From Christensenella timonensis (GTDB lineage: Bacteria; Bacillota; Clostridia; Christensenellales; Christensenellaceae): DNA of 64,000 nt. The stretch lies in the NCBI RefSeq assembly GCF_900087015.1, contig NZ_FLKP01000002.1:1736001-1800000 (forward strand), given 5' to 3'. A program made the position numbers and the translations under genes. Below are positions 1 through 64,000 of the stretch, in pieces. The stretch's first letter is position 1. Every line of letters begins with the position of its first letter. The notes beneath the pieces were generated by a model. The model saw only the letters and a list, made by a program, of their open reading frames with translations, did no database searches and was not told where the DNA came from.

Positions 1-163
1 CTTCGCTGTCATAGTCTGTTACCGTGTTTCCGTCTTCCACTTTTCCCATACGCTCCAGCGCACCGGAATCAAAAAGCATCGCTTCTGTAAGCGTGGTCTT
101 TCCTTCACCGCCGTGCCCGACGACAGCTATGTTCAAGATGTCTTGTGGATTGTATTCTTTCAT
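1..163 (-). CDS. Elongation factor G-like GTPase, N-terminal fragment
   Basis: Reading the minus strand from the ATG at 163 gives about 54 residues that run off the left edge. The fragment contains the P-loop GHGGEGKTTLTEAM, which is typical of the EF-G-like translational GTPases of Clostridia, where canonical EF-G has a slightly different loop. A ribosome site (GGAGG, minus strand, about 172-176) lies 8 bases before the ATG. EF-G family proteins move along the ribosome using GTP. With only the first G-box visible I cannot tell true FusA from an EF-G paralogue. The gene is cut only by the window boundary. Confidence 0.75.
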   Translation of the reverse strand, partial: MKEYNPQDILNIAVVGHGGEGKTTLTEAMLFDSGALERMGKVEDGNTVTDYDSE

Positions 164-295
164 ATAACCAGACCTCCAAGTGTAATTATTTATGTGAAGT
201 CTTTAAAATTCAAAAAATAGGATAAAATGTATATTCTTAGTTTAACAGATATCCCCTGAAAAAGGAAATCTTTTTTTATTGTTGCACTGAAATTC

Positions 296-324
296 TTGTG
301 TTACGGGGCAATATTATATATAAT
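296..324 (+). promoter_or_regulatory. Sigma-A type promoter for the small membrane protein
   Basis: A -35 box TTGTGT (296-301) and a perfect -10 box TATAAT (319-324) are separated by 17 bases. They sit 45 bases before the start codon at 369, in the divergent gap with the EF-G-like gene. Confidence 0.5.
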
Positions 325-368
325 ATTGAAGTCGCTATAAATTAATCAAATTGTGAGGTATGTGTCCC

Positions 369-815
369 ATGAGCGAAACAGATAAAGAGAAAGTAGAAGA
401 ACAGGAGACTCCGGCAGCGCAGGAAGAAACACCGGAAACCGAATTGACAGTCCAGGACGAAAACGCGGACACGGAAACTCCTGAAGAAGAGGAAGAGGAT
501 ACCCTTCCCGTTATCACCCACGTATCCAAGTTTTCACAAAAAACGATCAATATCATCCAGGCTATCTTAGGGATCGCCGCGGGCGGTGCAATATGGCTTT
601 GTATCACCTTTGGTTCCGGCTCAGACAACGTATTGCTGCAATACCTGTTTGTCATCGTATTTGCCGCTGTGCTGCTCATACAGCGTGCGGTGGAACGCAA
701 GCTCGGCCTTTCCACGCGGGTATTCGTGAAATTCTGGCTCATCGGTTTGATCGTTTTCCTTGCGATCTTCGTTATTTACGGCATTGCGACAGGCCAGTTC
801 ACAAGCGGTTCCTGA
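369..815 (+). CDS. Small membrane protein with acidic N-terminal tail, unknown function
   Basis: This 148-residue protein has no family I recognise. The first 50 or so residues are strongly acidic (runs of E and D, low complexity). Three hydrophobic helices follow, roughly at residues 58-82, 85-105 and 120-142. The second is followed by a basic patch (RAVERK), so it looks like an integral membrane protein with a long charged cytoplasmic tail. I chose the ATG at 369 because GTGAGG (353-358) lies 10 bases ahead; an upstream ATG at 360 would be one base from that site. It has its own promoter and ends at a terminator, so it is monocistronic. Confidence 0.6.
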   Translation: MSETDKEKVEEQETPAAQEETPETELTVQDENADTETPEEEEEDTLPVITHVSKFSQKTINIIQAILGIAAGGAIWLCITFGSGSDNVLLQYLFVIVFAAVLLIQRAVERKLGLSTRVFVKFWLIGLIVFLAIFVIYGIATGQFTSGS

Positions 816-829
816 TTGATCTGGAATAT

Positions 830-861
830 AAAAAAGGCTCCGGAAGCTCCGGGGCCTTTTT
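830..861. terminator. Bidirectional terminator
   Basis: A hairpin with outer arms AAAAAGGC and GCCTTTTT and an inner TCCGG/CCGGG stem lies between the convergent genes ending at 815 and 863. It has A and T tracts suited to either strand. Confidence 0.75.
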
Positions 862-862
862 C

Positions 863-1525
863 TTACAGTTTTTCGCGGTATACCTGCATCGTCATACGGA
901 ACAGCTCCGCATTGGAAGGCGGCGTGTACGTGATCGCGTCCGCACCACATTCGATCGTTTCGCGGATCGTTTCATCCGTCGGCCCTCCCGTCGCAATGAT
1001 CGGTATATAAGGACATTTATTCCGTATCTGCTCTATGATCTTACAAGTATTCTCAGCACCTGAAACGTTCAGGATGTCAGCGCCGCTTTCGATCCTTCTT
1101 TCCACATCCTCCCGCTCGGATACCACGGTCACTACCGTGGGGATATCGATACGCTTTTTGAGCTTTGCCACAAGCTCGTTATCTGCAACAGGGTTCAGCA
1201 CCGCGCCGAACGCGCCTCCCCATTCAGCTTCCATCGCCATGTGAAGCACCCGGTCGTCGGCCAGTTCACCGCCGCCCACACTGCACATCACAGGGATACT
1301 TGCAGTATTCAGGATCGCCTGGTTGATCGCCGGCTGCGGCGGAAAAGGATATACGGCCATGACCGCGTCCGCGTCCGTGTTTTTGATCAGGGAAGTATCT
1401 GTTGTAAAAAGGAAAGACCGCAGCGTCCTTCCGAATATCTTGATTCCCGGCGCCCGGCTGATCACTTCAGGCATCGTCAGGATCATATAACGGAGCTTGC
1501 TTTCATATTCTTTGCTTTGTAACAT
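863..1525 (-). CDS. TIM-barrel protein, phosphate-binding type, function unassigned
   Basis: The 220 residues show an alternating beta/alpha pattern typical of a (beta/alpha)8 barrel. Strands appear around SIPVMCSVGGG, IPTVVTVV, ADILNVSG and IPIIATGGPT. The C-terminal ATGGPTDETIRETIECGADA segment resembles the phosphate-binding loop of small barrel enzymes such as IGPS and NanE-like epimerases. I cannot assign a substrate. The start ATG at 1525 has a weak AAGGG site 7 bases ahead. It follows the anti-sigma-like gene on the same strand with a 27-base gap, so the two may be cotranscribed. Confidence 0.6.
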   Translation of the reverse strand: MLQSKEYESKLRYMILTMPEVISRAPGIKIFGRTLRSFLFTTDTSLIKNTDADAVMAVYPFPPQPAINQAILNTASIPVMCSVGGGELADDRVLHMAMEAEWGGAFGAVLNPVADNELVAKLKKRIDIPTVVTVVSEREDVERRIESGADILNVSGAENTCKIIEQIRNKCPYIPIIATGGPTDETIRETIECGADAITYTPPSNAELFRMTMQVYREKL

Positions 1526-1552
1526 CCGTCTACCCTTTCCAGAGAAACAATT

Positions 1553-2353
1553 TTATGCAAAAACAACTTCTACGTCTGTCCCGCTGTTTTTGCGGCTCAA
1601 GGAGAAGTCCTTGAGCAATTGGTCGATCTTACCTGTGCCATCGTCCTGCAGCAAGACGCTGTTTTCCAGCTCCTGCAGCGCGATCCCCAGTTCATTTCCT
1701 TTTTGGATCAGTGCCTGCCTGTCCACCGCACTGCCCGCCTGGATCTTTTCCGGCGCCGCATCCATCATGGAAGCGGCGCGTCCATTTCCCGCCTGCGGCG
1801 GTGCGGACTGGGGCGTACTTTCTGCCGTTGCCGCAGGTGCCGGGGCTGCTTTGGAATCTGTCGTGCTTTCCGTCAGTTCGGATTCCACGATAGGCTGCTG
1901 TGTTTCCTGTTCTTCCTGCGCTGCGCCATCTTCCCCCGCATCCTTCGCTGCAGGCTCGTCCGCCGCTTCGGGGGCTGCGGCAACCGCCTCGTCATTATGC
2001 TGCGCTCCGCTTAGCATAACATTGCTTTGTGAATGGATCGTGAACCCGCCCGTTGCAAAAGCCGTTATTACAAATACACAACATAAGGCTCCCGCTAACG
2101 CCGGGATCAAAAATTTATATTGGAATTTTTTCTTTTTCGGCTGCCTGCGGATTTCGTTCCTCCACGCATAGCGGAATTCGTCCGGTACAGGCTGCTCGAT
2201 CCTGCGCTTTAACTGCCTGTCGATCTTCAGCATCTGCCGGTAATATTTTTCACACCGGGAACAAGAAGCAATGTGTGCCATGACCTCGTTTTTGACGCGG
2301 GTATCCCCGTCAAAATATTCATTGATTAAATTTTTACATTGCCTGCATGTCAT
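1553..2353 (-). CDS. Anti-sigma-factor-like zinc-finger membrane protein (zf-HC2)
   Basis: The N-terminus carries the zf-HC2 pattern: Cys3, Cys6, then HIASCSRC at about 27-34. This is the zinc-binding fold of anti-sigma factors such as RsiW and ZAS proteins. A single membrane helix follows at about residues 80-101. After it comes a long low-complexity Ala/Glu/Pro/Ser region and a folded C-terminal part near 205-266. The topology predicts cytoplasmic zinc domain and extracytoplasmic sensor. The usual partner, an ECF sigma factor gene, is not adjacent, so either the partner lies elsewhere or the protein has another role. The neighbour upstream is a cell-wall hydrolase. Confidence 0.65.
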   Translation of the reverse strand: MTCRQCKNLINEYFDGDTRVKNEVMAHIASCSRCEKYYRQMLKIDRQLKRRIEQPVPDEFRYAWRNEIRRQPKKKKFQYKFLIPALAGALCCVFVITAFATGGFTIHSQSNVMLSGAQHNDEAVAAAPEAADEPAAKDAGEDGAAQEEQETQQPIVESELTESTTDSKAAPAPAATAESTPQSAPPQAGNGRAASMMDAAPEKIQAGSAVDRQALIQKGNELGIALQELENSVLLQDDGTGKIDQLLKDFSLSRKNSGTDVEVVFA

Positions 2354-2449
2354 AATGATTCCCGCTTATTTTACATTTTGTAATTAAGACGTAACATCCG
2401 CTTGAAAAGTTCCTCGTTTTTTGAAATTAATCTTACGGTTTTACCGCCC

Positions 2450-3595
2450 TCACCACGGCCGGCGTCCGCACACGAAATGCGAGCGCCAATACGAGGAATC
2501 ATACGTCCGTTTGATGACCTTGCCATTGGCGGAAGACGCGTCTATCATTATCCCGTCGCCAATCACGATCCCCACGTGTCCTACGCGGTTCCCGGCATTA
2601 TTGGTATAAAAAATCAAATCTCCCCGTTGCAGGTTGTCAAAGGAGATTTTCTCCCATGCGCTGTTCTGCGAAAATCCCGCGGCGTTGTAACGGCCTGTGC
2701 TCGACCCCGCCTGGCGTAGGCAATAAGTGACCAGTCCTGAGCAATCGAAAGTGTTAGGCCCTTCCGCGCCCCATACATATTTACAGCCAAGCTTTTCTTC
2801 CGCGGCACTGATAAAGGAATCGATGTTCCCCTTACGCTGTACTGCCTGTTTCATCTCCTCCGTCGGCTCCGCGTCCGGGGAATAGATCAGGTTTAACGTC
2901 ATCTCGCCTGTTTTACCGTCGACGCCTAAGTCGTTCCTCGACTGGAAAGCCTTGACCGCATCGATCGTGTCCGTGCCATAATATCCTGAGACCGTCCCCA
3001 GATATCCGAGCTCCTGCAGGCGGCGCTGCAAGCTCTGTACATCCTCGCCTTCCGTGCCCTGCAGCAGCGTATACGGCTTTGCATCTTCCGCATAGATCTG
3101 CGCAAGCGTCAGCGGGCCGGCCACGCCGTCCTGTTCCAATCCATGCTGTCTCTGGAAATACTGCACTGCCAGGTTAGTCGCCGGCCCATAATAATTTGTC
3201 GTTTCGTCGATCTGCAGGAAACCGAGATCCATCAGCCTTTGCTGCAGCTTTGCAACCTCTTCGTTTTCCATGCCCTCTTTCAAGGTCGGATCCGGCGTAG
3301 GGGCAGGAGTCGGCTCCGGTATCGGCTGCAGCGTAGGGACAGCGGCAACGGCAGCGGATTCCTGTACCGCAGGTGCCTGCTGGTCGTTCGAGCCCATCGC
3401 CATCGTGGGCAAGCCTCCATTTACAGACAATACAACGGCCACCACCGCGACTGCTGCAACGGCCGTTCCCGCATACAATATGATTTTATTCTTTTTGGAC
3501 ATTTTCGTAAGGTTCGACCAAAAATCCCGGAAAAAATTTTTTACACGGCCGGGCCGGCTGTTATACCTTCTTTTTTTGAAATACTTGTTTTTCAT
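2450..3595 (-). CDS. Membrane-anchored NlpC/P60 endopeptidase with two peptidoglycan-binding domains
   Basis: The protein (381 residues) starts with a basic cytoplasmic stretch, a membrane helix at about 37-58, and a Pro-rich spacer. Two PG_binding_1 repeats follow (each with a QxRLxxLGF/Y..G pattern), then a C-terminal NlpC/P60 domain. The catalytic Cys is in FDCSGLV and the His in GHVGIVI; the third position reads DASS where many relatives have His. Such enzymes cleave peptide stems of peptidoglycan outside the cell. I use the ATG at 3595 because GGGAG lies about 8 bases ahead. A perfect WalR-type box lies in the leader. The architecture matches the secreted hydrolase at 17061. Confidence 0.85.
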   Translation of the reverse strand: MKNKYFKKRRYNSRPGRVKNFFRDFWSNLTKMSKKNKIILYAGTAVAAVAVVAVVLSVNGGLPTMAMGSNDQQAPAVQESAAVAAVPTLQPIPEPTPAPTPDPTLKEGMENEEVAKLQQRLMDLGFLQIDETTNYYGPATNLAVQYFQRQHGLEQDGVAGPLTLAQIYAEDAKPYTLLQGTEGEDVQSLQRRLQELGYLGTVSGYYGTDTIDAVKAFQSRNDLGVDGKTGEMTLNLIYSPDAEPTEEMKQAVQRKGNIDSFISAAEEKLGCKYVWGAEGPNTFDCSGLVTYCLRQAGSSTGRYNAAGFSQNSAWEKISFDNLQRGDLIFYTNNAGNRVGHVGIVIGDGIMIDASSANGKVIKRTYDSSYWRSHFVCGRRPW

Positions 3596-3623
3596 ACAAA
3601 CTCCCACCAAAAAAGGCTATTTC

Positions 3624-3663
3624 ATTACAAGAATATAACAAAACTGTGTCTTTTGTCATTATA
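3624..3663 (-). promoter_or_regulatory. Promoter -10 box and WalR-type box before NlpC/P60 gene
   Basis: On the minus strand a perfect -10 TATAAT spans 3663-3658, with a poor -35 (TACACA) 17 bases upstream. Downstream lies TGTTAT-N5-TGTAAT (3640-3624), an exact fit to the WalR (YycF) consensus TGTWAH-N5-TGTWAH. Its place 10-27 bases after the predicted start point would suit repression, or an alternative promoter. Confidence 0.5.
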
Positions 3664-3704
3664 CACGAAAATTATTTGTTTGTGTACTCAAAAATAAAAG
3701 AAAA

Positions 3705-3731
3705 CCGCATCCCCAACACAAAGGGATGCGG
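3705..3731 (-). terminator. Rho-independent terminator of the CoA-transferase operon
   Basis: Perfect 9-bp arms CCGCATCCC (3705-3713) and GGGATGCGG (3723-3731) are followed on the minus strand by a T-rich tract. The hairpin lies 15 bases past the stop codon at 3747. Confidence 0.85.
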
Positions 3732-3746
3732 CCATTGATCCTTTTA

Positions 3747-4496
3747 CTATTTTGCAAACTCGATTTCCCTGATGCCCTGCGGATCGATGCGGTTCAATAG
3801 CGACATTTCATCGACGGTAGGCGCGGGTGTGATCCCCACCGCATTTTGGGAAAGCGGGAAAGCTGTATTGTCCTGTACCTGCTCGAAGGTAGCGGTCGGG
3901 TGCACCGTATCGAGTTCCAGCTTACCCTGCCGGAAACGGAACACGCACAGCGGCGTTACGATCTTATCGATATTGCCGCGCGTCGTTATAAAGTCAACAT
4001 TTTTTACGAAAGTCCGCGCATCGTGCTTGGTACGCCAGATGATCGCCCTCTTTGCCGTCGGGATCAGCACAGCGCTTCCCGCCCCGCCCGGCATACGGAC
4101 TTTGGGCCGTTTGTAATCGCCGATCACCGAAGCGTTCATATTCCCCTGCTCATCAAACTGTATCCCGCTCAAAAAAGCAACGTCCAGCCCTCCGCGCATG
4201 GAAAGGTCAAAGATATCCTGCAGCGGGAACATTGCCTGCGCGTCCTCGCACAACTCCCCGCCCGCGCTTGTATAATCCTTAATTTTGATCACTTCCGGGT
4301 CTACGCCGCCCGGAATATTCAAATATACCGCATCGGGCGCATGCATGCTTTTTGCCAGCAGCAAGGCCAGCATCGGCATATGCGATGAAACGCCGTGAAA
4401 AACGGTCTCACGGTTTTGTATCAGCCGTGCCATCGTACATATCATAATGTCCGCAGCCGTGTAATCCCGGGCCGGTTCGCTTATTTTGTCGATCAT
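3747..4496 (-). CDS. CoA-transferase family I, beta subunit
   Basis: The 249 residues resemble the B subunits of family I CoA-transferases such as glutaconate or 3-oxoacid CoA-transferase. They include the GG-rich stretches near HGVSSHMPMLA, IPGGVDPE and RMPGGAGSAV. The enzyme would move CoA between a carboxylic acid and an acyl-CoA in the cytoplasm. Its start overlaps the stop of the alpha subunit by one base (TGATG), so the pair is translationally coupled. The substrate cannot be read from the sequence. As the last gene of the aldolase operon it may handle the acid or acyl-CoA formed from the aldehyde product, which is inference. Confidence 0.8.
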   Translation of the reverse strand: MIDKISEPARDYTAADIMICTMARLIQNRETVFHGVSSHMPMLALLLAKSMHAPDAVYLNIPGGVDPEVIKIKDYTSAGGELCEDAQAMFPLQDIFDLSMRGGLDVAFLSGIQFDEQGNMNASVIGDYKRPKVRMPGGAGSAVLIPTAKRAIIWRTKHDARTFVKNVDFITTRGNIDKIVTPLCVFRFRQGKLELDTVHPTATFEQVQDNTAFPLSQNAVGITPAPTVDEMSLLNRIDPQGIREIEFAK

Positions 4497-5320
4497 CAGT
4501 AAACCTCCCTCGATACGCGGTCTGCGTATTCATACGATTTTAGCCATTCCCCCAGCTCTTCCTGTGTCTTCAGCGCCTTGAACCTTTCGATGTCCCGCCT
4601 ATTGATATCATAAAGCGGATAACACGAACAAGGAGCCGCACCCTGCTCTGTGGAAGCCACGGCGCTGACAAGGAAATGCGGAAGCAATACCCGCTCATTT
4701 TCACGCCTGATCCGCGAAGTCGGTACGATCTTTTCAGCTGTAACGATCACTTTGCGCGACGCCTTTGCCATCAATATATCCTCGAACAGGGGCGGCGTGA
4801 CCACAGCGTTTCCCAACTCGTCCGCTTCTTCCACATGTAAAATACAAACATCCGGTACGATCGCCCGTACCACCGTCACTTCCTGTCCTGAAAAAGGATC
4901 TGTGATTTTCGTAAAATAATCGTTCTGGGTGATCAGGTCGCTTACCATAAGCCCTTTCACCGGCATAAACGGAATACCTGCCTGCGCGGCGCGCAATGCC
5001 GATATGACCGTATAGCACGCGTGCTCATGTGCCTGCACATCGCCGTTTTGAACCGCATAGCGGTAATGGTTTGCCAGCGAATATTTGGATTCATAACTGA
5101 TAAAGCCTGCATCTACGCTTGCGACACATCCCGCAAAACACAACAGGTCGACATCCATCGCCCCCGCGGTCTTTACAAGCTTCAGTCCCTTTTTCTCCTG
5201 GCGCGCGATCTCCCGCACAAGCGCCATAGGCGCGCGGTGCAGGACATTCCCGCCTATCGCAAGTACGCTGCCATCTTCGATCAGGGCAACAGCGTCCTGT
5301 AGTTTCATTACTTTTCCCAC
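4496..5320 (-). CDS. CoA-transferase family I, alpha subunit
   Basis: The 274 residues match family I alpha subunits: a glycine-rich CoA-binding start (SVLAIGGNVLHRAPMALVREI), a central FMPVKGL segment and a long C-terminal helix region. The start is a GTG at 5320 with GAGGG five bases ahead; an in-frame ATG at 5308 is an alternative. It lies 12 bases after the flavoprotein gene and overlaps the beta subunit. The two subunits should form one heteromeric enzyme. No catalytic Glu context allowed a clear substrate call. Confidence 0.8.
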   Translation of the reverse strand: MGKVMKLQDAVALIEDGSVLAIGGNVLHRAPMALVREIARQEKKGLKLVKTAGAMDVDLLCFAGCVASVDAGFISYESKYSLANHYRYAVQNGDVQAHEHACYTVISALRAAQAGIPFMPVKGLMVSDLITQNDYFTKITDPFSGQEVTVVRAIVPDVCILHVEEADELGNAVVTPPLFEDILMAKASRKVIVTAEKIVPTSRIRRENERVLLPHFLVSAVASTEQGAAPCSCYPLYDINRRDIERFKALKTQEELGEWLKSYEYADRVSREVY

Positions 5321-5332
5321 AATGTCCCTCGC

Positions 5333-6664
5333 TTATTTCGCAGCATTGCATGCGATCTGTATCGCATCCCAAACGCCCGCATACGGCGGCGAATAAATCA
5401 AATCCATCATGCCAAGCTGCTTAGTCGTCATACCTGCATTGATCGCCACTACGAATACGTCTGTCCGCAGCGCAGCGCCGTCTTTGCCGGCAAGCTGCGC
5501 CCCTAAAATGCGCATACTGGGTTTTTCATAGATCACCTTGATCGTCAGGGGCTCCATCCCCGGGAAATACGCGGGATGGTTCCTGCCCTCGATCGTCACG
5601 CTGCCGACCGTATAACCCATATCGATCGCCTCGCGTTCCCCAAGCCCCGTGCGGCCAAGCTGCATATCGCATACCTTAAGCGCCGCCGAGCTCGTCATGC
5701 CCACGAATACATCGTGCCCGCCGCAAATATTCGTACCCGCGATCCGTCCGCATTTATTGGCGGCCGTTCCCAGCGGTAAATACACATTCTTTTGTTTCAC
5801 GAGGTCGTAAACCATCGCACAGTCGCCTGCCGAAAAAATATCCGGATTCGAGGTGCGCATCTCACGGTCTACGATCACCGCGCCATTTTTCTCCAACGCT
5901 ACATCCGTCCCCGCGAGAAGCTGCGTATTGGGGCGCACGCCGGCCGAAACCACCACTAAGTCCGCAACATAACTGCGCTGATCGGTGATCACTTCATTGA
6001 CGCTTTCCGTCCCCCCAAATCCCATCACCTTTTCACCGGTGTGGACTTCGATCCCTTTATCCTGCAATTCCTGCATCGCGATCGCAGTGATCTCATCATC
6101 GAACGGCGCGAGGATTTTGTCGGCCGCCTCAATACATACCACATTTTTCCCCAAGGCATGCATCGCTTCAGCAACCTCGACCCCAATATAGCCGCCGCCC
6201 ACGACCACGACATTTTGGATCCCGTACCCGGCCATCACTTCCTTGAGCCGCAGCCCGTCTTCCATCGTCTTGAGGACGTATATCCCTTTTTTCTCAATAC
6301 CGGGGATCGGCGGCTTGATCGCGGATGCTCCCGTACCGATCATCAGTTTGTCATAAATATCCTTGAACGTTTCGCCCGTCTTTAAGTTTTTGACCGTCAC
6401 CACTTTATTCTGTGCATCCACAGCAATGATTTCATGATGTAAAAAGGTACTGATCCCCATTTCCTCAAAAGCCGCCCGCGTACGTGCGATCATTTTGGTA
6501 TGGTCGTCGTTGTACCCGGCGACATAATAAGAAAGGCCGCATGCCCCATACGAAAGATAACCGCCCTTTTCATACACGGTTACCTGCGCGTCCTTTTGTA
6601 TTCGTATTATTTTAGAAGCGGCGGACATCCCTGCCGCCACTCCCCCTGCCACAATAACTTTCAA
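5333..6664 (-). CDS. FAD-dependent CoA-disulfide reductase / NADH oxidase family protein
   Basis: This 443-residue protein has an N-terminal FAD-binding Rossmann motif (VIVAGGVAAGMSAA). A single redox cysteine, Cys42 in SYGACGLSYY, corresponds to the SFANCGLPYY site of CoA-disulfide reductases. A second nucleotide-binding fold (VVVVGGGYIGVEVAEAM) and a C-terminal dimerisation domain follow. Relatives reduce CoA disulfide, or oxidise NADH with oxygen or polysulfide. Within this operon it may recycle CoA thiol or NAD for aldehyde oxidation, or deal with a thiol by-product; that is inference. It is 31 bases downstream of the aldolase gene. Confidence 0.8.
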   Translation of the reverse strand: MKVIVAGGVAAGMSAASKIIRIQKDAQVTVYEKGGYLSYGACGLSYYVAGYNDDHTKMIARTRAAFEEMGISTFLHHEIIAVDAQNKVVTVKNLKTGETFKDIYDKLMIGTGASAIKPPIPGIEKKGIYVLKTMEDGLRLKEVMAGYGIQNVVVVGGGYIGVEVAEAMHALGKNVVCIEAADKILAPFDDEITAIAMQELQDKGIEVHTGEKVMGFGGTESVNEVITDQRSYVADLVVVSAGVRPNTQLLAGTDVALEKNGAVIVDREMRTSNPDIFSAGDCAMVYDLVKQKNVYLPLGTAANKCGRIAGTNICGGHDVFVGMTSSAALKVCDMQLGRTGLGEREAIDMGYTVGSVTIEGRNHPAYFPGMEPLTIKVIYEKPSMRILGAQLAGKDGAALRTDVFVVAINAGMTTKQLGMMDLIYSPPYAGVWDAIQIACNAAK

Positions 6665-6695
6665 ATCCTTGTTCCTCCGGCTGCCAAAACAGCGT

Positions 6696-7571
6696 TTACC
6701 GTAATTTGGCCAGTATTTCGTTCGTTACCTGATCCACCAGGTTGTCGATTTCCGAGCGTGCTGGCTGCGGAGCGGGCTGCCGGCTTGCATTTCCGCCATA
6801 TACCGTCTTGCTCTTGTCCCCGCCGCACTGGCAGCCGCCAATCGGCCCGGACGCCGGAATGACGTCTTTGTCGTTTGTCGTGTTCACTGCGCAGGCCGGA
6901 ATACCGCCGCCATGGATCCCAAGTTTGGCGCGTGTTTCCAAAAGCGGAGCGATCTGCTCACAGCTCAACGGGTTTGCTTTTCCGATGATATTTCCCGTAT
7001 ACATCATAATCGTGGCATAATACTCAACGGATTCCAGCCTGTAAAATGCCTGCATCAGGCTTGTGCCCCATGTCAGGGCGCCATGGTTGGCGAGCAATAC
7101 CGCATTGTAATCCCTGCAGAACGGCGCAATGGAATCCGGCACTTCATTGGTTCCCGGCGTTGCGTATTTCGCGATTGGGATACTTCCCAGCCCCATGATC
7201 GCTTCCGTCAAAATAGGCTGGTCAAGGCCGATACCGGCAATTGCAAACGATGTCGCCACCGGCGGATGCGCGTGTGTCACCGCCATGATTTCCGGATTCT
7301 CCTTATAGGCACGGATGTGCATCTTCACTTCAGACGATGGTTTATACTTGCTATCGTCGGACAACACTTCCCCGTCCAGGGTCATCTTCACGATCATATC
7401 CTGATCCATAAACCCTTTGGATACGCCCGTCGGCGTCGTCAAAATCACATCCGGAGCAATTTTACAACTGATATTTCCGTCGTTTGCCGCGACGAAACCT
7501 TTTTGGTACATTCTCCGTCCAATTTCAAGGATCTGTTCTTTTGCTTCAAAAGTCGAAGGAAAATTCGCCAT
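6696..7571 (-). CDS. Class II aldolase (FucA/AraD family) with C-terminal encapsulation-peptide-like tail
   Basis: Residues 1-215 form a FucA-type zinc aldolase. Glu81, His100, His102 and His163 keep exactly the spacing of the E. coli FucA catalytic and zinc residues (73, 92, 94, 155). The protein is 291 residues, about 75 longer than FucA. The extra part has HGGGIPAC, a CQCGG patch and a Pro/Gln-rich linker. It ends in a short amphipathic helix (SEIDNLVDQVTNEILAKL, 273-290) of the kind that targets enzymes into microcompartments. With MtnK and MtnA encoded nearby, the likely substrate is 5-methylthioribulose-1-phosphate or 5-deoxyribulose-1-phosphate, giving DHAP plus an aldehyde. Fuculose-1-phosphate remains possible. 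Confidence 0.85.
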   Translation of the reverse strand: MANFPSTFEAKEQILEIGRRMYQKGFVAANDGNISCKIAPDVILTTPTGVSKGFMDQDMIVKMTLDGEVLSDDSKYKPSSEVKMHIRAYKENPEIMAVTHAHPPVATSFAIAGIGLDQPILTEAIMGLGSIPIAKYATPGTNEVPDSIAPFCRDYNAVLLANHGALTWGTSLMQAFYRLESVEYYATIMMYTGNIIGKANPLSCEQIAPLLETRAKLGIHGGGIPACAVNTTNDKDVIPASGPIGGCQCGGDKSKTVYGGNASRQPAPQPARSEIDNLVDQVTNEILAKLR

Positions 7572-7614
7572 GTTCTTTACCTCGTTTGCAAAAAATATTA
7601 AAAATGTGTGCCTG

Positions 7615-7638
7615 GTTATGTTGTTTTGCCGTCATAAC
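7615..7638. promoter_or_regulatory. Candidate DeoR-type operator in the aldolase leader
   Basis: The inverted repeat GTTATG (7615-7620) and CATAAC (7633-7638) lies 30-50 bases downstream of the predicted aldolase start point. It contains the start of an ATAACAT heptamer (7634-7640) that recurs in the deoR and BMC leaders. Confidence 0.4.
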
Positions 7639-7673
7639 ATAAACGCTGTAAAAATTCTTTATTTATTACTATA

Positions 7674-7702
7674 ATAGTACATTTATTTGACTGCACTGTC
7701 AA
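7674..7702 (-). promoter_or_regulatory. Sigma-A promoter of the aldolase operon
   Basis: On the minus strand a perfect -35 TTGACA (7702-7697), a 17-base spacer and a -10 TACTAT (7679-7674) precede the aldolase start at 7571. The divergent gap from 7572 to 7898 otherwise holds only the deoR promoter, the two operator-like repeats and AT-rich DNA. Confidence 0.65.
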
Positions 7703-7804
7703 TAAAAAATACCGTATTTTTCTGTGTTTGTGTGATATTTTTTTCTGTTTATTTGGTTTTAGTTGATTTTTCATCTAGAAAACAAAATATTTTCCGCTTT
7801 TCCC

Positions 7805-7832
7805 TTTACAACTGTACCAAATTTCGTATAAT
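7805..7832 (+). promoter_or_regulatory. Sigma-A promoter of the deoR-type gene
   Basis: A -35 TTTACA (7805-7810) and a perfect -10 TATAAT (7827-7832) are 16 bases apart and face the regulator gene at 7899. Confidence 0.7.
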
Positions 7833-7858
7833 TATTGTATAGAATCCCTTTCCTTATG

Positions 7859-7876
7859 TATAACATGGATGTCATA
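7859..7876. promoter_or_regulatory. Candidate DeoR-type operator in the regulator leader
   Basis: The imperfect inverted repeat TATAACA (7859-7865) and TGTCATA (7870-7876) lies about 20-37 bases after the predicted transcription start. It matches the layout of the element in the aldolase leader, which suggests autoregulation. Confidence 0.4.
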
Positions 7877-7898
7877 ATATAAAACAGGAGTTATGCCA

Positions 7899-8663
7899 AT
7901 GCTTGCATTAACCAGAAAGAACCAGATCCGGGAACTGATTCTGGAGAAAAAGAACGTTACCGTATCAGAGCTTGCCAAACAGTTTTCCGTCACGGAAGAA
8001 ACGATACGCCGGGACTTGAAATCCCTTGAAGAGTCCGGGGTGCTGATCCGTACATACGGCGGTGCATTTATCCAGGAGGGGGTTGTCAACGAAATCAAGA
8101 TGGCCCTTCGCGAAAATATCCTGGTGCCCAACAAACAGAAGATCGCGAAAAAGTGTGCTGAATTTATCCACAACGGCGACACGATCACCCTAGATGCATC
8201 GACGACTGCTTTCCACATTTGCAACGAGATCAAGCATATGCGCCTGACGGTTTTGACGGATTCGCTGAAAATCGTGAACTACCTTGCAGAATACGATAAT
8301 ATCAACCTGATCGCGACCGGCGGCACGCTGCAGCACAACTACTATAGTTTTATCGGCAAAATGGCCCGCCAGACCATACGGGAATACTATGTTGATAAGG
8401 TATTCGTTTCCTGCCGTTCCCTCGATATGACGCACGGGATTACCGAAGCCGGTGAGGATATCGCCGCCATCCGCAAACTTTTGATTGAGCGTGCAAACAA
8501 AGTCTTTTTGATTGCGGATCATTCCAAATTCAACAAGGTGTCTTTCGTGAGTATTTGTGATTTTGACAAGATCGATGCCATCGTCGTGGACGAGCCTCTC
8601 TCTGAAGACTGGCACGAGTTTTTGGAAGAGCATGGGATCAATCTTTATGAATGTGAGGCATAG
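7899..8663 (+). CDS. DeoR/GlpR-family transcriptional regulator
   Basis: The N-terminal winged helix has the family signature TVSELAKQFSVTEETIRRDL, followed by the LIRTYGGA wing. The C-terminal DeoR sensor domain (about residues 75-235) binds a phosphosugar in relatives. I chose the ATG at 7899 (AGGAG 8 bases ahead) over one at 7893 (2 bases). It sits between and divergent from the aldolase operon, and its stop faces mtnA convergently. The natural effector is therefore probably a phosphorylated intermediate of the MtnK/MtnA/aldolase route; this is inference from position. Confidence 0.85.
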   Translation: MLALTRKNQIRELILEKKNVTVSELAKQFSVTEETIRRDLKSLEESGVLIRTYGGAFIQEGVVNEIKMALRENILVPNKQKIAKKCAEFIHNGDTITLDASTTAFHICNEIKHMRLTVLTDSLKIVNYLAEYDNINLIATGGTLQHNYYSFIGKMARQTIREYYVDKVFVSCRSLDMTHGITEAGEDIAAIRKLLIERANKVFLIADHSKFNKVSFVSICDFDKIDAIVVDEPLSEDWHEFLEEHGINLYECEA

Positions 8664-8682
8664 GTTTTATTTCTGTTATATT

Positions 8683-8712
8683 CCGCCTGCATGTTGTGCC
8701 GGCGGTTTTTTA
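8683..8712 (+). terminator. Terminator of the DeoR-type gene
   Basis: CCGCC (8683-8687) pairs with GGCGG (8701-8705), with an inner GCA/TGC, and a TTTTTTATT tract follows. It starts 20 bases after the stop codon. Confidence 0.75.
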
Positions 8713-8814
8713 TTACCGCAGCAATATAATAAATACGGCATCGCCCTGCCGGCCATACCGTCTTCATCCTGCTGTGCTTCACTTTATGCTTTCGGAGGAT
8801 TCAAAAACAAAATC

Positions 8815-9900
8815 TTATTTCTTAGCAGCAGTTTCTTTTTTCGCGAATATTTCCTTTAAAGATTCTTCAAACGGCGCATACGCAATGCCGTATTCCGTGA
8901 TGATCCCCGTGATATTCTGTGCGTCCGTCACGTCGAACGCCGGATTGAACACCTTTACGCCTTCGGGAGCCATTCTCTTTTCATACCACATTTCCGTTAC
9001 TTCTTCCGCCGACCGAAGTTCGATGTGGATGTCGTCGCCGCTTGCACAATTCATATCGATCGTCGAGGTCGGCGCACATACATAAAACGGGATGCCGTAA
9101 TATTTCGCTGCCAGCGCAACGTAGGAAGTACCGATCTTGTTTGCCGTATCCCCATTTTTCGCTACGCGGTCGCATCCTACGAATACCGCATCCACCCAGC
9201 CTTTTTTCATGACGGACGGAGCCATATTGTCGCAGATCAGCGTTGTATCGATGCCCGACTCTTGCAGCTCGTAAGAGGTCAGGCGCGCTCCCTGCAGCAG
9301 CGGGCGTGTTTCGTCACAGAACACACGGAAGTTATATCCTTTCTCGTGCCCCAAATACATTGGCGCCGTTGCCGTGCCATATTTGGAGGTCGCAAGCTGT
9401 CCTGCATTGCAATGCGTGAGCAATCCCATCCCCGGCTTCAAAAGCGACAAGCCATATTCGCCGATCGTCTTGCACACCCATGTATCCTCTTCCTTGATTT
9501 TGACCGCTTCTTTGTGCAAAATCTCTTTGATTTCCGCAATGGATTTATCCTTATTTGCACGTACCACATCATCCATGCGCTTTAGTGCCCAGGAAAGGTT
9601 CACCGCTGTCGGGCGGGCGGAATCCAAATAATCCTTCGCCTTTACAAACTGTTTATAAAAATCATCAAAGTTATCCGCGTCGATCTCTTTGGCAGCCAGG
9701 TAAATCGCGATCCCCGCTGCAACGCCGATCGCCGGGGCTCCCCTCACCTGCAACAGGTAAATCGCATCCCAGATACTCTTCTGGTCTTTCAGGTGCAGGA
9801 TTTCCGTATTGTACGGAAGCTGCGTCTGGTCAATGATAACCAGCGCGCTGTTTTCGTCATCAAGCGCAACGGTATCATACTCCATAATGCTTTGTTTCAT
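8815..9900 (-). CDS. mtnA: S-methyl-5-thioribose-1-phosphate isomerase
   Basis: The 361 residues carry the family hallmarks: [11 protein letters not shown], the catalytic Cys164 in [10 protein letters not shown], and Asp244 in [18 protein letters not shown]. Length and motifs separate it from eIF2B-like homologues. It converts methylthioribose-1-phosphate (or 5-deoxyribose-1-phosphate) into the ribulose-1-phosphate form. The ATG at 9900 has a GAGGT site about 9 bases ahead. It directly follows mtnK in the importer operon. The short Lys/Ala-rich tail after residue 345 is not conserved as far as I recall and may be a simple extension. Confidence 0.93.
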
Positions 9901-9919
9901 TCGCTTGTACCTCGCAAAA

Positions 9920-11146
9920 TTAGATTTCCACAGCGACCGACTTTAACTTATCGATGTAAGCCTTGCCTGTCTTATACTGCGTCCTGTTCATGATAAAATC
10001 CTTTGCACACAAAATCACGATGCGCTCCGCACGCGTGCGCTTCGCTTCGTCGGGAATGGTCGTCAGGTCCTTGACCTGCGCCATGCCGACCGTACGGCGG
10101 TTCATTTCAAGCCCCGCGACGCCAGCCGTGTCCGCAAGCACCGTATCCAGGAAATACTCCCTGTATCCGGGTGTCCTTGCCATTGGCTCAGTCACATTTG
10201 CGTCGAAAGCCCTGATGAACTTCTCCTTGAACAGGTCTACGATATTGGTGATCGTATCTTCGATCCACCCAAGATAATCCGCTTTTTCCTGCGCGTCGCC
10301 GATCGTCGCATCGCCATTTGCCCATGCAAAAATCATGTTCGCAATCACATTACCGATATCATATCCCATCGGCCCGTAAAAAGCAAACTCCGGATCCATC
10401 ACACGCGTAGACCCCTGTTTAATAAATACGGAACCCGTGTGCAGGTCGCCATGTATCAGGGACTGTGCATTGTTCATAAAATCATATTTGAGCTTTGCCA
10501 CTTCCAGTTGAAGCGCTTTATCGTCATAAAGCTCTTTCTTCACGAAATCCGCATTGGGCGGGAACACAAGGTTCCTTCCAAGGTTGTCGTCATATGGCTC
10601 TGTATAAACAAGCGGTTCGGAGATGTCCGCACAAAGCTGCGGATTGATATACCGCTTGACCATCTCTTTTTTCTCTTTGGAATCCATGACCCTGTCCGTG
10701 GTCAGCAGCAGGCTGTTGACCAAAAAAGTCGTGATATCCTCTGCAAACTGCGGAAACTGCTCGTGCTTTAACAGCGCGCTGCGCATGACCTGGTGGTCGG
10801 AAAGGTCTTCCATCGCAAAACAGTTCATCACCGGATCGTACATATAAATGTGCGGAACCAATCCCGGACAAAGCTTCCCTTCGAGGGTCAGGATTTCCAC
10901 CTCGATCCTGTTACGGTCTGTGGACAATTTGAAATCGGAAGAAATCCGCGCTTCCACACCCGCCTGCTTAACGATCACAGATTTTCCCGTCGCTTCTTCC
11001 CATATTTTGAACACGTAGTTCAGGTTGCCGTCGCCGATCTCTTTTGCTTGCAATACGGCATCCCCGGAAAACATGTCGAGTTTTTCTTTTGCATATTCGA
11101 TTACATCGTCCGTACCCATCAAAAAGTACTCATTGAAACCAGCCAT
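9920..11146 (-). CDS. mtnK: 5-methylthioribose kinase
   Basis: The 408-residue product shows the MtnK signatures: the ATP-site strand SVIVKQAG, the catalytic HGDLHTGS loop and the metal-binding DPEFAFYGP segment, then the conserved Arg-rich C-terminal region. It phosphorylates C1 of 5-methylthioribose; homologues also accept 5-deoxyribose. I use the ATG at 11146 because AGGAGGT lies 8 bases ahead; earlier in-frame starts lack a site. There is no methionine-cycle completion enzyme (MtnW/X/D) nearby. With the aldolase this suggests the DHAP shunt rather than the universal methionine salvage route. Confidence 0.93.
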
Positions 11147-11168
11147 GTCCCTTACCTCCTTCATCGCT

Positions 11169-11211
11169 GATATCATGCGGCGAAGCATAAAAGCTCCGCC
11201 GTATGATATTT
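11169..11211. repeat. Strong hairpin between permease and mtnK genes
   Basis: Arms of 13 bases (ATATCATGCGGCG at 11170-11182 and its near-complement at 11198-11210) pair with one G-T mismatch. There is no T tract in the direction of the operon, so it is more likely an RNA-processing or stability element than a terminator. Confidence 0.6.
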
Positions 11212-11230
11212 TTTCCGTCTATCCAGATAC

Positions 11231-12232
11231 CTAGTTTTTCTTACGGGCGTAGGTAAGCGCCAAGGCTGCAGCCAGTACGCCGCCCTTCACAATATCCATC
11301 GCATAATATGGCACGGACATCATAATAAACCCATTATCGAGCAGGCCGACCAGCGCGGCGCCTGCAAGTGTACCGAATGGATTTGCCTTTCCCGCTCCAG
11401 CGACCGAGAACCCGATATACGCCGCCGCAACGGAAGGCATCAGGTACGCGTCGCCTGCCTTGACCTGCGAACTGCCGATGTAAGCCGCCAGCATGATCCC
11501 GCCGAGGGCGGCAAAGATTGCGGAGAACATATAGGCAAGCACCCTGTACTTGCTGACAGAAATGCCGGACAGCCGCGCCGCTTCCGGATTCCCGCCAACC
11601 GCGTACATATAGCGGCCGTGCTTCGTGTAAGTCAGGAAGAAAAACGCGAATACAACGACGATCAGCATGATCGGGATCAGGAATTCCGCCTTGCCAAGCG
11701 CCTTGAACTCCGCCGGGATCAGGCCGGGCGCCTGCGTACCGTCGGGGCGCATCATACGTTCCGTAATCGCTCCTCCGCGCGTATAGGTAAGCGCCACCCC
11801 CTGGAAGATGAACATCGTCGCCAAACTGGCGATCATATCCATGATCTTGAGCTTTACGATCAACAGGCAGTTGACTGCCGCAACGGACAAACATACGACT
11901 ACCGTTGCTAAAATGGACAATCCCATACTCTGTACGCCGTACCATACGAACATCGTCGTAATGAAGGCATCCGCAAAGTTGGCATTTGCGCCGATGGAAA
12001 GATCCATGCCGTTAACGGTCAGCGAGAATGTAAGGCCTACGGCAATGACTGTCGTAATCGAAATATTCCGCAGTATTGTGATCATGTTGTCGCCGGTCAA
12101 AAACATCCCCGGCATGGCAAACGTAAAGAAAATGAACAATACGGCAATAATCAACAACATTCCCCAGTTTGTTATAAAATCAAGCGGAGAACCTTTACTT
12201 TTCTTTTGTAATGCAGCCTCTTTCGGATTCAT
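11231..12232 (-). CDS. Sugar ABC transporter permease (RbsC type)
   Basis: The 333-residue protein is very hydrophobic with roughly nine to ten membrane helices and carries the family segment NGMDLSIGAN near helix 3. It belongs to the ribose/galactose-type BPD_transp_2 permeases. The start lies one base after the ATPase stop (TGA-G-ATG) with GGGAGG before it. With the ATPase and lipoprotein it forms a complete importer. The downstream MtnK and MtnA point to methylthioribose, 5-deoxyribose or a similar pentose as cargo. Confidence 0.88.
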   Translation of the reverse strand: MNPKEAALQKKSKGSPLDFITNWGMLLIIAVLFIFFTFAMPGMFLTGDNMITILRNISITTVIAVGLTFSLTVNGMDLSIGANANFADAFITTMFVWYGVQSMGLSILATVVVCLSVAAVNCLLIVKLKIMDMIASLATMFIFQGVALTYTRGGAITERMMRPDGTQAPGLIPAEFKALGKAEFLIPIMLIVVVFAFFFLTYTKHGRYMYAVGGNPEAARLSGISVSKYRVLAYMFSAIFAALGGIMLAAYIGSSQVKAGDAYLMPSVAAAYIGFSVAGAGKANPFGTLAGAALVGLLDNGFIMMSVPYYAMDIVKGGVLAAALALTYARKKN

Positions 12233-12233
12233 C

Positions 12234-13748
12234 TCAATTTCCTCCCGTGGAATAGTATAGAAGCTCTTTTTCGCCGATCTCTTCGACGTCCAGCTCGGCT
12301 ACGATCTTCCCGTCGTACATAACGTATGTCCGGTCTGCGATCGCCAAAATTTCACTGAACTCACAGGAAGCGTAAATGACGCCTTTCCCATTCGCAGCAA
12401 GACGCTCGATCAGCTCAAAGATATCGCGTTTCGCCCCAACGTCTACGCCTTTTGTCGGTTCGTCGAAAATATAGATTTCAGCATCGGAATTCAACCATTT
12501 CGCAACGGCCACCTTTTGTTGGTTCCCGCCCGATAATAATGCGACGATTTGGTTTTCACTGGGTGTTTTGATCCCCAAGTCCTTGATCATCTGCCTGGCG
12601 TCTTCCTTTTCTTTGGCTTTATTGACCACGGAAAGCGCACCCGTATATTTTTTCATCGCCGCAACCGTGATATTGCTGTACACCGGGTCTTTGATCAAAA
12701 CGCCTTCTTTCCTACGTTCTTCGGGCACGAGCGCCAAACCGCTCCTGACAGCCGCATGAGGGTCTTTCACAGTGATTCTTTTGCCATTCAGTTCGATGGT
12801 TCCGCTGCTGTGCTTCAAGGCTCCGAACAGTGTTTTGCACAGCTCCGTCTTACCTGCGCCAACCAGCCCCGATACCCCGACGATCTCTCCCCGGCGTACC
12901 GTCATACAAATGTCTTTGATTTTTTCTTCTTTCTCGGTAAGGTTTTCCACCTGAAGCAGCACATCCCCGATTTCAACCTTTTGTTTCGGAAAGTTTTCAT
13001 CAAATTTGCGTCCAAGCATATACTCCACGATCTGGTTTACCGAAAGGTCTTCTGTCAGCGGAAGGCTGATCACGTTCTGTCCATCCTTCATGATCGTGAT
13101 CTCCTCACAGATCTCATAAAGTTCGTTTAACCTGTGCGAGATAAATACGACGCCGACATTTTCGTTCTGGATCAGTTCCCGTACGACACGAAACAGCTCC
13201 TCCGTTTCCGTGTTGGAAAGCGGAGCTGTCGGCTCGTCCAATATCAAAAACCGGCAATTTTCCGCTACACAACGCGCGATCAGAACCATCTGCTTTTGCG
13301 CAAGGGACAGCTCCGAAACCACTGTATTGACATTGATATCAACATTGAAGCGTTTCAATACCTCTTTCGCCTGCCTGCGGATTTCATTCCATTTTACAAG
13401 CTGCTTTTTTCCCATTTCATTAACCATAATATTAAACATAACGTTTTCCGCTACGGATAAATAGGGGATCAAAGCAGTGTCTACCTCCTGGTATACGATC
13501 GCGATTTTCTGTTCGACCGCATCTTTCGGAGACCTGATCTCGATCGGCTGCCCATTTGCATAGATCTGGCCCGTATAGTGAGTGTTCGCACCTGCCAGAA
13601 CCTTCATAAGGGTCGATTTTCCGGCGCCGTTCGCACCGACCAACGCATACGATTTGCCCGTTTCCATTGTGAAATCCACATTAGACAGCGCTTTCACGCC
13701 CGGGAATTCGATCGAAATGTCTTTCATTTCTATTTTTACGTTCTCCAT
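12234..13748 (-). CDS. Sugar ABC transporter ATP-binding protein, duplicated domains (RbsA type)
   Basis: Two ABC domains are fused in 504 residues. The first has Walker A GANGAGKST, signature LSLAQKQM and Walker B FLILDEPT. The second has GLVGAGKTE, LSGGNQQKVA and IYIFDEPTKG. This is the RbsA/MglA arrangement, powering import through the permease encoded next. I prefer the ATG at 13748 because the AGGTG site lies 8 bases away; an ATG at 13754 is only 2 bases from it. A 216-base gap with inverted repeats separates it from the binding-protein gene. Confidence 0.9.
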   Translation of the reverse strand: MENVKIEMKDISIEFPGVKALSNVDFTMETGKSYALVGANGAGKSTLMKVLAGANTHYTGQIYANGQPIEIRSPKDAVEQKIAIVYQEVDTALIPYLSVAENVMFNIMVNEMGKKQLVKWNEIRRQAKEVLKRFNVDINVNTVVSELSLAQKQMVLIARCVAENCRFLILDEPTAPLSNTETEELFRVVRELIQNENVGVVFISHRLNELYEICEEITIMKDGQNVISLPLTEDLSVNQIVEYMLGRKFDENFPKQKVEIGDVLLQVENLTEKEEKIKDICMTVRRGEIVGVSGLVGAGKTELCKTLFGALKHSSGTIELNGKRITVKDPHAAVRSGLALVPEERRKEGVLIKDPVYSNITVAAMKKYTGALSVVNKAKEKEDARQMIKDLGIKTPSENQIVALLSGGNQQKVAVAKWLNSDAEIYIFDEPTKGVDVGAKRDIFELIERLAANGKGVIYASCEFSEILAIADRTYVMYDGKIVAELDVEEIGEKELLYYSTGGN

Positions 13749-13810
13749 CTGCATATCACCTGCCTGTCGTATGTGTAATTATCATAACGATAAATAATTT
13801 AAATTTGGTT

Positions 13811-13920
13811 GACTCTCCATCTAATCAAACGAATCAATAGTAGTACAAAATTGAAACAGAATTGCTTACATTAGATTATACCGGCCGCCCCGAATCAGAT
13901 GGAGTGTCTCTTTTTCGGGG
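13811..13920. repeat. Nested inverted repeats between binding-protein and ATPase genes
   Basis: One hairpin pairs CCCCGAA (13888-13894) with TTCGGGG (13914-13920). A second, long-range pairing joins 13811-13826 with 13893-13908 (13 of 16 positions complementary). The second arm of the long pairing lies in the loop of the first hairpin. The gap from 13749 to 13970 has no gene. Such elements often lower expression of the ATPase relative to the binding protein. Confidence 0.55.
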
Positions 13921-13970
13921 CAAGCCAGTATATTTCATTTAGTGATAGTGATTATAAAGAGTAAGGGCCC

Positions 13971-15164
13971 TTATTTCCCGTTCTGGGCACGGAGCGCGTC
14001 CATCCACGGTGTATTGAGGTCAGAGATGCTCTCAAGTGTTCCCCACCCGTCAACAACTGTGTTCAGGTTTTCCATCGTGATGTCTTTGTTGAGCTGCGAT
14101 GTCTTAACGAGCTGTGCATCCAGCGTGTAGTAATCCGGCGTCTCTTCGCCAGCCAGTTTCAGGGCGATCAGCCGCATATTGGCGATACCGATCAGCTTCG
14201 GGTCAACCGCAGCGGTGGAGATCCATACATCCGGGTTTTCGAGCATCAGGTTGATGTCGTCGTTGGAGATATCGATGGTGAACATCGGGATATCCGTACG
14301 TCCGGCGTCGTTCAGTGCCTGCAGGACGCCCTTTGCGAGCTCATCATAGCAGCCCCAGATCGCGTCTACGGAGCCTTCCGGATACTTCGGCAGGATCGCG
14401 GCCGTCTTTGTTGTCATGTCGCCACGTGCATTTGCGCTGTCGGAAGGTGCGATCGTTTCCAACGTCTCGATCAGGCCTTCGCTTTCCATCTGCGTATAAA
14501 CTTCGTTACGTCTGTCAAGCGGCGGTACGCCAGGGCCCATGAACGTCTTCAGAATCTTCATCGGCTTCTTGCCAACTGTTTCGATCATATCTGTCAGGGA
14601 CAGCGTCGCCAGCTTCTGGTCATCCTGCGATGTGGACGTTACGCCTGCGAGCAGTTCATTGTCGGCATTACCGTCTTTGAAAGGCATCGTATCGAATGTA
14701 GAGATCACCATGCCTTTATCGGCGGCGGGTTTCAGCATGTCATAGGAATAGGACAGCTGTCCATGGGAAACGATGATACCATCGTAATCCTTCTGGATGC
14801 ACTGTGCGACCGTCTGCTGCGTTTTCGCATCGTCGCCGTCCGTTACAAAGGTGTCAACCGTGAATCCAAAGGCTTCGCCTTCAGATACACAGCCAGCTAA
14901 AAACTGCTGTGTGTGGTCGCCATTTGCAAGATTGCGTACTACGGCGATTTTTTTACCGCCCTGTACGCCTTCCGGGATCGCGGCATCGCCGCCGGCAGCC
15001 GCCGACTCGGACGGAGCCTCGGCAGATTCGGACGGAGCCGCTGCCGATTCAGATGCAGCCGCGCTTTCACTTGGGCCTTCCGAAGCTGCCGGAGCAGCTG
15101 TACAGCCTGCGAATACTGCTACGAGCATTGCAACAGCGAGTACCAATACAACTAACTTTTTCAT
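13971..15164 (-). CDS. Sugar ABC transporter substrate-binding lipoprotein
   Basis: The precursor has a lipoprotein signal peptide ending in the lipobox VFAGC with Cys21 as the lipidation site. An Ala/Ser/Glu/Pro-rich spacer follows to about residue 60. The rest is a periplasmic-binding-protein fold of the ribose/LacI type, beginning KKIAVVRNLANGDHTQQFLAG. GGAGG lies 7 bases before the ATG at 15164. It is the second gene of the operon, 77 bases after the BMC shell gene. The ligand is not readable from sequence. Confidence 0.9.
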   Translation of the reverse strand: MKKLVVLVLAVAMLVAVFAGCTAAPAASEGPSESAAASESAAAPSESAEAPSESAAAGGDAAIPEGVQGGKKIAVVRNLANGDHTQQFLAGCVSEGEAFGFTVDTFVTDGDDAKTQQTVAQCIQKDYDGIIVSHGQLSYSYDMLKPAADKGMVISTFDTMPFKDGNADNELLAGVTSTSQDDQKLATLSLTDMIETVGKKPMKILKTFMGPGVPPLDRRNEVYTQMESEGLIETLETIAPSDSANARGDMTTKTAAILPKYPEGSVDAIWGCYDELAKGVLQALNDAGRTDIPMFTIDISNDDINLMLENPDVWISTAAVDPKLIGIANMRLIALKLAGEETPDYYTLDAQLVKTSQLNKDITMENLNTVVDGWGTLESISDLNTPWMDALRAQNGK

Positions 15165-15241
15165 AATTTTCCTCCTTATTGAATAGCCTCAATTCATTTA
15201 TGTGTCACTCCAACACATATTAATGAAATTTATGAAACATT

Positions 15242-15517
15242 TTAAACCGTGGGCAGGATGCTTTCCACATCGCCATGCGGGCTGGGGATCACATGTACGC
15301 CGTACAGGTCTCCCACCCTTTTTGCCGCGGCAGCGCCTGCATCCACCGCAGCCTTAACGGCGCCTACGTCGCCCCGCACCATGACAGTTACCAGCCCTGA
15401 GCCGATCTGCTGTTTGCCGATCAGGCGTACATTTGCCGCTTTGACCATGGCATCAGCTGCTTCGATGGCCCCAACCAGTCCTTTTGTTTCCACCATTCCC
15501 AAAGCTTCCTTTTCCAT
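15242..15517 (-). CDS. Bacterial microcompartment shell protein, single BMC domain (BMC-H)
   Basis: The 91 residues are one BMC domain: [20 protein letters not shown] at the start, then the pore-lining IGSG and [20 protein letters not shown], as in PduA and EutM. Such proteins form flat hexamers that tile the shell of a protein organelle. I use the ATG at 15517 with GGGG six bases ahead. It is the first gene of the importer-mtnK-mtnA operon. No other shell gene (BMC-P vertex or BMC-T) is visible in the window, so a full shell would need genes elsewhere. Confidence 0.93.
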
Positions 15518-15540
15518 TTGCAACCCCTTTCACGAAAAAC

Positions 15541-15581
15541 CATGTTATTCTAGCACTAAAGAAAAGCTTTTTTGTATAATA
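15541..15581 (-). promoter_or_regulatory. Possible promoter and ATAACAT element of the BMC operon
   Basis: On the minus strand a -10 like TATTAT (15581-15576) has only a poor -35 (TTTATA) 18 bases upstream. About 25 bases downstream lies ATAACAT (15547-15541), the heptamer also found in both leaders of the 7.6-7.9 kb region. The 251-base gap to aroF also holds the aroF promoter and one GC hairpin (15608-15628). Confidence 0.35.
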
Positions 15582-15607
15582 TTCCTCCAGTACTATATTT
15601 ATAAAGG

Positions 15608-15638
15608 GGCCTCCGCTTCTGCCGGAGGTTCTCTTTTT
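15608..15638. repeat. GC-rich hairpin in the BMC-aroF divergent gap
   Basis: CCTCCG and CGGAGG arms with a 9-base loop are followed on the plus strand by a T-rich tract. No plus-strand gene precedes it, so it may stop antisense transcripts or act as a structural element upstream of the BMC promoter. Confidence 0.45.
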
Positions 15639-15680
15639 TTGTCAGATTTATGTAAATTTTCAGTAATATTAATTTTCTTT

Positions 15681-15709
15681 TTGCGTATCTTATAAAATTA
15701 CTATATAAT
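15681..15709 (+). promoter_or_regulatory. Sigma-A promoter of aroF
   Basis: TTGCGT (15681-15686) and a perfect TATAAT (15704-15709) are separated by 17 bases, 60 bases before the aroF start. Confidence 0.65.
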
Positions 15710-15768
15710 GGTTAAAAAACCGGCTGCAAAGCAATTTATCGCCGGTAGATGCAAGAGGTAACGACAAA

Positions 15769-16782
15769 GTGATTATTATAGTCAAGCAGAAGGCGCCTGA
15801 AAATAAGATCAATGAGCTGATCCATAATCTTGAGCAGCAGAATTTCAAGATCCACCTGAGCAAAGGCGACAATACCACGATCATCGGCCTTGTCGGCGAT
15901 ACCTCCCTTGTGGATATCGACAACATCAAAGCCAAGGATATCGTAGAAGACGTCAGGCGGGTTTCAGAGCCATATAAGAAAGCAAACCGTAAATTCCATA
16001 CGGATGATACTGTGATCGACGCAGGCGGACACCTGATCGGCAGCGGTCACTTTGCGGTCATAGCCGGGCCTTGTTCCGTAGAAAGCGAAGCACAGATGCT
16101 GGAGATCACGCGCGACATTTGTAAAAGCGGGGCAAATTTCCTGCGCGGCGGCGCATATAAGCCGCGCACCTCTCCCTATGCCTTCCAAGGGCTTGAACAG
16201 GACGGGATCCGTTTGCTGTCCGCATGTAAAAAGCAGTTCGGCATCCCGATCGTAACAGAGATCATGGGCGTTTCCGACATCCCTTACTTCGAGGATGTGG
16301 ACGTGATCCAGGTGGGCGCGCGCAACATGCAGAATTTTCGTTTGCTCAAAGAACTCGGAAAGCTCAAGCAGCCTATTCTCCTGAAGCGCGGACTTGCCAA
16401 TACCATCGAAGAGTTTTTGATGAGCGCGGAATACATTATGGCGGGCGGGAATGAAAATGTCATTTTGTGTGAACGCGGCATCCGCACCTTTGAAACATTT
16501 ACGCGCAATACCTTTGACTTAAGCGCGATCCCTGTCCTGAAGAACAAATCACATCTACCTGTCATTGCCGACCCCAGCCATGCTGCCGGTCTCAATTGGC
16601 TGGTGGAGCCCCTTTCCAAAGCTGCGATTGCTGCCGGGGCGGACGGTTTGATGATCGAGGTGCACAACGATCCGGAACATGCCCTTTCCGACGGTAAGCA
16701 ATCCCTCACCCCCGCAGCTTTCGACAACCTGATGAAAACATTAAAGGCATATATGGAGCTTGAAGGAAAGCATCTCGATTAA
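15769..16782 (+). CDS. aroF: 3-deoxy-7-phosphoheptulonate (DAHP) synthase, type I-beta
   Basis: This 337-residue enzyme condenses PEP and erythrose-4-phosphate, the first step of the shikimate pathway. Residues 1-70 form a ferredoxin-like regulatory domain, as in Thermotoga DAHP synthase, where aromatic amino acids bind. The barrel follows, with AGPCSVES, GARNMQN, LKRG and DPSHAAG motifs that bind substrates and metal. The start is a GTG at 15769 with GAGG 10 bases ahead. It is transcribed alone and ends in a clear terminator. Confidence 0.92.
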   Translation: MIIIVKQKAPENKINELIHNLEQQNFKIHLSKGDNTTIIGLVGDTSLVDIDNIKAKDIVEDVRRVSEPYKKANRKFHTDDTVIDAGGHLIGSGHFAVIAGPCSVESEAQMLEITRDICKSGANFLRGGAYKPRTSPYAFQGLEQDGIRLLSACKKQFGIPIVTEIMGVSDIPYFEDVDVIQVGARNMQNFRLLKELGKLKQPILLKRGLANTIEEFLMSAEYIMAGGNENVILCERGIRTFETFTRNTFDLSAIPVLKNKSHLPVIADPSHAAGLNWLVEPLSKAAIAAGADGLMIEVHNDPEHALSDGKQSLTPAAFDNLMKTLKAYMELEGKHLD

Positions 16783-16796
16783 TGGAAAAAATGACG

Positions 16797-16828
16797 AAAA
16801 AAGACGTACCGCCCGGTGCGTCTTTTTT
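16797..16828 (+). terminator. Terminator of aroF
   Basis: AAAAAAGACG (16797-16806) pairs with CGTCTTTTTT (16819-16828), giving a hairpin ending in a T tract 15 bases after the stop. Confidence 0.85.
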
Positions 16829-17002
16829 ATATCGTAATGCATATTCAAAATAATATAGAAAGAAAAATACATATTTTCACTGCATTACATTGAATTTGAA
16901 AGCATTTCGTAGCATTTTGATATATTTATACTGATATATCCAAATAAAATCAATTCATTAAACTTATTTCTTGTATTTTGTGAAATATCGCCATTGTGTA
17001 AT

Positions 17003-17019
17003 TGTTAAGAAATTGTTAC
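17003..17019 (+). promoter_or_regulatory. WalR-type box upstream of NlpC/P60 gene
   Basis: TGTTAA-N5-TGTTAC (17003-17019) fits the WalR consensus TGTWAH-N5-TGTWAH at every position. It ends about 12 bases before a TTATAG -10-like sequence (17032-17037) and 41 bases before the start codon. The rest of the 278-base gap from 16783 holds the aroF terminator and AT-rich DNA. Confidence 0.5.
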
Positions 17020-17060
17020 AATTATTACACGTTATAGATTGAGGGATTTTAGGAGGAAAT

Positions 17061-18347
17061 ATGATCAAGAAACTGGCAGCAGCAGTTACCGTCGCTTTTA
17101 CAATCATGGCATTCATGCCTATTTCGGCTTTTGCAGTGGAACGGCACGAAGTATTGCAGATCGGCGATGAAGATAGCTCGGATTCCTGGGTTTATGATTT
17201 CCAGAAAAAGTTAAACGATATGGGTTACTTAAAAACCCCTGCCACCGGCTACTTCGGTACGGATACGCAGGCGGCGGTCATTCAGATCCAAACCGAGAAA
17301 GACCTTGCCGTCGATGGCAAGGCTGGCCCTGATACAAGGAAAGCGGTTTACGGCGACGATTATTTTGCAATCGATTCTTCGCGCAACATCAGCAACCGCT
17401 TGGCAAACCAGGCTGCGGCGGATCCTTCTTCTGCCCCTGCTGAAAACGCAAACACACTGAACCCCGGCGACAAGGGTTCGGAGATTTCAAAGCTGCAGGA
17501 GCGCTTAAAGGATCGCGAATACTATGACTATTCCAGCATCACCGGCTATTATGGCCCGGTGACTACAGAAGCTGTTAAAAAATTTCAGCGTACCAATAAT
17601 TTGGATGCAACGGGTATCATGACGGCGGAAAACCTCGCCCTGCTCTATTCGGACAGCGTCAAATACTACACTATGTATCCGCAAGACAGCGGCGACGATA
17701 TCAAATCGATGCAGGATCGTCTTTCCCAATTGGGTTATTTTGACGGGACGTCTACCGGTTATTTTGGCAGCATCACCACAAACGCAGTCAAGCGCTTTCA
17801 GGACGTCAATGGACTGAGCGTAGACGGCGTTGTGGGCAAAAATACACGCGCCCTGCTCTATTCAGACGACGCGAAGGCTGCGCCGGGAGGCTCTTCTGAA
17901 AGTTCTTCTTCCGGATCCTCTGACAGCTCTTCAGCTTCCGGTTCGTCTGCAAGCAGCTCCAACTCTACGATCCAGCGCGTCTTGGACATTGCGAACTCAC
18001 AGATGGGTAAGCCCTACTCCTACGGTTCCAGTGGGCCAAATTCTTATGACTGCTCCGGCTTCGTCTATTATTGCCTGAAAAATTCGGGCGTTGCTACCGG
18101 CCGACTCAGTTCCGCGGGCTATTCCAATGTTTCCAGCTGGGACGATGTTTCGGATATGGGTTCCCTTTCCGTGGGCGACCTGATCTATTTCAAATCCGAT
18201 AAGAGCTCCGTTGTCAGCCACATCGGCATCTACATTGGCGGCGGCAGCATGATCCATTGCGCCCCCTCCAGCGGCGGTGTAAACATCAGCAGCATCACCT
18301 CCGGCTATTACAACAGGAACTTCCTTGGGGCCAAACGCTTTACCTGA
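17061..18347 (+). CDS. Secreted NlpC/P60 endopeptidase with three peptidoglycan-binding domains
   Basis: A Sec signal peptide ends near SAFA (about residue 27). Three PG_binding_1 repeats follow (about 40-95, 130-190 and 205-262), each with a YFG or YYG motif and KxFQ or IQ helix. A Ser-rich linker (about 275-300) leads to a C-terminal NlpC/P60 domain with YDCSGFV (Cys), SHIGIYI (His) and MIHC (third His). It would cut peptidoglycan peptides outside the cell. Unlike the relative at 2450 it is fully secreted, with a complete Cys-His-His set. AGGAGG lies 5 bases before the ATG. Confidence 0.9.
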   Translation: MIKKLAAAVTVAFTIMAFMPISAFAVERHEVLQIGDEDSSDSWVYDFQKKLNDMGYLKTPATGYFGTDTQAAVIQIQTEKDLAVDGKAGPDTRKAVYGDDYFAIDSSRNISNRLANQAAADPSSAPAENANTLNPGDKGSEISKLQERLKDREYYDYSSITGYYGPVTTEAVKKFQRTNNLDATGIMTAENLALLYSDSVKYYTMYPQDSGDDIKSMQDRLSQLGYFDGTSTGYFGSITTNAVKRFQDVNGLSVDGVVGKNTRALLYSDDAKAAPGGSSESSSSGSSDSSSASGSSASSSNSTIQRVLDIANSQMGKPYSYGSSGPNSYDCSGFVYYCLKNSGVATGRLSSAGYSNVSSWDDVSDMGSLSVGDLIYFKSDKSSVVSHIGIYIGGGSMIHCAPSSGGVNISSITSGYYNRNFLGAKRFT

Positions 18348-18357
18348 TTAAACGGAT

Positions 18358-18393
18358 AAAAAGCCGCCCTAAAAAAGCGGCTTTTATTTTTCA
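18358..18393 (+). terminator. Terminator of the NlpC/P60 gene
   Basis: AAAAGCCGC pairs with GCGGCTTTT and a T-rich tail follows, 10 bases after the stop codon at 18347. Confidence 0.85.
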
Positions 18394-18401
18394 TTTTTAT
18401 C

Positions 18402-18430
18402 TTGTATTTCTATTTCTTTTTTGATAGAAT
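18402..18430 (+). promoter_or_regulatory. Promoter of tRNA-Ala
   Basis: TTGTAT (18402-18407) and TAGAAT (18425-18430) are 17 bases apart and lie 26 bases before the tRNA. Confidence 0.5.
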
Positions 18431-18455
18431 ATATCACGCACGGGGTAAATCTTGT

Positions 18456-18531
18456 GGGGGTATAGCTCAGCTGGTAGAGCGCTTGCTTCGCATGTAAGAG
18501 GCCAGCGGTTCGAATCCGCTTATCTCCACCA
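18456..18531 (+). tRNA. tRNA-Ala, anticodon CGC
   Basis: A full cloverleaf can be drawn: D arm GCTC/GAGC, anticodon arm CTTGC-TTCGCAT-GTAAG giving anticodon CGC, T arm AGCGG-TTCGAAT-CCGCT. The acceptor GGGGGTA pairs with TATCTCC (two G-T pairs), then discriminator A and an encoded CCA. It reads the GCG alanine codon. Confidence 0.93.
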
Positions 18532-18534
18532 AAA

Positions 18535-18565
18535 AAAGAACCGGACGACTTGATTCGGTTCTTTT
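18535..18565 (+). terminator. Terminator after tRNA-Ala
   Basis: AAGAACCG pairs with CGGTTCTT around a 12-base loop and a T run follows directly. It lies just past the tRNA and 12 bases from the convergent ACT-protein stop. Confidence 0.8.
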
Positions 18566-18576
18566 TGTTTGCTTTC

Positions 18577-18957
18577 TTATTGAGCTTTGCGCACTTCATA
18601 TCCGGCGGCCTTCAAGGCTTTGACCGCCCGTTCCAGTTTTTGAGCGCGCACCATGACATAATCGGTATTGTAGGTAGAAATACAAAAGATCGATACCTGC
18701 GCTTTTGCAAGCGCATCGCTGATCCCCGCCAATATTCCCGTCAGGGAAAAATCGAGCACCCCCGCTACCCTCATCAAAACAAAATCCGTCTGTATTTCGC
18801 TGCATGGCGGCATACTGTCCTGCTTGCACACTACAGAAGTTTCATCCGCTGTAACCGTTACGGCGCAAAAGGAGCCGTTTGCACGCATTTGCCCAATTTG
18901 CGGCCAGCCATCCAGTTTTCCGACCGCATAAATGCCGTCCATGATTTCAATCTTCAT
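18577..18957 (-). CDS. ACT-domain protein linked to corrinoid activation genes
   Basis: The 126-residue product resembles small ACT-domain proteins. A first half (about 1-55) is followed by an ACT-like stretch, FSLTGILAGISDALAKAQVS then FCISTYNTDYVMVRAQKLERAV. ACT domains usually bind amino acids. The ATG at 18957 is one base from the stop of the ASKHA gene upstream (TGA-T-ATG), so it belongs to that operon. Its ligand and role are unknown. A longer reading upstream overlaps the ASKHA gene and is not supported. Confidence 0.65.
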   Translation of the reverse strand: MKIEIMDGIYAVGKLDGWPQIGQMRANGSFCAVTVTADETSVVCKQDSMPPCSEIQTDFVLMRVAGVLDFSLTGILAGISDALAKAQVSIFCISTYNTDYVMVRAQKLERAVKALKAAGYEVRKAQ

Positions 18958-18958
18958 A

Positions 18959-20221
18959 TCAAAAATACATCTCTTCCATATACTTTTCCATAAAATATGG
19001 GTTATGCCCCAATTCAATGTGCCGCGCCCTTCTGCAAAAACCCTGCATCTCATTGCGGTAACAGTCGTTCAAAAGCGTCATGATTGCCCCGGAGCCTGCG
19101 GCATTGCCCAAACCGATCACTTCTGTGAACCCTGATGGGAGAAGCCCGATCTCTCTGGCGCTTTGCTGATCCATATAATTCCCAAACCCTCCTGCCAAAA
19201 AGACCTTTTTTACGTCAGTACATGTAAGCTTCGCACTTTTCAACAAAGCCCTTATTCCTGCAACAATTGCCGCTTTCGCCATTTGCACTTCCCTGATATC
19301 CTGTTGCGTGAGAAAGACCTTATCTGTTATTTGCACGGCCTCCTGCCCCTCAAACATACGCTGCCATTCTTTATGTACCTCTGTGATGCGTCCAGTCTCG
19401 TCAATAACGGCATTGCGCCTTAATACCGCGATCGCATCCAGCAGGCCCGAGCCGCAAATCCCGTTTGCGCCTGTATTGCCGACCACCTCTGTTTTCAACT
19501 GCCCATCTTCCTCATATACGCGGTTCACAGCTCCTTTGACGCCTGCCATACCGCATGTGATATGCGCTCCCTCAAACGCCGGCCCGGCGGCTGTAGAGGT
19601 GCTGTACACGAAATCCTTGTTTCCCAGCACAAGCTCGCCATTGGTGCCAATATCCATGAGCAGGCAGATGTCCTGCCCTTCCAGGAAGCCCGCCGGCAAA
19701 AGTGCGCAGGAAATATCCCCTCCCACAAAGGCAGACATACACGGCGGCAGGTAGCACATGGCTCCTTTTGCAGCATGCAAACCGAGCCCGGCCATTGGTA
19801 CGGTATTCCCAAAGACAGACAGGGGTTTGAAAGGAAGGACGCCCATAGATTCCGGCGACAAGCCCGACAACAAATGCAGCATCGTCGTATTGCCGGTGAC
19901 AACGCCGTAGATAATATCATCTTCCGGTATCTCCGCAAGGCCGCACATCGTTCGGATCATATCATTGAGCTCCGATATGACTGCCTGCCGAAGCGTCTGC
20001 AAACCTTTTTTGTGCTCGCCGCAATACTGGATACGTGAGATCACATCGGCGCCATAACGGCTTTGGGCGTTCATACGGCTCTCTACGGCAAGGCGCTTGT
20101 TAGCGCCCATATCGTAAAGATAAGCCGCGATCGTCGTAGTACCGATATCCACTGCGACGCCATATCCTGTCTTATCGCTCACTACTCTGGGCAAAATGCC
20201 CTGTGTCATGATTCCCGACAT
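18959..20221 (-). CDS. ASKHA-type corrinoid activation protein (RamA/RACo family) lacking the N-terminal ferredoxin domain
   Basis: The protein has the ASKHA fold: phosphate-1 loop VAVDIGTTTIAAYLYD, MDIGTNGELVLGN, an STAAGPAFEGAHI segment and FLAGGFGNYMD. The C-terminus HIELGHNPYFMEKYMEEM is typical of DUF4445 proteins. Members reduce inactive Co(II) corrinoid proteins to Co(I) using ATP. Most carry an N-terminal 2Fe-2S domain and linker of some 150-200 residues. Here the 420 residues start almost at the ASKHA domain, so electrons must come from another protein. It lies 62 bases after the corrinoid-protein gene, with a terminator-like hairpin between. Confidence 0.85.
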   Translation of the reverse strand: MSGIMTQGILPRVVSDKTGYGVAVDIGTTTIAAYLYDMGANKRLAVESRMNAQSRYGADVISRIQYCGEHKKGLQTLRQAVISELNDMIRTMCGLAEIPEDDIIYGVVTGNTTMLHLLSGLSPESMGVLPFKPLSVFGNTVPMAGLGLHAAKGAMCYLPPCMSAFVGGDISCALLPAGFLEGQDICLLMDIGTNGELVLGNKDFVYSTSTAAGPAFEGAHITCGMAGVKGAVNRVYEEDGQLKTEVVGNTGANGICGSGLLDAIAVLRRNAVIDETGRITEVHKEWQRMFEGQEAVQITDKVFLTQQDIREVQMAKAAIVAGIRALLKSAKLTCTDVKKVFLAGGFGNYMDQQSAREIGLLPSGFTEVIGLGNAAGSGAIMTLLNDCYRNEMQGFCRRARHIELGHNPYFMEKYMEEMYF

Positions 20222-20235
20222 TTGTTTCTCCTGAA

Positions 20236-20266
20236 AAGAAAAGCCGCCCCGCTTAAGGGCAGCTTT
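20236..20266 (-). terminator. Intra-operon terminator or attenuator
   Basis: On the minus strand AAAGCTGCCC pairs imperfectly with GGGGCGGCTTT and a TTCTTTT tract follows. It separates the corrinoid gene from the ASKHA gene and probably keeps activator levels below corrinoid-protein levels. Confidence 0.65.
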
Positions 20267-20283
20267 CCAAATTTCGACTCATT

Positions 20284-20916
20284 TTACTGGTAAATCGACA
20301 AAGCAACGTCGCTTGCACTGGAGGCGTCGGCAGTATAATAGTCGGCTCCGATCTTGCATTTAAAATCTTCGGTCACCGGCGCACCGCCTACCATGACCTT
20401 GATCTGGCCATGCAGTCCCTTTTCTTCCAAAAGCTCCACGACTTGCTTCATAACCGACATCGTTGTTGTCAGCAGCGCGGAACAAGCGATCACCTGCGCA
20501 TCATTGCTGATCGCAGTTTCCACAAACTTCTCCGCAGATACATCCACGCCCAGGTCTATGACTTCCAGCCCCTTGCTTTCCATCATGATCTTCACCAGGT
20601 TTTTTCCAATATCGTGCAAATCGCCTTTCACGGTTCCCAGTACGATCTTGCCCTTGCTTTCCATCTTTTCCGACGCAAGCGCCACCGCCAGCGCATCGAT
20701 GCCCGCTTGCATCGCACGTGCGGCGATCAAGACCTCCGGTACGAATACCTGGTTATTCTTGAATTTATCCCCGACAACCGACATCCCGGCAAGAAGCCCG
20801 TTTTGCAGCAGATCCTTGGGATTACTGCCCTTTTCAAGCTCCGCCGCAATAATTTCTTTGATATTATTGACACGACCCTGCTGCACATAAAGGCTCAAAT
20901 CATCATATACGCTCAT
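20284..20916 (-). CDS. Corrinoid (cobalamin-binding) methyltransferase protein, MtaC/MtbC type
   Basis: The product has an N-terminal helical cap domain (about 1-85) and a C-terminal B12-binding Rossmann domain. The cobalt-ligand motif is DLHDIGKN (DxHxxG), followed by VIDLGVDVSAEKFV, SALLTTTMSVMKQVV and VMVGGAPVTEDF. These proteins carry a methyl group between a substrate methyltransferase and an acceptor. No MttB/MtbB/MtaB-type or acceptor methyltransferase gene is next to it, so the methyl donor is unknown. I choose the ATG at 20916; AGGAGG lies 14 bases ahead, and an earlier ATG at 20952 would sit about 10 bases from the predicted start point. Confidence 0.85.
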   Translation of the reverse strand: MSVYDDLSLYVQQGRVNNIKEIIAAELEKGSNPKDLLQNGLLAGMSVVGDKFKNNQVFVPEVLIAARAMQAGIDALAVALASEKMESKGKIVLGTVKGDLHDIGKNLVKIMMESKGLEVIDLGVDVSAEKFVETAISNDAQVIACSALLTTTMSVMKQVVELLEEKGLHGQIKVMVGGAPVTEDFKCKIGADYYTADASSASDVALSIYQ

Positions 20917-21124
20917 AACGTTGCGTTGTTCCTCCTGCGTATTTTTTATCATGTATCATGCATGGATTATTATAACATACCGAACCGCTTTTGTCTTTTT
21001 CATTATTCATTTAATATTCATAAATCATTCACAGAGGGTTAAAATTCTCTCTGTAAAATCAAAGCATAAACAAAAAGCGGGAAAAAACAATCGCCTCCGG
21101 CGTTTAAATATATAATGATACTTC

Positions 21125-21159
21125 CGAAAAAATCTGCTGATCATTCAGCAGATTTTTTT
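21125..21159 (-). terminator. Terminator overlapping the copA stop codon
   Basis: On the minus strand TCTGCTGA pairs with TCAGCAGA around ATGA and a T6 run follows. The first arm is the last codons of copA. The 224-base gap from 20917 to 21140 holds only this and the corrinoid promoter region (TATAAT at 20974-20969). Confidence 0.8.
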
Positions 21160-23345
21160 TTCTTATAAACCGACAGCCGCAGCGAATTAAGAACGACGCA
21201 TACGGAGGAAAATGCCATGGCAAGCCCCGCAAACATCGGCGTGAGCGTCGGCCCTCCAAAAGCGAACCAAACACCCGCAGCAATCGGGATACCGATCACG
21301 TTGTAGATAAAGGCCCAGAACAGGTTCTGCTTGATCGTCCGCATGATCCGGCGTGAGAGCAGGATGCTCTGCGCGATGCTGTCCGTATCGTCCTTCATCA
21401 ATATGATCCCGGAGGAATCCGCCGCCACATCCGTACCCCCAAATACTGAAATGCCTACGTCAGCCGTTGCAAGGGCGGGCGCATCGTTGATGCCGTCGCC
21501 TACAAAGGCAACTTTTTTCCCACTGTCTTTTACCTTTTGCACCTCTGCCGCCTTGTCCTCCGGCAATACATTCGCCACAAACCGGTCGATCCCGGCCTGT
21601 ATCGCGATCAGCTGGGCTGCTTTTTCATTGTCACCCGTGATCATCACCGTTTCGATCCCGGCCTGGTGCAACATCTTGACCGTATTGGCGGCATCCTCCT
21701 TGATCTCATCCGCCAACGCGATCACGCCCAGCATGGCCCCATTGAAAGCCACATATACGCGCGTAGTCCCCGGCGTGCGGGATTCCTCTGTGGGGATCCC
21801 CTGCAAGTCCATGAATTCCTTCGTACCGATCACGATCTCGCCCTGCTTGATCTGCGCGATCACACCACGCCCCGCAACATTTTTGATGTTTTCCGGTTTC
21901 CGCGGTTCGATATCCATGAATTTCGCATAATCGATGATTGCTTTGGCGATCGGATGCGTCGCGCCGTATTCCGCGGAAGCGGCAAGGCGTACCAATGTAT
22001 CCTCATCCCCGTTTTCCGCAACGACGTTGGTAACATGCAGTTGTCCTTTGGTGATTGTCCCCGTCTTATCCAGCAGTACCGTGTTCACAGCTCCCGTCGT
22101 TTCCACGACATCCCCGCCACGGAACAAAATACCCATTTGCGCGCCGCGGCCAGTCCCCACCATGACTGCAATGGGGGTCGCCAGCCCCAAAGCACATGGA
22201 CAAGCGACGACCAATACCGAAACAAATATATTTACCACAAAATTAGCGTCCTGTCCTGCGATCGCCCAGATCACCGCGGAAATAATTGCGATCGCTGTCA
22301 CCGCAGGGACAAAGACTGCCGATATCTTGTCTGCCAGACGTGATATCTTCGCTTTCTTCTGCTGTGCCTGCACGACGAGCTTGACCACCTGTGAAATCGC
22401 CGTATTGCTTCCGACATTTGTCGCCTCGACGTGCAATACGCCGTCCGAAACCAGCGTACCGCCCGATACTTTGGATCCTTCCCCCTTATAAACAGGCAGG
22501 CTCTCCCCCGTCAGGGTAGATTCGTCCACACTGGCCTGCCCTTCCTTCACAACCCCGTCCACCGGGATACGCTGTCCAATGCTTACGAGCACGATATCGC
22601 CCTTTTTCACATCGCCGGCCTTTATCTTTTGTTCCCGTCCGTCTTTTATGATTACGGCATCCTGCGGCACAAGGCTGGCAAGATTGGAGATCGCACTTTT
22701 GGCACGGTTCTTGCTGCTCTCCTCCAGGTATTTTCCAAGAAGCACCAGGGCAACGACTACTGCCGCACTCTCAAAGTATAAACTGTGTACTGCGTGCGCG
22801 TCGGTGGGGATAAAGCATGTCATCACAATGCTGTATACAAGGGCGCTTCCCGTACCCAGCATTACAAGCGTATCCATAGTCGGATGTCCTTTTGTAAGTG
22901 CTTTCATCCCGTTTGTAAAAAAGCTTCTTCCCGCAAAGATGACCGGGATCGTAATGATCAGCTGGATCAGCGCATAATTGAGCGGCTGGATGTCCGGGGA
23001 AACCACAGACGGCAAAGGCCAGTTCCAGTGCGCGCCCATGCCGATATACATAACGACCACTCCGCAAACGATCGCTAAAATGATCTCCCACTTATGGAAG
23101 CGGTGCTCGTCCTGCGTGACCATTTGCCCATCCTTGGCAACGGAAGCGCCAAATCCGGCTTTTTCCACCGCCGTGATCAGCTCCTGCTCTGTAACGCCCT
23201 CCTCTGAAACAACGACCGCACTATTCGCCGCCAGGTTGACGCTCGCGTAAATCACGCCCTCTACGCGAGAAAGCGCGCCTTCCACCGAAGCGGAGCAAGC
23301 CGCGCAATTCATGCCCTTGATATTCAACACAATTTCTTTTTGCAT
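21141..23345 (-). CDS. copA: Copper-exporting P1B-type ATPase
   Basis: The 734 residues comprise an N-terminal heavy-metal domain with GMNCAACS (Cys14 and Cys17) and membrane helices. The copper-site ACPCALGLATP, the phosphorylated Asp in DKTGTITKG, the HP motif THPIAKAI and the hinge GDGINDAPAL follow. This pattern means Cu(I) export. I use the ATG at 23345; GGGGAG lies 10 bases ahead, whereas the in-frame TTG at 23354 lies only 1 base away. It follows a CDF transporter gene by 18 bases. No CsoR or CopZ gene is adjacent. Codon usage fits its neighbours. Confidence 0.93.
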   Translation of the reverse strand: MQKEIVLNIKGMNCAACSASVEGALSRVEGVIYASVNLAANSAVVVSEEGVTEQELITAVEKAGFGASVAKDGQMVTQDEHRFHKWEIILAIVCGVVVMYIGMGAHWNWPLPSVVSPDIQPLNYALIQLIITIPVIFAGRSFFTNGMKALTKGHPTMDTLVMLGTGSALVYSIVMTCFIPTDAHAVHSLYFESAAVVVALVLLGKYLEESSKNRAKSAISNLASLVPQDAVIIKDGREQKIKAGDVKKGDIVLVSIGQRIPVDGVVKEGQASVDESTLTGESLPVYKGEGSKVSGGTLVSDGVLHVEATNVGSNTAISQVVKLVVQAQQKKAKISRLADKISAVFVPAVTAIAIISAVIWAIAGQDANFVVNIFVSVLVVACPCALGLATPIAVMVGTGRGAQMGILFRGGDVVETTGAVNTVLLDKTGTITKGQLHVTNVVAENGDEDTLVRLAASAEYGATHPIAKAIIDYAKFMDIEPRKPENIKNVAGRGVIAQIKQGEIVIGTKEFMDLQGIPTEESRTPGTTRVYVAFNGAMLGVIALADEIKEDAANTVKMLHQAGIETVMITGDNEKAAQLIAIQAGIDRFVANVLPEDKAAEVQKVKDSGKKVAFVGDGINDAPALATADVGISVFGGTDVAADSSGIILMKDDTDSIAQSILLSRRIMRTIKQNLFWAFIYNVIGIPIAAGVWFAFGGPTLTPMFAGLAMAFSSVCVVLNSLRLSVYKKKKSAE

Positions 23346-23363
23346 TTTGTCCAAACTCCCCTC

Positions 23364-24239
23364 TTAAAGGTGCGGCAAATCCGGATTGATATGTACGATC
23401 ACGTCGTCGATCTCCGGCCTGTCACGCATCATTTCGAGCTCTATTGCTTTTGCTATTTTATGGCTTTCTATAACCGTCATATTTTTGTCGACAGATACCT
23501 TCACGATCAGGATGATCTTCGCACCGACCGGTTTTGTGCTGACACTGTCGATATGGTCGATCCCGCCGATCTTCAATATCTCATCCTTATATTCCTCCAG
23601 CGTCTTGGCATCGCTGCCCGTATCCATCAGTACGCCGGCTGAATCCTTTATGATCAGCAGTCCACTGTAGATGATCCAGCAGGAAATGGCGATACCGATC
23701 ACGCCGTCGACCCAGTGCAGTCCCAGCAAGCTCAAAAAGATCGCAAGCAGCGTTCCTGACGTTACGAACACATCGTTCCTGTGATCCTGTGCATTCGCCT
23801 TGATCAGCACGCTCTTATACTGCCTGCTCTTTTTATTGCAAAATACATACAGGCAGGCCTTTGCACCGATCGTCACGGCGGCAACCCCAACGAGCCACCA
23901 GGAAAACTCCAAAGCGGACTGCTGGATCAGGGAATCGGCCGAGCCGCTGATCGTATAAATAGCCATTGCGATCATGGAGAAGCCAATGATCATGGAAGCG
24001 ATATATTCCGCTTTTCCATGCCCCCAAACATGATCCGCATCTTTTGGTTTGGCGGCATACAAACTTCCAAACATCGTAACAGCCGAGGCAAATACATCCC
24101 CCAGGCTATTGAAGCCGTCCGCAATCATAGCCTGACTTCCCGCTGCATACCCGGCTGCCAGTTTGAATATCAATAACAATATATTGACCGCGATCCCCAG
24201 TGCCGCGACCTTTTTTCCAGCCGAGAAACGATCTTCCAA
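23364..24239 (-). CDS. Cation diffusion facilitator family metal exporter
   Basis: The 291 residues have about six membrane helices and a cytoplasmic C-terminal domain. Metal-site motifs are DGFNSLGD in helix 2, HVWGHGKAEY after helix 3, and HRNDVFVTSG in helix 5. The family exchanges Zn, Mn, Fe or Co for protons. The DxxxD plus HxxxD-like pattern does not fix the metal. It lies first in a two-gene metal-efflux unit with copA. Confidence 0.88.
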   Translation of the reverse strand: MEDRFSAGKKVAALGIAVNILLLIFKLAAGYAAGSQAMIADGFNSLGDVFASAVTMFGSLYAAKPKDADHVWGHGKAEYIASMIIGFSMIAMAIYTISGSADSLIQQSALEFSWWLVGVAAVTIGAKACLYVFCNKKSRQYKSVLIKANAQDHRNDVFVTSGTLLAIFLSLLGLHWVDGVIGIAISCWIIYSGLLIIKDSAGVLMDTGSDAKTLEEYKDEILKIGGIDHIDSVSTKPVGAKIILIVKVSVDKNMTVIESHKIAKAIELEMMRDRPEIDDVIVHINPDLPHL

Positions 24240-24341
24240 CGCCTGATTACCCCTTTATTATTGATAACCCGTTTTCCGCTTTTCCTAACCGCCGGAAAGC
24301 GCGTTATCCGTTCCTACACATTATAACATACTCATCCGGGC

Positions 24342-24378
24342 AAAAAAAAGAGACTGCCGCAAAAGCAGCAGTCTCTTT
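24342..24378 (-). terminator. Terminator of the DUF1002 gene
   Basis: Perfect 11-bp arms AAAGAGACTGC (24347-24357) and GCAGTCTCTTT (24368-24378) are followed on the minus strand by a T8 run, 15 bases past the stop. Confidence 0.88.
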
Positions 24379-24392
24379 GGTTTTCCTATTGC

Positions 24393-25235
24393 TTAATTCC
24401 CGCCGCCAAATAAGCTGACAAAGAAATCGCCGATCCCCTTGAAGAAGTCCCCCACGCTTTCAAAGAAACCCTCCACGCCTTGCTTTGCCTGGAACAGGTT
24501 CAGGAACGTATCCGGGTCGATGTTCAGTTCATTGAACTTTTTGACCAGCTCTAAGATCTGCTGGATCTGGTCTTCTGTCAAGGTTACCTCATACTTGTCG
24601 GCCGTGTCCTTGATCAATTGGACGATCTCGTCGTCCGTCATATTTTTGGTTTCGCTGAGCTTTCCTTTCAGGTCGTTGATAATATCCGAAGACACATCCC
24701 CCAGCGCGTCCTGCAGCTCGCCCGTTACAACCAGCTCTTCCACTGCCGTGCTCTTTGCCGTTTCGTCAAGCTGTTTTCCCGTCATGTCCTCATATGCCTT
24801 ATAGATACCGGCAAGCGCCCCGGTACCGGAAACCGGCTTGTAAGCGGATATCTTGACCCTTGCATCCGTGATACCCGCGGTCGCAAGCGCCGACTGGTAC
24901 ATTTTCTCCGTTACCCAGTTGATGTTGTTGATGCTCATATCGATCCCACCGCCGTCGTTGGGCTCAATATAGACACACGAAAGGGCCACATTGCCGATTT
25001 TTTCATCCGGCGCGATCCCGCTCAAATAATTTCTTTCCTCGCTGTTTGTAACCTGCAGCTCCTTGACGTCGCCGCGGTTGATGTTGAAAAAGCTGTACAC
25101 GTCCGCAATCTGCGATTCCGTATTGTCCGCGCCGATCACAACGCGCGCTTCCTTATCTGCTGCGAAAGCAGGTACCACCAGCATCCCCACCGACAGTGCC
25201 ACGGTTAAAACAATCAGAATAATTTTTTTAAACAT
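24393..25235 (-). CDS. DUF1002 family secreted protein
   Basis: A Sec signal peptide ends near PAFAA (about residue 26). The mature part begins ARVVIGADNTESQIADVYSFF and fits the DUF1002 family, which is common in Firmicutes and has no known role. The middle has alternating short helices (residues 150-240), and the C-terminus ends in hydrophobic Phe/Gly-rich sequence (VGDFFKGIGDFFVSLF). It is monocistronic with its own terminator. The 297-base gap upstream (25236-25532) holds an inverted repeat (CTTTGCA..TGCAAAG near 25350) and the tRNA promoter. Confidence 0.75.
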   Translation of the reverse strand: MFKKIILIVLTVALSVGMLVVPAFAADKEARVVIGADNTESQIADVYSFFNINRGDVKELQVTNSEERNYLSGIAPDEKIGNVALSCVYIEPNDGGGIDMSINNINWVTEKMYQSALATAGITDARVKISAYKPVSGTGALAGIYKAYEDMTGKQLDETAKSTAVEELVVTGELQDALGDVSSDIINDLKGKLSETKNMTDDEIVQLIKDTADKYEVTLTEDQIQQILELVKKFNELNIDPDTFLNLFQAKQGVEGFFESVGDFFKGIGDFFVSLFGGGN

Positions 25236-25482
25236 TTCAAATACCTTCCTATTTGCAGTTTTTTCATCTTTATTCCCAACCCCCGGATCGTCCCGGAAAT
25301 TTTTCAGCTTTGTAATATCTTTCTCTTTCCAAATATTATATCATTACAGGCTTTGCAGCGCAATTTTGCAAAGCGATAAAAACCGCTTATTAAAGAATTG
25401 TTAAGATTCTTTCATATTTTTAGACGCAGCAGGCGAAAAAAAAGTTCCCAAAAACTTCAAAAAACATTTTTTCATAAAACAG

Positions 25483-25510
25483 TTGATTTTTATTTGAAAT
25501 CTGATAAAAT
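25483..25510 (+). promoter_or_regulatory. Promoter of the tRNA-Thr/tRNA-Pro pair
   Basis: TTGATT (25483-25488) and TAAAAT (25505-25510) are 16 bases apart, 22 bases before tRNA-Thr. Confidence 0.5.
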
Positions 25511-25532
25511 ATTATAAGTCAGCACATGGAGT

Positions 25533-25608
25533 GCCAACGTGGCTCAGCTGGTAGAGCAGCGCATTCGTAATGCGCAGGTCAGCGGTTCGAATCCGCTCGT
25601 TGGCTCCA
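25533..25608 (+). tRNA. tRNA-Thr, anticodon CGT
   Basis: Acceptor GCCAACG pairs with CGTTGGC, the anticodon arm GCGCA-TTCGTAA-TGCGC gives anticodon CGT, the T arm is AGCGG-TTCGAAT-CCGCT, and CCA is encoded. It reads ACG. Confidence 0.95.
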
Positions 25609-25611
25609 AGT

Positions 25612-25688
<77 letters not shown>

Positions 25689-25726
25689 AAAAAACCTGAT
25701 AACCTTATGGTTGTCAGGTTTTTTGT
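25689..25726 (+). terminator. Terminator after the tRNA pair
   Basis: AACCTGATAACC pairs with GGTTGTCAGGTT around TTAT (one mismatch), followed by a T run. Confidence 0.85.
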
Positions 25727-25779
25727 TTATGGTACAAAAAAGTATGGCATACAGCCTCAAAGCGCCGTCTTACCCGCCG

Positions 25780-26898
25780 TCACCTGTGTTTCCTGAAATA
25801 TTGGTAATAGGTGCATTTCAAATTTCCATTGTACAGCTTGCGACGTTTGTCCGCTTTGGCACCATATTTGGTCTCAAACTGTTCATCTGCCGTAATCACA
25901 AAAACCAGTGTGTCTTCAAGCGGCAACAGCGCCTTACCCATATCGCGGTACAGGGCGGCTACTTCCTTTGCCTCCCCCATCCGCACCGCATACGGAGGAT
26001 TAGTGATCACCGAAGCCGGGCGGTTCGGCTGCACAAAATCACGCACATCCCTGCGGTCAAAACGGATCCACTGTGCAACATCCATATTGTGCGCATGCTC
26101 ACGCGCAAGATCCAGGCTTTTGCGATCGATATCGCTGGCAAACACCTGCATCTGCGGCGGGATGACAAGGCTTTTCGCATGTTCCCGTTCCAACTGGAAC
26201 GCTTTTTTAAATTCATTATCATAACTCTGTGCATCGAACCTGCGTTTGATACCCGGGGCCATGTGGCTGGCCATCATCGCCGCCTCGATCGCGATCGTGC
26301 CGCTGCCGCACAGGGGATCATAAAAATCCCTCGTCCGCCATTTCGATATCATGATCAGCGATGCCGCCAATGTTTCCTTTAACGGCGCCTGTGCGTTCTT
26401 CAGCCTGTATCCGCGCCGGTTGAGCCCTGCCCCGCTGGTATTCAGGGCCACCGTCACCCTATCCTTTAAGATGTTGATGTACAGGTTGAACACATTCCCG
26501 TTTTCCGGGAAACGTTCCTGTTTGTATACGCGCTGCATGGCCCTCACGACAGCCTTTTTGGCAACGGATTGTACGTCCGAAACGCTGCCCAGGGCCGAGT
26601 GTACCGCATTGCCATCCACCGGGAAACGCGCATCCGAGGGCAGGATATCTCCAAACGGGATGCTGGCGACCCCTTCAAACAACTGCTCAAAAGAAAGCGC
26701 TTTGAATTCTTTCAACACCCAATAGACCCGGTCAGCTGTCCGCAGGAATACATTCGCCCGCGCAATTCCCTGTATATCCGCATCAAAATAAACGCGCGCA
26801 TCCTGCGCGCATACATTTTCAAATCCAGAGTCCCGCAGCTCGTTTGCAAGGATCCCTTCCATACCAAACGCACAGGACGCATAACACCGGTATTTCAC
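25780..26898 (-). CDS. THUMP-domain rRNA (guanine-N2) methyltransferase, RlmL/YpsC type
   Basis: The 372 residues contain an N-terminal THUMP region (about 1-150) and a class I methyltransferase domain. The latter has the SAM loop DPLCGSGTIAIEAAM and the catalytic NPPY. Family members modify a guanine in 23S rRNA (G2445 in E. coli). The start is a GTG at 26898 that overlaps the HD-gene stop by four bases (GTGA). It is the last gene of a six-gene operon starting at 32045. Confidence 0.88.
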   Translation of the reverse strand: MKYRCYASCAFGMEGILANELRDSGFENVCAQDARVYFDADIQGIARANVFLRTADRVYWVLKEFKALSFEQLFEGVASIPFGDILPSDARFPVDGNAVHSALGSVSDVQSVAKKAVVRAMQRVYKQERFPENGNVFNLYINILKDRVTVALNTSGAGLNRRGYRLKNAQAPLKETLAASLIMISKWRTRDFYDPLCGSGTIAIEAAMMASHMAPGIKRRFDAQSYDNEFKKAFQLEREHAKSLVIPPQMQVFASDIDRKSLDLAREHAHNMDVAQWIRFDRRDVRDFVQPNRPASVITNPPYAVRMGEAKEVAALYRDMGKALLPLEDTLVFVITADEQFETKYGAKADKRRKLYNGNLKCTYYQYFRKHR

Positions 26899-27566
26899 GA
26901 CTGGTGTCCCCCGACTTTATTCATCACGAGCCCGTTGATCACCAGCTTAAAGGTACAGCCCAGAAATTTGGCGCTGTCCTCACACATCTGCATACGTTTC
27001 AGGTAGATCTGCAAAAATTCCATAGGCGTAGCGTGTTCCTTCATCTTCAGTTCAAAGGTGATCTGGTTTTTTTCCTGCGATACCCTGACGTCCGTTTCGT
27101 AAATCGAAAGGTTGACCCTGTCGTGGATATCGTTGGGGTCGGCTTTCTGGACACGCTTTTTATATGCGTCTACCTTGTCCGCAATGATCAGCGCTGCGGA
27201 AACGGAACTAACGGGCGCTCCCGTTTCTTCGTCGTGCGCCCCCACCGCGGTACAAATATCGCAAACATCGTTAAAATCCATGCCAATACCCTGCAATTCG
27301 TCGAACAACAGCGTTGCCCCCGTGAGCGGATGGTATTTCCTGTTGATCATATTGCCAACGTCGTGCGTCCAGCCGGCTATTTTCGCAAGCTCGATCTCCC
27401 GCTCGCCGTACCCAAGTTTTTCAAGGATCTCTCCTGCGATCCGGCTGACATAACCCACGTGGCGCGGGCCGTGATCCGTATACCCCAGCGTTTCCAAGTT
27501 ACTGTTTGCTTTTTCCACCATCATACGGATTTTTTCATTGTTTTTGATATCTTCAAATGTAATCAT
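26895..27566 (-). CDS. HD-domain phosphohydrolase
   Basis: The 223-residue protein has the HD pattern: a first His in DHGPRHVGYV, the THDVGN doublet, and a later Asp in ADKVDAY. HD proteins are metal-dependent phosphohydrolases, often acting on nucleotides. The substrate is unknown. It overlaps its two neighbours by four bases at each end, so it is tightly coupled in translation. Confidence 0.82.
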   Translation of the reverse strand: MITFEDIKNNEKIRMMVEKANSNLETLGYTDHGPRHVGYVSRIAGEILEKLGYGEREIELAKIAGWTHDVGNMINRKYHPLTGATLLFDELQGIGMDFNDVCDICTAVGAHDEETGAPVSSVSAALIIADKVDAYKKRVQKADPNDIHDRVNLSIYETDVRVSQEKNQITFELKMKEHATPMEFLQIYLKRMQMCEDSAKFLGCTFKLVINGLVMNKVGGHQS

Positions 27567-29257
27567 TCTTCCTCTTCCCCATCTTTATCCAAGGCATTGA
27601 TAATATCCATCACCATCCCGGACATTTTTTCTACGTCTGCGTTAAAAATTTTGGCCACCGTCGACGGTTCATGCGTCATCTCGCTGAAGTACAAGGTCAC
27701 AAACGTAATGGCAGCGGCAAATTCATTGGTTTCCGGTATATATTTGCCGCCCTGCCCCATGTCCTTGTATTTTTTTAAGAGGCTGGCCGCCTTGCCCGCC
27801 ATCCGCTCCGAATAATGCTCTTTTACCTTGCTGACCAGCAGGTCGAACAGCTTTTTGTAGTCCGATTCCGGCTCGGCGTCCAGCATGCCCACTTTCACTT
27901 CCACGATCCCGCCGTTGAAATAGGCCACATATGGTTCCGCCGCCTCCATGCGTTTCAAAATGACAAAAATATCATTTTTGACTTCATCGGGCTGGTTCCT
28001 GCGCAGGATATAGCGCCGCAGTATGCGCTCGGACTTTTCCCCGCCGAATCCGCCAATGATCTCTGCGACCGCGCGCTTGATGAAAAGGTCGCCATACTCA
28101 AGACCCCACAATATTACGTCCTCAAGCTTCCTGTCAGATTCCCACATATCACGAAAAACGTGATCCGGCAGCTTGATGCAATCGTTTAGGTATTTCATTC
28201 GGTTGCGCGCTTCCTTGGGCGGCACTTGGTAGATATACCCCAGCTCCGCAAACATCGTCTCATCCTTCATCACAGCTTTGACATGGCTGACATAATAGGA
28301 AGCAATGCTGTCGTTCGGGTCGAGCTTTGCAATATCCGACAGGTATTTTACCGCATCCGTATAGCGCCTTAAATTGTAGGAAGCTATGGCTGCGAAAAAC
28401 AACGCCTTTTCATCATAAGGGCTGGTCAGTAAAAAATTCCCCAGGTATTGCAGCGCTTCCTCGTGCCGCTTTAACTCACACAGGGTGATCGCCACCTTAA
28501 AGATATCATCCTGCGCCTCCAAAGGCTGGCTTTGCGCATTGTTCAAATATTTCTCCGCTTGGGCTTTCTCTCCTTTTTCCATGAGGAAGATCGCCATGCT
28601 GCAATTGGCATGGATATTATTTTCATCCACCGACAGCACGCTTTTGGCCGATTCGATCGCTTTATCCAATTCCTTGATGCAATAGTATGAAAGGGCCAAA
28701 TTGTTCTTGGCAAATAATAATTCCGGATTATTGGTATCGATCTTACAAAGGACATTGACCGCCTCCTGGTAGTCCCCGTTATCCAGCAAATGTTTCCCTT
28801 GCTGCGCCAGCTTTTGATATTCGCGATCCTGTGCGTCCTCCAAAAACTGATCCTCATACTCCATCGCGTCGTCAAACAGCATCAGGAAGTCCTCGACTTC
28901 CTCTGAAAACTCCCCATATGGTTCTTCATCCATATACTTTTCAAAGCTTTCCTGCGCTTTTTCAAAATCATTCAAGCCGATAAAGTTACATCCCATCCCA
29001 AAAAAGCACTCGTTGCGCAAATCATCGGAGTGGAGCAGCAAATCAAACAGCAGGCTGTTCGATTCTTCATATTTTCCGAGGCCTGTCAGTATCTCCGCCA
29101 TCTGCATCGTATATTCCGCATTGTCCTTGTCCTTTTCAAGCGCATGGCGCATCATGGACAGCGCCCCCAGATAATTTGAGGACTCCGTCATTTTTTGTGC
29201 CGTCCGCGAATAAAATTCAGCCGGCCTGTTAAATTCCAGTATTTTTGCGTTTCCCAT
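27563..29257 (-). CDS. Tetratricopeptide-repeat protein
   Basis: The 564 residues are mostly helical repeats. TPR-like units run from about residue 25 to 320, with typical A/L/Y patterns such as NNLALSYYCIKELDKAIESA and FFAAIASYNLRRYTDAVKYL. The C-terminal third lacks obvious TPRs and ends in an acidic tail. No signal peptide or membrane segment is seen, so it is cytoplasmic. TPR proteins are scaffolds; the partner is unknown. Its stop overlaps the HD start. Confidence 0.8.
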   Translation of the reverse strand: MGNAKILEFNRPAEFYSRTAQKMTESSNYLGALSMMRHALEKDKDNAEYTMQMAEILTGLGKYEESNSLLFDLLLHSDDLRNECFFGMGCNFIGLNDFEKAQESFEKYMDEEPYGEFSEEVEDFLMLFDDAMEYEDQFLEDAQDREYQKLAQQGKHLLDNGDYQEAVNVLCKIDTNNPELLFAKNNLALSYYCIKELDKAIESAKSVLSVDENNIHANCSMAIFLMEKGEKAQAEKYLNNAQSQPLEAQDDIFKVAITLCELKRHEEALQYLGNFLLTSPYDEKALFFAAIASYNLRRYTDAVKYLSDIAKLDPNDSIASYYVSHVKAVMKDETMFAELGYIYQVPPKEARNRMKYLNDCIKLPDHVFRDMWESDRKLEDVILWGLEYGDLFIKRAVAEIIGGFGGEKSERILRRYILRRNQPDEVKNDIFVILKRMEAAEPYVAYFNGGIVEVKVGMLDAEPESDYKKLFDLLVSKVKEHYSERMAGKAASLLKKYKDMGQGGKYIPETNEFAAAITFVTLYFSEMTHEPSTVAKIFNADVEKMSGMVMDIINALDKDGEEEE

Positions 29258-29259
29258 TC

Positions 29260-30141
29260 CTATTCCTTTGTTGCCTGTTTTAGAAGATCAGCCAGTTTCT
29301 GCGCATCAAACCAATATTTCTTGTTGCAAAACCGGCATACGATCTCCGCGCCATCATCCTTGTCGATCATATCCTGTATTTCTTTTCTCCCCAGCGAAAC
29401 CACTACCTGCTCCAAACGTTCTTTGGAACAGTCGCACTGCAGCAGCGGTTTTTGCGTATCGAGGATATCCAGCGCAAGGCCGTCAAATATTTTTTTCAAG
29501 ACGTTTTCAGTCGTGTCAGCAAACATGTACATCGCAAAATTTGAAATCTCCGGCACCCTTTGCTCGATCGCCTCCAGCGTTTCCTCGCTGCAGCCGGGCA
29601 TAGGCCTTAAGATGATCCCACCCGCGTTTACCACACTCATATCCGTTTCCAGCCACGTATTGACATAGACGATCGAAGGCTGCTGCTCGGACGTCAGCAG
29701 GTAATTCGCAACGTCTTCCCCGATCTCACCGCTTACGATGGGTGTTTTTCCAATATAAGGCTCCTTGAGCCCTAAATCCTTGACCACAGTGACGAAGCCA
29801 TCTTTTCCGACCGCATCGGCGATATTGAAGCCGCCTTTGTCATTCGGCGGCGTATTCACTTTGGGATTGGCAATATATGCCTTCATATGCAGCTGCGCGT
29901 CCCCGACCGCGATGATCGACCCGGCCGGGCCGCCTCCGTTGAGCATCAACGTAAGCTTGTCATTTTTGCTTTTCAGCATCGAGGCCATCATCGTTCCCGC
30001 CGCAATCGTCCTGCCTAAAATGATCGTGCCGACCGGCAGCGTATCATGGGTCACCCTTGCTTCCTCCACCATTTCGGACAGGTTGCATGCACAAACCGCA
30101 AGCTCGCCGTTGATCATGGCCCGTACTAAAATATCACTCAT
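29260..30141 (-). CDS. hslO: Redox-regulated chaperone Hsp33
   Basis: The 293-residue protein carries the C-terminal zinc redox switch: Cys236 and Cys238 (CDC), then Cys269 and Cys272 (CRFC), spaced C-X-C-X30-C-X2-C. The N-terminal core has GPAGSIIAVGDAQLHMKAY and the NLSEMVEEA segment. Under oxidative and heat stress the switch unfolds and the protein holds unfolding clients. It overlaps the methyltransferase gene upstream by 8 bases. Confidence 0.95.
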   Translation of the reverse strand: MSDILVRAMINGELAVCACNLSEMVEEARVTHDTLPVGTIILGRTIAAGTMMASMLKSKNDKLTLMLNGGGPAGSIIAVGDAQLHMKAYIANPKVNTPPNDKGGFNIADAVGKDGFVTVVKDLGLKEPYIGKTPIVSGEIGEDVANYLLTSEQQPSIVYVNTWLETDMSVVNAGGIILRPMPGCSEETLEAIEQRVPEISNFAMYMFADTTENVLKKIFDGLALDILDTQKPLLQCDCSKERLEQVVVSLGRKEIQDMIDKDDGAEIVCRFCNKKYWFDAQKLADLLKQATKE

Positions 30142-30898
30142 CCCTTAATTCCTTTCTGGTTGCCTGGAACTGTATTCTCTCGTCACATTCCCGCGCCGGC
30201 CCGTCCGACAAGAACGAGTATGCGCGTATTTTTTCAAACCCTGCCCCGTCAAGCGCCTGCCCTATTTCTTCCTGCGTCCACGCACGCTGCGTGTGGCGTT
30301 CGTCAAACCTCCTGTACAGGCCTTCCTCTGCTACAAACAGGGTGATATCCATTTCCAGCAGTTTCTTTTCTTCGTCGTACGCGTTCTGCCAGAAATACGT
30401 TTGCCCGTCGCCGTCGTCAAAGTAAAACTCATTCCCCAGCACATGCTCCAGCTTATAGGCAGAGCTCAAATCAAACAACAAGAGGCCGCCCGGCTTCAAA
30501 TTCCGGTATGCCTGCCCCAAAAACGCCTTCAACCGCTCATCATCCAGCACATAATTTACGCCGTCGCATGCGCAAACAGCCGCATCCACAGGTTTATTGA
30601 CTGCGAAATCGCACATATCCCCTGCGGCATATGTCACATGAAGCGCGTTTTGACGCGTTTTTTCCTGTGCCGCAAAGAGCATTTCCTCGGATATGTCCAT
30701 TGCCGTCATCCGATAGCCGCTTTTTGCAAGCGGCAGCGTGATATTGCCCGTGCCGCATGCATACTCAAGTATGCTGCCGCCCGGCTCCACACCTGCTTTC
30801 TGCAAAAGATCCAATATATATGCCGCCCATTCGCCATAGCCGGCGTCATACATCAGTTCATCATAAACGCTTGCCAGTGCCTGGAACTGATTACTCAA
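30134..30898 (-). CDS. Class I SAM-dependent methyltransferase
   Basis: The 254 residues have the SAM-binding loop ILEYACGTGNITLPLAKSG, an acidic loop AMDISEEML and motif IV-like VDAAVCACDGVNYV. The substrate is not evident. It sits between the M20 peptidase and hslO, overlapping each by 8 bases. Confidence 0.85.
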   Translation of the reverse strand: MSNQFQALASVYDELMYDAGYGEWAAYILDLLQKAGVEPGGSILEYACGTGNITLPLAKSGYRMTAMDISEEMLFAAQEKTRQNALHVTYAAGDMCDFAVNKPVDAAVCACDGVNYVLDDERLKAFLGQAYRNLKPGGLLLFDLSSAYKLEHVLGNEFYFDDGDGQTYFWQNAYDEEKKLLEMDITLFVAEEGLYRRFDERHTQRAWTQEEIGQALDGAGFEKIRAYSFLSDGPARECDERIQFQATRKELRDE

Positions 30899-32045
30899 AA
30901 TCCGTTACCCTCAAAAAATATTCTACACCATTTAACAATGCCTGTTGGTTAAAATCAAAACAGCCGGAGTGCAGCGGCGGCGTATCTTCACCTTCACCGA
31001 CGCCGATAAACGAGTAAAGCCCCGGAATCTTCTGCTGGTAATTGGAAAAATCCTCTGCCATCATATACGGCTTCACCCGCATTGTTTCCCCTGCACGGAA
31101 CCGTTTTCGCGCCTGCTCATACAGGCTTTCATCATTGATGACCGCCGGGTATCCCATCGGTTCAAAATAAGTATATTCTATCCCATACATCGTATGCAGC
31201 CCTTCCAATATTTCATGCAGCCTGCGTTTGATAAGGTCTATTACATATGGTTCAAATGCGCGCATCGTCCCTTCCAAGTGCGCCTTTTCACAAATCACGT
31301 TGCGCGTCTGCCCGGCCTCCATACGTCCGATCGTGAGGACTGCCGTTTCGTATGGGTCTATGCTGCGCGAAACGATCGCCTGCACTGCACTGATCAACTG
31401 CGCCGCCGCCACAAGTGCGTCTTTCCCCGCCTGCGGTTTTGCCCCATGCGCGCTTTTCCCCACAAGATCAATATTGAAATCGCACATTTGCGCCATGACC
31501 GGCCCCGGCTTCATTCCCACGCTGCCCAACGGCACGTCCGGCCATAGATGGATTCCGTATATTTCGTCCACTTTAGGGTTTTCCAGCGCGCCTTCTTCGA
31601 TCATCGGCTGTGCCCCGCCGACGGTCTCCTCTGCCGGCTGGAACAGGAAAACATAGTTATTCTTGATACGGTCTTTTGCCCTGCTGATGAGTTTGGCGCA
31701 AAGGAGCGCGATCGCCATATGCCCGTCATGCCCGCACGCATGCATCATATTCTCATGCGTGGAAGCAAAGGCAAGCCCAGTATGCTCCGGCACCCGCAGC
31801 CCGTCGATATCCGCGCGGATCGCGACCGTCTTTTGCGGATTTCGGGCCATAAAAACAGCCTTGACTCCCGTACCTGCGACAGGGGTCAATTGATCCGGCC
31901 CCAGCCGCTTCAAATACGCCGTCACATATTGCGACGTTTTAAAGGTATCAAACGAATATTCCGGGATCCGGTGCAGGTCACGGCGCAATTTTACCAGCTC
32001 GTCCAAGCACTCTTTTACTTCATGCCTTATTTCCACACTATCCAA
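30891..32045 (-). CDS. M20 family metallopeptidase / N-acyl-amino acid amidohydrolase
   Basis: The 384 residues match the hippurate-hydrolase branch of M20 enzymes. The N-terminus LRRDLHRIPEYSF is diagnostic. Metal ligands lie in MHACGHDGHMA, QPAEE and YGIHLWPDVP. A lid domain interrupts the catalytic one near residues 185-295. Such enzymes remove acyl groups from amino acids, for example N-acetyl-diaminopimelate or hippurate. The divergent neighbour is the lysine/DAP operon, but nothing in the sequence proves a diaminopimelate role. Confidence 0.88.
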   Translation of the reverse strand: MDSVEIRHEVKECLDELVKLRRDLHRIPEYSFDTFKTSQYVTAYLKRLGPDQLTPVAGTGVKAVFMARNPQKTVAIRADIDGLRVPEHTGLAFASTHENMMHACGHDGHMAIALLCAKLISRAKDRIKNNYVFLFQPAEETVGGAQPMIEEGALENPKVDEIYGIHLWPDVPLGSVGMKPGPVMAQMCDFNIDLVGKSAHGAKPQAGKDALVAAAQLISAVQAIVSRSIDPYETAVLTIGRMEAGQTRNVICEKAHLEGTMRAFEPYVIDLIKRRLHEILEGLHTMYGIEYTYFEPMGYPAVINDESLYEQARKRFRAGETMRVKPYMMAEDFSNYQQKIPGLYSFIGVGEGEDTPPLHSGCFDFNQQALLNGVEYFLRVTDFE

Positions 32046-32150
32046 CCTCGCATATGCCTACCAAAGATAAGCAGTTCCGTTTATAATAAAATTACTATTA
32101 TGATAATACATTGTCCGGGCCTCTTTCGCAAGTATTTCACGGATAAACTA

Positions 32151-32179
32151 TTTACACATTCTTCCCCATGATGTATAAT
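32151..32179 (+). promoter_or_regulatory. Sigma-A promoter of the lysine operon
   Basis: TTTACA (32151-32156) and perfect TATAAT (32174-32179) are 17 bases apart. Transcription should start near 32186, giving a 315-base leader. Confidence 0.75.
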
Positions 32180-32189
32180 ATTACAGAAC

Positions 32190-32371
32190 AGACAGAGGAG
32201 CGTTATAGCATCAGTATCCAAAATGATCGAGCCTTTCGGCGAGGCGGTTGCATTTTGTGAGAAAGGGCGTAACGCCGAAGAGTAAGTTGTGCCGTACGCT
32301 TACATCTGGGGATACAGTCAACAGCTGTATCACTGTCACCGCTTTCGTGGTGTTGCGCTGCTGCTACTGAA
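32190..32371 (+). promoter_or_regulatory. Lysine riboswitch (L box) aptamer
   Basis: The leader contains the conserved L-box blocks in order: AGAGGAGCG (about 32194-32202), CAGTA (32212-32216), TGTGAGAAAGGGCG (32257-32270), GCCGAAG (32274-32280), CTGGGG (32306-32311), a hairpin GATACAG/CTGTATC (32311-32331), CTGTCACC (about 32333-32340) and a closing GCTAC (32363-32367). It lies before asd-dapA-dapB, the expected target. Lysine binding should favour the terminator downstream. Exact helix ends were not computed. Confidence 0.88.
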
Positions 32372-32392
32372 TCAAGGCAAAGATTTCGATTG

Positions 32393-32421
32393 CGGCGCGC
32401 GAAGTGCGCCGTTCTTTTTTT
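32393..32421 (+). terminator. Riboswitch-controlled terminator (attenuator)
   Basis: CGGCGC (32393-32398) pairs with GCGCCG (32406-32411), then TTCTTTTTTT follows, 80 bases before the asd start. Its position after the L box makes it the expression platform. Confidence 0.82.
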
Positions 32422-32501
32422 ACAAAGAGCTTACGCGGGTTTTCCCGCTGGAAATTTAAATATTGTATGGGCATAAATCCCGTACGGGAATGGAGAAACG
32501 T

Positions 32502-33512
32502 ATGAAGAAGTTTAATGTTGCCGTCGTAGGCGCAACGGGTATGGTCGGAAGGAAGTTCCTGCAGGTACTGGAGGAACGCAAGCTTCCCGTGGAAAACTAT
32601 TATCTTTTCGCAAGCGCGAGGAGCGCCGGCAAAAAGGTTGACTTTATGGGAAAAGAATATACGATCGAGGAACTCACGGAAACGTGCTTCGACGGCAAGG
32701 ATATTGATATCGCCCTCTTCTCCGCAGGCGGCGGAACGAGCGAAAAATTTGCGCCATGTGCCGTTAAAGCAGGTGCGCTTGTCATTGATAATTCCAGCGC
32801 ATGGCGTATGGATCCTAAAGTCCCGCTCGTCGTGCCGGAGGTAAACCCTGAGGATATCGAGTGGCACAATGGCATCATTGCCAACCCCAACTGCTCCACG
32901 ATCCAGGCAATGGTTGCTTTAAAGCCCCTCGATGATAAGTATAAAATCAAGCGCGTGGTATATTCCACGTACCAGGCAGTGTCGGGCGCCGGGATGGGCG
33001 GCTACAGCGACCTTGAAAACGGCATCAACGGCGATGCGCCCAAAAAGTTTCCTTTCCCTATCTTTGGAAACTGTCTGCCGCAGATCGATGTCTTTGATGA
33101 GGATGATTATACGAAGGAAGAATTGAAAATGGTCAACGAAACGCGCAAGATTCTTCATAACGATGCTATGCGTATCACGGCTACGACAGTTCGCGTCCCG
33201 GTTTTCCATGGGCACAGCGAATCCATCAACGTGGAATTCGAGAAGGATTATGATTTGGACGACCTGAAAAAGACGCTGGCGGATTTCCCCGGCATTGTCC
33301 TGATGGATAAAGTAGTCCAGGGCGAAAGCAAAGGCGTATATCCGATGCCGCTTGATATCGCCGGCAAAGATGAAGTATATGTAGGCCGTATTCGCAGGGA
33401 TCGTTCCGTTGATTCGGGCGTGAACCTGTGGGTCGTTGCGGACAACATCCGCAAGGGCGCGGCAACGAACGCTGTCCAGATCGCACAGGTTTGGATGGAT
33501 ATGCAAAAATAA
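32502..33512 (+). CDS. asd: Aspartate-semialdehyde dehydrogenase
   Basis: The 336-residue enzyme reduces aspartyl phosphate to aspartate semialdehyde for lysine, threonine and methionine synthesis. The NADP-binding loop VVGATGMVGRKFLQVLEE opens the protein. The catalytic Cys lies in ANPNCSTIQAMVALKPL, and the C-terminal substrate-binding part has RVPVFHGHSES. I chose the ATG at 32502 (GGAG 7 bases ahead). It is the first gene under the lysine riboswitch. No aspartokinase gene is adjacent. Confidence 0.95.
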   Translation: MKKFNVAVVGATGMVGRKFLQVLEERKLPVENYYLFASARSAGKKVDFMGKEYTIEELTETCFDGKDIDIALFSAGGGTSEKFAPCAVKAGALVIDNSSAWRMDPKVPLVVPEVNPEDIEWHNGIIANPNCSTIQAMVALKPLDDKYKIKRVVYSTYQAVSGAGMGGYSDLENGINGDAPKKFPFPIFGNCLPQIDVFDEDDYTKEELKMVNETRKILHNDAMRITATTVRVPVFHGHSESINVEFEKDYDLDDLKKTLADFPGIVLMDKVVQGESKGVYPMPLDIAGKDEVYVGRIRRDRSVDSGVNLWVVADNIRKGAATNAVQIAQVWMDMQK

Positions 33513-33531
33513 ATAAAAAACAGGAGTTATT

Positions 33532-34413
33532 ATGGCTACGATTTTTAAAGGATCCGCCGTAGCGCTGTCTACCCCCTTTACAGACAGCGGCGTCAATTTC
33601 AGCGAACTGGAGCGCCTGATCGAATTCCAGATCAGCAACGGAACCGATGCCCTTCTCATATGCGGTACGACGGGCGAACCTTCCACCATGACGATGGAAG
33701 AGCAGCATGATGTGATCAAATTCTCCGTAGAAAAGACGGCTGGACGGATCCCTGTGATTGCGGGCGTGGGCGGCAACAATACCGCGCATGTGGTCGCCAG
33801 CGCAAAAATGGCGCAGGATCTTGGCGCGGACGCGCTCCTCGCCGTGACGCCTTATTACAACAAGTGCAGCAACGCAGGCCTGATCGCGCATTTCAACGCA
33901 GTCGCGGACAGTACCGAGCTTCCCATCATCCTGTACAATGTCCCCGGCCGGACAGGCGTAAATATTTGCCCGGCTGTATACCAGGAGCTGTGCTGCCACG
34001 ACAGGATCGCCGGGATCAAGGAGGCGAGCGGCAATATTTCACAGATCGTCGAAGTGGCCCGTGTCACAAACGGCAAGGCCTCGCTTTACAGCGGCAACGA
34101 CGACCATGTCGTCCCCCTGCTCTCCTTAGGGGGGATGGGCGTCATTTCCGTTGTTGCAAACATTATGCCCAAGTATATGCACAACATGGTCATGCGCTAT
34201 CTGGAGGGCGATGTAGCTGCCGCATGTGAAATGCAGCTTGCGCTCAATCCTTTGGCAAATGCGATGTTTATGGAAGTCAACCCCATCCCCGTTAAAACGG
34301 CTATGCGGCTGATGGGCTTTGAGATGGGGCCGCTGCGCCTTCCACTAACAGAAATGTCGCAGGCAAACGCGGATGCGCTCAGGGCGTGTATGCAAAAATA
34401 CGGTCTCCTCTGA
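33532..34413 (+). CDS. dapA: 4-hydroxy-tetrahydrodipicolinate synthase
   Basis: The 293 residues have the family motifs GTTGEPSTM, VTPYYNKCS (Tyr in the catalytic triad) and the Schiff-base Lys in IAGIKEASGN. It condenses pyruvate with aspartate semialdehyde, the first committed lysine step. AGGAG precedes the ATG, 19 bases after asd. Confidence 0.95.
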   Translation: MATIFKGSAVALSTPFTDSGVNFSELERLIEFQISNGTDALLICGTTGEPSTMTMEEQHDVIKFSVEKTAGRIPVIAGVGGNNTAHVVASAKMAQDLGADALLAVTPYYNKCSNAGLIAHFNAVADSTELPIILYNVPGRTGVNICPAVYQELCCHDRIAGIKEASGNISQIVEVARVTNGKASLYSGNDDHVVPLLSLGGMGVISVVANIMPKYMHNMVMRYLEGDVAAACEMQLALNPLANAMFMEVNPIPVKTAMRLMGFEMGPLRLPLTEMSQANADALRACMQKYGLL

Positions 34414-34431
34414 TAAAGGCGGTAACATAAC

Positions 34432-35643
34432 ATGATTAAAGTATTATTGAGCGGCGTTAACGGCCGCCTTGGGCAAACGCTCGTATCGTATATTGGCCAG
34501 ACGGAGGACATGGTCGTTGTCGCAGGCGTTGACAAAATGCCGCGTGTACACGAAAATCCCTTCCCCGTTTATGAGGATTTTACGCATGTCATCGAATCGG
34601 TTGACGTGATCATCGACTTTTCGCGCCCGGACGCCTTAAGCGGCCTGCTTACGTTTGCACAGGAAAAAAATGCCGCCTGCGTTCTGGCCACGACAGGCTA
34701 CAGTGCCAACGATAAAATGATGATCGTCAAATACGCGGGACATATCCCCGTGTTCTTTTCCGCGAATATGTCGCTGGGGGTCAACCTCCAGATGGAGCTC
34801 GCAAAAAAAGCGGCGGAATTCCTGGGGAATGATTTTGATATCGAGATCGTCGAAAAGCACCACAACCAAAAGGTCGATGCGCCCAGCGGTACCGCTCTCG
34901 CGATCGCGGATTACATCAATACCGCTTTTATGAATACGAAGGAATACATCTATGGCCGCACGCCGAAGGTGCGTGCGAAACGCGAGCAAAAAGAAATCGG
35001 CATCCATGCGGTGCGCGGCGGTACGATCGTCGGCCAGCACGACGTGCTGTTCATCGGCAACGACGAGATCATCGAGGTGCACCACACCGCCCTTTCCCGG
35101 AATATATTTGCGGAAGGCGCGATCCGTGCCGCAAAATTCCTTTCGGGCAAGCCTGCGGGTCTTTATTCGATGTTTGATATCATATCCGAAGTCGGCGCGA
35201 CCATGAGTTTGTATACAGAAGAAAACACCGCTGTTTTGTGCGTAAACTGTACGCCTGGTTCCCCTTCTTCATTGTCCGCCATTTTTGACGCACTTTCCAA
35301 AGGGAATGTCGAAATTGACCTTGTCCAGCAGTGTTTCCTTACGGACGATACCCTGGCGCTTTCCTTCTGTGTGGCCGCGGAAGAGTTGCAGCGTGCGCTT
35401 TCCATCCTCAAGACTTTAAAGGACGTCAAGGCAAACGCGGAGCATGGCCTGACAAAGTTCACGCTGGAAGGCCGCAGTATGCTTACACATTCCAATGTAA
35501 CCGCCAAGCTCTTTAAGGCCCTGTCGTCAGAGCAGATCAAGACCTATCTCTTCTCTGCTTCCGCTACGAAAATTTCTTTCTGTATCGGCAAGGATGATAC
35601 GACAAAGGCTGTAAAAGCTATTACAGAAGCTTTCAAACTATAA
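34432..35643 (+). CDS. dapB: 4-hydroxy-tetrahydrodipicolinate reductase fused to two C-terminal ACT-like domains
   Basis: Residues 1-252 are a complete DapB: NAD(P) loop LLSGVNGRLGQTL, FSANMSLGVN, and the catalytic EKHHNQKVDAPSGTAL (His143, His144, Lys147). The C-terminal SGKPAGLYSMFDII is where ordinary DapB ends. A further 150 residues follow, with two ACT-like units (about 262-335 and 337-402) that resemble the regulatory end of aspartokinase. One has SALSAIFDAL-like spacing, the other HSNVTAKLFKALSSEQI. There is no frameshift and no kinase domain. The tail could bind an amino acid and tune DapB. Confidence 0.9.
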   Translation: MIKVLLSGVNGRLGQTLVSYIGQTEDMVVVAGVDKMPRVHENPFPVYEDFTHVIESVDVIIDFSRPDALSGLLTFAQEKNAACVLATTGYSANDKMMIVKYAGHIPVFFSANMSLGVNLQMELAKKAAEFLGNDFDIEIVEKHHNQKVDAPSGTALAIADYINTAFMNTKEYIYGRTPKVRAKREQKEIGIHAVRGGTIVGQHDVLFIGNDEIIEVHHTALSRNIFAEGAIRAAKFLSGKPAGLYSMFDIISEVGATMSLYTEENTAVLCVNCTPGSPSSLSAIFDALSKGNVEIDLVQQCFLTDDTLALSFCVAAEELQRALSILKTLKDVKANAEHGLTKFTLEGRSMLTHSNVTAKLFKALSSEQIKTYLFSASATKISFCIGKDDTTKAVKAITEAFKL

Positions 35644-35659
35644 ATACGAGGTATTCCCA

Positions 35660-37036
35660 TTGAAAAAATACGATGTTATTATCATCGGTGGCGGGATCAG
35701 CGGGATCATGTCCGCATATCGGCTCACCGAAAAAAATCCTGCCCTCAAAGTGGCCCTGCTGGAAAAAGGCCACACGATTTCCAAACGTATCTGCCCGATC
35801 ATCAAAAAAACGGCGGATCACTGCATCAAGTGCGCTTCCTGCGCTATCATGGAAGGCATGGCGGGTGCCGGCGCCTTTTCCGATGGCAAATATGTCATTT
35901 CCACAGAATACGGCGGCTGGCTTACTGACTTTTTGGAGCCTGAAACAGTCATTGATTATATCGAGCAGGCGGATCAGCTCCTCGTTTCGTTTGGGGCGAC
36001 AACCGAGCGTTTCATGCCCAACAACGATTTGAAATCCGAATGCTTGAAGTACGACCTTCACATGTCCCAGGCACAGCTAAAGCACCTGGGTACGGATGAA
36101 AACTTTGATACGATGCGCAAAATGATCGAGCATATCGCAAAAAGGTGCGATATTTACACAGATACGAAGGTAACCGATGTCGATGCATCCTCGCATACCG
36201 TATATGCGCAGTCCAAAAAGGAATCCCTTGAATTCCAGGCGAAGGATATCATTTTTGCCGTAGGGCGTGTAGGCAGCCAATTTTTTGCCGCCTGGTGCAA
36301 AAAGAACAAGGTCGGGCTGACGAATAACCAGGTGGATATCGGCGTGCGTGTAGAGCTCCCCTCCAGCGTCTGGGAACACTTTTCCCGCCACATTTACGAA
36401 CCTAAGATCTGGTTCCGCAGCAAAGCATACGGCGATACGACGCGAATGTTCTGCTTCAATGAAAAAGGCAGCGTCGTCACTGAAAACACCAACGGCGTGC
36501 TCACGGTCAACGGGCATTCCTACCGTGATAAATCGCGGAAAACCAACAATTCCAACTTTGCGCTCCTGACGACGATCCGTTTTACCGAGCCGTTTAAGGA
36601 GCCCATTGAATATGCCCGCCACGTCGCGAGCCTTGCAAACCTGATCAGCGGCGACAGTGTACTGGTACAGCGCTTCGGCGACCTGCTCGCCGGGCGCAGG
36701 ACAGATGCAAAACGCCTTGCCCAGTCGACGACACGTCCCACACTGAAAGCGGTGCCGGGCGACTTGAGCCTTTGCCTGCCCAAACGCCAGCTCGATAATA
36801 TCATCGAAACGCTTTATGCACTCGATAAGGTGGCCCCCGGAACAGCCAATTACGATACGCTGCTGTATGGGATCGAGTGCAAATATTATTCTGCACGGCC
36901 ATACGCCAAGGATTTTGAACTGGATGGTTTCGACAGGATCTATGCGACCGGCGACGGCGCGGGTTTTACCCGTTCCCTTTCACAGGCTGCCGCAAACGGC
37001 CTGTATGTCGCCGATAAGATCCTGGGACGTTCCTGA
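35660..37036 (+). CDS. FAD-dependent dehydrogenase of the COG2509 type
   Basis: The 458-residue flavoprotein begins with a dinucleotide-binding motif (VIIIGGGISGIMSAYRL). It carries a Cys cluster (KTADHCIKCASCAIMEGMAG) and the C-terminal ATGDGAGFTRSLSQAAANGLYVAD loop. It matches uncharacterised dehydrogenases related to aminoacetone oxidase-like flavoproteins. The start is a TTG at 35660 with GAGGT 8 bases ahead. It is the last gene after dapB, 16 bases on, and shares the riboswitch transcript; a metabolic link to lysine is not established. Confidence 0.78.
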   Translation: MKKYDVIIIGGGISGIMSAYRLTEKNPALKVALLEKGHTISKRICPIIKKTADHCIKCASCAIMEGMAGAGAFSDGKYVISTEYGGWLTDFLEPETVIDYIEQADQLLVSFGATTERFMPNNDLKSECLKYDLHMSQAQLKHLGTDENFDTMRKMIEHIAKRCDIYTDTKVTDVDASSHTVYAQSKKESLEFQAKDIIFAVGRVGSQFFAAWCKKNKVGLTNNQVDIGVRVELPSSVWEHFSRHIYEPKIWFRSKAYGDTTRMFCFNEKGSVVTENTNGVLTVNGHSYRDKSRKTNNSNFALLTTIRFTEPFKEPIEYARHVASLANLISGDSVLVQRFGDLLAGRRTDAKRLAQSTTRPTLKAVPGDLSLCLPKRQLDNIIETLYALDKVAPGTANYDTLLYGIECKYYSARPYAKDFELDGFDRIYATGDGAGFTRSLSQAAANGLYVADKILGRS

Positions 37037-37050
37037 TTTTACAAAAAGCA

Positions 37051-37078
37051 AAAAGCGCCTGCTTTTGCAGGCGCTTTT
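37051..37078. terminator. Bidirectional terminator between the lysine and purine operons
   Basis: Perfect 12-bp arms AAAAGCGCCTGC (37051-37062) and GCAGGCGCTTTT (37067-37078) sit between the convergent stops at 37036 and 37087. Confidence 0.9.
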
Positions 37079-37086
37079 CATTTCCT

Positions 37087-38343
37087 TTACTTAATACCGA
37101 TATCCGTTCTGTATTGCGCGTCTTCAAAGTTGATTGTTTCGATGTTGGCATATGCCTTCTTCCGTGCATCCGCGATGTCTTTTCCTGTCGCCGTTACGCC
37201 CAGCACGCGGCCGCCGTTGGTGTAGCATTTGCCGCCTTCTTTCCTTGTCCCCGCATGGAAAACGACAACCCCGTCCTCTATACTGTCCAGCCCCTCGATC
37301 AGTTTCCCGTTTTCATATTTTTGCGGGTATCCGCCAGAGGCCATGACCACGCAGACCGCGCTTCCGTCTTTCCAGTCAAGGGTCATCCGGTCGAGGGTAC
37401 CGTCGATCACCGCGTCAATCACCTCGAGAAGATCCGAATTCAGCAGCATGAACACAGACTGTGTTTCCGGGTCGCCCAGCCGCGCGTTATATTCCAGCAC
37501 CTTGACACCGTCCGGCGTGAGCATCAGCCCAAAGAAGATAACGCCCTTAAATATGCGGCCCTCGGCGTTTAAAGCCTGTACCGTTTTTTCAAATATTTCC
37601 TTTTGGGCATATTCCTGCATTTCCTTTGTGAACTTCAGCGTCGGCGCAAAGGTACCCATGCCGCCGGTGTTCAGCCCTTCATCGTTATCGTACGCACGTT
37701 TATGATCCTGCGCCGGCAGCATCGGCACGATCGTTTTGCCATCGCAAAACGTCAGTACCGAGACTTCCGGGCCTGTCATAAACTCCTCGATCACGACACG
37801 CGCCCCCGCATTGCCGAATTTTTTATCCAGCATGATATCACTGACCGCCTGTTTTGCCTGTTCAAAATCTTCACAGATCAGTACGCCCTTCCCCAGTGCT
37901 AGGCCGTCCGCTTTGACCACGATCGGGTATTTCGCCGTTTTCAAATAACCGATCGCCTGGTCGGCTTCGTCAAACACCTCGAATTCCGCGGTCGGGATGC
38001 CATATTTTTTCATCAGCCATTTGGAGTAAGATTTTGACCATTCGATCTCCGCCGCCGCCTTTGTCGGCCCAAATGTGCGGATTCCAGCCTCCTGCAGCGC
38101 GTCGACCATGCCGAGCGCAAGCGGGTCGTCCGGTGCGACAAACACCATGTCCATACCGTTTTGCTTTGCCCAGTCGACAATCCCCTCTACGTCGTCCGCT
38201 TTGATAGGCACATTTTCCGCAAGCTGTGCCGTTCCGCCGTTTCCCGGCGCGCAGAAAAGCTCCACTTCCCGGCTCCCCTGCTTCAACTTCCATAAAATCG
38301 CGTGTTCACGGCCGCCGCCGCCTACTACCAATATCTTATACAT
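37087..38343 (-). CDS. purD: Phosphoribosylamine-glycine ligase (GAR synthetase)
   Basis: The 418-residue ATP-grasp enzyme joins glycine to phosphoribosylamine. Signatures are the start KILVVGGGGREHAI and the ATP-grasp segments KADGLALGKGV, VVIEEFMTGPEVSVL, and EYNARLGDPETQ. I use the ATG at 38343, 17 bases after purH. It is the last gene of the purine operon and ends at the shared terminator. Confidence 0.95.
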   Translation of the reverse strand: MYKILVVGGGGREHAILWKLKQGSREVELFCAPGNGGTAQLAENVPIKADDVEGIVDWAKQNGMDMVFVAPDDPLALGMVDALQEAGIRTFGPTKAAAEIEWSKSYSKWLMKKYGIPTAEFEVFDEADQAIGYLKTAKYPIVVKADGLALGKGVLICEDFEQAKQAVSDIMLDKKFGNAGARVVIEEFMTGPEVSVLTFCDGKTIVPMLPAQDHKRAYDNDEGLNTGGMGTFAPTLKFTKEMQEYAQKEIFEKTVQALNAEGRIFKGVIFFGLMLTPDGVKVLEYNARLGDPETQSVFMLLNSDLLEVIDAVIDGTLDRMTLDWKDGSAVCVVMASGGYPQKYENGKLIEGLDSIEDGVVVFHAGTRKEGGKCYTNGGRVLGVTATGKDIADARKKAYANIETINFEDAQYRTDIGIK

Positions 38344-38360
38344 GACCGTTATCCTACCCT

Positions 38361-39902
38361 CTAGTGTCTGAAATGGCGAATGCCCGTAAATACCATCGCG
38401 ATTCCGTTCTCGTCGCATTTTTTGATGGAATCCTCATCGCGGATCGAACCGCCCGGCTGGATGATCGCCGTAATGCCAGCCTGCGCCGCCACTTCCACGC
38501 AGTCGTCAAAGGGGAAGAAAGCGTCGGATGCCAAAACCGCACCCCTGACGTCCTCGCCGCTTCTTTCGATCGCCATCTCCGCCGCCCATATGCGGTTAGT
38601 CTGTCCCGGGCCTATCCCCAGCGTTCCCATACCTTTTGCGACCGCGATACCGTTGGACTTCACATATTTAACGACCTTGAATGCGAATTCCAGGTTTTCC
38701 AGCTCCTCGTCCGTGGGCTGGCGCTTCGTAACGACTTTGAAATCCCCGTCGAACATCTTGTCGTTGAGTCCTTGTACCAGAAGTCCTCCGAGCACCTTTT
38801 TGGTGTCCAGCCCATCTTTGGGCAGCGGCGCGGATATCTCCGGCAGGCGCAGAACGCGCAGGTTCTTTTTCTGGCAAAGGATATCCAGCGCCTCCTTCGT
38901 ATAGGATGGCGCAATGACGATCTCCAAGAATATCTTGCTCATCTGGCTCGCCGTTTTTTCGTCGATCTCGCGGTTGCAGGCCACGATCCCGCCAAAAATA
39001 GAAACAGGGTCACATTCATATGCCTTCATATAAGCGTCATAAAGCGTTTCCGCGCTCCCGACGCCGCATGGGTTCGCGTGCTTTACCCCCACTACGGTCG
39101 GCTCTGTAAACTCACGCAGGCAGTCGAGGGCGCCCGCCGCATCGCTGATATTATTGAAGGATAATTCTTTGCCGTTCAATTGCTCTGCATTGGCCAGGCT
39201 TCCTGCCACATGCAGCGGCTCCTTGTAAAACGCGGCCTTCTGGTGCGGATTTTCGCCATAGCGCATCTCCTGCTGTTTTTCATAGGTAAGCGTAAGCTTT
39301 TCAGGCAGCGTTTCCACATCCATCTGTTTCCTCAAATACTGTGCGATCAGCGCATCGTACGCCGCGGTGTTCTCAAACACTTTTGCACTTAAATAAAATT
39401 TAGTGTCCCGCGATACGCTGCCGTCCGCTTTCAGTTCATCCAATACTTTCTGGTAATCGGAAGCGTCCACGACGACCGCAACATCCTGCCAGTTTTTTGC
39501 AGCGGCGCGCAGCATCGTCGGCCCGCCGATATCGATATTCTCGATCGCATCTTCCAGCGTCACATCCGCTTGGGAAATCGTCTGCTTGAAAGGATAGAGG
39601 TTCACCGCGACCACATCAATCGTTTCCACGCCCAACTCTTTTAGCTGCTTCATATGCTCTTCGTTTCCACGCATCGCCAATATCCCTGCGTGGATCTTCG
39701 GGTGCAGCGTCTTTACCCTGCCGTCCAGGCACTCAGGAAAGCCCGTGATCTCCGAAACATTGGTCACCGCAAGGCCTGCGTTTTCCAGTTCCCTTTGTGT
39801 ACCGCCCGTCGAAAGGATTTCAAAGCCCAGGCCAATCAAGCCTTTTGCAAAATCAACGACACCGGTTTTGTCAAATACGCTCAAAAATGCTCTTTTCGCC
39901 AT
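38361..39902 (-). CDS. purH: Bifunctional AICAR transformylase / IMP cyclohydrolase
   Basis: The 513 residues combine an N-terminal MGS-like IMP cyclohydrolase ([29 protein letters not shown]) and a C-terminal AICAR formyltransferase. The latter carries [26 protein letters not shown], and [11 protein letters not shown]. Together they make the last two steps to IMP. GGAGG lies 8 bases before the ATG at 39902. It lies 16 bases downstream of purN. Confidence 0.95.
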
Positions 39903-39918
39903 TTTATTCTCCTCCAAA

Positions 39919-40539
39919 CTATTTTAAAATTTTAACGATCCTGCCTTCTGTTTCCAGCTTCCCCTCCGCCATCAAAGCGACTGCCTGCGGAAGGATCTTA
40001 TGCTCGGTCTCAAGTACGCGCGCAGCCAGGTCCTGCGGCGTATCCCCTTCGCTTACCGGGACGACGGCCTGCATGATGATCGGGCCGGTGTCGGCCTGTC
40101 CGTCGATAAAGTGTACCGTAGCGCCGGAAAACTTTACGCCATATGCGATCGCCGCTTCGTGTACCTTGCTCCCATACATCCCCATCCCGCAAAAGCTTGG
40201 AATGAGCGAGGGATGGACATTGATGATCTTATTGGGATAAGCGGCCAGCGTCTTTTCTCCTATGATGCTCAAATACCCCGCCAGCACAACGAAGTCCGCT
40301 CCAAATTCCTGTAAGGTCTTTAAAATTGCTTCGTCAAACCGCTCCATGCTGTCAAAAGACTTTTTTTGTACGACCGCTACCGGTATCCCTGCGTCCTGCG
40401 CACGCGTGATCGCGTAGATACCCGGCTTCCCCGCGATCAGGCAGCATATCTCCGCGGATATCTGCCCGGCTTCTACCGCGTCGATCAACGACTGGAAATC
40501 CGTACCGCCGCCCGACGCCATGACAGCGAACTTTAACAT
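39919..40539 (-). CDS. purN: Phosphoribosylglycinamide formyltransferase
   Basis: The 206-residue enzyme uses 10-formyl-THF to formylate GAR. Motifs are [17 protein letters not shown] near the start, the catalytic [14 protein letters not shown] and [13 protein letters not shown]. It overlaps purM by 7 bases. Formate-dependent PurT was not seen, so this is probably the folate route. Confidence 0.95.
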
Positions 40540-41546
40540 AGCTCGACGCCTCCGCTGCCCTCGGTGATCTCGCCGATCAGGTAGGCCCTTTCGCCGGATG
40601 CCTTTAACGCTTCCATCGTCTTTTCAGCCTGGTCGGCGCTTACCACTACGACCATGCCGACACCCATATTGAACGTATTGTATGCGTCCTTTTGTGAAAG
40701 CTGTGCATCCTGTATCAGTTTTTCAAACACATACGGCATGTCCCACGAGCCCAGCGTGATTTTCGCATCCACATTTTTCGGCAGGATGCGCGGGATGTTT
40801 TCATAAAAACCGCCGCCTGTGATGTGGGCGATCCCTTTTACATCCACTTGCCCAATCAGGTCAAGGATGGACTTTACATATATTCTCGTTGGGGTCAGCA
40901 GCATTTCCCCAAGCGACGTCCCCGTTTCTTCGATATGTATTTGGTTTAAGGTAGGATCCATTGCGTAAAGCTTACGGACAAGGGAAAATCCATTTGAATG
41001 GATACCCGTGGAACCAAGGCCGATCACCTTGTCGCCCGGCGTAATGCCAGAACCGTTGATGATAGCATCCTTGTTGACGATACCAACGCAAAAACCTGCC
41101 AGGTCATATTCCCCTTCCGGATAGAACCCGGGCATTTCCGCCGTTTCACCACCGATCAGTGCGCAGCCGGATTGCATACAGCCGTCCGCGATCCCTTTCA
41201 CGATATCAGCAGCTACGCCAGGCACCAGCGCCCCTGTAGCAATATAATCCAGGAAGAACAAAGGACGTGCGCCATGGCAAACGACGTCGTTTGCACACAT
41301 CGCTACACAGTCGATCCCTACCGTGTCGTTCTTCCCCGTAGCAAAAGCCGCCATCAGCTTCGTGCCTACGCCGTCCGTTCCGGATACGAGCACTTGACCG
41401 TTATTTAAATCATACATGCCTCCAAACGTACCCAAATCGGTGATCACATTTTCGTCAAACGTCTTTTTGACATGCTCTTTCATCAGCCTTACAGCTTCAT
41501 ATCCACGCTCAACGTCAACGCCGGCGTCTTTATATGTTACAGCCAT
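40533..41546 (-). CDS. purM: AIR synthetase
   Basis: The 337 residues contain [32 protein letters not shown] and the glycine-rich [18 protein letters not shown]. The enzyme closes the imidazole ring from FGAM using ATP. The start [18 protein letters not shown] is typical. It lies 26 bases after purF. PurL (the FGAM-producing step) is not in this operon and must be elsewhere. Confidence 0.95.
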
Positions 41547-41572
41547 TCTTCTATCTCCTTCCAGTTACCGTC

Positions 41573-43030
41573 CTATTCTATACCGGACAGTTCAACCGCT
41601 TCCGTTTCTTCCAATGCTCTTTTCATATCAATGGGATAATGCCCGTCAAAGCATCCGGTACAAAAGTTGCATCCGGCTCCTTCCACTGTTTTCAGCAAAT
41701 CGCCGATCGACAAATAATGAAGCGTATCCGCGCCGATGATCCGGCGTATTTCTTCCACTGAGTTCTTTGACCCGATCAATTGATCGTGCGACGGCGTATC
41801 GATACCGAAGAAGCACGGGCAAATAACGGGCGGTGAACTGATAAGCATATGCACTTCCCGCGCGCCTGCCAGCCTCAGCATCTCCACGATCTTCCGGCTC
41901 GTCGTTCCGCGCACGATAGAATCGTCGATCAGGATCAGGCGCTTCCCATGAACATTCCGTTTCATAGCGTTCAGTTTCAGCTTGACGCCGCGTTCCCTAA
42001 GCGCCTGCGACGGCTGGATAAACGTCCTGCCTACGTATCGATTCTTTGATAAAGCCTTCGCATAGGGAATGCCTGATTCCGCCGCATAGCCGGACGCCGC
42101 CGGAGTTGCCGAATCCGGCACATCGCTGACAAGATCCGCATCGATCGGAAAAGCCTGCGCCAGCCGCGTTCCCATATTTTCACGCGAACGGTATACGCTG
42201 ATACCGTCGATGTCCGAATCAGGGCGGGCAAAATATACGTATTCAAAAACGCAAAGGGCCGTTTCCATCGATGACTGCGCCTGATAGGATTTCAGGCCGT
42301 CCTTGTTGACCACGATGATCTCTCCCGGGCGGACATCCCGCACAAACTCGGCATCTATAGCGTCAAAAGCGCACGACTCCGATGCCACGATGTAATTGTC
42401 GTCCAGCTTTCCAAGTGCCAACGGACGAATCCCAAGCGGATCACGCACAGCGACAAGCTCATCCTGCGTCATGATCATCAACGCGTAGGATCCCTTCACG
42501 ACCTTCATCATAGCAGATATCGCATTCAACAGGCCGCGTTTTGAGTATTTGGCGATCAGGTTGGCCATCACCTCCGTATCCAGAGATGTTTGGAAAACCG
42601 TCCCCTCCTCCTCCATCTTTTCCCGCAGCGTGGTACTGTTGATCAGGTTCCCGTTATGCGCCAGGGAAAGCTTGCCGCCGCGGTAGGATATCACCAGCGG
42701 TTGTGCGTTCTCGCCTTTGCTTTCGCCCGTCGTAGAATAACGAACGTGCCCAATGGCGATATGGCCGCCCAGCAGCTTGTCCAGATTGTCCTTAAAAACT
42801 TCTGAGCAAAGGCCCATACCTTTATGCTGCTTCACGCACTTTCCATCCGTTACCGCAATACCGGCGCTCTCCTGCCCCCTGTGCTGCAGGGCATAAAGCC
42901 CCAGATAGGCCGCTTCCGCCGGATCGTAATGGCGATCGTTCATAAAGATACCGAACACACCACATTCCTCCGGCATAATGTCGTCCGCAGGCTTCCAACG
43001 TTCATATTGCGCGTTTGGTGCAAGAAGCAT
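41573..43030 (-). CDS. purF: Amidophosphoribosyltransferase
   Basis: The 485-residue enzyme commits PRPP to purines. Cys23 in PEECGVFGIF should become the N-terminal nucleophile after removal of a 22-residue propeptide, longer than the 11 residues of Bacillus PurF. The glutaminase domain has GHVRYSTTG and SLAHNGNL. The PRPP site LILIDDSIVRGTTS lies near residue 360. C-terminal Cys residues (VICPCFFG and CNFCTGCFDG) fit the oxygen-sensitive 4Fe-4S form of Bacillus-type PurF. Confidence 0.95.
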   Translation of the reverse strand: MLLAPNAQYERWKPADDIMPEECGVFGIFMNDRHYDPAEAAYLGLYALQHRGQESAGIAVTDGKCVKQHKGMGLCSEVFKDNLDKLLGGHIAIGHVRYSTTGESKGENAQPLVISYRGGKLSLAHNGNLINSTTLREKMEEEGTVFQTSLDTEVMANLIAKYSKRGLLNAISAMMKVVKGSYALMIMTQDELVAVRDPLGIRPLALGKLDDNYIVASESCAFDAIDAEFVRDVRPGEIIVVNKDGLKSYQAQSSMETALCVFEYVYFARPDSDIDGISVYRSRENMGTRLAQAFPIDADLVSDVPDSATPAASGYAAESGIPYAKALSKNRYVGRTFIQPSQALRERGVKLKLNAMKRNVHGKRLILIDDSIVRGTTSRKIVEMLRLAGAREVHMLISSPPVICPCFFGIDTPSHDQLIGSKNSVEEIRRIIGADTLHYLSIGDLLKTVEGAGCNFCTGCFDGHYPIDMKRALEETEAVELSGIE

Positions 43031-43033
43031 ACT

Positions 43034-43741
43034 TTATTCTCCCATCAGGCGATGCAGTATCTCCTGGTACGCATCCTCGACGTTCCCAAGATCCTGGCGG
43101 AAACGGTCTTTATCCAGCTTTTCGCCTGTTTTGGAATCCCAAAAGCGGCAGGTATCCGGTGAGATTTCATCTGCCAGGATAATGTCGCCTTTGAAACGGC
43201 CATATTCCAGTTTGAAGTCGATGAGCTCGATTCCGAACTGTTTTAAGTATTCCGTCATGATATCATTGACTTTGAAGGAATATTCCGCTATCTTTGCCAT
43301 TTCCTCCGGCGTCGCCAAGTCCATCGCGTAGATGTGGTAATCGTTGATCATCGGGTCGCCGAGGTCGTCGTCCTTATAGCTGTATTCCAGTACCGTGGAT
43401 TTCAGCTTTGTCCCTTCCGGGATGCCTAACCTTTTGGAAATGCTGCCGGCGGCGATGTTCCTGACAATGACTTCGACCGGGACGATAGAAACGCTTTTTA
43501 CAACCGTTTCACGGTCGGAAAGCTCCTCTACAAAATGTGTCGGGATCCCCTGTTTTTCAAGCATCTTGAACATATGGTTCGAGACTTTGTTGTTCACAAC
43601 GCCTTTTCCTACGATCGTACCCTTTTTCAATCCGTTAAAGGCCGTAGCATCGTCTTTATAATCAACGATCACATAATCCGGATCGTCTGTCTTGAAAACC
43701 TTTTTTGCCTTTCCTTCGTATAACTGTTCTGTTTTTTTCAT
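43034..43741 (-). CDS. purC: SAICAR synthetase
   Basis: The 235 residues begin [14 protein letters not shown] and contain the ATP and substrate motifs [28 protein letters not shown] and DFKLEYGR. The enzyme joins CAIR and aspartate. I use the ATG at 43741, with GGAGGAG 8 bases ahead and the purE stop one base away. It lies 3 bases before purF. Confidence 0.95.
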
Positions 43742-43742
43742 C

Positions 43743-44228
43743 TTATAGCTCCTCCTTGAGTTCAGCGTCCGCAGCCACAACCTTGAGCTGCATGTCTTCT
43801 TTAAATTTATATAATAAATCGCTTAAAGTATCATATTTCAATGCGAGAATCTGCACTGCCAGTAAAGCGGCGTTTTTACCGCCATTGATGGCTACGGTAG
43901 CCACCGGGATCCCCTCGGGCATCTGCACGGTAGAAAGCAGGGAATCCAGCCCGTCCATCGTAGAGGACTTGATCGGCAATCCAATCACGGGGAGAATACT
44001 GTGTCCGGCGATAACACCGGCCAGATGGGCAGCCTTTCCGGCTGCGGCAATGATTACTTCAACACTATTGTCCTTTGCATTTTTCGCAAAATCCGCCGCC
44101 AGTTCGGGCGTACGGTGCGCAGACATCACATGCGCTTCCACCTCAATACCGAAATCCTTCAACGTATCGATCGTCGGCTTCAATACCGGCAGGTCGCTTT
44201 TGGAACCCATAATCACTGCAACTTTCAT
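43743..44228 (-). CDS. purE: 5-(carboxyamino)imidazole ribonucleotide mutase / AIR carboxylase
   Basis: The 161-residue enzyme has the signature [11 protein letters not shown] and SAHRTPE. The segment [15 protein letters not shown] resembles class I PurE (GGAAHLPG) although a Lys replaces a Gly. Class I normally needs PurK, which is not present in this operon. So either purK lies elsewhere or this PurE uses CO2 directly as class II does. It is the first pur gene after the permease, 93 bases on, with a strong hairpin in between. Confidence 0.93.
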
Positions 44229-44276
44229 TTTTGTCTCTCCTTTAAATTCAGAACTTGATCAATAGCTGTGGAAGGA

Positions 44277-44301
44277 TTGAGCCGGCATATAGCCGGCTCA
44301 A
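44277..44301 (-). repeat. Perfect hairpin between azgA and purE
   Basis: Perfect 10-bp arms TTGAGCCGGC (44277-44286) and GCCGGCTCAA (44292-44301) enclose a 5-base loop. No clean T tract follows on the minus strand, so it may be a weak terminator or an RNA-processing point. Confidence 0.65.
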
Positions 44302-44321
44302 CTCTCCACTTACATATTCTT

Positions 44322-45779
44322 TTAGATCAGGGCCAGTACAATGAAGTTCAGGACGAACAGGATGGTAGCCACGATCAGGATCGGGTGCAGCTCTTTTGCC
44401 TTACCGCGAATGATCTTAACGATGCAGTAGAACAGGAAGCCTGCTGCGATACCGTAAGAGATGCTGTAGCAAAGCGCCATGAACACGCCCGCGAAGAAGG
44501 CAGGAACCGCTTCTTCGAAGTCCCCCCACTTGATGTCCTTGAAGGCTGCCATCATCATGATACCGACCGCAATAAGCGCCGGGGCGGTTGCCTGGGAAGG
44601 CACGATGCCCATGACCGGCGCCAGGAACATACACGCCAGGAAGATGAGCGCCGTAACTACACTGGTTAGTCCTGTACGCCCGCCTGCGCCGATACCCGCC
44701 GCGCTCTCCACGTAAGTTGTCGTATTGGATGTCCCGAATACAGCGCCTACGGATGTAGCGATCGCATCTGCGAAAAGGGCTTTATCCATTTTGGATTTGA
44801 ATCCCTTGCTCGTTTCCATCATCTTCATGTCATCCGCACTGAAGATGCCGCTCCTGCGGCCCGTTCCGATGAACGTGCCGATCGTATCGAAGGTATCCGA
44901 TATACTGAAGGCAAAGATCGTCATAATGACCATGAGTATCTTATCCGGATCTGCAAACAGCGTTTGCATCCCCTCCGGCCCGAAGGCGGCACCAAAGGTC
45001 GTGCCGAGATCCTGGAAAGAAGCGCTTAAGCTGTCCGCAGCGAAATTTACTGTAGAAAGGTCAACTACGCCCATCGGGATACCGATCACTGTTGTCGCGA
45101 TGATGCCGATGAGGATCGCGCCTTTCACCTTTGCAACCAACAGGATGATCGTCAGAACGATACCAATAATAGCGAGAATAACTGCCGGTGAATTGAAGGT
45201 GACCAATGCCGGAACCGCACCGCCCGAAGAAACCACGCTCGTGATTCCCGAGTAGGCCGCATCCGCCGCAAACGGCGCGCCATTGATGGACATGATCGTA
45301 CCCGGATCGGATGTGAATTGGATGATGCCAGCATTCTTGATACCGATATAGGCTACAAAGATACCAATACCGCCGCCAATCGCGTTTTGCAAGGATTCCG
45401 GAATAGATTTGATGATTGCTTTTCTAAGTTTGGTCACCGTAATCACAATGTTTACGATACCACAGATGAATACCATAGCAAGCGCCTGCTGCCAGGTAAA
45501 GCCAAGTGCGAAGCATACCGTGTAGGTAAAGAACGCATTGAGACCCATACCGGGAGCCTGTGCGTACGGTACATTTGCAAACAGTCCCATTACGAGCGTG
45601 CCGATCGCCGCTGCAATGATCGTTGCCAAGAATACCGCCTGAGAAGGCATGCCTGTCGCCGAAAGGATGCTCGGGTTTACAAAGATGATGTAAGACATCG
45701 CAAAGAACGTTGTAAAACCGGCAATGACTTCGGTTGAAGCTTTTGTGCCATTCTCTTTGAGTTTAAAAAACTTTTCCAT
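44322..45779 (-). CDS. Purine (adenine/guanine/hypoxanthine) permease, AzgA/NCS2 type
   Basis: The 485-residue protein has about 12-14 membrane helices. It carries the AzgA-type segments TFFAMSYIIFVNPSIL, QAPGMGLNAFFTYTVC and GTSNTTTYVESAAGIGAGGRTGLTSV. It imports free purine bases with protons. A GGAGGT site precedes the ATG. It lies at the head of the purine operon behind a cluster of CGAA palindromes, so salvage and synthesis appear to be controlled together. The exact base cannot be told. Confidence 0.88.
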   Translation of the reverse strand: MEKFFKLKENGTKASTEVIAGFTTFFAMSYIIFVNPSILSATGMPSQAVFLATIIAAAIGTLVMGLFANVPYAQAPGMGLNAFFTYTVCFALGFTWQQALAMVFICGIVNIVITVTKLRKAIIKSIPESLQNAIGGGIGIFVAYIGIKNAGIIQFTSDPGTIMSINGAPFAADAAYSGITSVVSSGGAVPALVTFNSPAVILAIIGIVLTIILLVAKVKGAILIGIIATTVIGIPMGVVDLSTVNFAADSLSASFQDLGTTFGAAFGPEGMQTLFADPDKILMVIMTIFAFSISDTFDTIGTFIGTGRRSGIFSADDMKMMETSKGFKSKMDKALFADAIATSVGAVFGTSNTTTYVESAAGIGAGGRTGLTSVVTALIFLACMFLAPVMGIVPSQATAPALIAVGIMMMAAFKDIKWGDFEEAVPAFFAGVFMALCYSISYGIAAGFLFYCIVKIIRGKAKELHPILIVATILFVLNFIVLALI

Positions 45780-45828
45780 ATGATACCTCCTACAATTAGA
45801 ATATATAAGTATAAAAACTCATATAGGT

Positions 45829-45857
45829 ATCATACTAAATTAAAGGCATGGCCGCAA
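45829..45857 (-). promoter_or_regulatory. Promoter of the permease-purine operon
   Basis: On the minus strand TTGCGG (45857-45852), a 17-base spacer and TATGAT (45834-45829) precede azgA by about 50 bases. Confidence 0.55.
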
Positions 45858-45863
45858 TATTAA

Positions 45864-45916
45864 TACGAATTATTATATGATTATCGAATTAATAGTTCGT
45901 ATTATTACGAACTATT
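45864..45916. promoter_or_regulatory. PurBox-like palindrome cluster upstream of the purine operon
   Basis: A perfect palindrome joins AATAGTTCGTA (45891-45901) and TACGAACTATT (45906-45916) with 4 bases between. A third copy, TACGAATTATT (45864-45874), is 42 bases from the last, about four helical turns. The CGAA core resembles the PurR PurBox of Bacillus (consensus with CCGAAC). The cluster lies just upstream of the -35 box. Confidence 0.55.
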
Positions 45917-45941
45917 GTACAGGCGAAATAACTGAATTCCT

Positions 45942-46358
45942 TTATTTATCCAGTTTTTTTGCGTGACATTCGCTGCACATTGCATCATGCAGTGAAATAA
46001 TACCACCGCACACGCTGCAGGTATATTTAGCTTGCTGCTGTCGCATAAAGTTCTCCACTCCACTCTTCTTTGCCACTTTACTATTTTCGATCAGGCTCGT
46101 TTGGTATTTCGTCCGATAGCCCTTTTCCAACCTTTTGATTACGGCACAGGGATGTTCTTCGCACATAAAGCAATACGAAATACCTTTTTCCCTGATACAG
46201 TCCTTGATTTTGCATTTTCGGCAATGCGGCGGCTTGTATTCCTTCACTGAGAAACAACCCACACATGGTTTTGGGGAATCACAATGCTTATAACAGACCA
46301 TACAGTTCATTCCGCAGGGTGCAAGCATATTGGGATCGATTGTTTCCGGCATTTTCAT
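45942..46358 (-). CDS. Cysteine-rich DUF3795-type protein
   Basis: The 138 residues hold sixteen Cys, arranged as repeated CxxC-type pairs: APCGMNCMVCYKHC, PCVGCF, HCRKCKIKDC, CFMCEEHPC and a C-terminal zinc-ribbon-like CSVCG...CSECH. The APCGMNC start fits the DUF3795 family of unknown function. It probably binds zinc or an Fe-S cluster. It stands alone between the purine promoter region and a long intergenic gap. Confidence 0.7.
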   Translation of the reverse strand: MKMPETIDPNMLAPCGMNCMVCYKHCDSPKPCVGCFSVKEYKPPHCRKCKIKDCIREKGISYCFMCEEHPCAVIKRLEKGYRTKYQTSLIENSKVAKKSGVENFMRQQQAKYTCSVCGGIISLHDAMCSECHAKKLDK

Positions 46359-46777
46359 GGTGAACGCTTCCCTTCCATCAATATCAATAAACTGCCCAAT
46401 ATCAGAAAATAGTTAAGATATGCTGCTTTCAGTGTTCGGAAAGAAGATACGCGAACTAAAACAACATCTGGATCAGTATTTTCTTTGCTACCTTCAATTT
46501 CTGATTTTGATCCCTCATATAAATGTATTGTCGATGCTGCTTTTTAGTATAGCATACAAAACTCATTTAGAAAATAAATAACGACCAGTGTATATTCTAA
46601 TTTTCTTTACTTTATTCGGCATTTTACTATGTTCTTCGCTTTACATTTCAAGCGTGATATATGCGCTCATTAACTTAATAATGCGGCAGGCACATTATCT
46701 TCCGATAATTCTTTCCTTCTCGTTACCTGTGGTTCTTTCGTCTGTTTTTCCATTGGGAATAACACCTCCAAAAATAT
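46359..46777. other. Intergenic region without a supported gene
   Basis: This stretch of about 420 bases is AT-rich. It contains only a short hydrophobic GTG-start reading frame at 46588-46779 with no ribosome site, which I do not accept as a gene. No tRNA, known riboswitch or clear promoter was recognised. Confidence 0.5.
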
Positions 46778-46810
46778 AAAATAGGTGGTCATGATTACCA
46801 CCTATTTTTT
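46778..46810 (-). terminator. Terminator of the guaB-guaA transcription unit
   Basis: AAATAGGTGGT pairs with ACCACCTATTT and T/A tracts flank both sides. On the minus strand it lies about 65 bases past guaA. Confidence 0.82.
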
Positions 46811-46821
46811 GAAAAAATATG

Positions 46822-46875
46822 CTATTCCCACTCAAACGCCGTCCGGCTCAAACCAGCATGGTTAAGCCAAAAACC
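46822..46875 (-). other. In-frame remnant of a guaA-like C-terminus after the guaA stop
   Basis: Directly after the guaA TAA, the same frame continues for 17 codons and ends with TAFEWE and a TAG. This resembles the true guaA end (ATIEWE, TAA). The 3' nucleotides are similar too (TCCCACTCAA shared on the plus strand). It looks like a partial duplication of the 3' end of guaA. Confidence 0.4.
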
Positions 46876-48408
46876 TTACTCCCACTCAATCGTTGCCGGC
46901 GGCTTGCTCGTAATGTCATACACAATACGGTTGATGTGCGGTACCTCGTTGATAATGCGGTTGGAAATCACACCCAGTACGTCGTACGGTATGCGCGCCC
47001 AGTCCGCCGTCATCGCATCCACGCTCGTTACGCCGCGCAGGGCAACTGTGTAATCGTAGGTTCTCTCGTCACCCATTACGCCCACAGAGCGCATATCGGT
47101 CAGCACAGCAAAGTACTGCCAGATTTTTTCATCCAGTTCCGCTTTTGCGATTTCGTCGCGGAAGATAAAGTCTACGTCGCGCAAGAGATCAAGCTTTTCT
47201 TTTGTGATTTCGCCAATCACGCGGATCGCAAGTCCCGGGCCCGGGAACGGCTGGCGCCACACCATGTGGCGCGGCAATCCCAATTCTTCGCCCAGCTCGC
47301 GCACTTCATCTTTAAAGAGCTCGCGCAGCGGTTCAATGATTTCTTCAAAATCAACATGATCCGGCAGTCCGCCAACATTGTGGTGGCTCTTGATAAGCGC
47401 TGCATCGCCCACGCCGCTTTCCACAACATCGGGATAAATCGTTCCTTGTGCCAGGAAATGCACCTTGCCGATCTTTTTCGCTTCTTCCTCGAACACACGG
47501 ATAAACTCTTCGCCAATGATCTTACGCTTCTTTTCCGGCTCCGTAACGCCTGCGAGTTTCTCCAAAAAGCGCTGCTCCGCCTTGACGTGCACAAGATTCA
47601 TATCGAACTGCTTTTTGAATACGTTCTCTACTTCTTCGGGCTCATACTTGCGCATGAGGCCGGTGTCCACAAAGACGCATGTCAGGTTTTTGCCGATCGC
47701 CTTATGGAGCAGCACCGCGCATACGGAACTGTCCACACCGCCCGACAGGGCCAGCAATACCTTCTTGTCCCCTACCTTCTCACGAATCGCTTCGATCGAC
47801 TGTTTTGCATAATCATTCATATCCCAATCTCCTTTTGCACCGCATATATCAAATAAAAAATGCTCCAATATACTTTGTCCGTTTACCGTGTGCTGCACCT
47901 CCGGATGAAACTGCACGCCGTATATTTTCTTTTCGTCGTTTCCAAAGGCTGCCACCGGGCAGGAGGCCGTTCTTGCCAATATAGCAAATCCTTCCGGCGC
48001 CCTGTCGATGTAATCCATATGACTCATCCAGCATACGGATTCTTTTTCCATATCCTGCAACAGCACATTTTCCGCACTATACGTGATGTTCGTTTGTCCG
48101 TATTCCCCCGCCGGTGCCGAAGCGACATGCCCGCCCAGCTTCATGGAAAGCAGCTGGCTTCCATAACATATGCCCAGGATCGGGATGCCAAGATTGAATA
48201 TTTCCGTATCACAAACCGGCGCGCCTTCCTCATATACACTTTTGGGGCCGCCTGTAAAAATAATTCCAATTGGCTTCTTGTCTTTGATTGTCTCCGCGCT
48301 TGTCTGGTATGGCAGCAATTCAGCATAAACATGCGCTTCGCGCACCCTGCGTGCGATCAGCTGGTTATACTGCCCGCCAAAATCCAGCACAATGATTGTT
48401 TCCCTCAT
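46876..48408 (-). CDS. guaA: GMP synthase (glutamine-hydrolysing)
   Basis: The 510-residue enzyme has an N-terminal class I glutamine amidotransferase (catalytic Cys in GICYGSQLL, His and Glu in QFHPEVQHT). The ATP pyrophosphatase domain has PP-loop [10 protein letters not shown], and the C-terminal dimerisation domain ends KPPATIEWE. It turns XMP into GMP. Its ATG overlaps the stop of the larE-like gene by 4 bases, coupling it to guaB upstream. Confidence 0.96.
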
Positions 48409-49211
48409 CTATCTGCATCCCTCCAAAATGATTTCAGTCCGTCGTCGATAATAATATGCGAGATGCCCAGTTCCTTCCCTTGCAGGAGAAGGCGATCCGC
48501 GACATCTTGTTTTTGACTGTCCTGTAACAGTTCCTCCGCCATCACCTGAACGCAATTTTTTTCCATGTGCACTTGCATCCTGCTGCGCGTATACCGCCTG
48601 ATATACTTTTCCGCTTCTTCAATGAAATCCAGCTTTTGCGCGTCGATGTCTACGCCTGGTGCAAAGCGGCACGCCAGGCAGCCATTTGCCGGCCGAATGT
48701 AATATGTCCTTCCGATCGCGCGCAACATGGCCTCTACATCCTGCCGTGTATATCCGAGCTCCAACAGCGGACTGATCGCTTGCACCTCACGGACGCTTCC
48801 AGCTAAGATCGTGCAGCTGTGGGCTCCTGCCGCCTTTCCGTCGAACAAAACCTGCGCGCCAACCCCCTGCGCCGCGTAAAACAATCTTTTTGAGATTTCG
48901 CATGCACACACTTCACAGCGTTTTTTTGCCGATGCCCCGATGATTTCCCGCACAGCAAGCAGCTCCGGCATCGCCACGCGCTCACTGCGCATTTTGGGAA
49001 AATCATCCAGTACTTCGTGCACACGGTAAATTTCTTCCTGCGTAAAAAACGGTGTATTAGCCGTCAGCAGCGGCGCACCTTTTCCATGCGACTCATAAAG
49101 GGCGCACACCAGCAATGCGGATGCGGTTCCACCGGAAAACGCAAGGGCCGCGTACGGATATTCTTCCATATATGCGACTAGTCTGCTGAAATCCTGCTGT
49201 GGCCCGTTCAT
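48405..49211 (-). CDS. LarE-like PP-loop protein with altered loop
   Basis: The 268 residues resemble LarE, the sulfur-donating enzyme of nickel-pincer cofactor synthesis. A PP-loop-type start is followed by [16 protein letters not shown], matching the LarE RCxxCK..L segment. [11 protein letters not shown] matches the CLASR region with the sacrificial Cys. The loop itself reads [10 protein letters not shown] where SGGVDS is usual; the Asp that helps bind ATP is missing. No larA, larB or larC lies nearby. It sits exactly between guaB (TAA-ATG junction) and guaA (4-base overlap). Confidence 0.7.
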
Positions 49212-50696
<1,485 letters not shown>

Positions 50697-51194
50697 TTAT
50701 TTCATACTATGCTTGAGCATAATAATATACACAGCAGAGGACAGCCGGTTCAATCCCTTTTGGATGCTTGCGTTCGCATATGCGCCGAGCCCTGCGGCAA
50801 TGCAGATGCGCTCCGCCTGCCTGACTTTCGTCCGCAGCAGGTTGAGGACGGCAAACATCATGTCCGAATTTTCATCCGGGAACACATGCCCGGCGCCTAA
50901 ATATTGCTGGGGATGATAAGAGTAGTCCTGCAGTTCGTCAAGCGTGAGCCCAATCATACCGTTAAGTTCCAACGGCACAGCGCATGCTTCCGCGCGCATG
51001 AGATCGCGTATCACGCGTACAACATCCCGCAAATCGTCCGCCGCTTGGCGATCGCCCCGCTCTTTTGCAAATGCAAGCGCATACACGGCATAAGCAAGCA
51101 AGCTGTCTATCTCCCCGCGCAGCCTGATCTGCGGGTGGTCTTTACACACCGTTTCGCCCCCATAAAGGCAGGTTTTGTCTTCGCAGCCCTTCAT
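50697..51194 (-). CDS. PduO/MMAB-type cob(I)alamin adenosyltransferase-like protein
   Basis: The 165 residues show the family pattern in divergent form: CLYGGETVCKDHPQIRLRGEIDSLLAY near the start, and RTKVRQAERICIAAG plus GLNRLSSAVYIIML at the end. These match the ATP-binding start, the Arg helix and the LNRLSD end of PduO/MMAB enzymes. It may make adenosylcobalamin. Key residues differ enough that activity is unsure. It lies between tagO and guaB on the same strand. The corrinoid protein at 20284 shows that this cell uses cobamides. Confidence 0.65.
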   Translation of the reverse strand: MKGCEDKTCLYGGETVCKDHPQIRLRGEIDSLLAYAVYALAFAKERGDRQAADDLRDVVRVIRDLMRAEACAVPLELNGMIGLTLDELQDYSYHPQQYLGAGHVFPDENSDMMFAVLNLLRTKVRQAERICIAAGLGAYANASIQKGLNRLSSAVYIIMLKHSMK

Positions 51195-51233
51195 TCGTTC
51201 ACAGCACCCCTATCAAAAAACCGCATGGCATAG

Positions 51234-52337
51234 TTATGCTTGCGGCTTTTTCTCTTCTGTTTTTTTTGCTTGCTCTTCCTCGCTTGCTTCCGCGTCCAGC
51301 TTCTCAAGCATCTCGATATGATCCCTCTTCATGGAAAACCAGTTGATACATCCGATCACAAATGATACGACCAACACGATCACCGCCGCGCCAAACATTC
51401 TTTCTGCAAATAAAATTGCCGAAATTGCAAGCAGCGCGGAAATAGCGTATAGCAAAACAACGGACTGCTTTTGGTTCATACCCATGTCCACCAACCGGTG
51501 GTGCAGGTGTTTCCTGTCCGCATGGAAAGGACTTTGCCCTTTGAATACCCGGCGGATAATCGCAAATAACGTATCAAAAATCGGCAGGCCCAATACAAGG
51601 AACGGGATCACAAACGAAACCACCGCATTCACCTTGAAGAAGCCTTGGATGGAAATCACCGAGAGCACAAAACCAAGGAACGTAGCACCGACGTCGCCCA
51701 TGAATATTTTTGCCGGGTTCAGGTTGTAAGGCAGGAAGCCCAGGCACGAACCAGCCAAAACAGCCGCGATCACGGTGACCGTCGGATTCCCAGCGGAAAG
51801 CAGCGACACGGCCAGAAGTGCCAGGGAAGAAATCGCGGATATCCCGCAGGCAAGCCCGTCGAGCCCATCGATCAGGTTGATCGTATTGGTGATCGCTACG
51901 ATCCACAGCACTGTGATCGGGATCGCCCAGTTCCCAAAATATATAATCTGGTCAAAAAGCGTCACCTGCTTGATGACGATTCCCGAAAAGCACACGACCA
52001 ATGCCGCGCCGATCTGTACCAACAGCTTGATCCACGCCTTCAGGTCATAAATATCGTCAAACATGCCCATGATGGTGATCATAAGGGCGCCGAGGAGCAA
52101 GCCGACATAAGTGGAATCAAGCGGCACAAAAGCCATCACCCCAAAGGCAAAGGCAACAAATATAGCAAGCCCCCCCATCGTTGGGATCGGCTTGCTATGC
52201 ATCCTTCTATTATCTTTTGGAATATCCACTGCGCCGACCTTGATCGAAAATTTACGGACGAGCGGCGTTGTCGTATACGTCATGAAAAACGTAAACAGAA
52301 ACGCTATCAGGATCAACAAACCGCTGCGTAATTCCAT
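51234..52337 (-). CDS. tagO: Undecaprenyl-phosphate GlcNAc-1-phosphate transferase, TagO/WecA type
   Basis: The 367-residue membrane protein has about eleven helices. The catalytic loops are GMFDDIYDLK, NLIDGLDGLACG and HADRKHLHHRL. These fit the WecA/TagO branch rather than MraY. It attaches a sugar phosphate to the lipid carrier, starting teichoic acid or other surface polymers. The C-terminus is an acidic/Lys-rich tail (EEEQAKKTEEKK). It begins the run that continues into guaB. Confidence 0.88.
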   Translation of the reverse strand: MELRSGLLILIAFLFTFFMTYTTTPLVRKFSIKVGAVDIPKDNRRMHSKPIPTMGGLAIFVAFAFGVMAFVPLDSTYVGLLLGALMITIMGMFDDIYDLKAWIKLLVQIGAALVVCFSGIVIKQVTLFDQIIYFGNWAIPITVLWIVAITNTINLIDGLDGLACGISAISSLALLAVSLLSAGNPTVTVIAAVLAGSCLGFLPYNLNPAKIFMGDVGATFLGFVLSVISIQGFFKVNAVVSFVIPFLVLGLPIFDTLFAIIRRVFKGQSPFHADRKHLHHRLVDMGMNQKQSVVLLYAISALLAISAILFAERMFGAAVIVLVVSFVIGCINWFSMKRDHIEMLEKLDAEASEEEQAKKTEEKKPQA

Positions 52338-52386
52338 TCGAATCCCAAGGTCCTTTCGTAGATATCAAGATTAAAATATTACAAGA

Positions 52387-52410
52387 GCGGCAAAGCTTGC
52401 GCTTTGCCGC
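52387..52410 (-). terminator. Terminator of the clpC operon
   Basis: Perfect 10-bp arms GCGGCAAAGC (52387-52396) and GCTTTGCCGC (52401-52410) lie 23 bases past the clpC stop. The T tract is interrupted (TCTTGTAATATTTT). Confidence 0.75.
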
Positions 52411-52432
52411 ACTTGAACTTTGTTACATTATA

Positions 52433-54862
<2,430 letters not shown>

Positions 54863-54880
54863 AATAATCCTCCTAAACTC

Positions 54881-54938
54881 TGCCGTATCGCCTTATCGTC
54901 CCGGGATACGGCAGCTGCCGTTTTTCCGGCAAACGGCA
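54881..54938 (-). repeat. Two tandem hairpins sharing interchangeable arms, mcsA-clpC gap
   Basis: The first pairs TGCCGTAT (54881-54888) with ATACGGCA (54906-54913). The second pairs TGCCGTTT (54916-54923) with AAACGGCA (54931-54938). Because both share TGCCGT/ACGGCA, the outer arms could also pair with each other. Confidence 0.6.
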
Positions 54939-55009
54939 CGCCAATCGTTGCTGGCCTTTCTTTGCTTTGTTACTAATGTAAACGAACCAGCCTGTCCTAA
55001 ACAACCTTA

Positions 55010-55501
55010 TTAATCGGTTTTCCCTTCTTTATTACCCGCTTCTTTTGCGCGGATCTTATCCCTTAGTTCTGCGGCTTTTTCAAAATCTTCTGCCTCAATC
55101 GCCGCTTGGAGCTGCGCCTTCAAATCATCGGCCTTTTTTGTCGCCTGTTCTTTTGTGTCTGCAGGTTCCGGCTTACCGAGGTTGATTTCCGGCAATTCGA
55201 TCCCGCCCACAAGCGGGCCGCCGACGTCATCAAATTCCATACTGCGCCGATCCCGCGGCGCTGCCGAAACGCCTCCTAACAGGCTGCCCATACCAAACAT
55301 ATTGCTAAGCCTGCCGGAACCGCGCTTCAATAAGCTCGTTTCAAACAAATCCCCAAAAAAACTTTCCGGTGAGAACGCATTCATCAAGCCCGGCTCTTTG
55401 CTCGCACACTCGCTGCACAGGTTCCGTTCCGTAGTGACGCCGTTCACACTCTGCTGTATATGTACATTCGCTTCCCTTTGTTTACATTTATCACATAACA
55501 T
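55010..55501 (-). CDS. mcsA: McsA-like zinc-binding UVR-motif protein
   Basis: The 163-residue protein starts with zinc pairs (LCDKCKQREA and LCSECASKEP). The middle is low-complexity. A UvrB/UvrC motif closes it (LKAQLQAAIEAEDFEKAAELRDKI). In Bacillus, McsA activates the arginine kinase McsB and controls CtsR. It starts one base after the ctsR stop. Since no mcsB follows, its partner here is uncertain; ClpC or CtsR direct control is possible. Confidence 0.88.
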   Translation of the reverse strand: MLCDKCKQREANVHIQQSVNGVTTERNLCSECASKEPGLMNAFSPESFFGDLFETSLLKRGSGRLSNMFGMGSLLGGVSAAPRDRRSMEFDDVGGPLVGGIELPEINLGKPEPADTKEQATKKADDLKAQLQAAIEAEDFEKAAELRDKIRAKEAGNKEGKTD

Positions 55502-55502
55502 A

Positions 55503-55970
55503 TCAATCGTCCTCCTTTAAAAGTGTTGATATCAAAATTTCCCTTAAAATACATGACCGTAGTTCATTCCTTATTTCACCCGGTACACATAGCGCCTTAT
55601 CCGATATTGCCGCCAGGATCAGGTTTTTCGACTTTTTATCGATCAGTCCCGTTTCCCGCATGCCTTCCACAAGCTCTGCCGCCTGGCGCATGCCTATGCC
55701 TCCCTGCAGCTTTTCATCGATGATATCGCTGATATACTCGCTTTCATCCACATCGAGCTGGATGACACGGATATAGCCGCCTCCGCCCCGCCTTGACTGC
55801 GTAATGTAACCCCGGTTTGGGGAAAACCTTGTAGTCAGGACGTAATTGATCTGGGAGGGCGCGCAATGAAAACGCTGCGCAAGCTCATTGCGCTGCAGCT
55901 CCGCCATTCCTTCGTCCTCCATCAATAGTTCCTTGATGAAATCCTCAATATGATCGCTCAATACCGACAT
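55503..55970 (-). CDS. ctsR: Heat-shock repressor CtsR
   Basis: The 155 residues include the N-terminal winged helix (NELAQRFHCAPSQINYVLTTRF) and the glycine-rich wing (RRGGGGYIRVIQL) that senses heat. The C-terminal dimerisation part ends LISTLLKEDD. It represses clp genes by binding a GGTCAAA direct repeat; an ideal site lies at its own promoter. It heads the ctsR-mcsA-clpC operon. Confidence 0.95.
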   Translation of the reverse strand: MSVLSDHIEDFIKELLMEDEGMAELQRNELAQRFHCAPSQINYVLTTRFSPNRGYITQSRRGGGGYIRVIQLDVDESEYISDIIDEKLQGGIGMRQAAELVEGMRETGLIDKKSKNLILAAISDKALCVPGEIRNELRSCILREILISTLLKEDD

Positions 55971-55986
55971 ATTCGCGCCTCCTTTC

Positions 55987-56003
55987 TTTGACTTTCTTTG
56001 ACC
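55987..56003 (-). promoter_or_regulatory. CtsR operator
   Basis: On the minus strand GGTCAAA (56003-55997), three bases, AGTCAAA (55993-55987) match the CtsR heptad repeat. It starts a few bases past the -10 box, at the expected transcription start. Confidence 0.9.
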
Positions 56004-56012
56004 TTCATATTT

Positions 56013-56040
56013 ATTATAACCGAAATTTTTTTATTGTAAA
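56013..56040 (-). promoter_or_regulatory. Sigma-A promoter of the ctsR operon
   Basis: TTTACA (56040-56035), 16 bases, TATAAT (56018-56013) on the minus strand. Confidence 0.8.
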
Positions 56041-56059
56041 CAGTTTCTTTAAAAATTAT

Positions 56060-57556
56060 TTAATGAATTTCAAGAAATTTTAGCGGCGGCGTCCCCTTGA
56101 CTTTTGCCGCTTGGTAATCATCTTTAAGCGCCTTAAGAAAGGACTGGAGCTGCCCTTTGCTTAAGCTTTCCTCCGCAAAGGAGATCACCAGCTCAAACTG
56201 GCTGCGGGCACTTACCGGCCGTGTCGCGCAGCCGTTTTGTTCAGCATACCGGTAGAGCTCAAAATACCATGTGAACGGCTGCATCACTTGTTTTGTCACA
56301 AAATCAAACGCGCGCCGCATCCTGCCGGTATTGTAGTATCGATCTACAAGCCCTGCGATCCCGCGCAAAAGCAGCAACTCTTCCGCCTGCATATCTGCGG
56401 TTTTCAATACTTCATACGGCGGATAGCTGCGGGCGGCGATGCCATACTCCCCCGCCCTTTTCCGCAGGCTCGTTCCTTTGAGCAGCTTCAAAAAGCCAAG
56501 TTGGAGCGCATCGGGATAGAGCGTATATACCTCGTTGAACGAACGTTCAAAACTCTGCATATCTTCGCATGGAAGCCCTGCGATCAAGTCGAGGTGCAAA
56601 TGGATATTTCCGCCCAGCATAACGGAACGCGCGTTGTTTTTCAGTCGCTTGATATCTGTTTTGCGGATCACCGCGCAAAGCGTGTCCTTGTTTAAAGACT
56701 GCACGCCCGCCTCCAGCTGTATCTTGCCTTTCGGCGCCCTAAGCAGCAGGGCAAGCGCCTCATCATCCAAAAGGTCGAGACCTACTTCAAAATGAAAGCA
56801 GGTGTTTCCCGTATCCTCGATTACATAACGCCAGATTGCCATAGCGCGTTCGCGGTTCGCATTGAACGTCCGGTCTGTAAACTTCACAAGCCGGGCGCCG
56901 CGCTTTACAAACAGGCCGATCTCTTCCCTGACCTTGGAAACGGATTTTTCCCTTACGCCGCCGGGCGTCACACCGGAAAGGCAGTAAGCGCAGGAAAAGG
57001 GGCATCCCCGCGACGATTCATAATAATAGATACGGTTTTCGTCATACCGATCCTGCTCGCCTGCAAACGGCGGCGGCAGCTTTTCGATATCCGCGACAAC
57101 CGCATAAGTATCATCGCCGCAGATTTTGCCATCTTTTCGATAAAGGATACCTTTGAGCCCGCCGACCATGCCGCCTGCAGAGATCAGCTCCAGCAGGCGC
57201 GGAAGAAGTTCCTCCCCCTCGCCGCACAGGACATAATCGATAAAGGACGCGCCATGCATCACCTCGCGCGCGGCAAATGAAACCTCCGGCCCGCCAAGTA
57301 TGATCACGCACCTGGGTTCTATCCGTTTCAAATCCTCCGCAATGCGCAATACGATGTTGATGTTCCATATATAACAGGAAAAGCAAACACACCCCGCCTT
57401 TTGCTTTAAGAGGTCTTGTAGGATATCCGCCAATGGCTGGTTGATGTTGTATTCGCAGAATTTCGTATCCGCATAGTTGACGGAAGCGGCAAGGGAGCGG
57501 ATCCCCGGATTGGTATGCACATAGCTTGCGTTGATTGCCGTCAAAATCGTTTTCAT
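56060..57556 (-). CDS. B12-binding-domain radical SAM protein (DUF4080 type)
   Basis: The 498 residues contain an N-terminal B12-binding-like Rossmann domain (about 1-135, CVIILGGPEVSF), the radical SAM core with CPFSCAYC (CxxxCxxC) near residue 190, and a C-terminal DUF4080-like part. The N-domain lacks the DxHxxG cobalt ligand, as in many of this group. The reaction is unknown; relatives methylate or rearrange unreactive carbons. It starts at the ATG 57556 with GGAAG 8 bases ahead. A terminator separates it from the lipoprotein gene. Confidence 0.82.
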   Translation of the reverse strand: MKTILTAINASYVHTNPGIRSLAASVNYADTKFCEYNINQPLADILQDLLKQKAGCVCFSCYIWNINIVLRIAEDLKRIEPRCVIILGGPEVSFAAREVMHGASFIDYVLCGEGEELLPRLLELISAGGMVGGLKGILYRKDGKICGDDTYAVVADIEKLPPPFAGEQDRYDENRIYYYESSRGCPFSCAYCLSGVTPGGVREKSVSKVREEIGLFVKRGARLVKFTDRTFNANRERAMAIWRYVIEDTGNTCFHFEVGLDLLDDEALALLLRAPKGKIQLEAGVQSLNKDTLCAVIRKTDIKRLKNNARSVMLGGNIHLHLDLIAGLPCEDMQSFERSFNEVYTLYPDALQLGFLKLLKGTSLRKRAGEYGIAARSYPPYEVLKTADMQAEELLLLRGIAGLVDRYYNTGRMRRAFDFVTKQVMQPFTWYFELYRYAEQNGCATRPVSARSQFELVISFAEESLSKGQLQSFLKALKDDYQAAKVKGTPPLKFLEIH

Positions 57557-57570
57557 ATTATTCTTCCTTA

Positions 57571-57600
57571 TAAAAAGAGACCGCAAACGCGTTGCGGCCC
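57571..57600 (-). terminator. Terminator of the lipoprotein gene
   Basis: CCGCAA (57581-57586) and TTGCGG (57592-57597) pair, and a TCTCTTTTT run follows on the minus strand. Confidence 0.75.
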
Positions 57601-57615
57601 CCGATTCCCTGCTCC

Positions 57616-59430
57616 CTATTTGTCCTCATAAAGATAAGTGATGTAAAAGCTATTATCTCCCTGGTTGAAATAGTCCACCACATAAAGCTCACCGGTCTTA
57701 GTGCCCGGAACGATTTCGGACGTCTTGGAATAGCCGACCAGCGCCAGCTCGCCCTTGGATACGGAGTATTTGACCACCGCGAACGGATATTGCTCCGTTG
57801 TCCCGTCATAGGTCGGCGTCGTAAAGTAAAGCGTATCGTTATCCGCGCCAAACGCCATGCTGTTGATGAGGACATCACTGATCACGTCCGTGGCTGCCGC
57901 CGTTCCCGTATTCAGCATCTGCACATTATAACTGATATCTTCTTCCTGTCCTTGCACAGGCACCAGCACAGCAAGGTTGGCCCCATCCTGCGAAACCGCA
58001 AAATCGATCCCTGCCGTGACTTCCGCACGTTCCCGGGTTTTAAGATCCAGCGAATATAGCATGCCCAGTCCGTTGTTTTCCGTTTTATCCGCAAAATAGA
58101 TCTTTCCGTTGCGCAGCGCGATTTTGGATTCCGCGCCTTTCTTCTCCTCGACCGCCTGTACCCGGTCGGCATCGTCAACAGAAAAATCGTACTTCATCAA
58201 TTGCAACGTTCCCAGGCCCTTCATGGCATAGATGACAGGCTGCTCCGCATCCCATACGAAAGAGGTCGTTGCATCGCCAAACCCTTCCTCACCCAGGTTA
58301 TGCAATACATTCTCCTGTGTATCAAACACATACAGTACCTTGTTCTCGATCCCGGAATCAAGGATCGCAACGTACCTGCCATCCGCCGAGGGCTCCGCTT
58401 TTTCTATGCCGTAGAAATCCGGCAGCTCAAGTTGTGTTTTCTTTCCGTTCGTCTCAATCCGCCACAACTTTTCCTTCAGCACCTGCTCCGTATCCTCGTT
58501 GGCGTTCGGCACATACGAGCGCGCGTATAAAATGCTTCCCTCCGGCATCTGGCACAAATACCTTCCGTTTTCCACCAGAACCGGAAGCGTAATGGGCGCG
58601 CCGGCAACCATCATCACCGGATCCTGCTGTATGCCCTGCGCATCCACCTCTTTATTGTAGACAGGCAAAGCATCCATACTCATCTCAAAGACGTACGCCT
58701 TTTTGGCAGGGGCGACGCTTGCGATTTTTAAGTTTGTTTCCTCCGCCAGCTTATTGGCCGACGCTTCATCCCGCTTCGGCGAGGATACCAATATGATATC
58801 CGACAATCCCTCACACATCGTCGGCGTGAAACCGAGGCCCGGAGTGATCAGGTTCTGTTCATATTCCTCATAGGCATTCAGGCCTACGAAATAAGCATTT
58901 TCCGTACTTGTCTTTTCCGGTGTGAGCGTAATGACCAGCCTGTCGGCATCTTCTGATACTGTCGCCGCCACTTCCTCGTTCATCTGGAAGTATACCGATA
59001 CGTTGTTGCTGTCCGAATGAACCGTATTGAACATACCATAGATCACACTGTCCGTAAACCACTCGCTCTTGTTGGAATAGTCCCAAAATCCGATATTGAG
59101 GTCTACCTGCAGCCTGACTGGCGACGGAAGCACCGTAAGCGCATACCGGGGCACTGACGAAAGTTTGGATTCATCGACCCCCGCCGTACGTGAACCGTTC
59201 AAAAACGACATCGTGATCACCGTGTTGTCGCCTTGCTTTTCGATATTGATATCCTTGAGGTTGACATCATTCCCCAAAGACGCGTCTCCCCCCTCCACGG
59301 TTCCGTTAACCACCCGTGCACCGGTGGTAGCTTCCGCCGAGGGTGTATCCGGCGAAACAGCACATGCAGCGAGCAGCAAGGCAGCGGTACATACCAGGCA
59401 AATGATCATTAGCAAACGTTTTTTGAACAT
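57616..59430 (-). CDS. Large surface lipoprotein with beta-rich N-domain and beta-propeller-like C-domain
   Basis: A lipoprotein signal ends in LLAAC. I use the ATG at 59430 (AGGAG about 6 bases ahead). Residues 50-170 form a beta-rich domain similar in style to AMIN domains that bind the cell wall. From about 290 onward there are repeated strand clusters with SADGRYVAILDSG, SQDGANLAVLVP and ADNDTLYFTTP, the D-x-x-x-L/I-Y/F pattern of beta-propeller blades. It is likely anchored outside the membrane. I do not recognise a named family or function. Confidence 0.65.
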   Translation of the reverse strand: MFKKRLLMIICLVCTAALLLAACAVSPDTPSAEATTGARVVNGTVEGGDASLGNDVNLKDINIEKQGDNTVITMSFLNGSRTAGVDESKLSSVPRYALTVLPSPVRLQVDLNIGFWDYSNKSEWFTDSVIYGMFNTVHSDSNNVSVYFQMNEEVAATVSEDADRLVITLTPEKTSTENAYFVGLNAYEEYEQNLITPGLGFTPTMCEGLSDIILVSSPKRDEASANKLAEETNLKIASVAPAKKAYVFEMSMDALPVYNKEVDAQGIQQDPVMMVAGAPITLPVLVENGRYLCQMPEGSILYARSYVPNANEDTEQVLKEKLWRIETNGKKTQLELPDFYGIEKAEPSADGRYVAILDSGIENKVLYVFDTQENVLHNLGEEGFGDATTSFVWDAEQPVIYAMKGLGTLQLMKYDFSVDDADRVQAVEEKKGAESKIALRNGKIYFADKTENNGLGMLYSLDLKTRERAEVTAGIDFAVSQDGANLAVLVPVQGQEEDISYNVQMLNTGTAAATDVISDVLINSMAFGADNDTLYFTTPTYDGTTEQYPFAVVKYSVSKGELALVGYSKTSEIVPGTKTGELYVVDYFNQGDNSFYITYLYEDK

Positions 59431-59462
59431 ATTTCTCCTCATTTTACTCTTATTCCGTATTT

Positions 59463-60749
59463 TTAAATCGCTTTCATGACCGCAGAGTATTCATGCAACT
59501 TTGCCTTGATCTCCTCGACATCCGCAAAGCTGAAGCGTCCATTTTCGTAGACGATGTCCCCCCCGACCATTGTCATACAAACATCCGTATCGTCCGCGCT
59601 GTACACGACGTTTGAGACGATATCATAATCGGGGGTATAGCGGATACCGCTTGTGTCGAGCATAATGATGTCCGCATTTTTGCCCGCTTCGACTACGCCG
59701 CTCTCAAAGCCCATTGCCCGCGCTCCCTGGCGCGTGGCAAGGTCGATTGACTGCGCGGCCGGCATCACTTTGGGATCGTATGTCGTTCCCTTTTGCAAGA
59801 GTGTCGCATATGTCATTTCTTCCATAATGGAAAGCTTGTTGTTGGAAGCAACGCTGTCTGTCCCAAGCGAAACGCGTACGCCCCGCTCCAGCATACGGCT
59901 TAATGGGGCGATACCGCTTGCGAGCTTTAAATTGCTCCTCGGACAGCTTAACACATACGATCCGTGCTGCGCCATAAGCTCCATATCGTGTTCGCTGATC
60001 CACACGCAGTGGGCCGCGAGGAACGGAACATCTAAAAGCCCCAGCTTTTCGCTCAGTTCAATGGGCGTCATGCCATGGTCCTTGAGGCAATTTTCATGCT
60101 CGCCCTTCGTTTCCGAAATATGCATATGGATCCCCGTTTGAAGCCGCGCGGCCTCCTTAGCGATCTTTTCGAGCATCTCGTTGTTGACCGTATACTGTGC
60201 ATGCGGCGAAAGATATACTTTCAGCCTGCCTGTGTTATTATACTTTTCAAACAGCTCCACGCCCTCCCGAAAAGTACGCTGCGCGACGTTCTCTGCAGGC
60301 GTTACAACCGCGCGCGAAAGCACGGCGCGCAAACCGCTTTCCTGTGCCGCTTTTGCAACAGAACCCATAAAGAAATACATCTCATTGAACCCAACGATAC
60401 CTGCCGCGGCCATTTCGCACATCGCAGCCATACTCGCCCAATAGGCGATCTCATCAGTCAAGCGATCCTCCGCAGGGAAGATCCGCGTATTGAGCCATGT
60501 CATTAAGTCCAGGTCGTCGGCATACGAGCGAAACATATTCATCGGTACATGCGTGTGCGTATTAAAAAAACCGGGCATCACGAGGTTTCCTTGTGCGTCG
60601 ATCACGCGATCCGCTTCCGTGGCAGGCGCATGGTCTGCCGCTCCTGCATACACGATCCGCTCCCCGTCGACTTGTATTTCCGCATGCCGCAGCACGTCCT
60701 TATTCTCGTTGTTGGTGATGACCGTCGCATTTTCTATCCTGATTTTCAT
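59463..60749 (-). CDS. mtaD: 5-methylthioadenosine/S-adenosylhomocysteine deaminase
   Basis: This 428-residue amidohydrolase has metal ligands in FNTHTHVPMN (HxH), a His in IHMHISET, a His in AAHCVWI and the Asp in GTDSVASNN. The order and motifs match the MtaD/SsnA-like group. MtaD converts MTA or SAH to the inosine forms. It lies 3 bases downstream of adenosylhomocysteinase on the same strand, a pairing seen in organisms that recycle SAH. Other deaminase substrates such as guanine or 8-oxoguanine cannot be excluded. Confidence 0.85.
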   Translation of the reverse strand: MKIRIENATVITNNENKDVLRHAEIQVDGERIVYAGAADHAPATEADRVIDAQGNLVMPGFFNTHTHVPMNMFRSYADDLDLMTWLNTRIFPAEDRLTDEIAYWASMAAMCEMAAAGIVGFNEMYFFMGSVAKAAQESGLRAVLSRAVVTPAENVAQRTFREGVELFEKYNNTGRLKVYLSPHAQYTVNNEMLEKIAKEAARLQTGIHMHISETKGEHENCLKDHGMTPIELSEKLGLLDVPFLAAHCVWISEHDMELMAQHGSYVLSCPRSNLKLASGIAPLSRMLERGVRVSLGTDSVASNNKLSIMEEMTYATLLQKGTTYDPKVMPAAQSIDLATRQGARAMGFESGVVEAGKNADIIMLDTSGIRYTPDYDIVSNVVYSADDTDVCMTMVGGDIVYENGRFSFADVEEIKAKLHEYSAVMKAI

Positions 60750-60752
60750 TGT

Positions 60753-61991
60753 TTATTCCCCATATAAATATTTGCGCTGCGCAGGCGTAAGAACATCCAC
60801 AGCGCCGCCCATTGCTTTGAGTTTACGGATTGCCACACTGTAGTCGATATCCTTCGGCAGGTTCATCAATCCCGGCTTCATGGATTTATGGTTTTCCAGA
60901 ATATATTTCTGCGCTAAAAACTGGAGGGCAAAGCTCATGTCCATGATCTCCGCCGGGTGTCCGTCGCCGGATGCGAGGTTCACCAACCGTCCGCCGGCGA
61001 TCACATTCAATATCCTGCCGTCCTTTTGCACATAGCCTTCCACATTGTGGCGCATCTCAACTACTTTATCACTCATCTCGCGAAGCTGCCCTACATTGAC
61101 TTCACAGTCAAAATGTCCTGCATTGGCAAGAATCACGCCGTCTTTCATTTTGTCAAAATGGCGTGCCACGACCACATCGTCGCAGCCCGTAACCGTAACA
61201 AAAATGTCTCCTAACGGCGCCGCATCGTCCATTGTCATCACGTCAAAACCGTCCATCAAGGCTTCCGTTGCTTTGATGTGGTCGACCTCCGTCACGATGA
61301 CGCGCGCACCAAGGGCAGCCGCACGTTTGGCGACACCTTTTCCGCACCAGCCATATCCCGCGACAACCACACGCTTGCCCGCAACGATCAGGTTGGTCGT
61401 ACGCATGATGCCGTCCCACACGGACTGTCCCGTGCCATAGCGGTTATCAAACATATATTTGCATTGCGCATCGTTTACCGGAATCACCGGGATTCTCAGT
61501 GCGCCCGCCTTTTCCATCGCCTTCAGGCGCAGTACGCCTGTCGTCGTTTCTTCGCTGGCGCCAATGACATGTTCGATCAGCTCAGGCAGCTGCTCGTGCA
61601 GCATGGTGATCACATCTCCGCCGTCGTCAACGATCAGGTTGGGCTTCGTCAGCAATGCGCTCCTGATATGCCCTTCGTATACCTCCGGTGTTTCACCGTG
61701 GATCGCATAAACGTCCGCCCCGCCGGATACAAGCGCCGCCACCACGTCGTCCTGTGTGGAAAGCGGGTTGGAAGCGCACGCGGCAACCTGTGCGCCGCAC
61801 GCCTGGATCACCTGGATCAGGTAGGCGGTCTTCGCCTCCAGATGGCAGCAGACGCACATCTTATAGCCGGCAAACGGCTTTTGCGGCGCCACTTCTTCTT
61901 CAAAGCTCCGAAGAACAGGCATATAGCGCTTGACCCATTCAATTTTCTGTTTTCCGGATGGTGCTAAGGCAATATTTGCAATGTCGCTCAT
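60753..61991 (-). CDS. ahcY: Adenosylhomocysteinase
   Basis: The 412-residue enzyme has the NAD-binding motif [20 protein letters not shown]. The signature [23 protein letters not shown] and the C-terminal ending, with a Lys and Tyr (QRKYLYGE), are typical. It splits SAH into adenosine and homocysteine. The length is that of the short archaeal/Thermotoga type, without the 40-residue insert of many bacteria. Its stop lies 3 bases before mtaD and its start overlaps galU by 4 bases. Confidence 0.93.
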
Positions 61992-62860
61992 TTCATTTCC
62001 TCCATTAGCTCTTTCAGGTAAGCCCCAAAATCTTGTTTTAAATCGTCACGATCCAGCGCGAACTCGCACGTCGCTTTCAAAAATCCCAGCCTGTCGCCTA
62101 CGTCATAGCGTTTTCCCTCGAATTCATAGGCATAGATCGGCTCCTTTGCAAGCAAGTTCTGCAGCGCGTCCGTAAGCTGTATCTCGCCGCCTTTTCCGGG
62201 CTGCGTGTTATCGATCGCATGGAATATCTCGGGCGTGATGACATACCTTCCCATGATCCCCAGGTCAGACGGCGCTTCTTCGCTTGACGGCTTTTCGACC
62301 AACTGTTCCACCTTGTGCAGCCGCCCATCCATATCCTTTGTAGCGATGATACCGTATTTATCCGTATCCTTTGCCGCCACCTTCTGTACGCCGATCACGG
62401 TGGAACCACATTCTTCATAGGCATCGATCAGCTGCTTAAGCGCCGGCTGATTGCTTTTGACAATATCGTCGCCCAGGATCACGCCGAACGGCTCATCGCC
62501 GATAAAGTCGCGCGCCGTACCAATCGCGTGGCCGAGACCCAGCGGTTCTTTTTGCCGCACATACATCACATGGACGAGGTTTGCGATATCATCTACAAGC
62601 TGCAGCAAGTCGCATTTTCCCTTTTTATTGAGTTCCAGCTCCAGTTCGATCGATTTATCAAAATGATCTTCGATCGCACGTTTGCTCCGGCCAGTGATAA
62701 TGACAATGCTTTCGATCCCGCTGGCAACCGCTTCTTCCACGATGTATTGGATCGTCGGCTTATCGACGATAGGCAGCATCTCTTTCGGCTGCGCCTTTGT
62801 CGCGGGTAAAAAGCGGGTTCCAAGGCCCGCCGCCGGGATCACTGCTTTTCTGATTTTCAT
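61988..62860 (-). CDS. galU: UTP-glucose-1-phosphate uridylyltransferase
   Basis: The 290 residues begin with the nucleotidyltransferase signature [19 protein letters not shown]. They include [27 protein letters not shown], and [21 protein letters not shown]. The enzyme makes UDP-glucose for glycolipids and surface sugars. It overlaps both neighbours by 4 bases (plsC upstream, ahcY downstream), forming one coupled operon. Confidence 0.95.
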
Positions 62861-63654
62861 TTCAGTCCTCCATAATAGTCATCTATCATTTTTTGCATCT
62901 GTTCTTTTACATAGCGGCACATAAGAACCGTTTGTTTAGGCTCTTTTAAGCCCTCCGTTCCCGGCACGTCTTTTAAATAGACCGGCTTGCCGACAATCAG
63001 GTTAATTTTATTCTTCTTGGGAAAAACAAAGGTCAGCGGCAGTACCGGCACATCGTTTTTTACCGCAAAATGGAACGCACCGTTTTTGAATTTCCGCAGT
63101 CCCTTGCAATACGGCGATATCTCCGCTTCCGGATAAATGTGTACCTTGCGCGTTGTGTTTTGAAGCGTATCGTTCATCTGTTCGAAAAAGCGCTCGAAGT
63201 TCTTGAGGTCAGACGGCAGTGGAACCCCACGCAACACGCGTACCAGCCCTCCGATAATAAAGGCCTCAAAGTTATGCTTCAATGCCACAAAATAAGGCGC
63301 GCTGGGATAAAAGACATACGTAAGCATCGGCGAATCCATATTGTGCACGTGATTTGCCACCGTGATGGCCGAGGTCTTCCTCACCAGCTTGGCATTTTCT
63401 TTTCCGATCACATGGAACCCCCAGCGTATCTTAAAAAACAGATAGGCAAAAGGCATTCCCACAAACATGGCAAAATAGTATAAAAAGCGCAAAAAAACAT
63501 TTTTCGTCATATACTGGTAATCTTCGTCAAGATGCAGCTTGATCGGAGCCCACATCCTTTCGGCAGTACCTTTTCTGCGCTGCGGTTGTTCCCCTGCGGC
63601 TTCTTCCGCTTCTGTTTTCCGGCCCTCTTCAGTCATTTCCACATTATTCCCCAA
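62857..63654 (-). CDS. PlsC-type 1-acyl-sn-glycerol-3-phosphate acyltransferase
   Basis: The 265 residues have a membrane-facing N-terminal helix (about 45-70), then the acyltransferase block [10 protein letters not shown] (H-x4-D), [13 protein letters not shown], and a PEAEIS segment in place of the usual PEGTRS. These fit lysophosphatidate acyltransferases. The first 25 residues are polar and may be an extension; the start is taken at 63654 and overlaps the gene upstream by 11 bases. Confidence 0.82.
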
Positions 63655-64000
63655 TAATCTTGATCATAATCTTTTTGTTTCTTTTTCCGTCAAACTCGCC
63701 ATAAAATATCTGTTCCCATGGCCCAAAGTCCAGCCTTCCGTCCGTGACCGCAACAACGACCTCGCGCCCCATAATCGAGCGCTTCAGGTGCGCGTCCGCA
63801 TTGTCCTCATAGCCGTTATGCGCATACTGGCTGTACGGCTTTTCCGGCGCCAGCCCTTCCAGCCACTTTTCAAAATCTGCATGCAGTCCGCTTTCATCAT
63901 CGTTGATAAACACGCTCGCCGTAATATGCATGGCGTTGACAAGGCACAAGCCTTCTTTGATCCCGCTTTTTGCAAGCGCTTCTTTTACATGCGGCGTAAT
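63644..64000 (-). CDS. YjbQ/UPF0047 family protein, 5' end beyond the window
   Basis: The readable 118 residues start mid-protein ([21 protein letters not shown]) and contain the family signature [33 protein letters not shown], and [21 protein letters not shown]0047 proteins (E. coli YjbQ) have weak thiamine-phosphate synthase activity and bind metal through conserved His. The frame is open to the right edge. Its stop overlaps the acyltransferase start by 11 bases. Confidence 0.85.

Follow-up and report, generated by a model that had tools for sequence, protein, structure and literature searches.

Radical-SAM reactions and polyamine synthesis leave behind the sugars 5-deoxyribose and 5-methylthioribose. 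The described DHAP shunts (drdK-drdI-drdA; mtnK-mtnA-ald2) resemble the locus analyzed here in combining a kinase, an isomerase, a class II aldolase and sometimes a sugar importer, with the same predicted chemistry (PMC6079011 and PMC12632272, in the parts available), but they are described without microcompartment (BMC) genes, the word "microcompartment" being absent from the available text of the former and "compartment" from that of the latter. Two BMC types are also close, as described in the available part of PMC8217296. The ACI BMC has a class II aldolase with a C-terminal encapsulation peptide (EP) and an aldehyde dehydrogenase (AldDH) on a separate locus, but it belongs to Acidobacteria, includes a hydroxyacid dehydrogenase and has no mtnK or mtnA in that description. 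In the SPU BMC a sugar-phosphate aldolase supplies acetaldehyde to AldDH within the shell; it differs in using a DeoC-type aldolase, an RpiB-type isomerase and 2-deoxyribose phosphate. Finally, the PVM-like loci (Axen 2014; Sutter 2021; Asija 2021) share with our locus a class II aldolase with a DeoR regulator, and their authors predict fucose/rhamnose or 1,2-propanediol chemistry (PMC4207490, PMC8156839, in the parts available).

The window, a stretch of 64,000 nucleotides from Christensenella timonensis (contig NZ_FLKP01000002.1, positions 1,736,001 to 1,800,000), holds the genes collected in Table 1. By layout, they form two minus-strand operons flanking a single DeoR-type regulator, and the BMC-H gene is the first of the transporter-mtnK-mtnA operon. 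All of them are intact ORFs, in agreement with the inventory of the first-pass annotation (importer, MtnK, MtnA, aldolase, flavoprotein, CtfAB, BMC-H and DeoR). MtnK is the sole TIGR01767 match in a genome-wide search, and of 18 genomes surveyed in the host family one has MtnK. As that annotation had also noted, the window contains neither an AldDH (none seen by eye among its ORFs) nor a vertex protein: in genome-wide profile searches, a single PF00936 gene and none of PF03319 fell inside it.

Table 1. Features of the import and aldolase locus (positions in the window; G000:C2 denotes genome and contig coordinates).
Feature	Position	Strand	Evidence and remarks
CtfB	3747..4496	-	PF01144; beta subunit, CoA-transferase fold (5mzw/GctB-like)
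CtfA	4496..5320	-	PF01144; alpha subunit partner of CtfB; closest solved structure 5mzw_A
CoADR (CoA-disulfide reductase / NADH oxidase type flavoprotein)	5333..6664	-	NF007123, 536 bits, cut-off 458
Ald2, class II aldolase	6696..7571	-	PF00596
Operator-like motif AAACAACATAACCAGGCACA, 5' of Ald2	7607..7626 (G000:C2:1743607-1743626)	-	pattern match
DeoR-family regulator	7893..8663	+	PF00455, PF08220
MtnA, 5-methylthioribose-1-phosphate isomerase family	8815..9900	-	TIGR00512, 415 bits, cut-off 279
MtnK, 5-methylthioribose kinase family	9920..11188	-	TIGR01767, 407 bits, cut-off 275
Sugar ABC transporter permease	11231..12232	-	PF02653
Sugar ABC transporter ATPase	12234..13754	-	ORF and position; relatives repeatedly have a homologue placed between the binding-protein and permease genes
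Sugar-binding protein of importer	13971..15164	-	PF13407
BMC-H shell protein	15242..15523	-	PF00936, E 4e-29; likely ATG at 15517

The set had been called incomplete, which is true of the window taken alone and not of the genome. About 200 kb away, a main BMC locus (C2:1539-1548 kb) encodes PduL (NF011652, 256 bits, cut-off 209), four BMC-P proteins, the CoA-acylating AldDH1 and AldDH2 of EutE/PduP kind (NF011927, 631 and 627 bits, cut-off 403), an RnfC-like protein, a BMC-T and two BMC-H proteins, so that the BMC-P, BMC-T and AldDH genes sought in the rest of the genome are all present there. The whole-genome tally comes to 3 BMC-H, 1 BMC-T and 4 BMC-P genes. The window BMC-H shares 88% identity with BMC-H1 and 91% with BMC-H2, both encoded in the main locus. 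Acetate kinase is encoded in the genome as well. A plasmid search returned four records, all of which fell short of 80% query coverage.

We then surveyed the neighborhoods of 80 relatives of Ald2, counting the genes in their flanks. MtnA was found in 66 of them, MtnK in 52 and BMC-H or BMC-P in 42, and MtnA co-occurs with BMC shell genes in 36, more often than by chance; these 36 loci include one from a spirochaete and one from a synergistete. The full set of MtnK, MtnA, AldDH, PduL and BMC-H lies contiguously with the aldolase in 30 of the 80 neighborhoods (20 Clostridia and 10 Bacilli). Two of the refuting outcomes named at first pass, a genome devoid of other BMC genes and relatives lacking a conserved neighborhood, thus did not occur. 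In L062, L063, L070 and L080, the genes after MtnK-MtnA encode PduL, an AldDH1-like and an RnfC-like protein, and then BMC-H/T. A DeoR homologue is the assigned match in 29/80 relatives, and the genera with cultured strains comprise Lacrimispora, Clostridium, Paenibacillus, Evansella and Gracilibacillus. The converse sample went against a general link between mtnK and BMCs: in a class-wide sample of Clostridia, none of 21 other MtnK loci over the cut-off had BMC genes in the fetched flank, and five of the 21 held tailed relatives of Ald2. Likewise, in the genomes of L092, L101, L104 and L107, whose aldolases are tailed, the one BMC cluster fetched from each (one of two in the L101 genome) had no pathway genes.

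Contiguous relatives such as L052 resemble the PVM-like loci of the literature, which qualifies the earlier statement that no BMC built on MtnK/MtnA has been described. Term searches found no mention of these genes in the texts on that class: "methylthioribose" and "mtnA" do not occur in Sutter 2021, "methylthioribose" and "IF-2B" do not occur in Axen 2014, and "methylthio", "isomerase" and "kinase" do not occur in Asija 2021, all three counts covering the article text. Nor did we find a literature link between BMCs and the mtnK-mtnA-aldolase pathway.

Interpreted as PVM-like loci are in PMC8156839 and PMC4207490 (in the parts available), this would be a fucose/rhamnose organelle: Ald2 would split fuculose or rhamnulose 1-phosphate to give lactaldehyde, with mtnK and mtnA as bystanders. 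Rhamnulokinase-like and FucA-like genes do occur some 5 kb upstream of the main BMC locus. The FucA-like protein encoded there, however, is 210 residues long and lacks an added tail, and the frequency of MtnA and MtnK around the aldolase relatives speaks against their being bystanders. In Ald2, the metal ligands E81, H100, H102 and H163 align with those of FucA and are invariant in 46 sequences, whereas the positions of FucA Y113, F131, F206 and Y209, which we take to line its lactaldehyde pocket, are occupied by L, P, R and L. With these pocket residues unlike FucA, and with MtnK and MtnA both over their curated cut-offs, we set this reading aside as very unlikely. Synteny speaks instead for the split system proposed below: a block of fucA and rhaB, with 98% and 85% identity, lies beside the main BMC locus here and beside MtnA-DeoR-Ald2-CoADR in the sister species G005. 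PfkB and two-component genes, recognized by eye, adjoin it.

Among solved structures, DrdA (6btd) matches Ald2 with 85 bits, ranking after 6vop and 6voq, and no NCBIfam model reached its own cut-off among the matches listed (the best 25 of 30). The AlphaFold2 model of Ald2 consists of a folded domain, a linker (residues 246-268, mostly with pLDDT below 50) and a C-terminal helix (272-290), a predicted tail resembling an encapsulation peptide. Counting as tailed any aldolase with a tail of 35 aa or more, each of the 42 loci that have flanking BMC genes includes a tailed aldolase. Flanking BMC genes accompany none of the 20 tail-less aldolases, and they are lacking from the flanks of 18 of the 60 tailed ones. 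Tree-based tests of this association, which correct for kinship and have low power, were not significant (locus level: of 5 pairs, 3.5 the same way and 0 the other; genome level: 2.2 and 0.7). The nine short aldolases found close to MtnK among the sampled Clostridia share 29-34% identity with Ald2 and are tail-free.

A profile of AldDH N-termini was built from 38 of 42 sequences; among the 38, the starts of L050 and L078 are clearly wrong and those of L072, L080 and L084 too early. It scores at least 3 bits on 48/60 tails, compared with 0/248 other C-termini and 15/1200 shuffles; the window Ald2 tail itself scores -0.7 bits, with 37/400 shuffles as good. Conversely, a profile of 41 tails agrees with the modelled linker and helix: it gives 5.6 bits on the window tail and 12.9 bits on the N-terminus of E. 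coli EutE (0/400 shuffles as good in each case), and is negative on the C-termini of MtnA, MtnK, CoADR, CtfA and CtfB. The AldDH profile gives 2.1 bits to the C-terminus of CtfA (2/400 shuffles), so the lack of a peptide on CtfA is not clean. By hydrophobic moment, 26 of the 60 tails have fewer than 5% of shuffles as good; the window Ald2 is ordinary in this respect (27% of shuffles as good for the tail and 36% for the modelled helix).

The motif of Table 1, whose pattern was partly derived from sites that it finds, has three exact sites in the 2.65 Mb genome, upstream of Ald2, PduL and AldDH2, and a reversed control pattern gives one near-match here and 0-2 in five sister genomes. No site was seen ahead of the BMC-H-mtnK-mtnA operon or near either of the two BMC loci of G005. 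Expression of the aldolase, of AldDH2 and of the shell/pduL operon is probably under the control of the DeoR-type regulator. The two BMC loci of G005 hold DeoC-family proteins with N-termini that are EP-like by eye, consistent with an SPU-type organelle for 2-deoxyribose 5-phosphate in that species. We give hardly any credence to the same reading here, and set it aside: a genome-wide search found no DeoC in either BMC region, main locus or window, and the four matches elsewhere (three over the cut-off) have ends that are not EP-like by eye.

Those four DeoC-type proteins, together with the main BMC locus, in which no other EP-tagged aldehyde-producing enzyme was seen by eye, also bear on whether the pathway needs a shell at all. 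An ordinary cytosolic DHAP shunt could dispose of 5-deoxyribose, the organelle having been lost or never acquired in this species; the tail of the aldolase and the window BMC-H gene would then be relics, and the main BMC would serve another aldehyde. This would suit the 21 independently sampled Clostridia MtnK loci, the tailed aldolases of three genomes lacking a PF00936 match (L049, L090 and L093) and the published shunts, described with no word of microcompartments in the available parts of PMC6079011, PMC10986504, PMC12632272 and PMC8102628. Yet the lack of an EP on those other enzymes, the motif tying the aldolase to the shell operon, the contiguous loci of relatives and the BMC-H gene heading the mtnK-mtnA operon all argue against it; we regard it as improbable.

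Given the BMC core in the genome, the contiguous loci, the aldolase tail and the common upstream motif, all read directly from sequence, we consider it likely that this is a split system, in which the window is an import and catabolic satellite encoding a DHAP shunt with a packaged aldolase step served by a microcompartment, much as the first-pass annotation had proposed. Relatives carry the same genes in one BMC block, so the shell is probably where the toxic aldehyde is both generated and consumed. In this scheme, whose substrate, encapsulation, regulation and flux are predicted, the sugar ABC importer would take up a 5-deoxypentose, probably 5-deoxyribose, cytosolic MtnK would phosphorylate it at O1, and MtnA would yield the 5-deoxy-ketopentose 1-phosphate. 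Ald2, kept in the shell through its C-terminal helix, would cleave this product to DHAP, which would exit to glycolysis, and an aldehyde: acetaldehyde from 5-deoxyribose (favored) or methylthioacetaldehyde from 5-methylthioribose. Lumenal AldDH1/AldDH2 would convert the aldehyde to acyl-CoA with NAD+, PduL would form the acyl-phosphate and return CoA, acetate kinase outside the shell would yield ATP, and the RnfC/PduS-like protein would probably handle lumenal NADH. Among the sugars tested, DrdK was active only on 5-deoxyribose and methylthioribose, and the equilibria of such aldolase cleavages are about 1e-4 (PMC6079011, in the part available); packing aldolase and AldDH together would draw the unfavorable cleavage forward.

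We also lean towards a broader proposal, namely that the PVM-like Firmicutes loci and the RnfC-bearing sister arrangement form a distinct organelle class packaging a DHAP shunt for imported 5-deoxyribose or 5-methylthioribose, not for fucose or rhamnose. In some species, as here, this class would consist of two separate parts, a shell locus and an import-aldolase satellite, joined by a single DeoR regulon and a single encapsulation tail. If so, a BMC class so far assigned by analogy would gain a concrete substrate prediction, BMCs would be tied to S-adenosylmethionine by-products as a new source of lumenal aldehyde, and 5-deoxypentoses would appear to be a real nutrient. Salvage of methionine from the cell's own MTA was rejected: the sole PF01048 match in the genome (97.7% complete) is a purine nucleoside phosphorylase, and hence no MtnN/MTAP was found.

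The first-pass annotation had routed the acyl product through the CoA-transferase. The best solved relatives of CtfAB are the 5mzw-5n03 proteins, presumably AibAB, and GctAB, all of the CoA-transferase fold, with 5n03/5mzw closest to CtfB. Compared with E. coli AtoA, the segment holding Glu46, which we take to be the catalytic glutamate of family I beta subunits, is absent from CtfB and falls in a gap in 33/33 homologues, in a region where the alignment is distant. CtfAB is thus probably not a classical CoA-transferase despite its fold, and we rejected that exit in favor of AldDH and PduL. Without this glutamate CtfAB could catalyze a different acyl-CoA reaction, which would fit the same organelle acting on 5-methylthioribose as its true substrate, with methylthioacetyl-CoA formed in the lumen and CtfAB and CoADR handling acyl-CoA and thiol/disulfide by-products. 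Both recur in the loci (CtfA in 32/80), and a CoA-disulfide reductase suits thiol chemistry; the CtfAB-free arrangements (L081, L086, L095, L108, L111 and L113) and the EutE/PduP kind of the AldDHs, suited at least as well to acetaldehyde, make this substrate a rather unlikely one. In the favored 5-deoxyribose scheme, CtfAB and CoADR are probably accessory and cytosolic; the active-site Cys of CoADR is kept in 37/39 homologues.

In the window, two minus-strand gene runs flank a plus-strand DeoR-family gene: the first encodes a class II aldolase (Ald2), a CoA-disulfide reductase type flavoprotein (CoADR) and two CoA-transferase-fold subunits (CtfA, CtfB), and the second a microcompartment (BMC) shell protein BMC-H, a sugar-binding protein, an ABC ATPase, a permease, MtnK and MtnA. 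MtnK and MtnA score above the curated cut-offs of their NCBIfam models, and Ald2 falls in PF00596, with none of its 25 listed NCBIfam matches (30 in total) at cut-off. The first-pass annotation had proposed searching the rest of the genome (2.65 Mb, 97.7% complete) for BMC-P, BMC-T and CoA-acylating aldehyde dehydrogenase genes. All are present: whole-genome PF00936 and PF03319 searches revealed, besides the window's BMC-H, a main BMC locus encoding, in order, PduL, a 228-aa protein weakly matching a eut family, two BMC-P, AldDH1, an RnfC/PduS-like flavoprotein, BMC-T, two BMC-H, BMC-P, AldDH2 and BMC-P. Both aldehyde dehydrogenases (AldDH) belong to the CoA-acylating EutE/PduP type; for AldDH1, the top match among solved structures is 4c3s (443 bits). 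Acetate kinase has one match in the genome. With identities of 88% and 91% to the two main-locus BMC-H, the window BMC-H would plausibly share a single shell with them. DAHP-synthase-like genes, named by eye and mutually 59% identical, adjoin both the window BMC-H and the main locus, and the window also holds adjacent corrinoid-activation-type and corrinoid-binding proteins, with matches below curated cut-offs.

To place these genes among their relatives, an alignment of eight Ald2 proteins was scanned against the genome_contigs collection (84,980 species), yielding at least 594 pattern matches and at least 522 confirmed relatives. The best 80, picked by likeness to Christensenella-family Ald2, were retained, and up to 10 kb a side was scored with small custom BMC profiles and by blastp against this genome's proteins. 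These flanks contain MtnA (66/80), MtnK (52/80), PduL (42/80), AldDH (40/80), BMC-H (38/80), BMC-H or BMC-P (42/80) and CtfA (32/80), with MtnA and BMC genes co-occurring in 36; where the fetched flank reaches 8 kb or more in both directions (51 loci), BMC genes occur in 31 and MtnA in 47. MtnK, MtnA, AldDH, PduL and BMC-H all occur together in 30 of the 80, the kind of co-occurrence that the first-pass annotation had proposed to survey in related genomes. Five loci (L052, L053, L056, L064, L085) read binding protein, ATPase, permease, MtnK, MtnA, divergent DeoR, Ald2, AldDH, four BMC-H-type ORFs, PduL, BMC-P, CoADR, CtfA, CtfB. In four others (L062, L063, L070, L080), Ald2, CoADR, CtfA, CtfB, MtnK and MtnA continue directly into the gene kinds of the main BMC locus here (PduL, AldDH, RnfC-like, BMC-H/T), and six (L081, L086, L095, L108, L111, L113) are without the CoADR-CtfAB unit; in L095 a CoADR match (33%) lies at a distance of about 9 kb. 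Given these one-piece loci, the window looks like one half, the import-plus-aldolase satellite, of a locus that other species keep undivided. In agreement with this reading, a block encoding a FucA-like aldolase and a rhamnulokinase-like kinase (98% and 85% identical between the two genomes) adjoins MtnA-DeoR-Ald2-CoADR in the sister genome G005 and in this genome precedes the main BMC locus by about 5 kb; the block is accompanied by genes identified by eye as PfkB and two-component genes. Recurring neighbours include an iron-containing alcohol dehydrogenase (10 loci), the DhaK-type kinase Dak1 (9), an RbsD/FucU family (6) and an SBP_bac_1 solute-binding-type protein (17/80 loci), which in L052 is by eye without signal peptide and lies between BMC-P and CoADR.

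Positions of features in the contig (NZ_FLKP01000002.1), the window, fetched loci (L; L010 carries the main BMC locus) and Ald2
Feature	Position	Remark
Main BMC cluster	contig 1540.8-1547.9 kb	about 200 kb from the window
Motif upstream of PduL	contig 1539297	exact
Motif upstream of AldDH2	contig 1546132	exact
Motif upstream of Ald2	contig 1743607	exact
Further motif site	contig 215085	with mismatch
DAHP-synthase-like genes	window 15769-16782; L010:16297-17352	
Corrinoid proteins	window 18959-20952	
FucA-like aldolase, rhamnulokinase-like kinase	L010:471-2586	
BMC-P-like proteins, G002-G004	L044:11510-12091; L045:11350-12039; L046:7648-8223	
SBP_bac_1 protein	L052:14667-15791	
Alcohol dehydrogenase	L052:18739-19911	
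Dak1	L081:16719-17705	
RbsD/FucU	L078:19361-19783	
Ald2 linker	residues 246-251, 255-268	mostly pLDDT <50
Ald2 terminal helix	residues 272-290	pLDDT 85 (271-280), 93 (281-290)

Ald2 has 291 residues, 76 more than E. coli FucA. In an AlphaFold2 model built from 46 sequences (mean pLDDT 88), the catalytic domain is well folded, and the predicted linker and terminal helix of this C-terminal tail have the layout of an encapsulation peptide. A tail of at least 35 residues is present in 60 of the 80 best relatives, and BMC genes flank 42 of these tailed loci (18 lack them in the flank) and 0 of the 20 whose aldolase is tail-less (Fisher p 1e-8, without correction for kinship). At genome level, the counts are 55/58 versus 9/20 (p 5e-6), with 38 loci positive from the flank, 40 assessed by genome search and 2 of the 80 left out. 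A tree of the catalytic domain implies nine or more changes in tail state with only five supported independent pairs, and tree tests were not significant with these five, either for BMC genes in the locus (on average 3.5 pairs the same way, 0 opposite) or in the genome (2.2 and 0.7).

A profile of 38 AldDH N-termini from the relatives' loci scored at least 3 bits, our threshold, on 48/60 tails, 17/41 PduL N-termini and 15/1200 shuffled tails, on none of 20 tail-less C-termini, and on none of 248 C-termini of MtnA, MtnK, CoADR, CtfA, CtfB and DeoR; the window tail itself falls below it (-0.7 bits). Conversely, a profile of 41 tails from outside Christensenella gave 5.6 bits for the window tail and 12.9 for the E. 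coli EutE N-terminus (0/400 shuffles each), at least 3 bits for 6/7 other Christensenella-family tails (the exception, in genome G006, scoring 0.1), and 3.6, 1.7 and 1.9 for AldDH2, AldDH1 and PduL, being negative on the C-termini of MtnA, MtnK, CoADR, CtfA and CtfB and the N-termini of MtnA and MtnK. These sequence comparisons suggest that Ald2 and AldDH would be lumenal cargo, as PduL probably is, and that MtnK, MtnA and CoADR would remain cytosolic. CtfAB probably remains cytosolic too, CtfA being not wholly clean of the signal because its C-terminus reaches 2.1 bits with the AldDH profile (2/400 shuffles).

In a converse sample of 393 Clostridia genomes, an MtnK-family match was found in 42 and exceeded the cut-off in 22. 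With this genome excluded, none of the 21 stretches fetched around these genes (up to 20 kb, some ending at contig ends) carries BMC genes; in nine the aldolase is short (29-34% identity to Ald2), in five it is a tailed relative (64-67%), six show no aldolase, and in one the contig ends before any. The BMC link thus goes with some members of the tailed Ald2 subfamily rather than with mtnK. The five Clostridia genomes with MtnK, MtnA and tailed Ald2 and no BMC genes within 20 kb (L164-L168) belong to one genus, and neighbours in L164 and L165 resemble, by eye, cobalamin and haem synthesis genes. For L092, L101, L104 and L107, whose genomes carry tailed aldolases, the one BMC cluster examined in each holds no pathway genes, the L101 genome having another cluster. 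The BMC clusters L141-L144, from genomes that also carry tailed Ald2, are of another kind, set amid hydrolase-like and permease-like genes (by eye). Within the family, MtnK occurs in this genome only (1/18), and relatives carry MtnA-Ald2. In sister genomes G002-G004 the adjacent gene preceding this pair encodes a BMC-P-like protein whose C-terminus is greatly extended, with the common end RVGYRSE-KK; in G003 this gene and a tailed aldolase coexist with zero PF00936 matches.

Comparison of upstream regions elicited a shared element, AAACMACATAAMMNNNCAMA, with exactly three exact matches in the whole genome, upstream of PduL, AldDH2 and Ald2, the sites from which it was partly derived; a narrower motif from the Ald2 regions of this genome and G005 alone would, by reading of the match list, reach the AldDH2 site with one mismatch. 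A reversed control pattern gave one near-match here and 0-2 in five sister genomes. In G005, a held-out pair of overlapping sites precedes MtnA as a direct repeat of 10 bp, AAACAACATA, and G001 has two one-mismatch sites; G002-G004 have none, and the motif is not seen upstream of the BMC-H-mtnK-mtnA operon or in the vicinity of G005's two BMC loci. We infer that the DeoR protein would bind this predicted operator-like motif.

The nearest solved relatives of CtfAB are the 5mzw-5n03 proteins, which we take to be the decarboxylase AibAB, and the segment with Glu46 of E. coli AtoA is a gap in 33/33 CtfB sequences in a distant alignment. We thus do not accept CtfAB as a classical CoA-transferase, the identity given in the first-pass annotation. 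The CoADR cysteine is kept in 37/39 sequences.

The FucA side-chain pocket residues are not conserved in Ald2 in our alignment. The only gene matching PF01048 encodes a purine nucleoside phosphorylase, and MtnN and MTAP were therefore not found by this search of a 97.7% complete genome, which together with the sugar importer points to a free sugar taken up from outside. Among the sugars tested, Bacillus thuringiensis DrdK is described, in the portion of PMC6079011 consulted, as active only on 5-deoxyribose and methylthioribose, DrdA as yielding DHAP and acetaldehyde, and the equilibrium constants of such cleavages as about 1e-4. Methylthioribose is a possible substrate; 5-deoxyribose would fit best with AldDH and PduL.

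Taken together, the gene-level case is strong for a putative metabolosome with the DHAP shunt (the MtnK-MtnA-class II aldolase route for these two sugars) as signature pathway, divided here between a shell locus and an import-plus-aldolase satellite; its substrate, encapsulation and regulation are predicted. The microcompartment-served shunt proposed at first pass is supported in this form, without its CoA-transferase exit. The accompanying claim that no BMC built on MtnK/MtnA had been described holds in part: we found no paper linking BMCs to 5-deoxyribose, methylthioribose, mtnK or the DHAP shunt in the accessible text of the open literature, and mtnK/mtnA genes may be listed in BMC catalogue supplements, which, like subscription papers and preprints, lay outside this search; the contiguous relatives, however, match the published description, as far as seen, of PVM-like BMC loci. 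In the excerpts consulted, a neighbouring methylthioribose kinase of Acetobacterium woodii is called unrelated to BMC function (PMC7593272), and the PVM-like view (fucose/rhamnose) is repeated for gut species (Asija 2021). The two BMC loci of G005 (L146, L147) have DeoC-family proteins whose N-termini look, by eye, encapsulation-peptide-like, beside sugar-kinase-like genes, and resemble the published SPU class.
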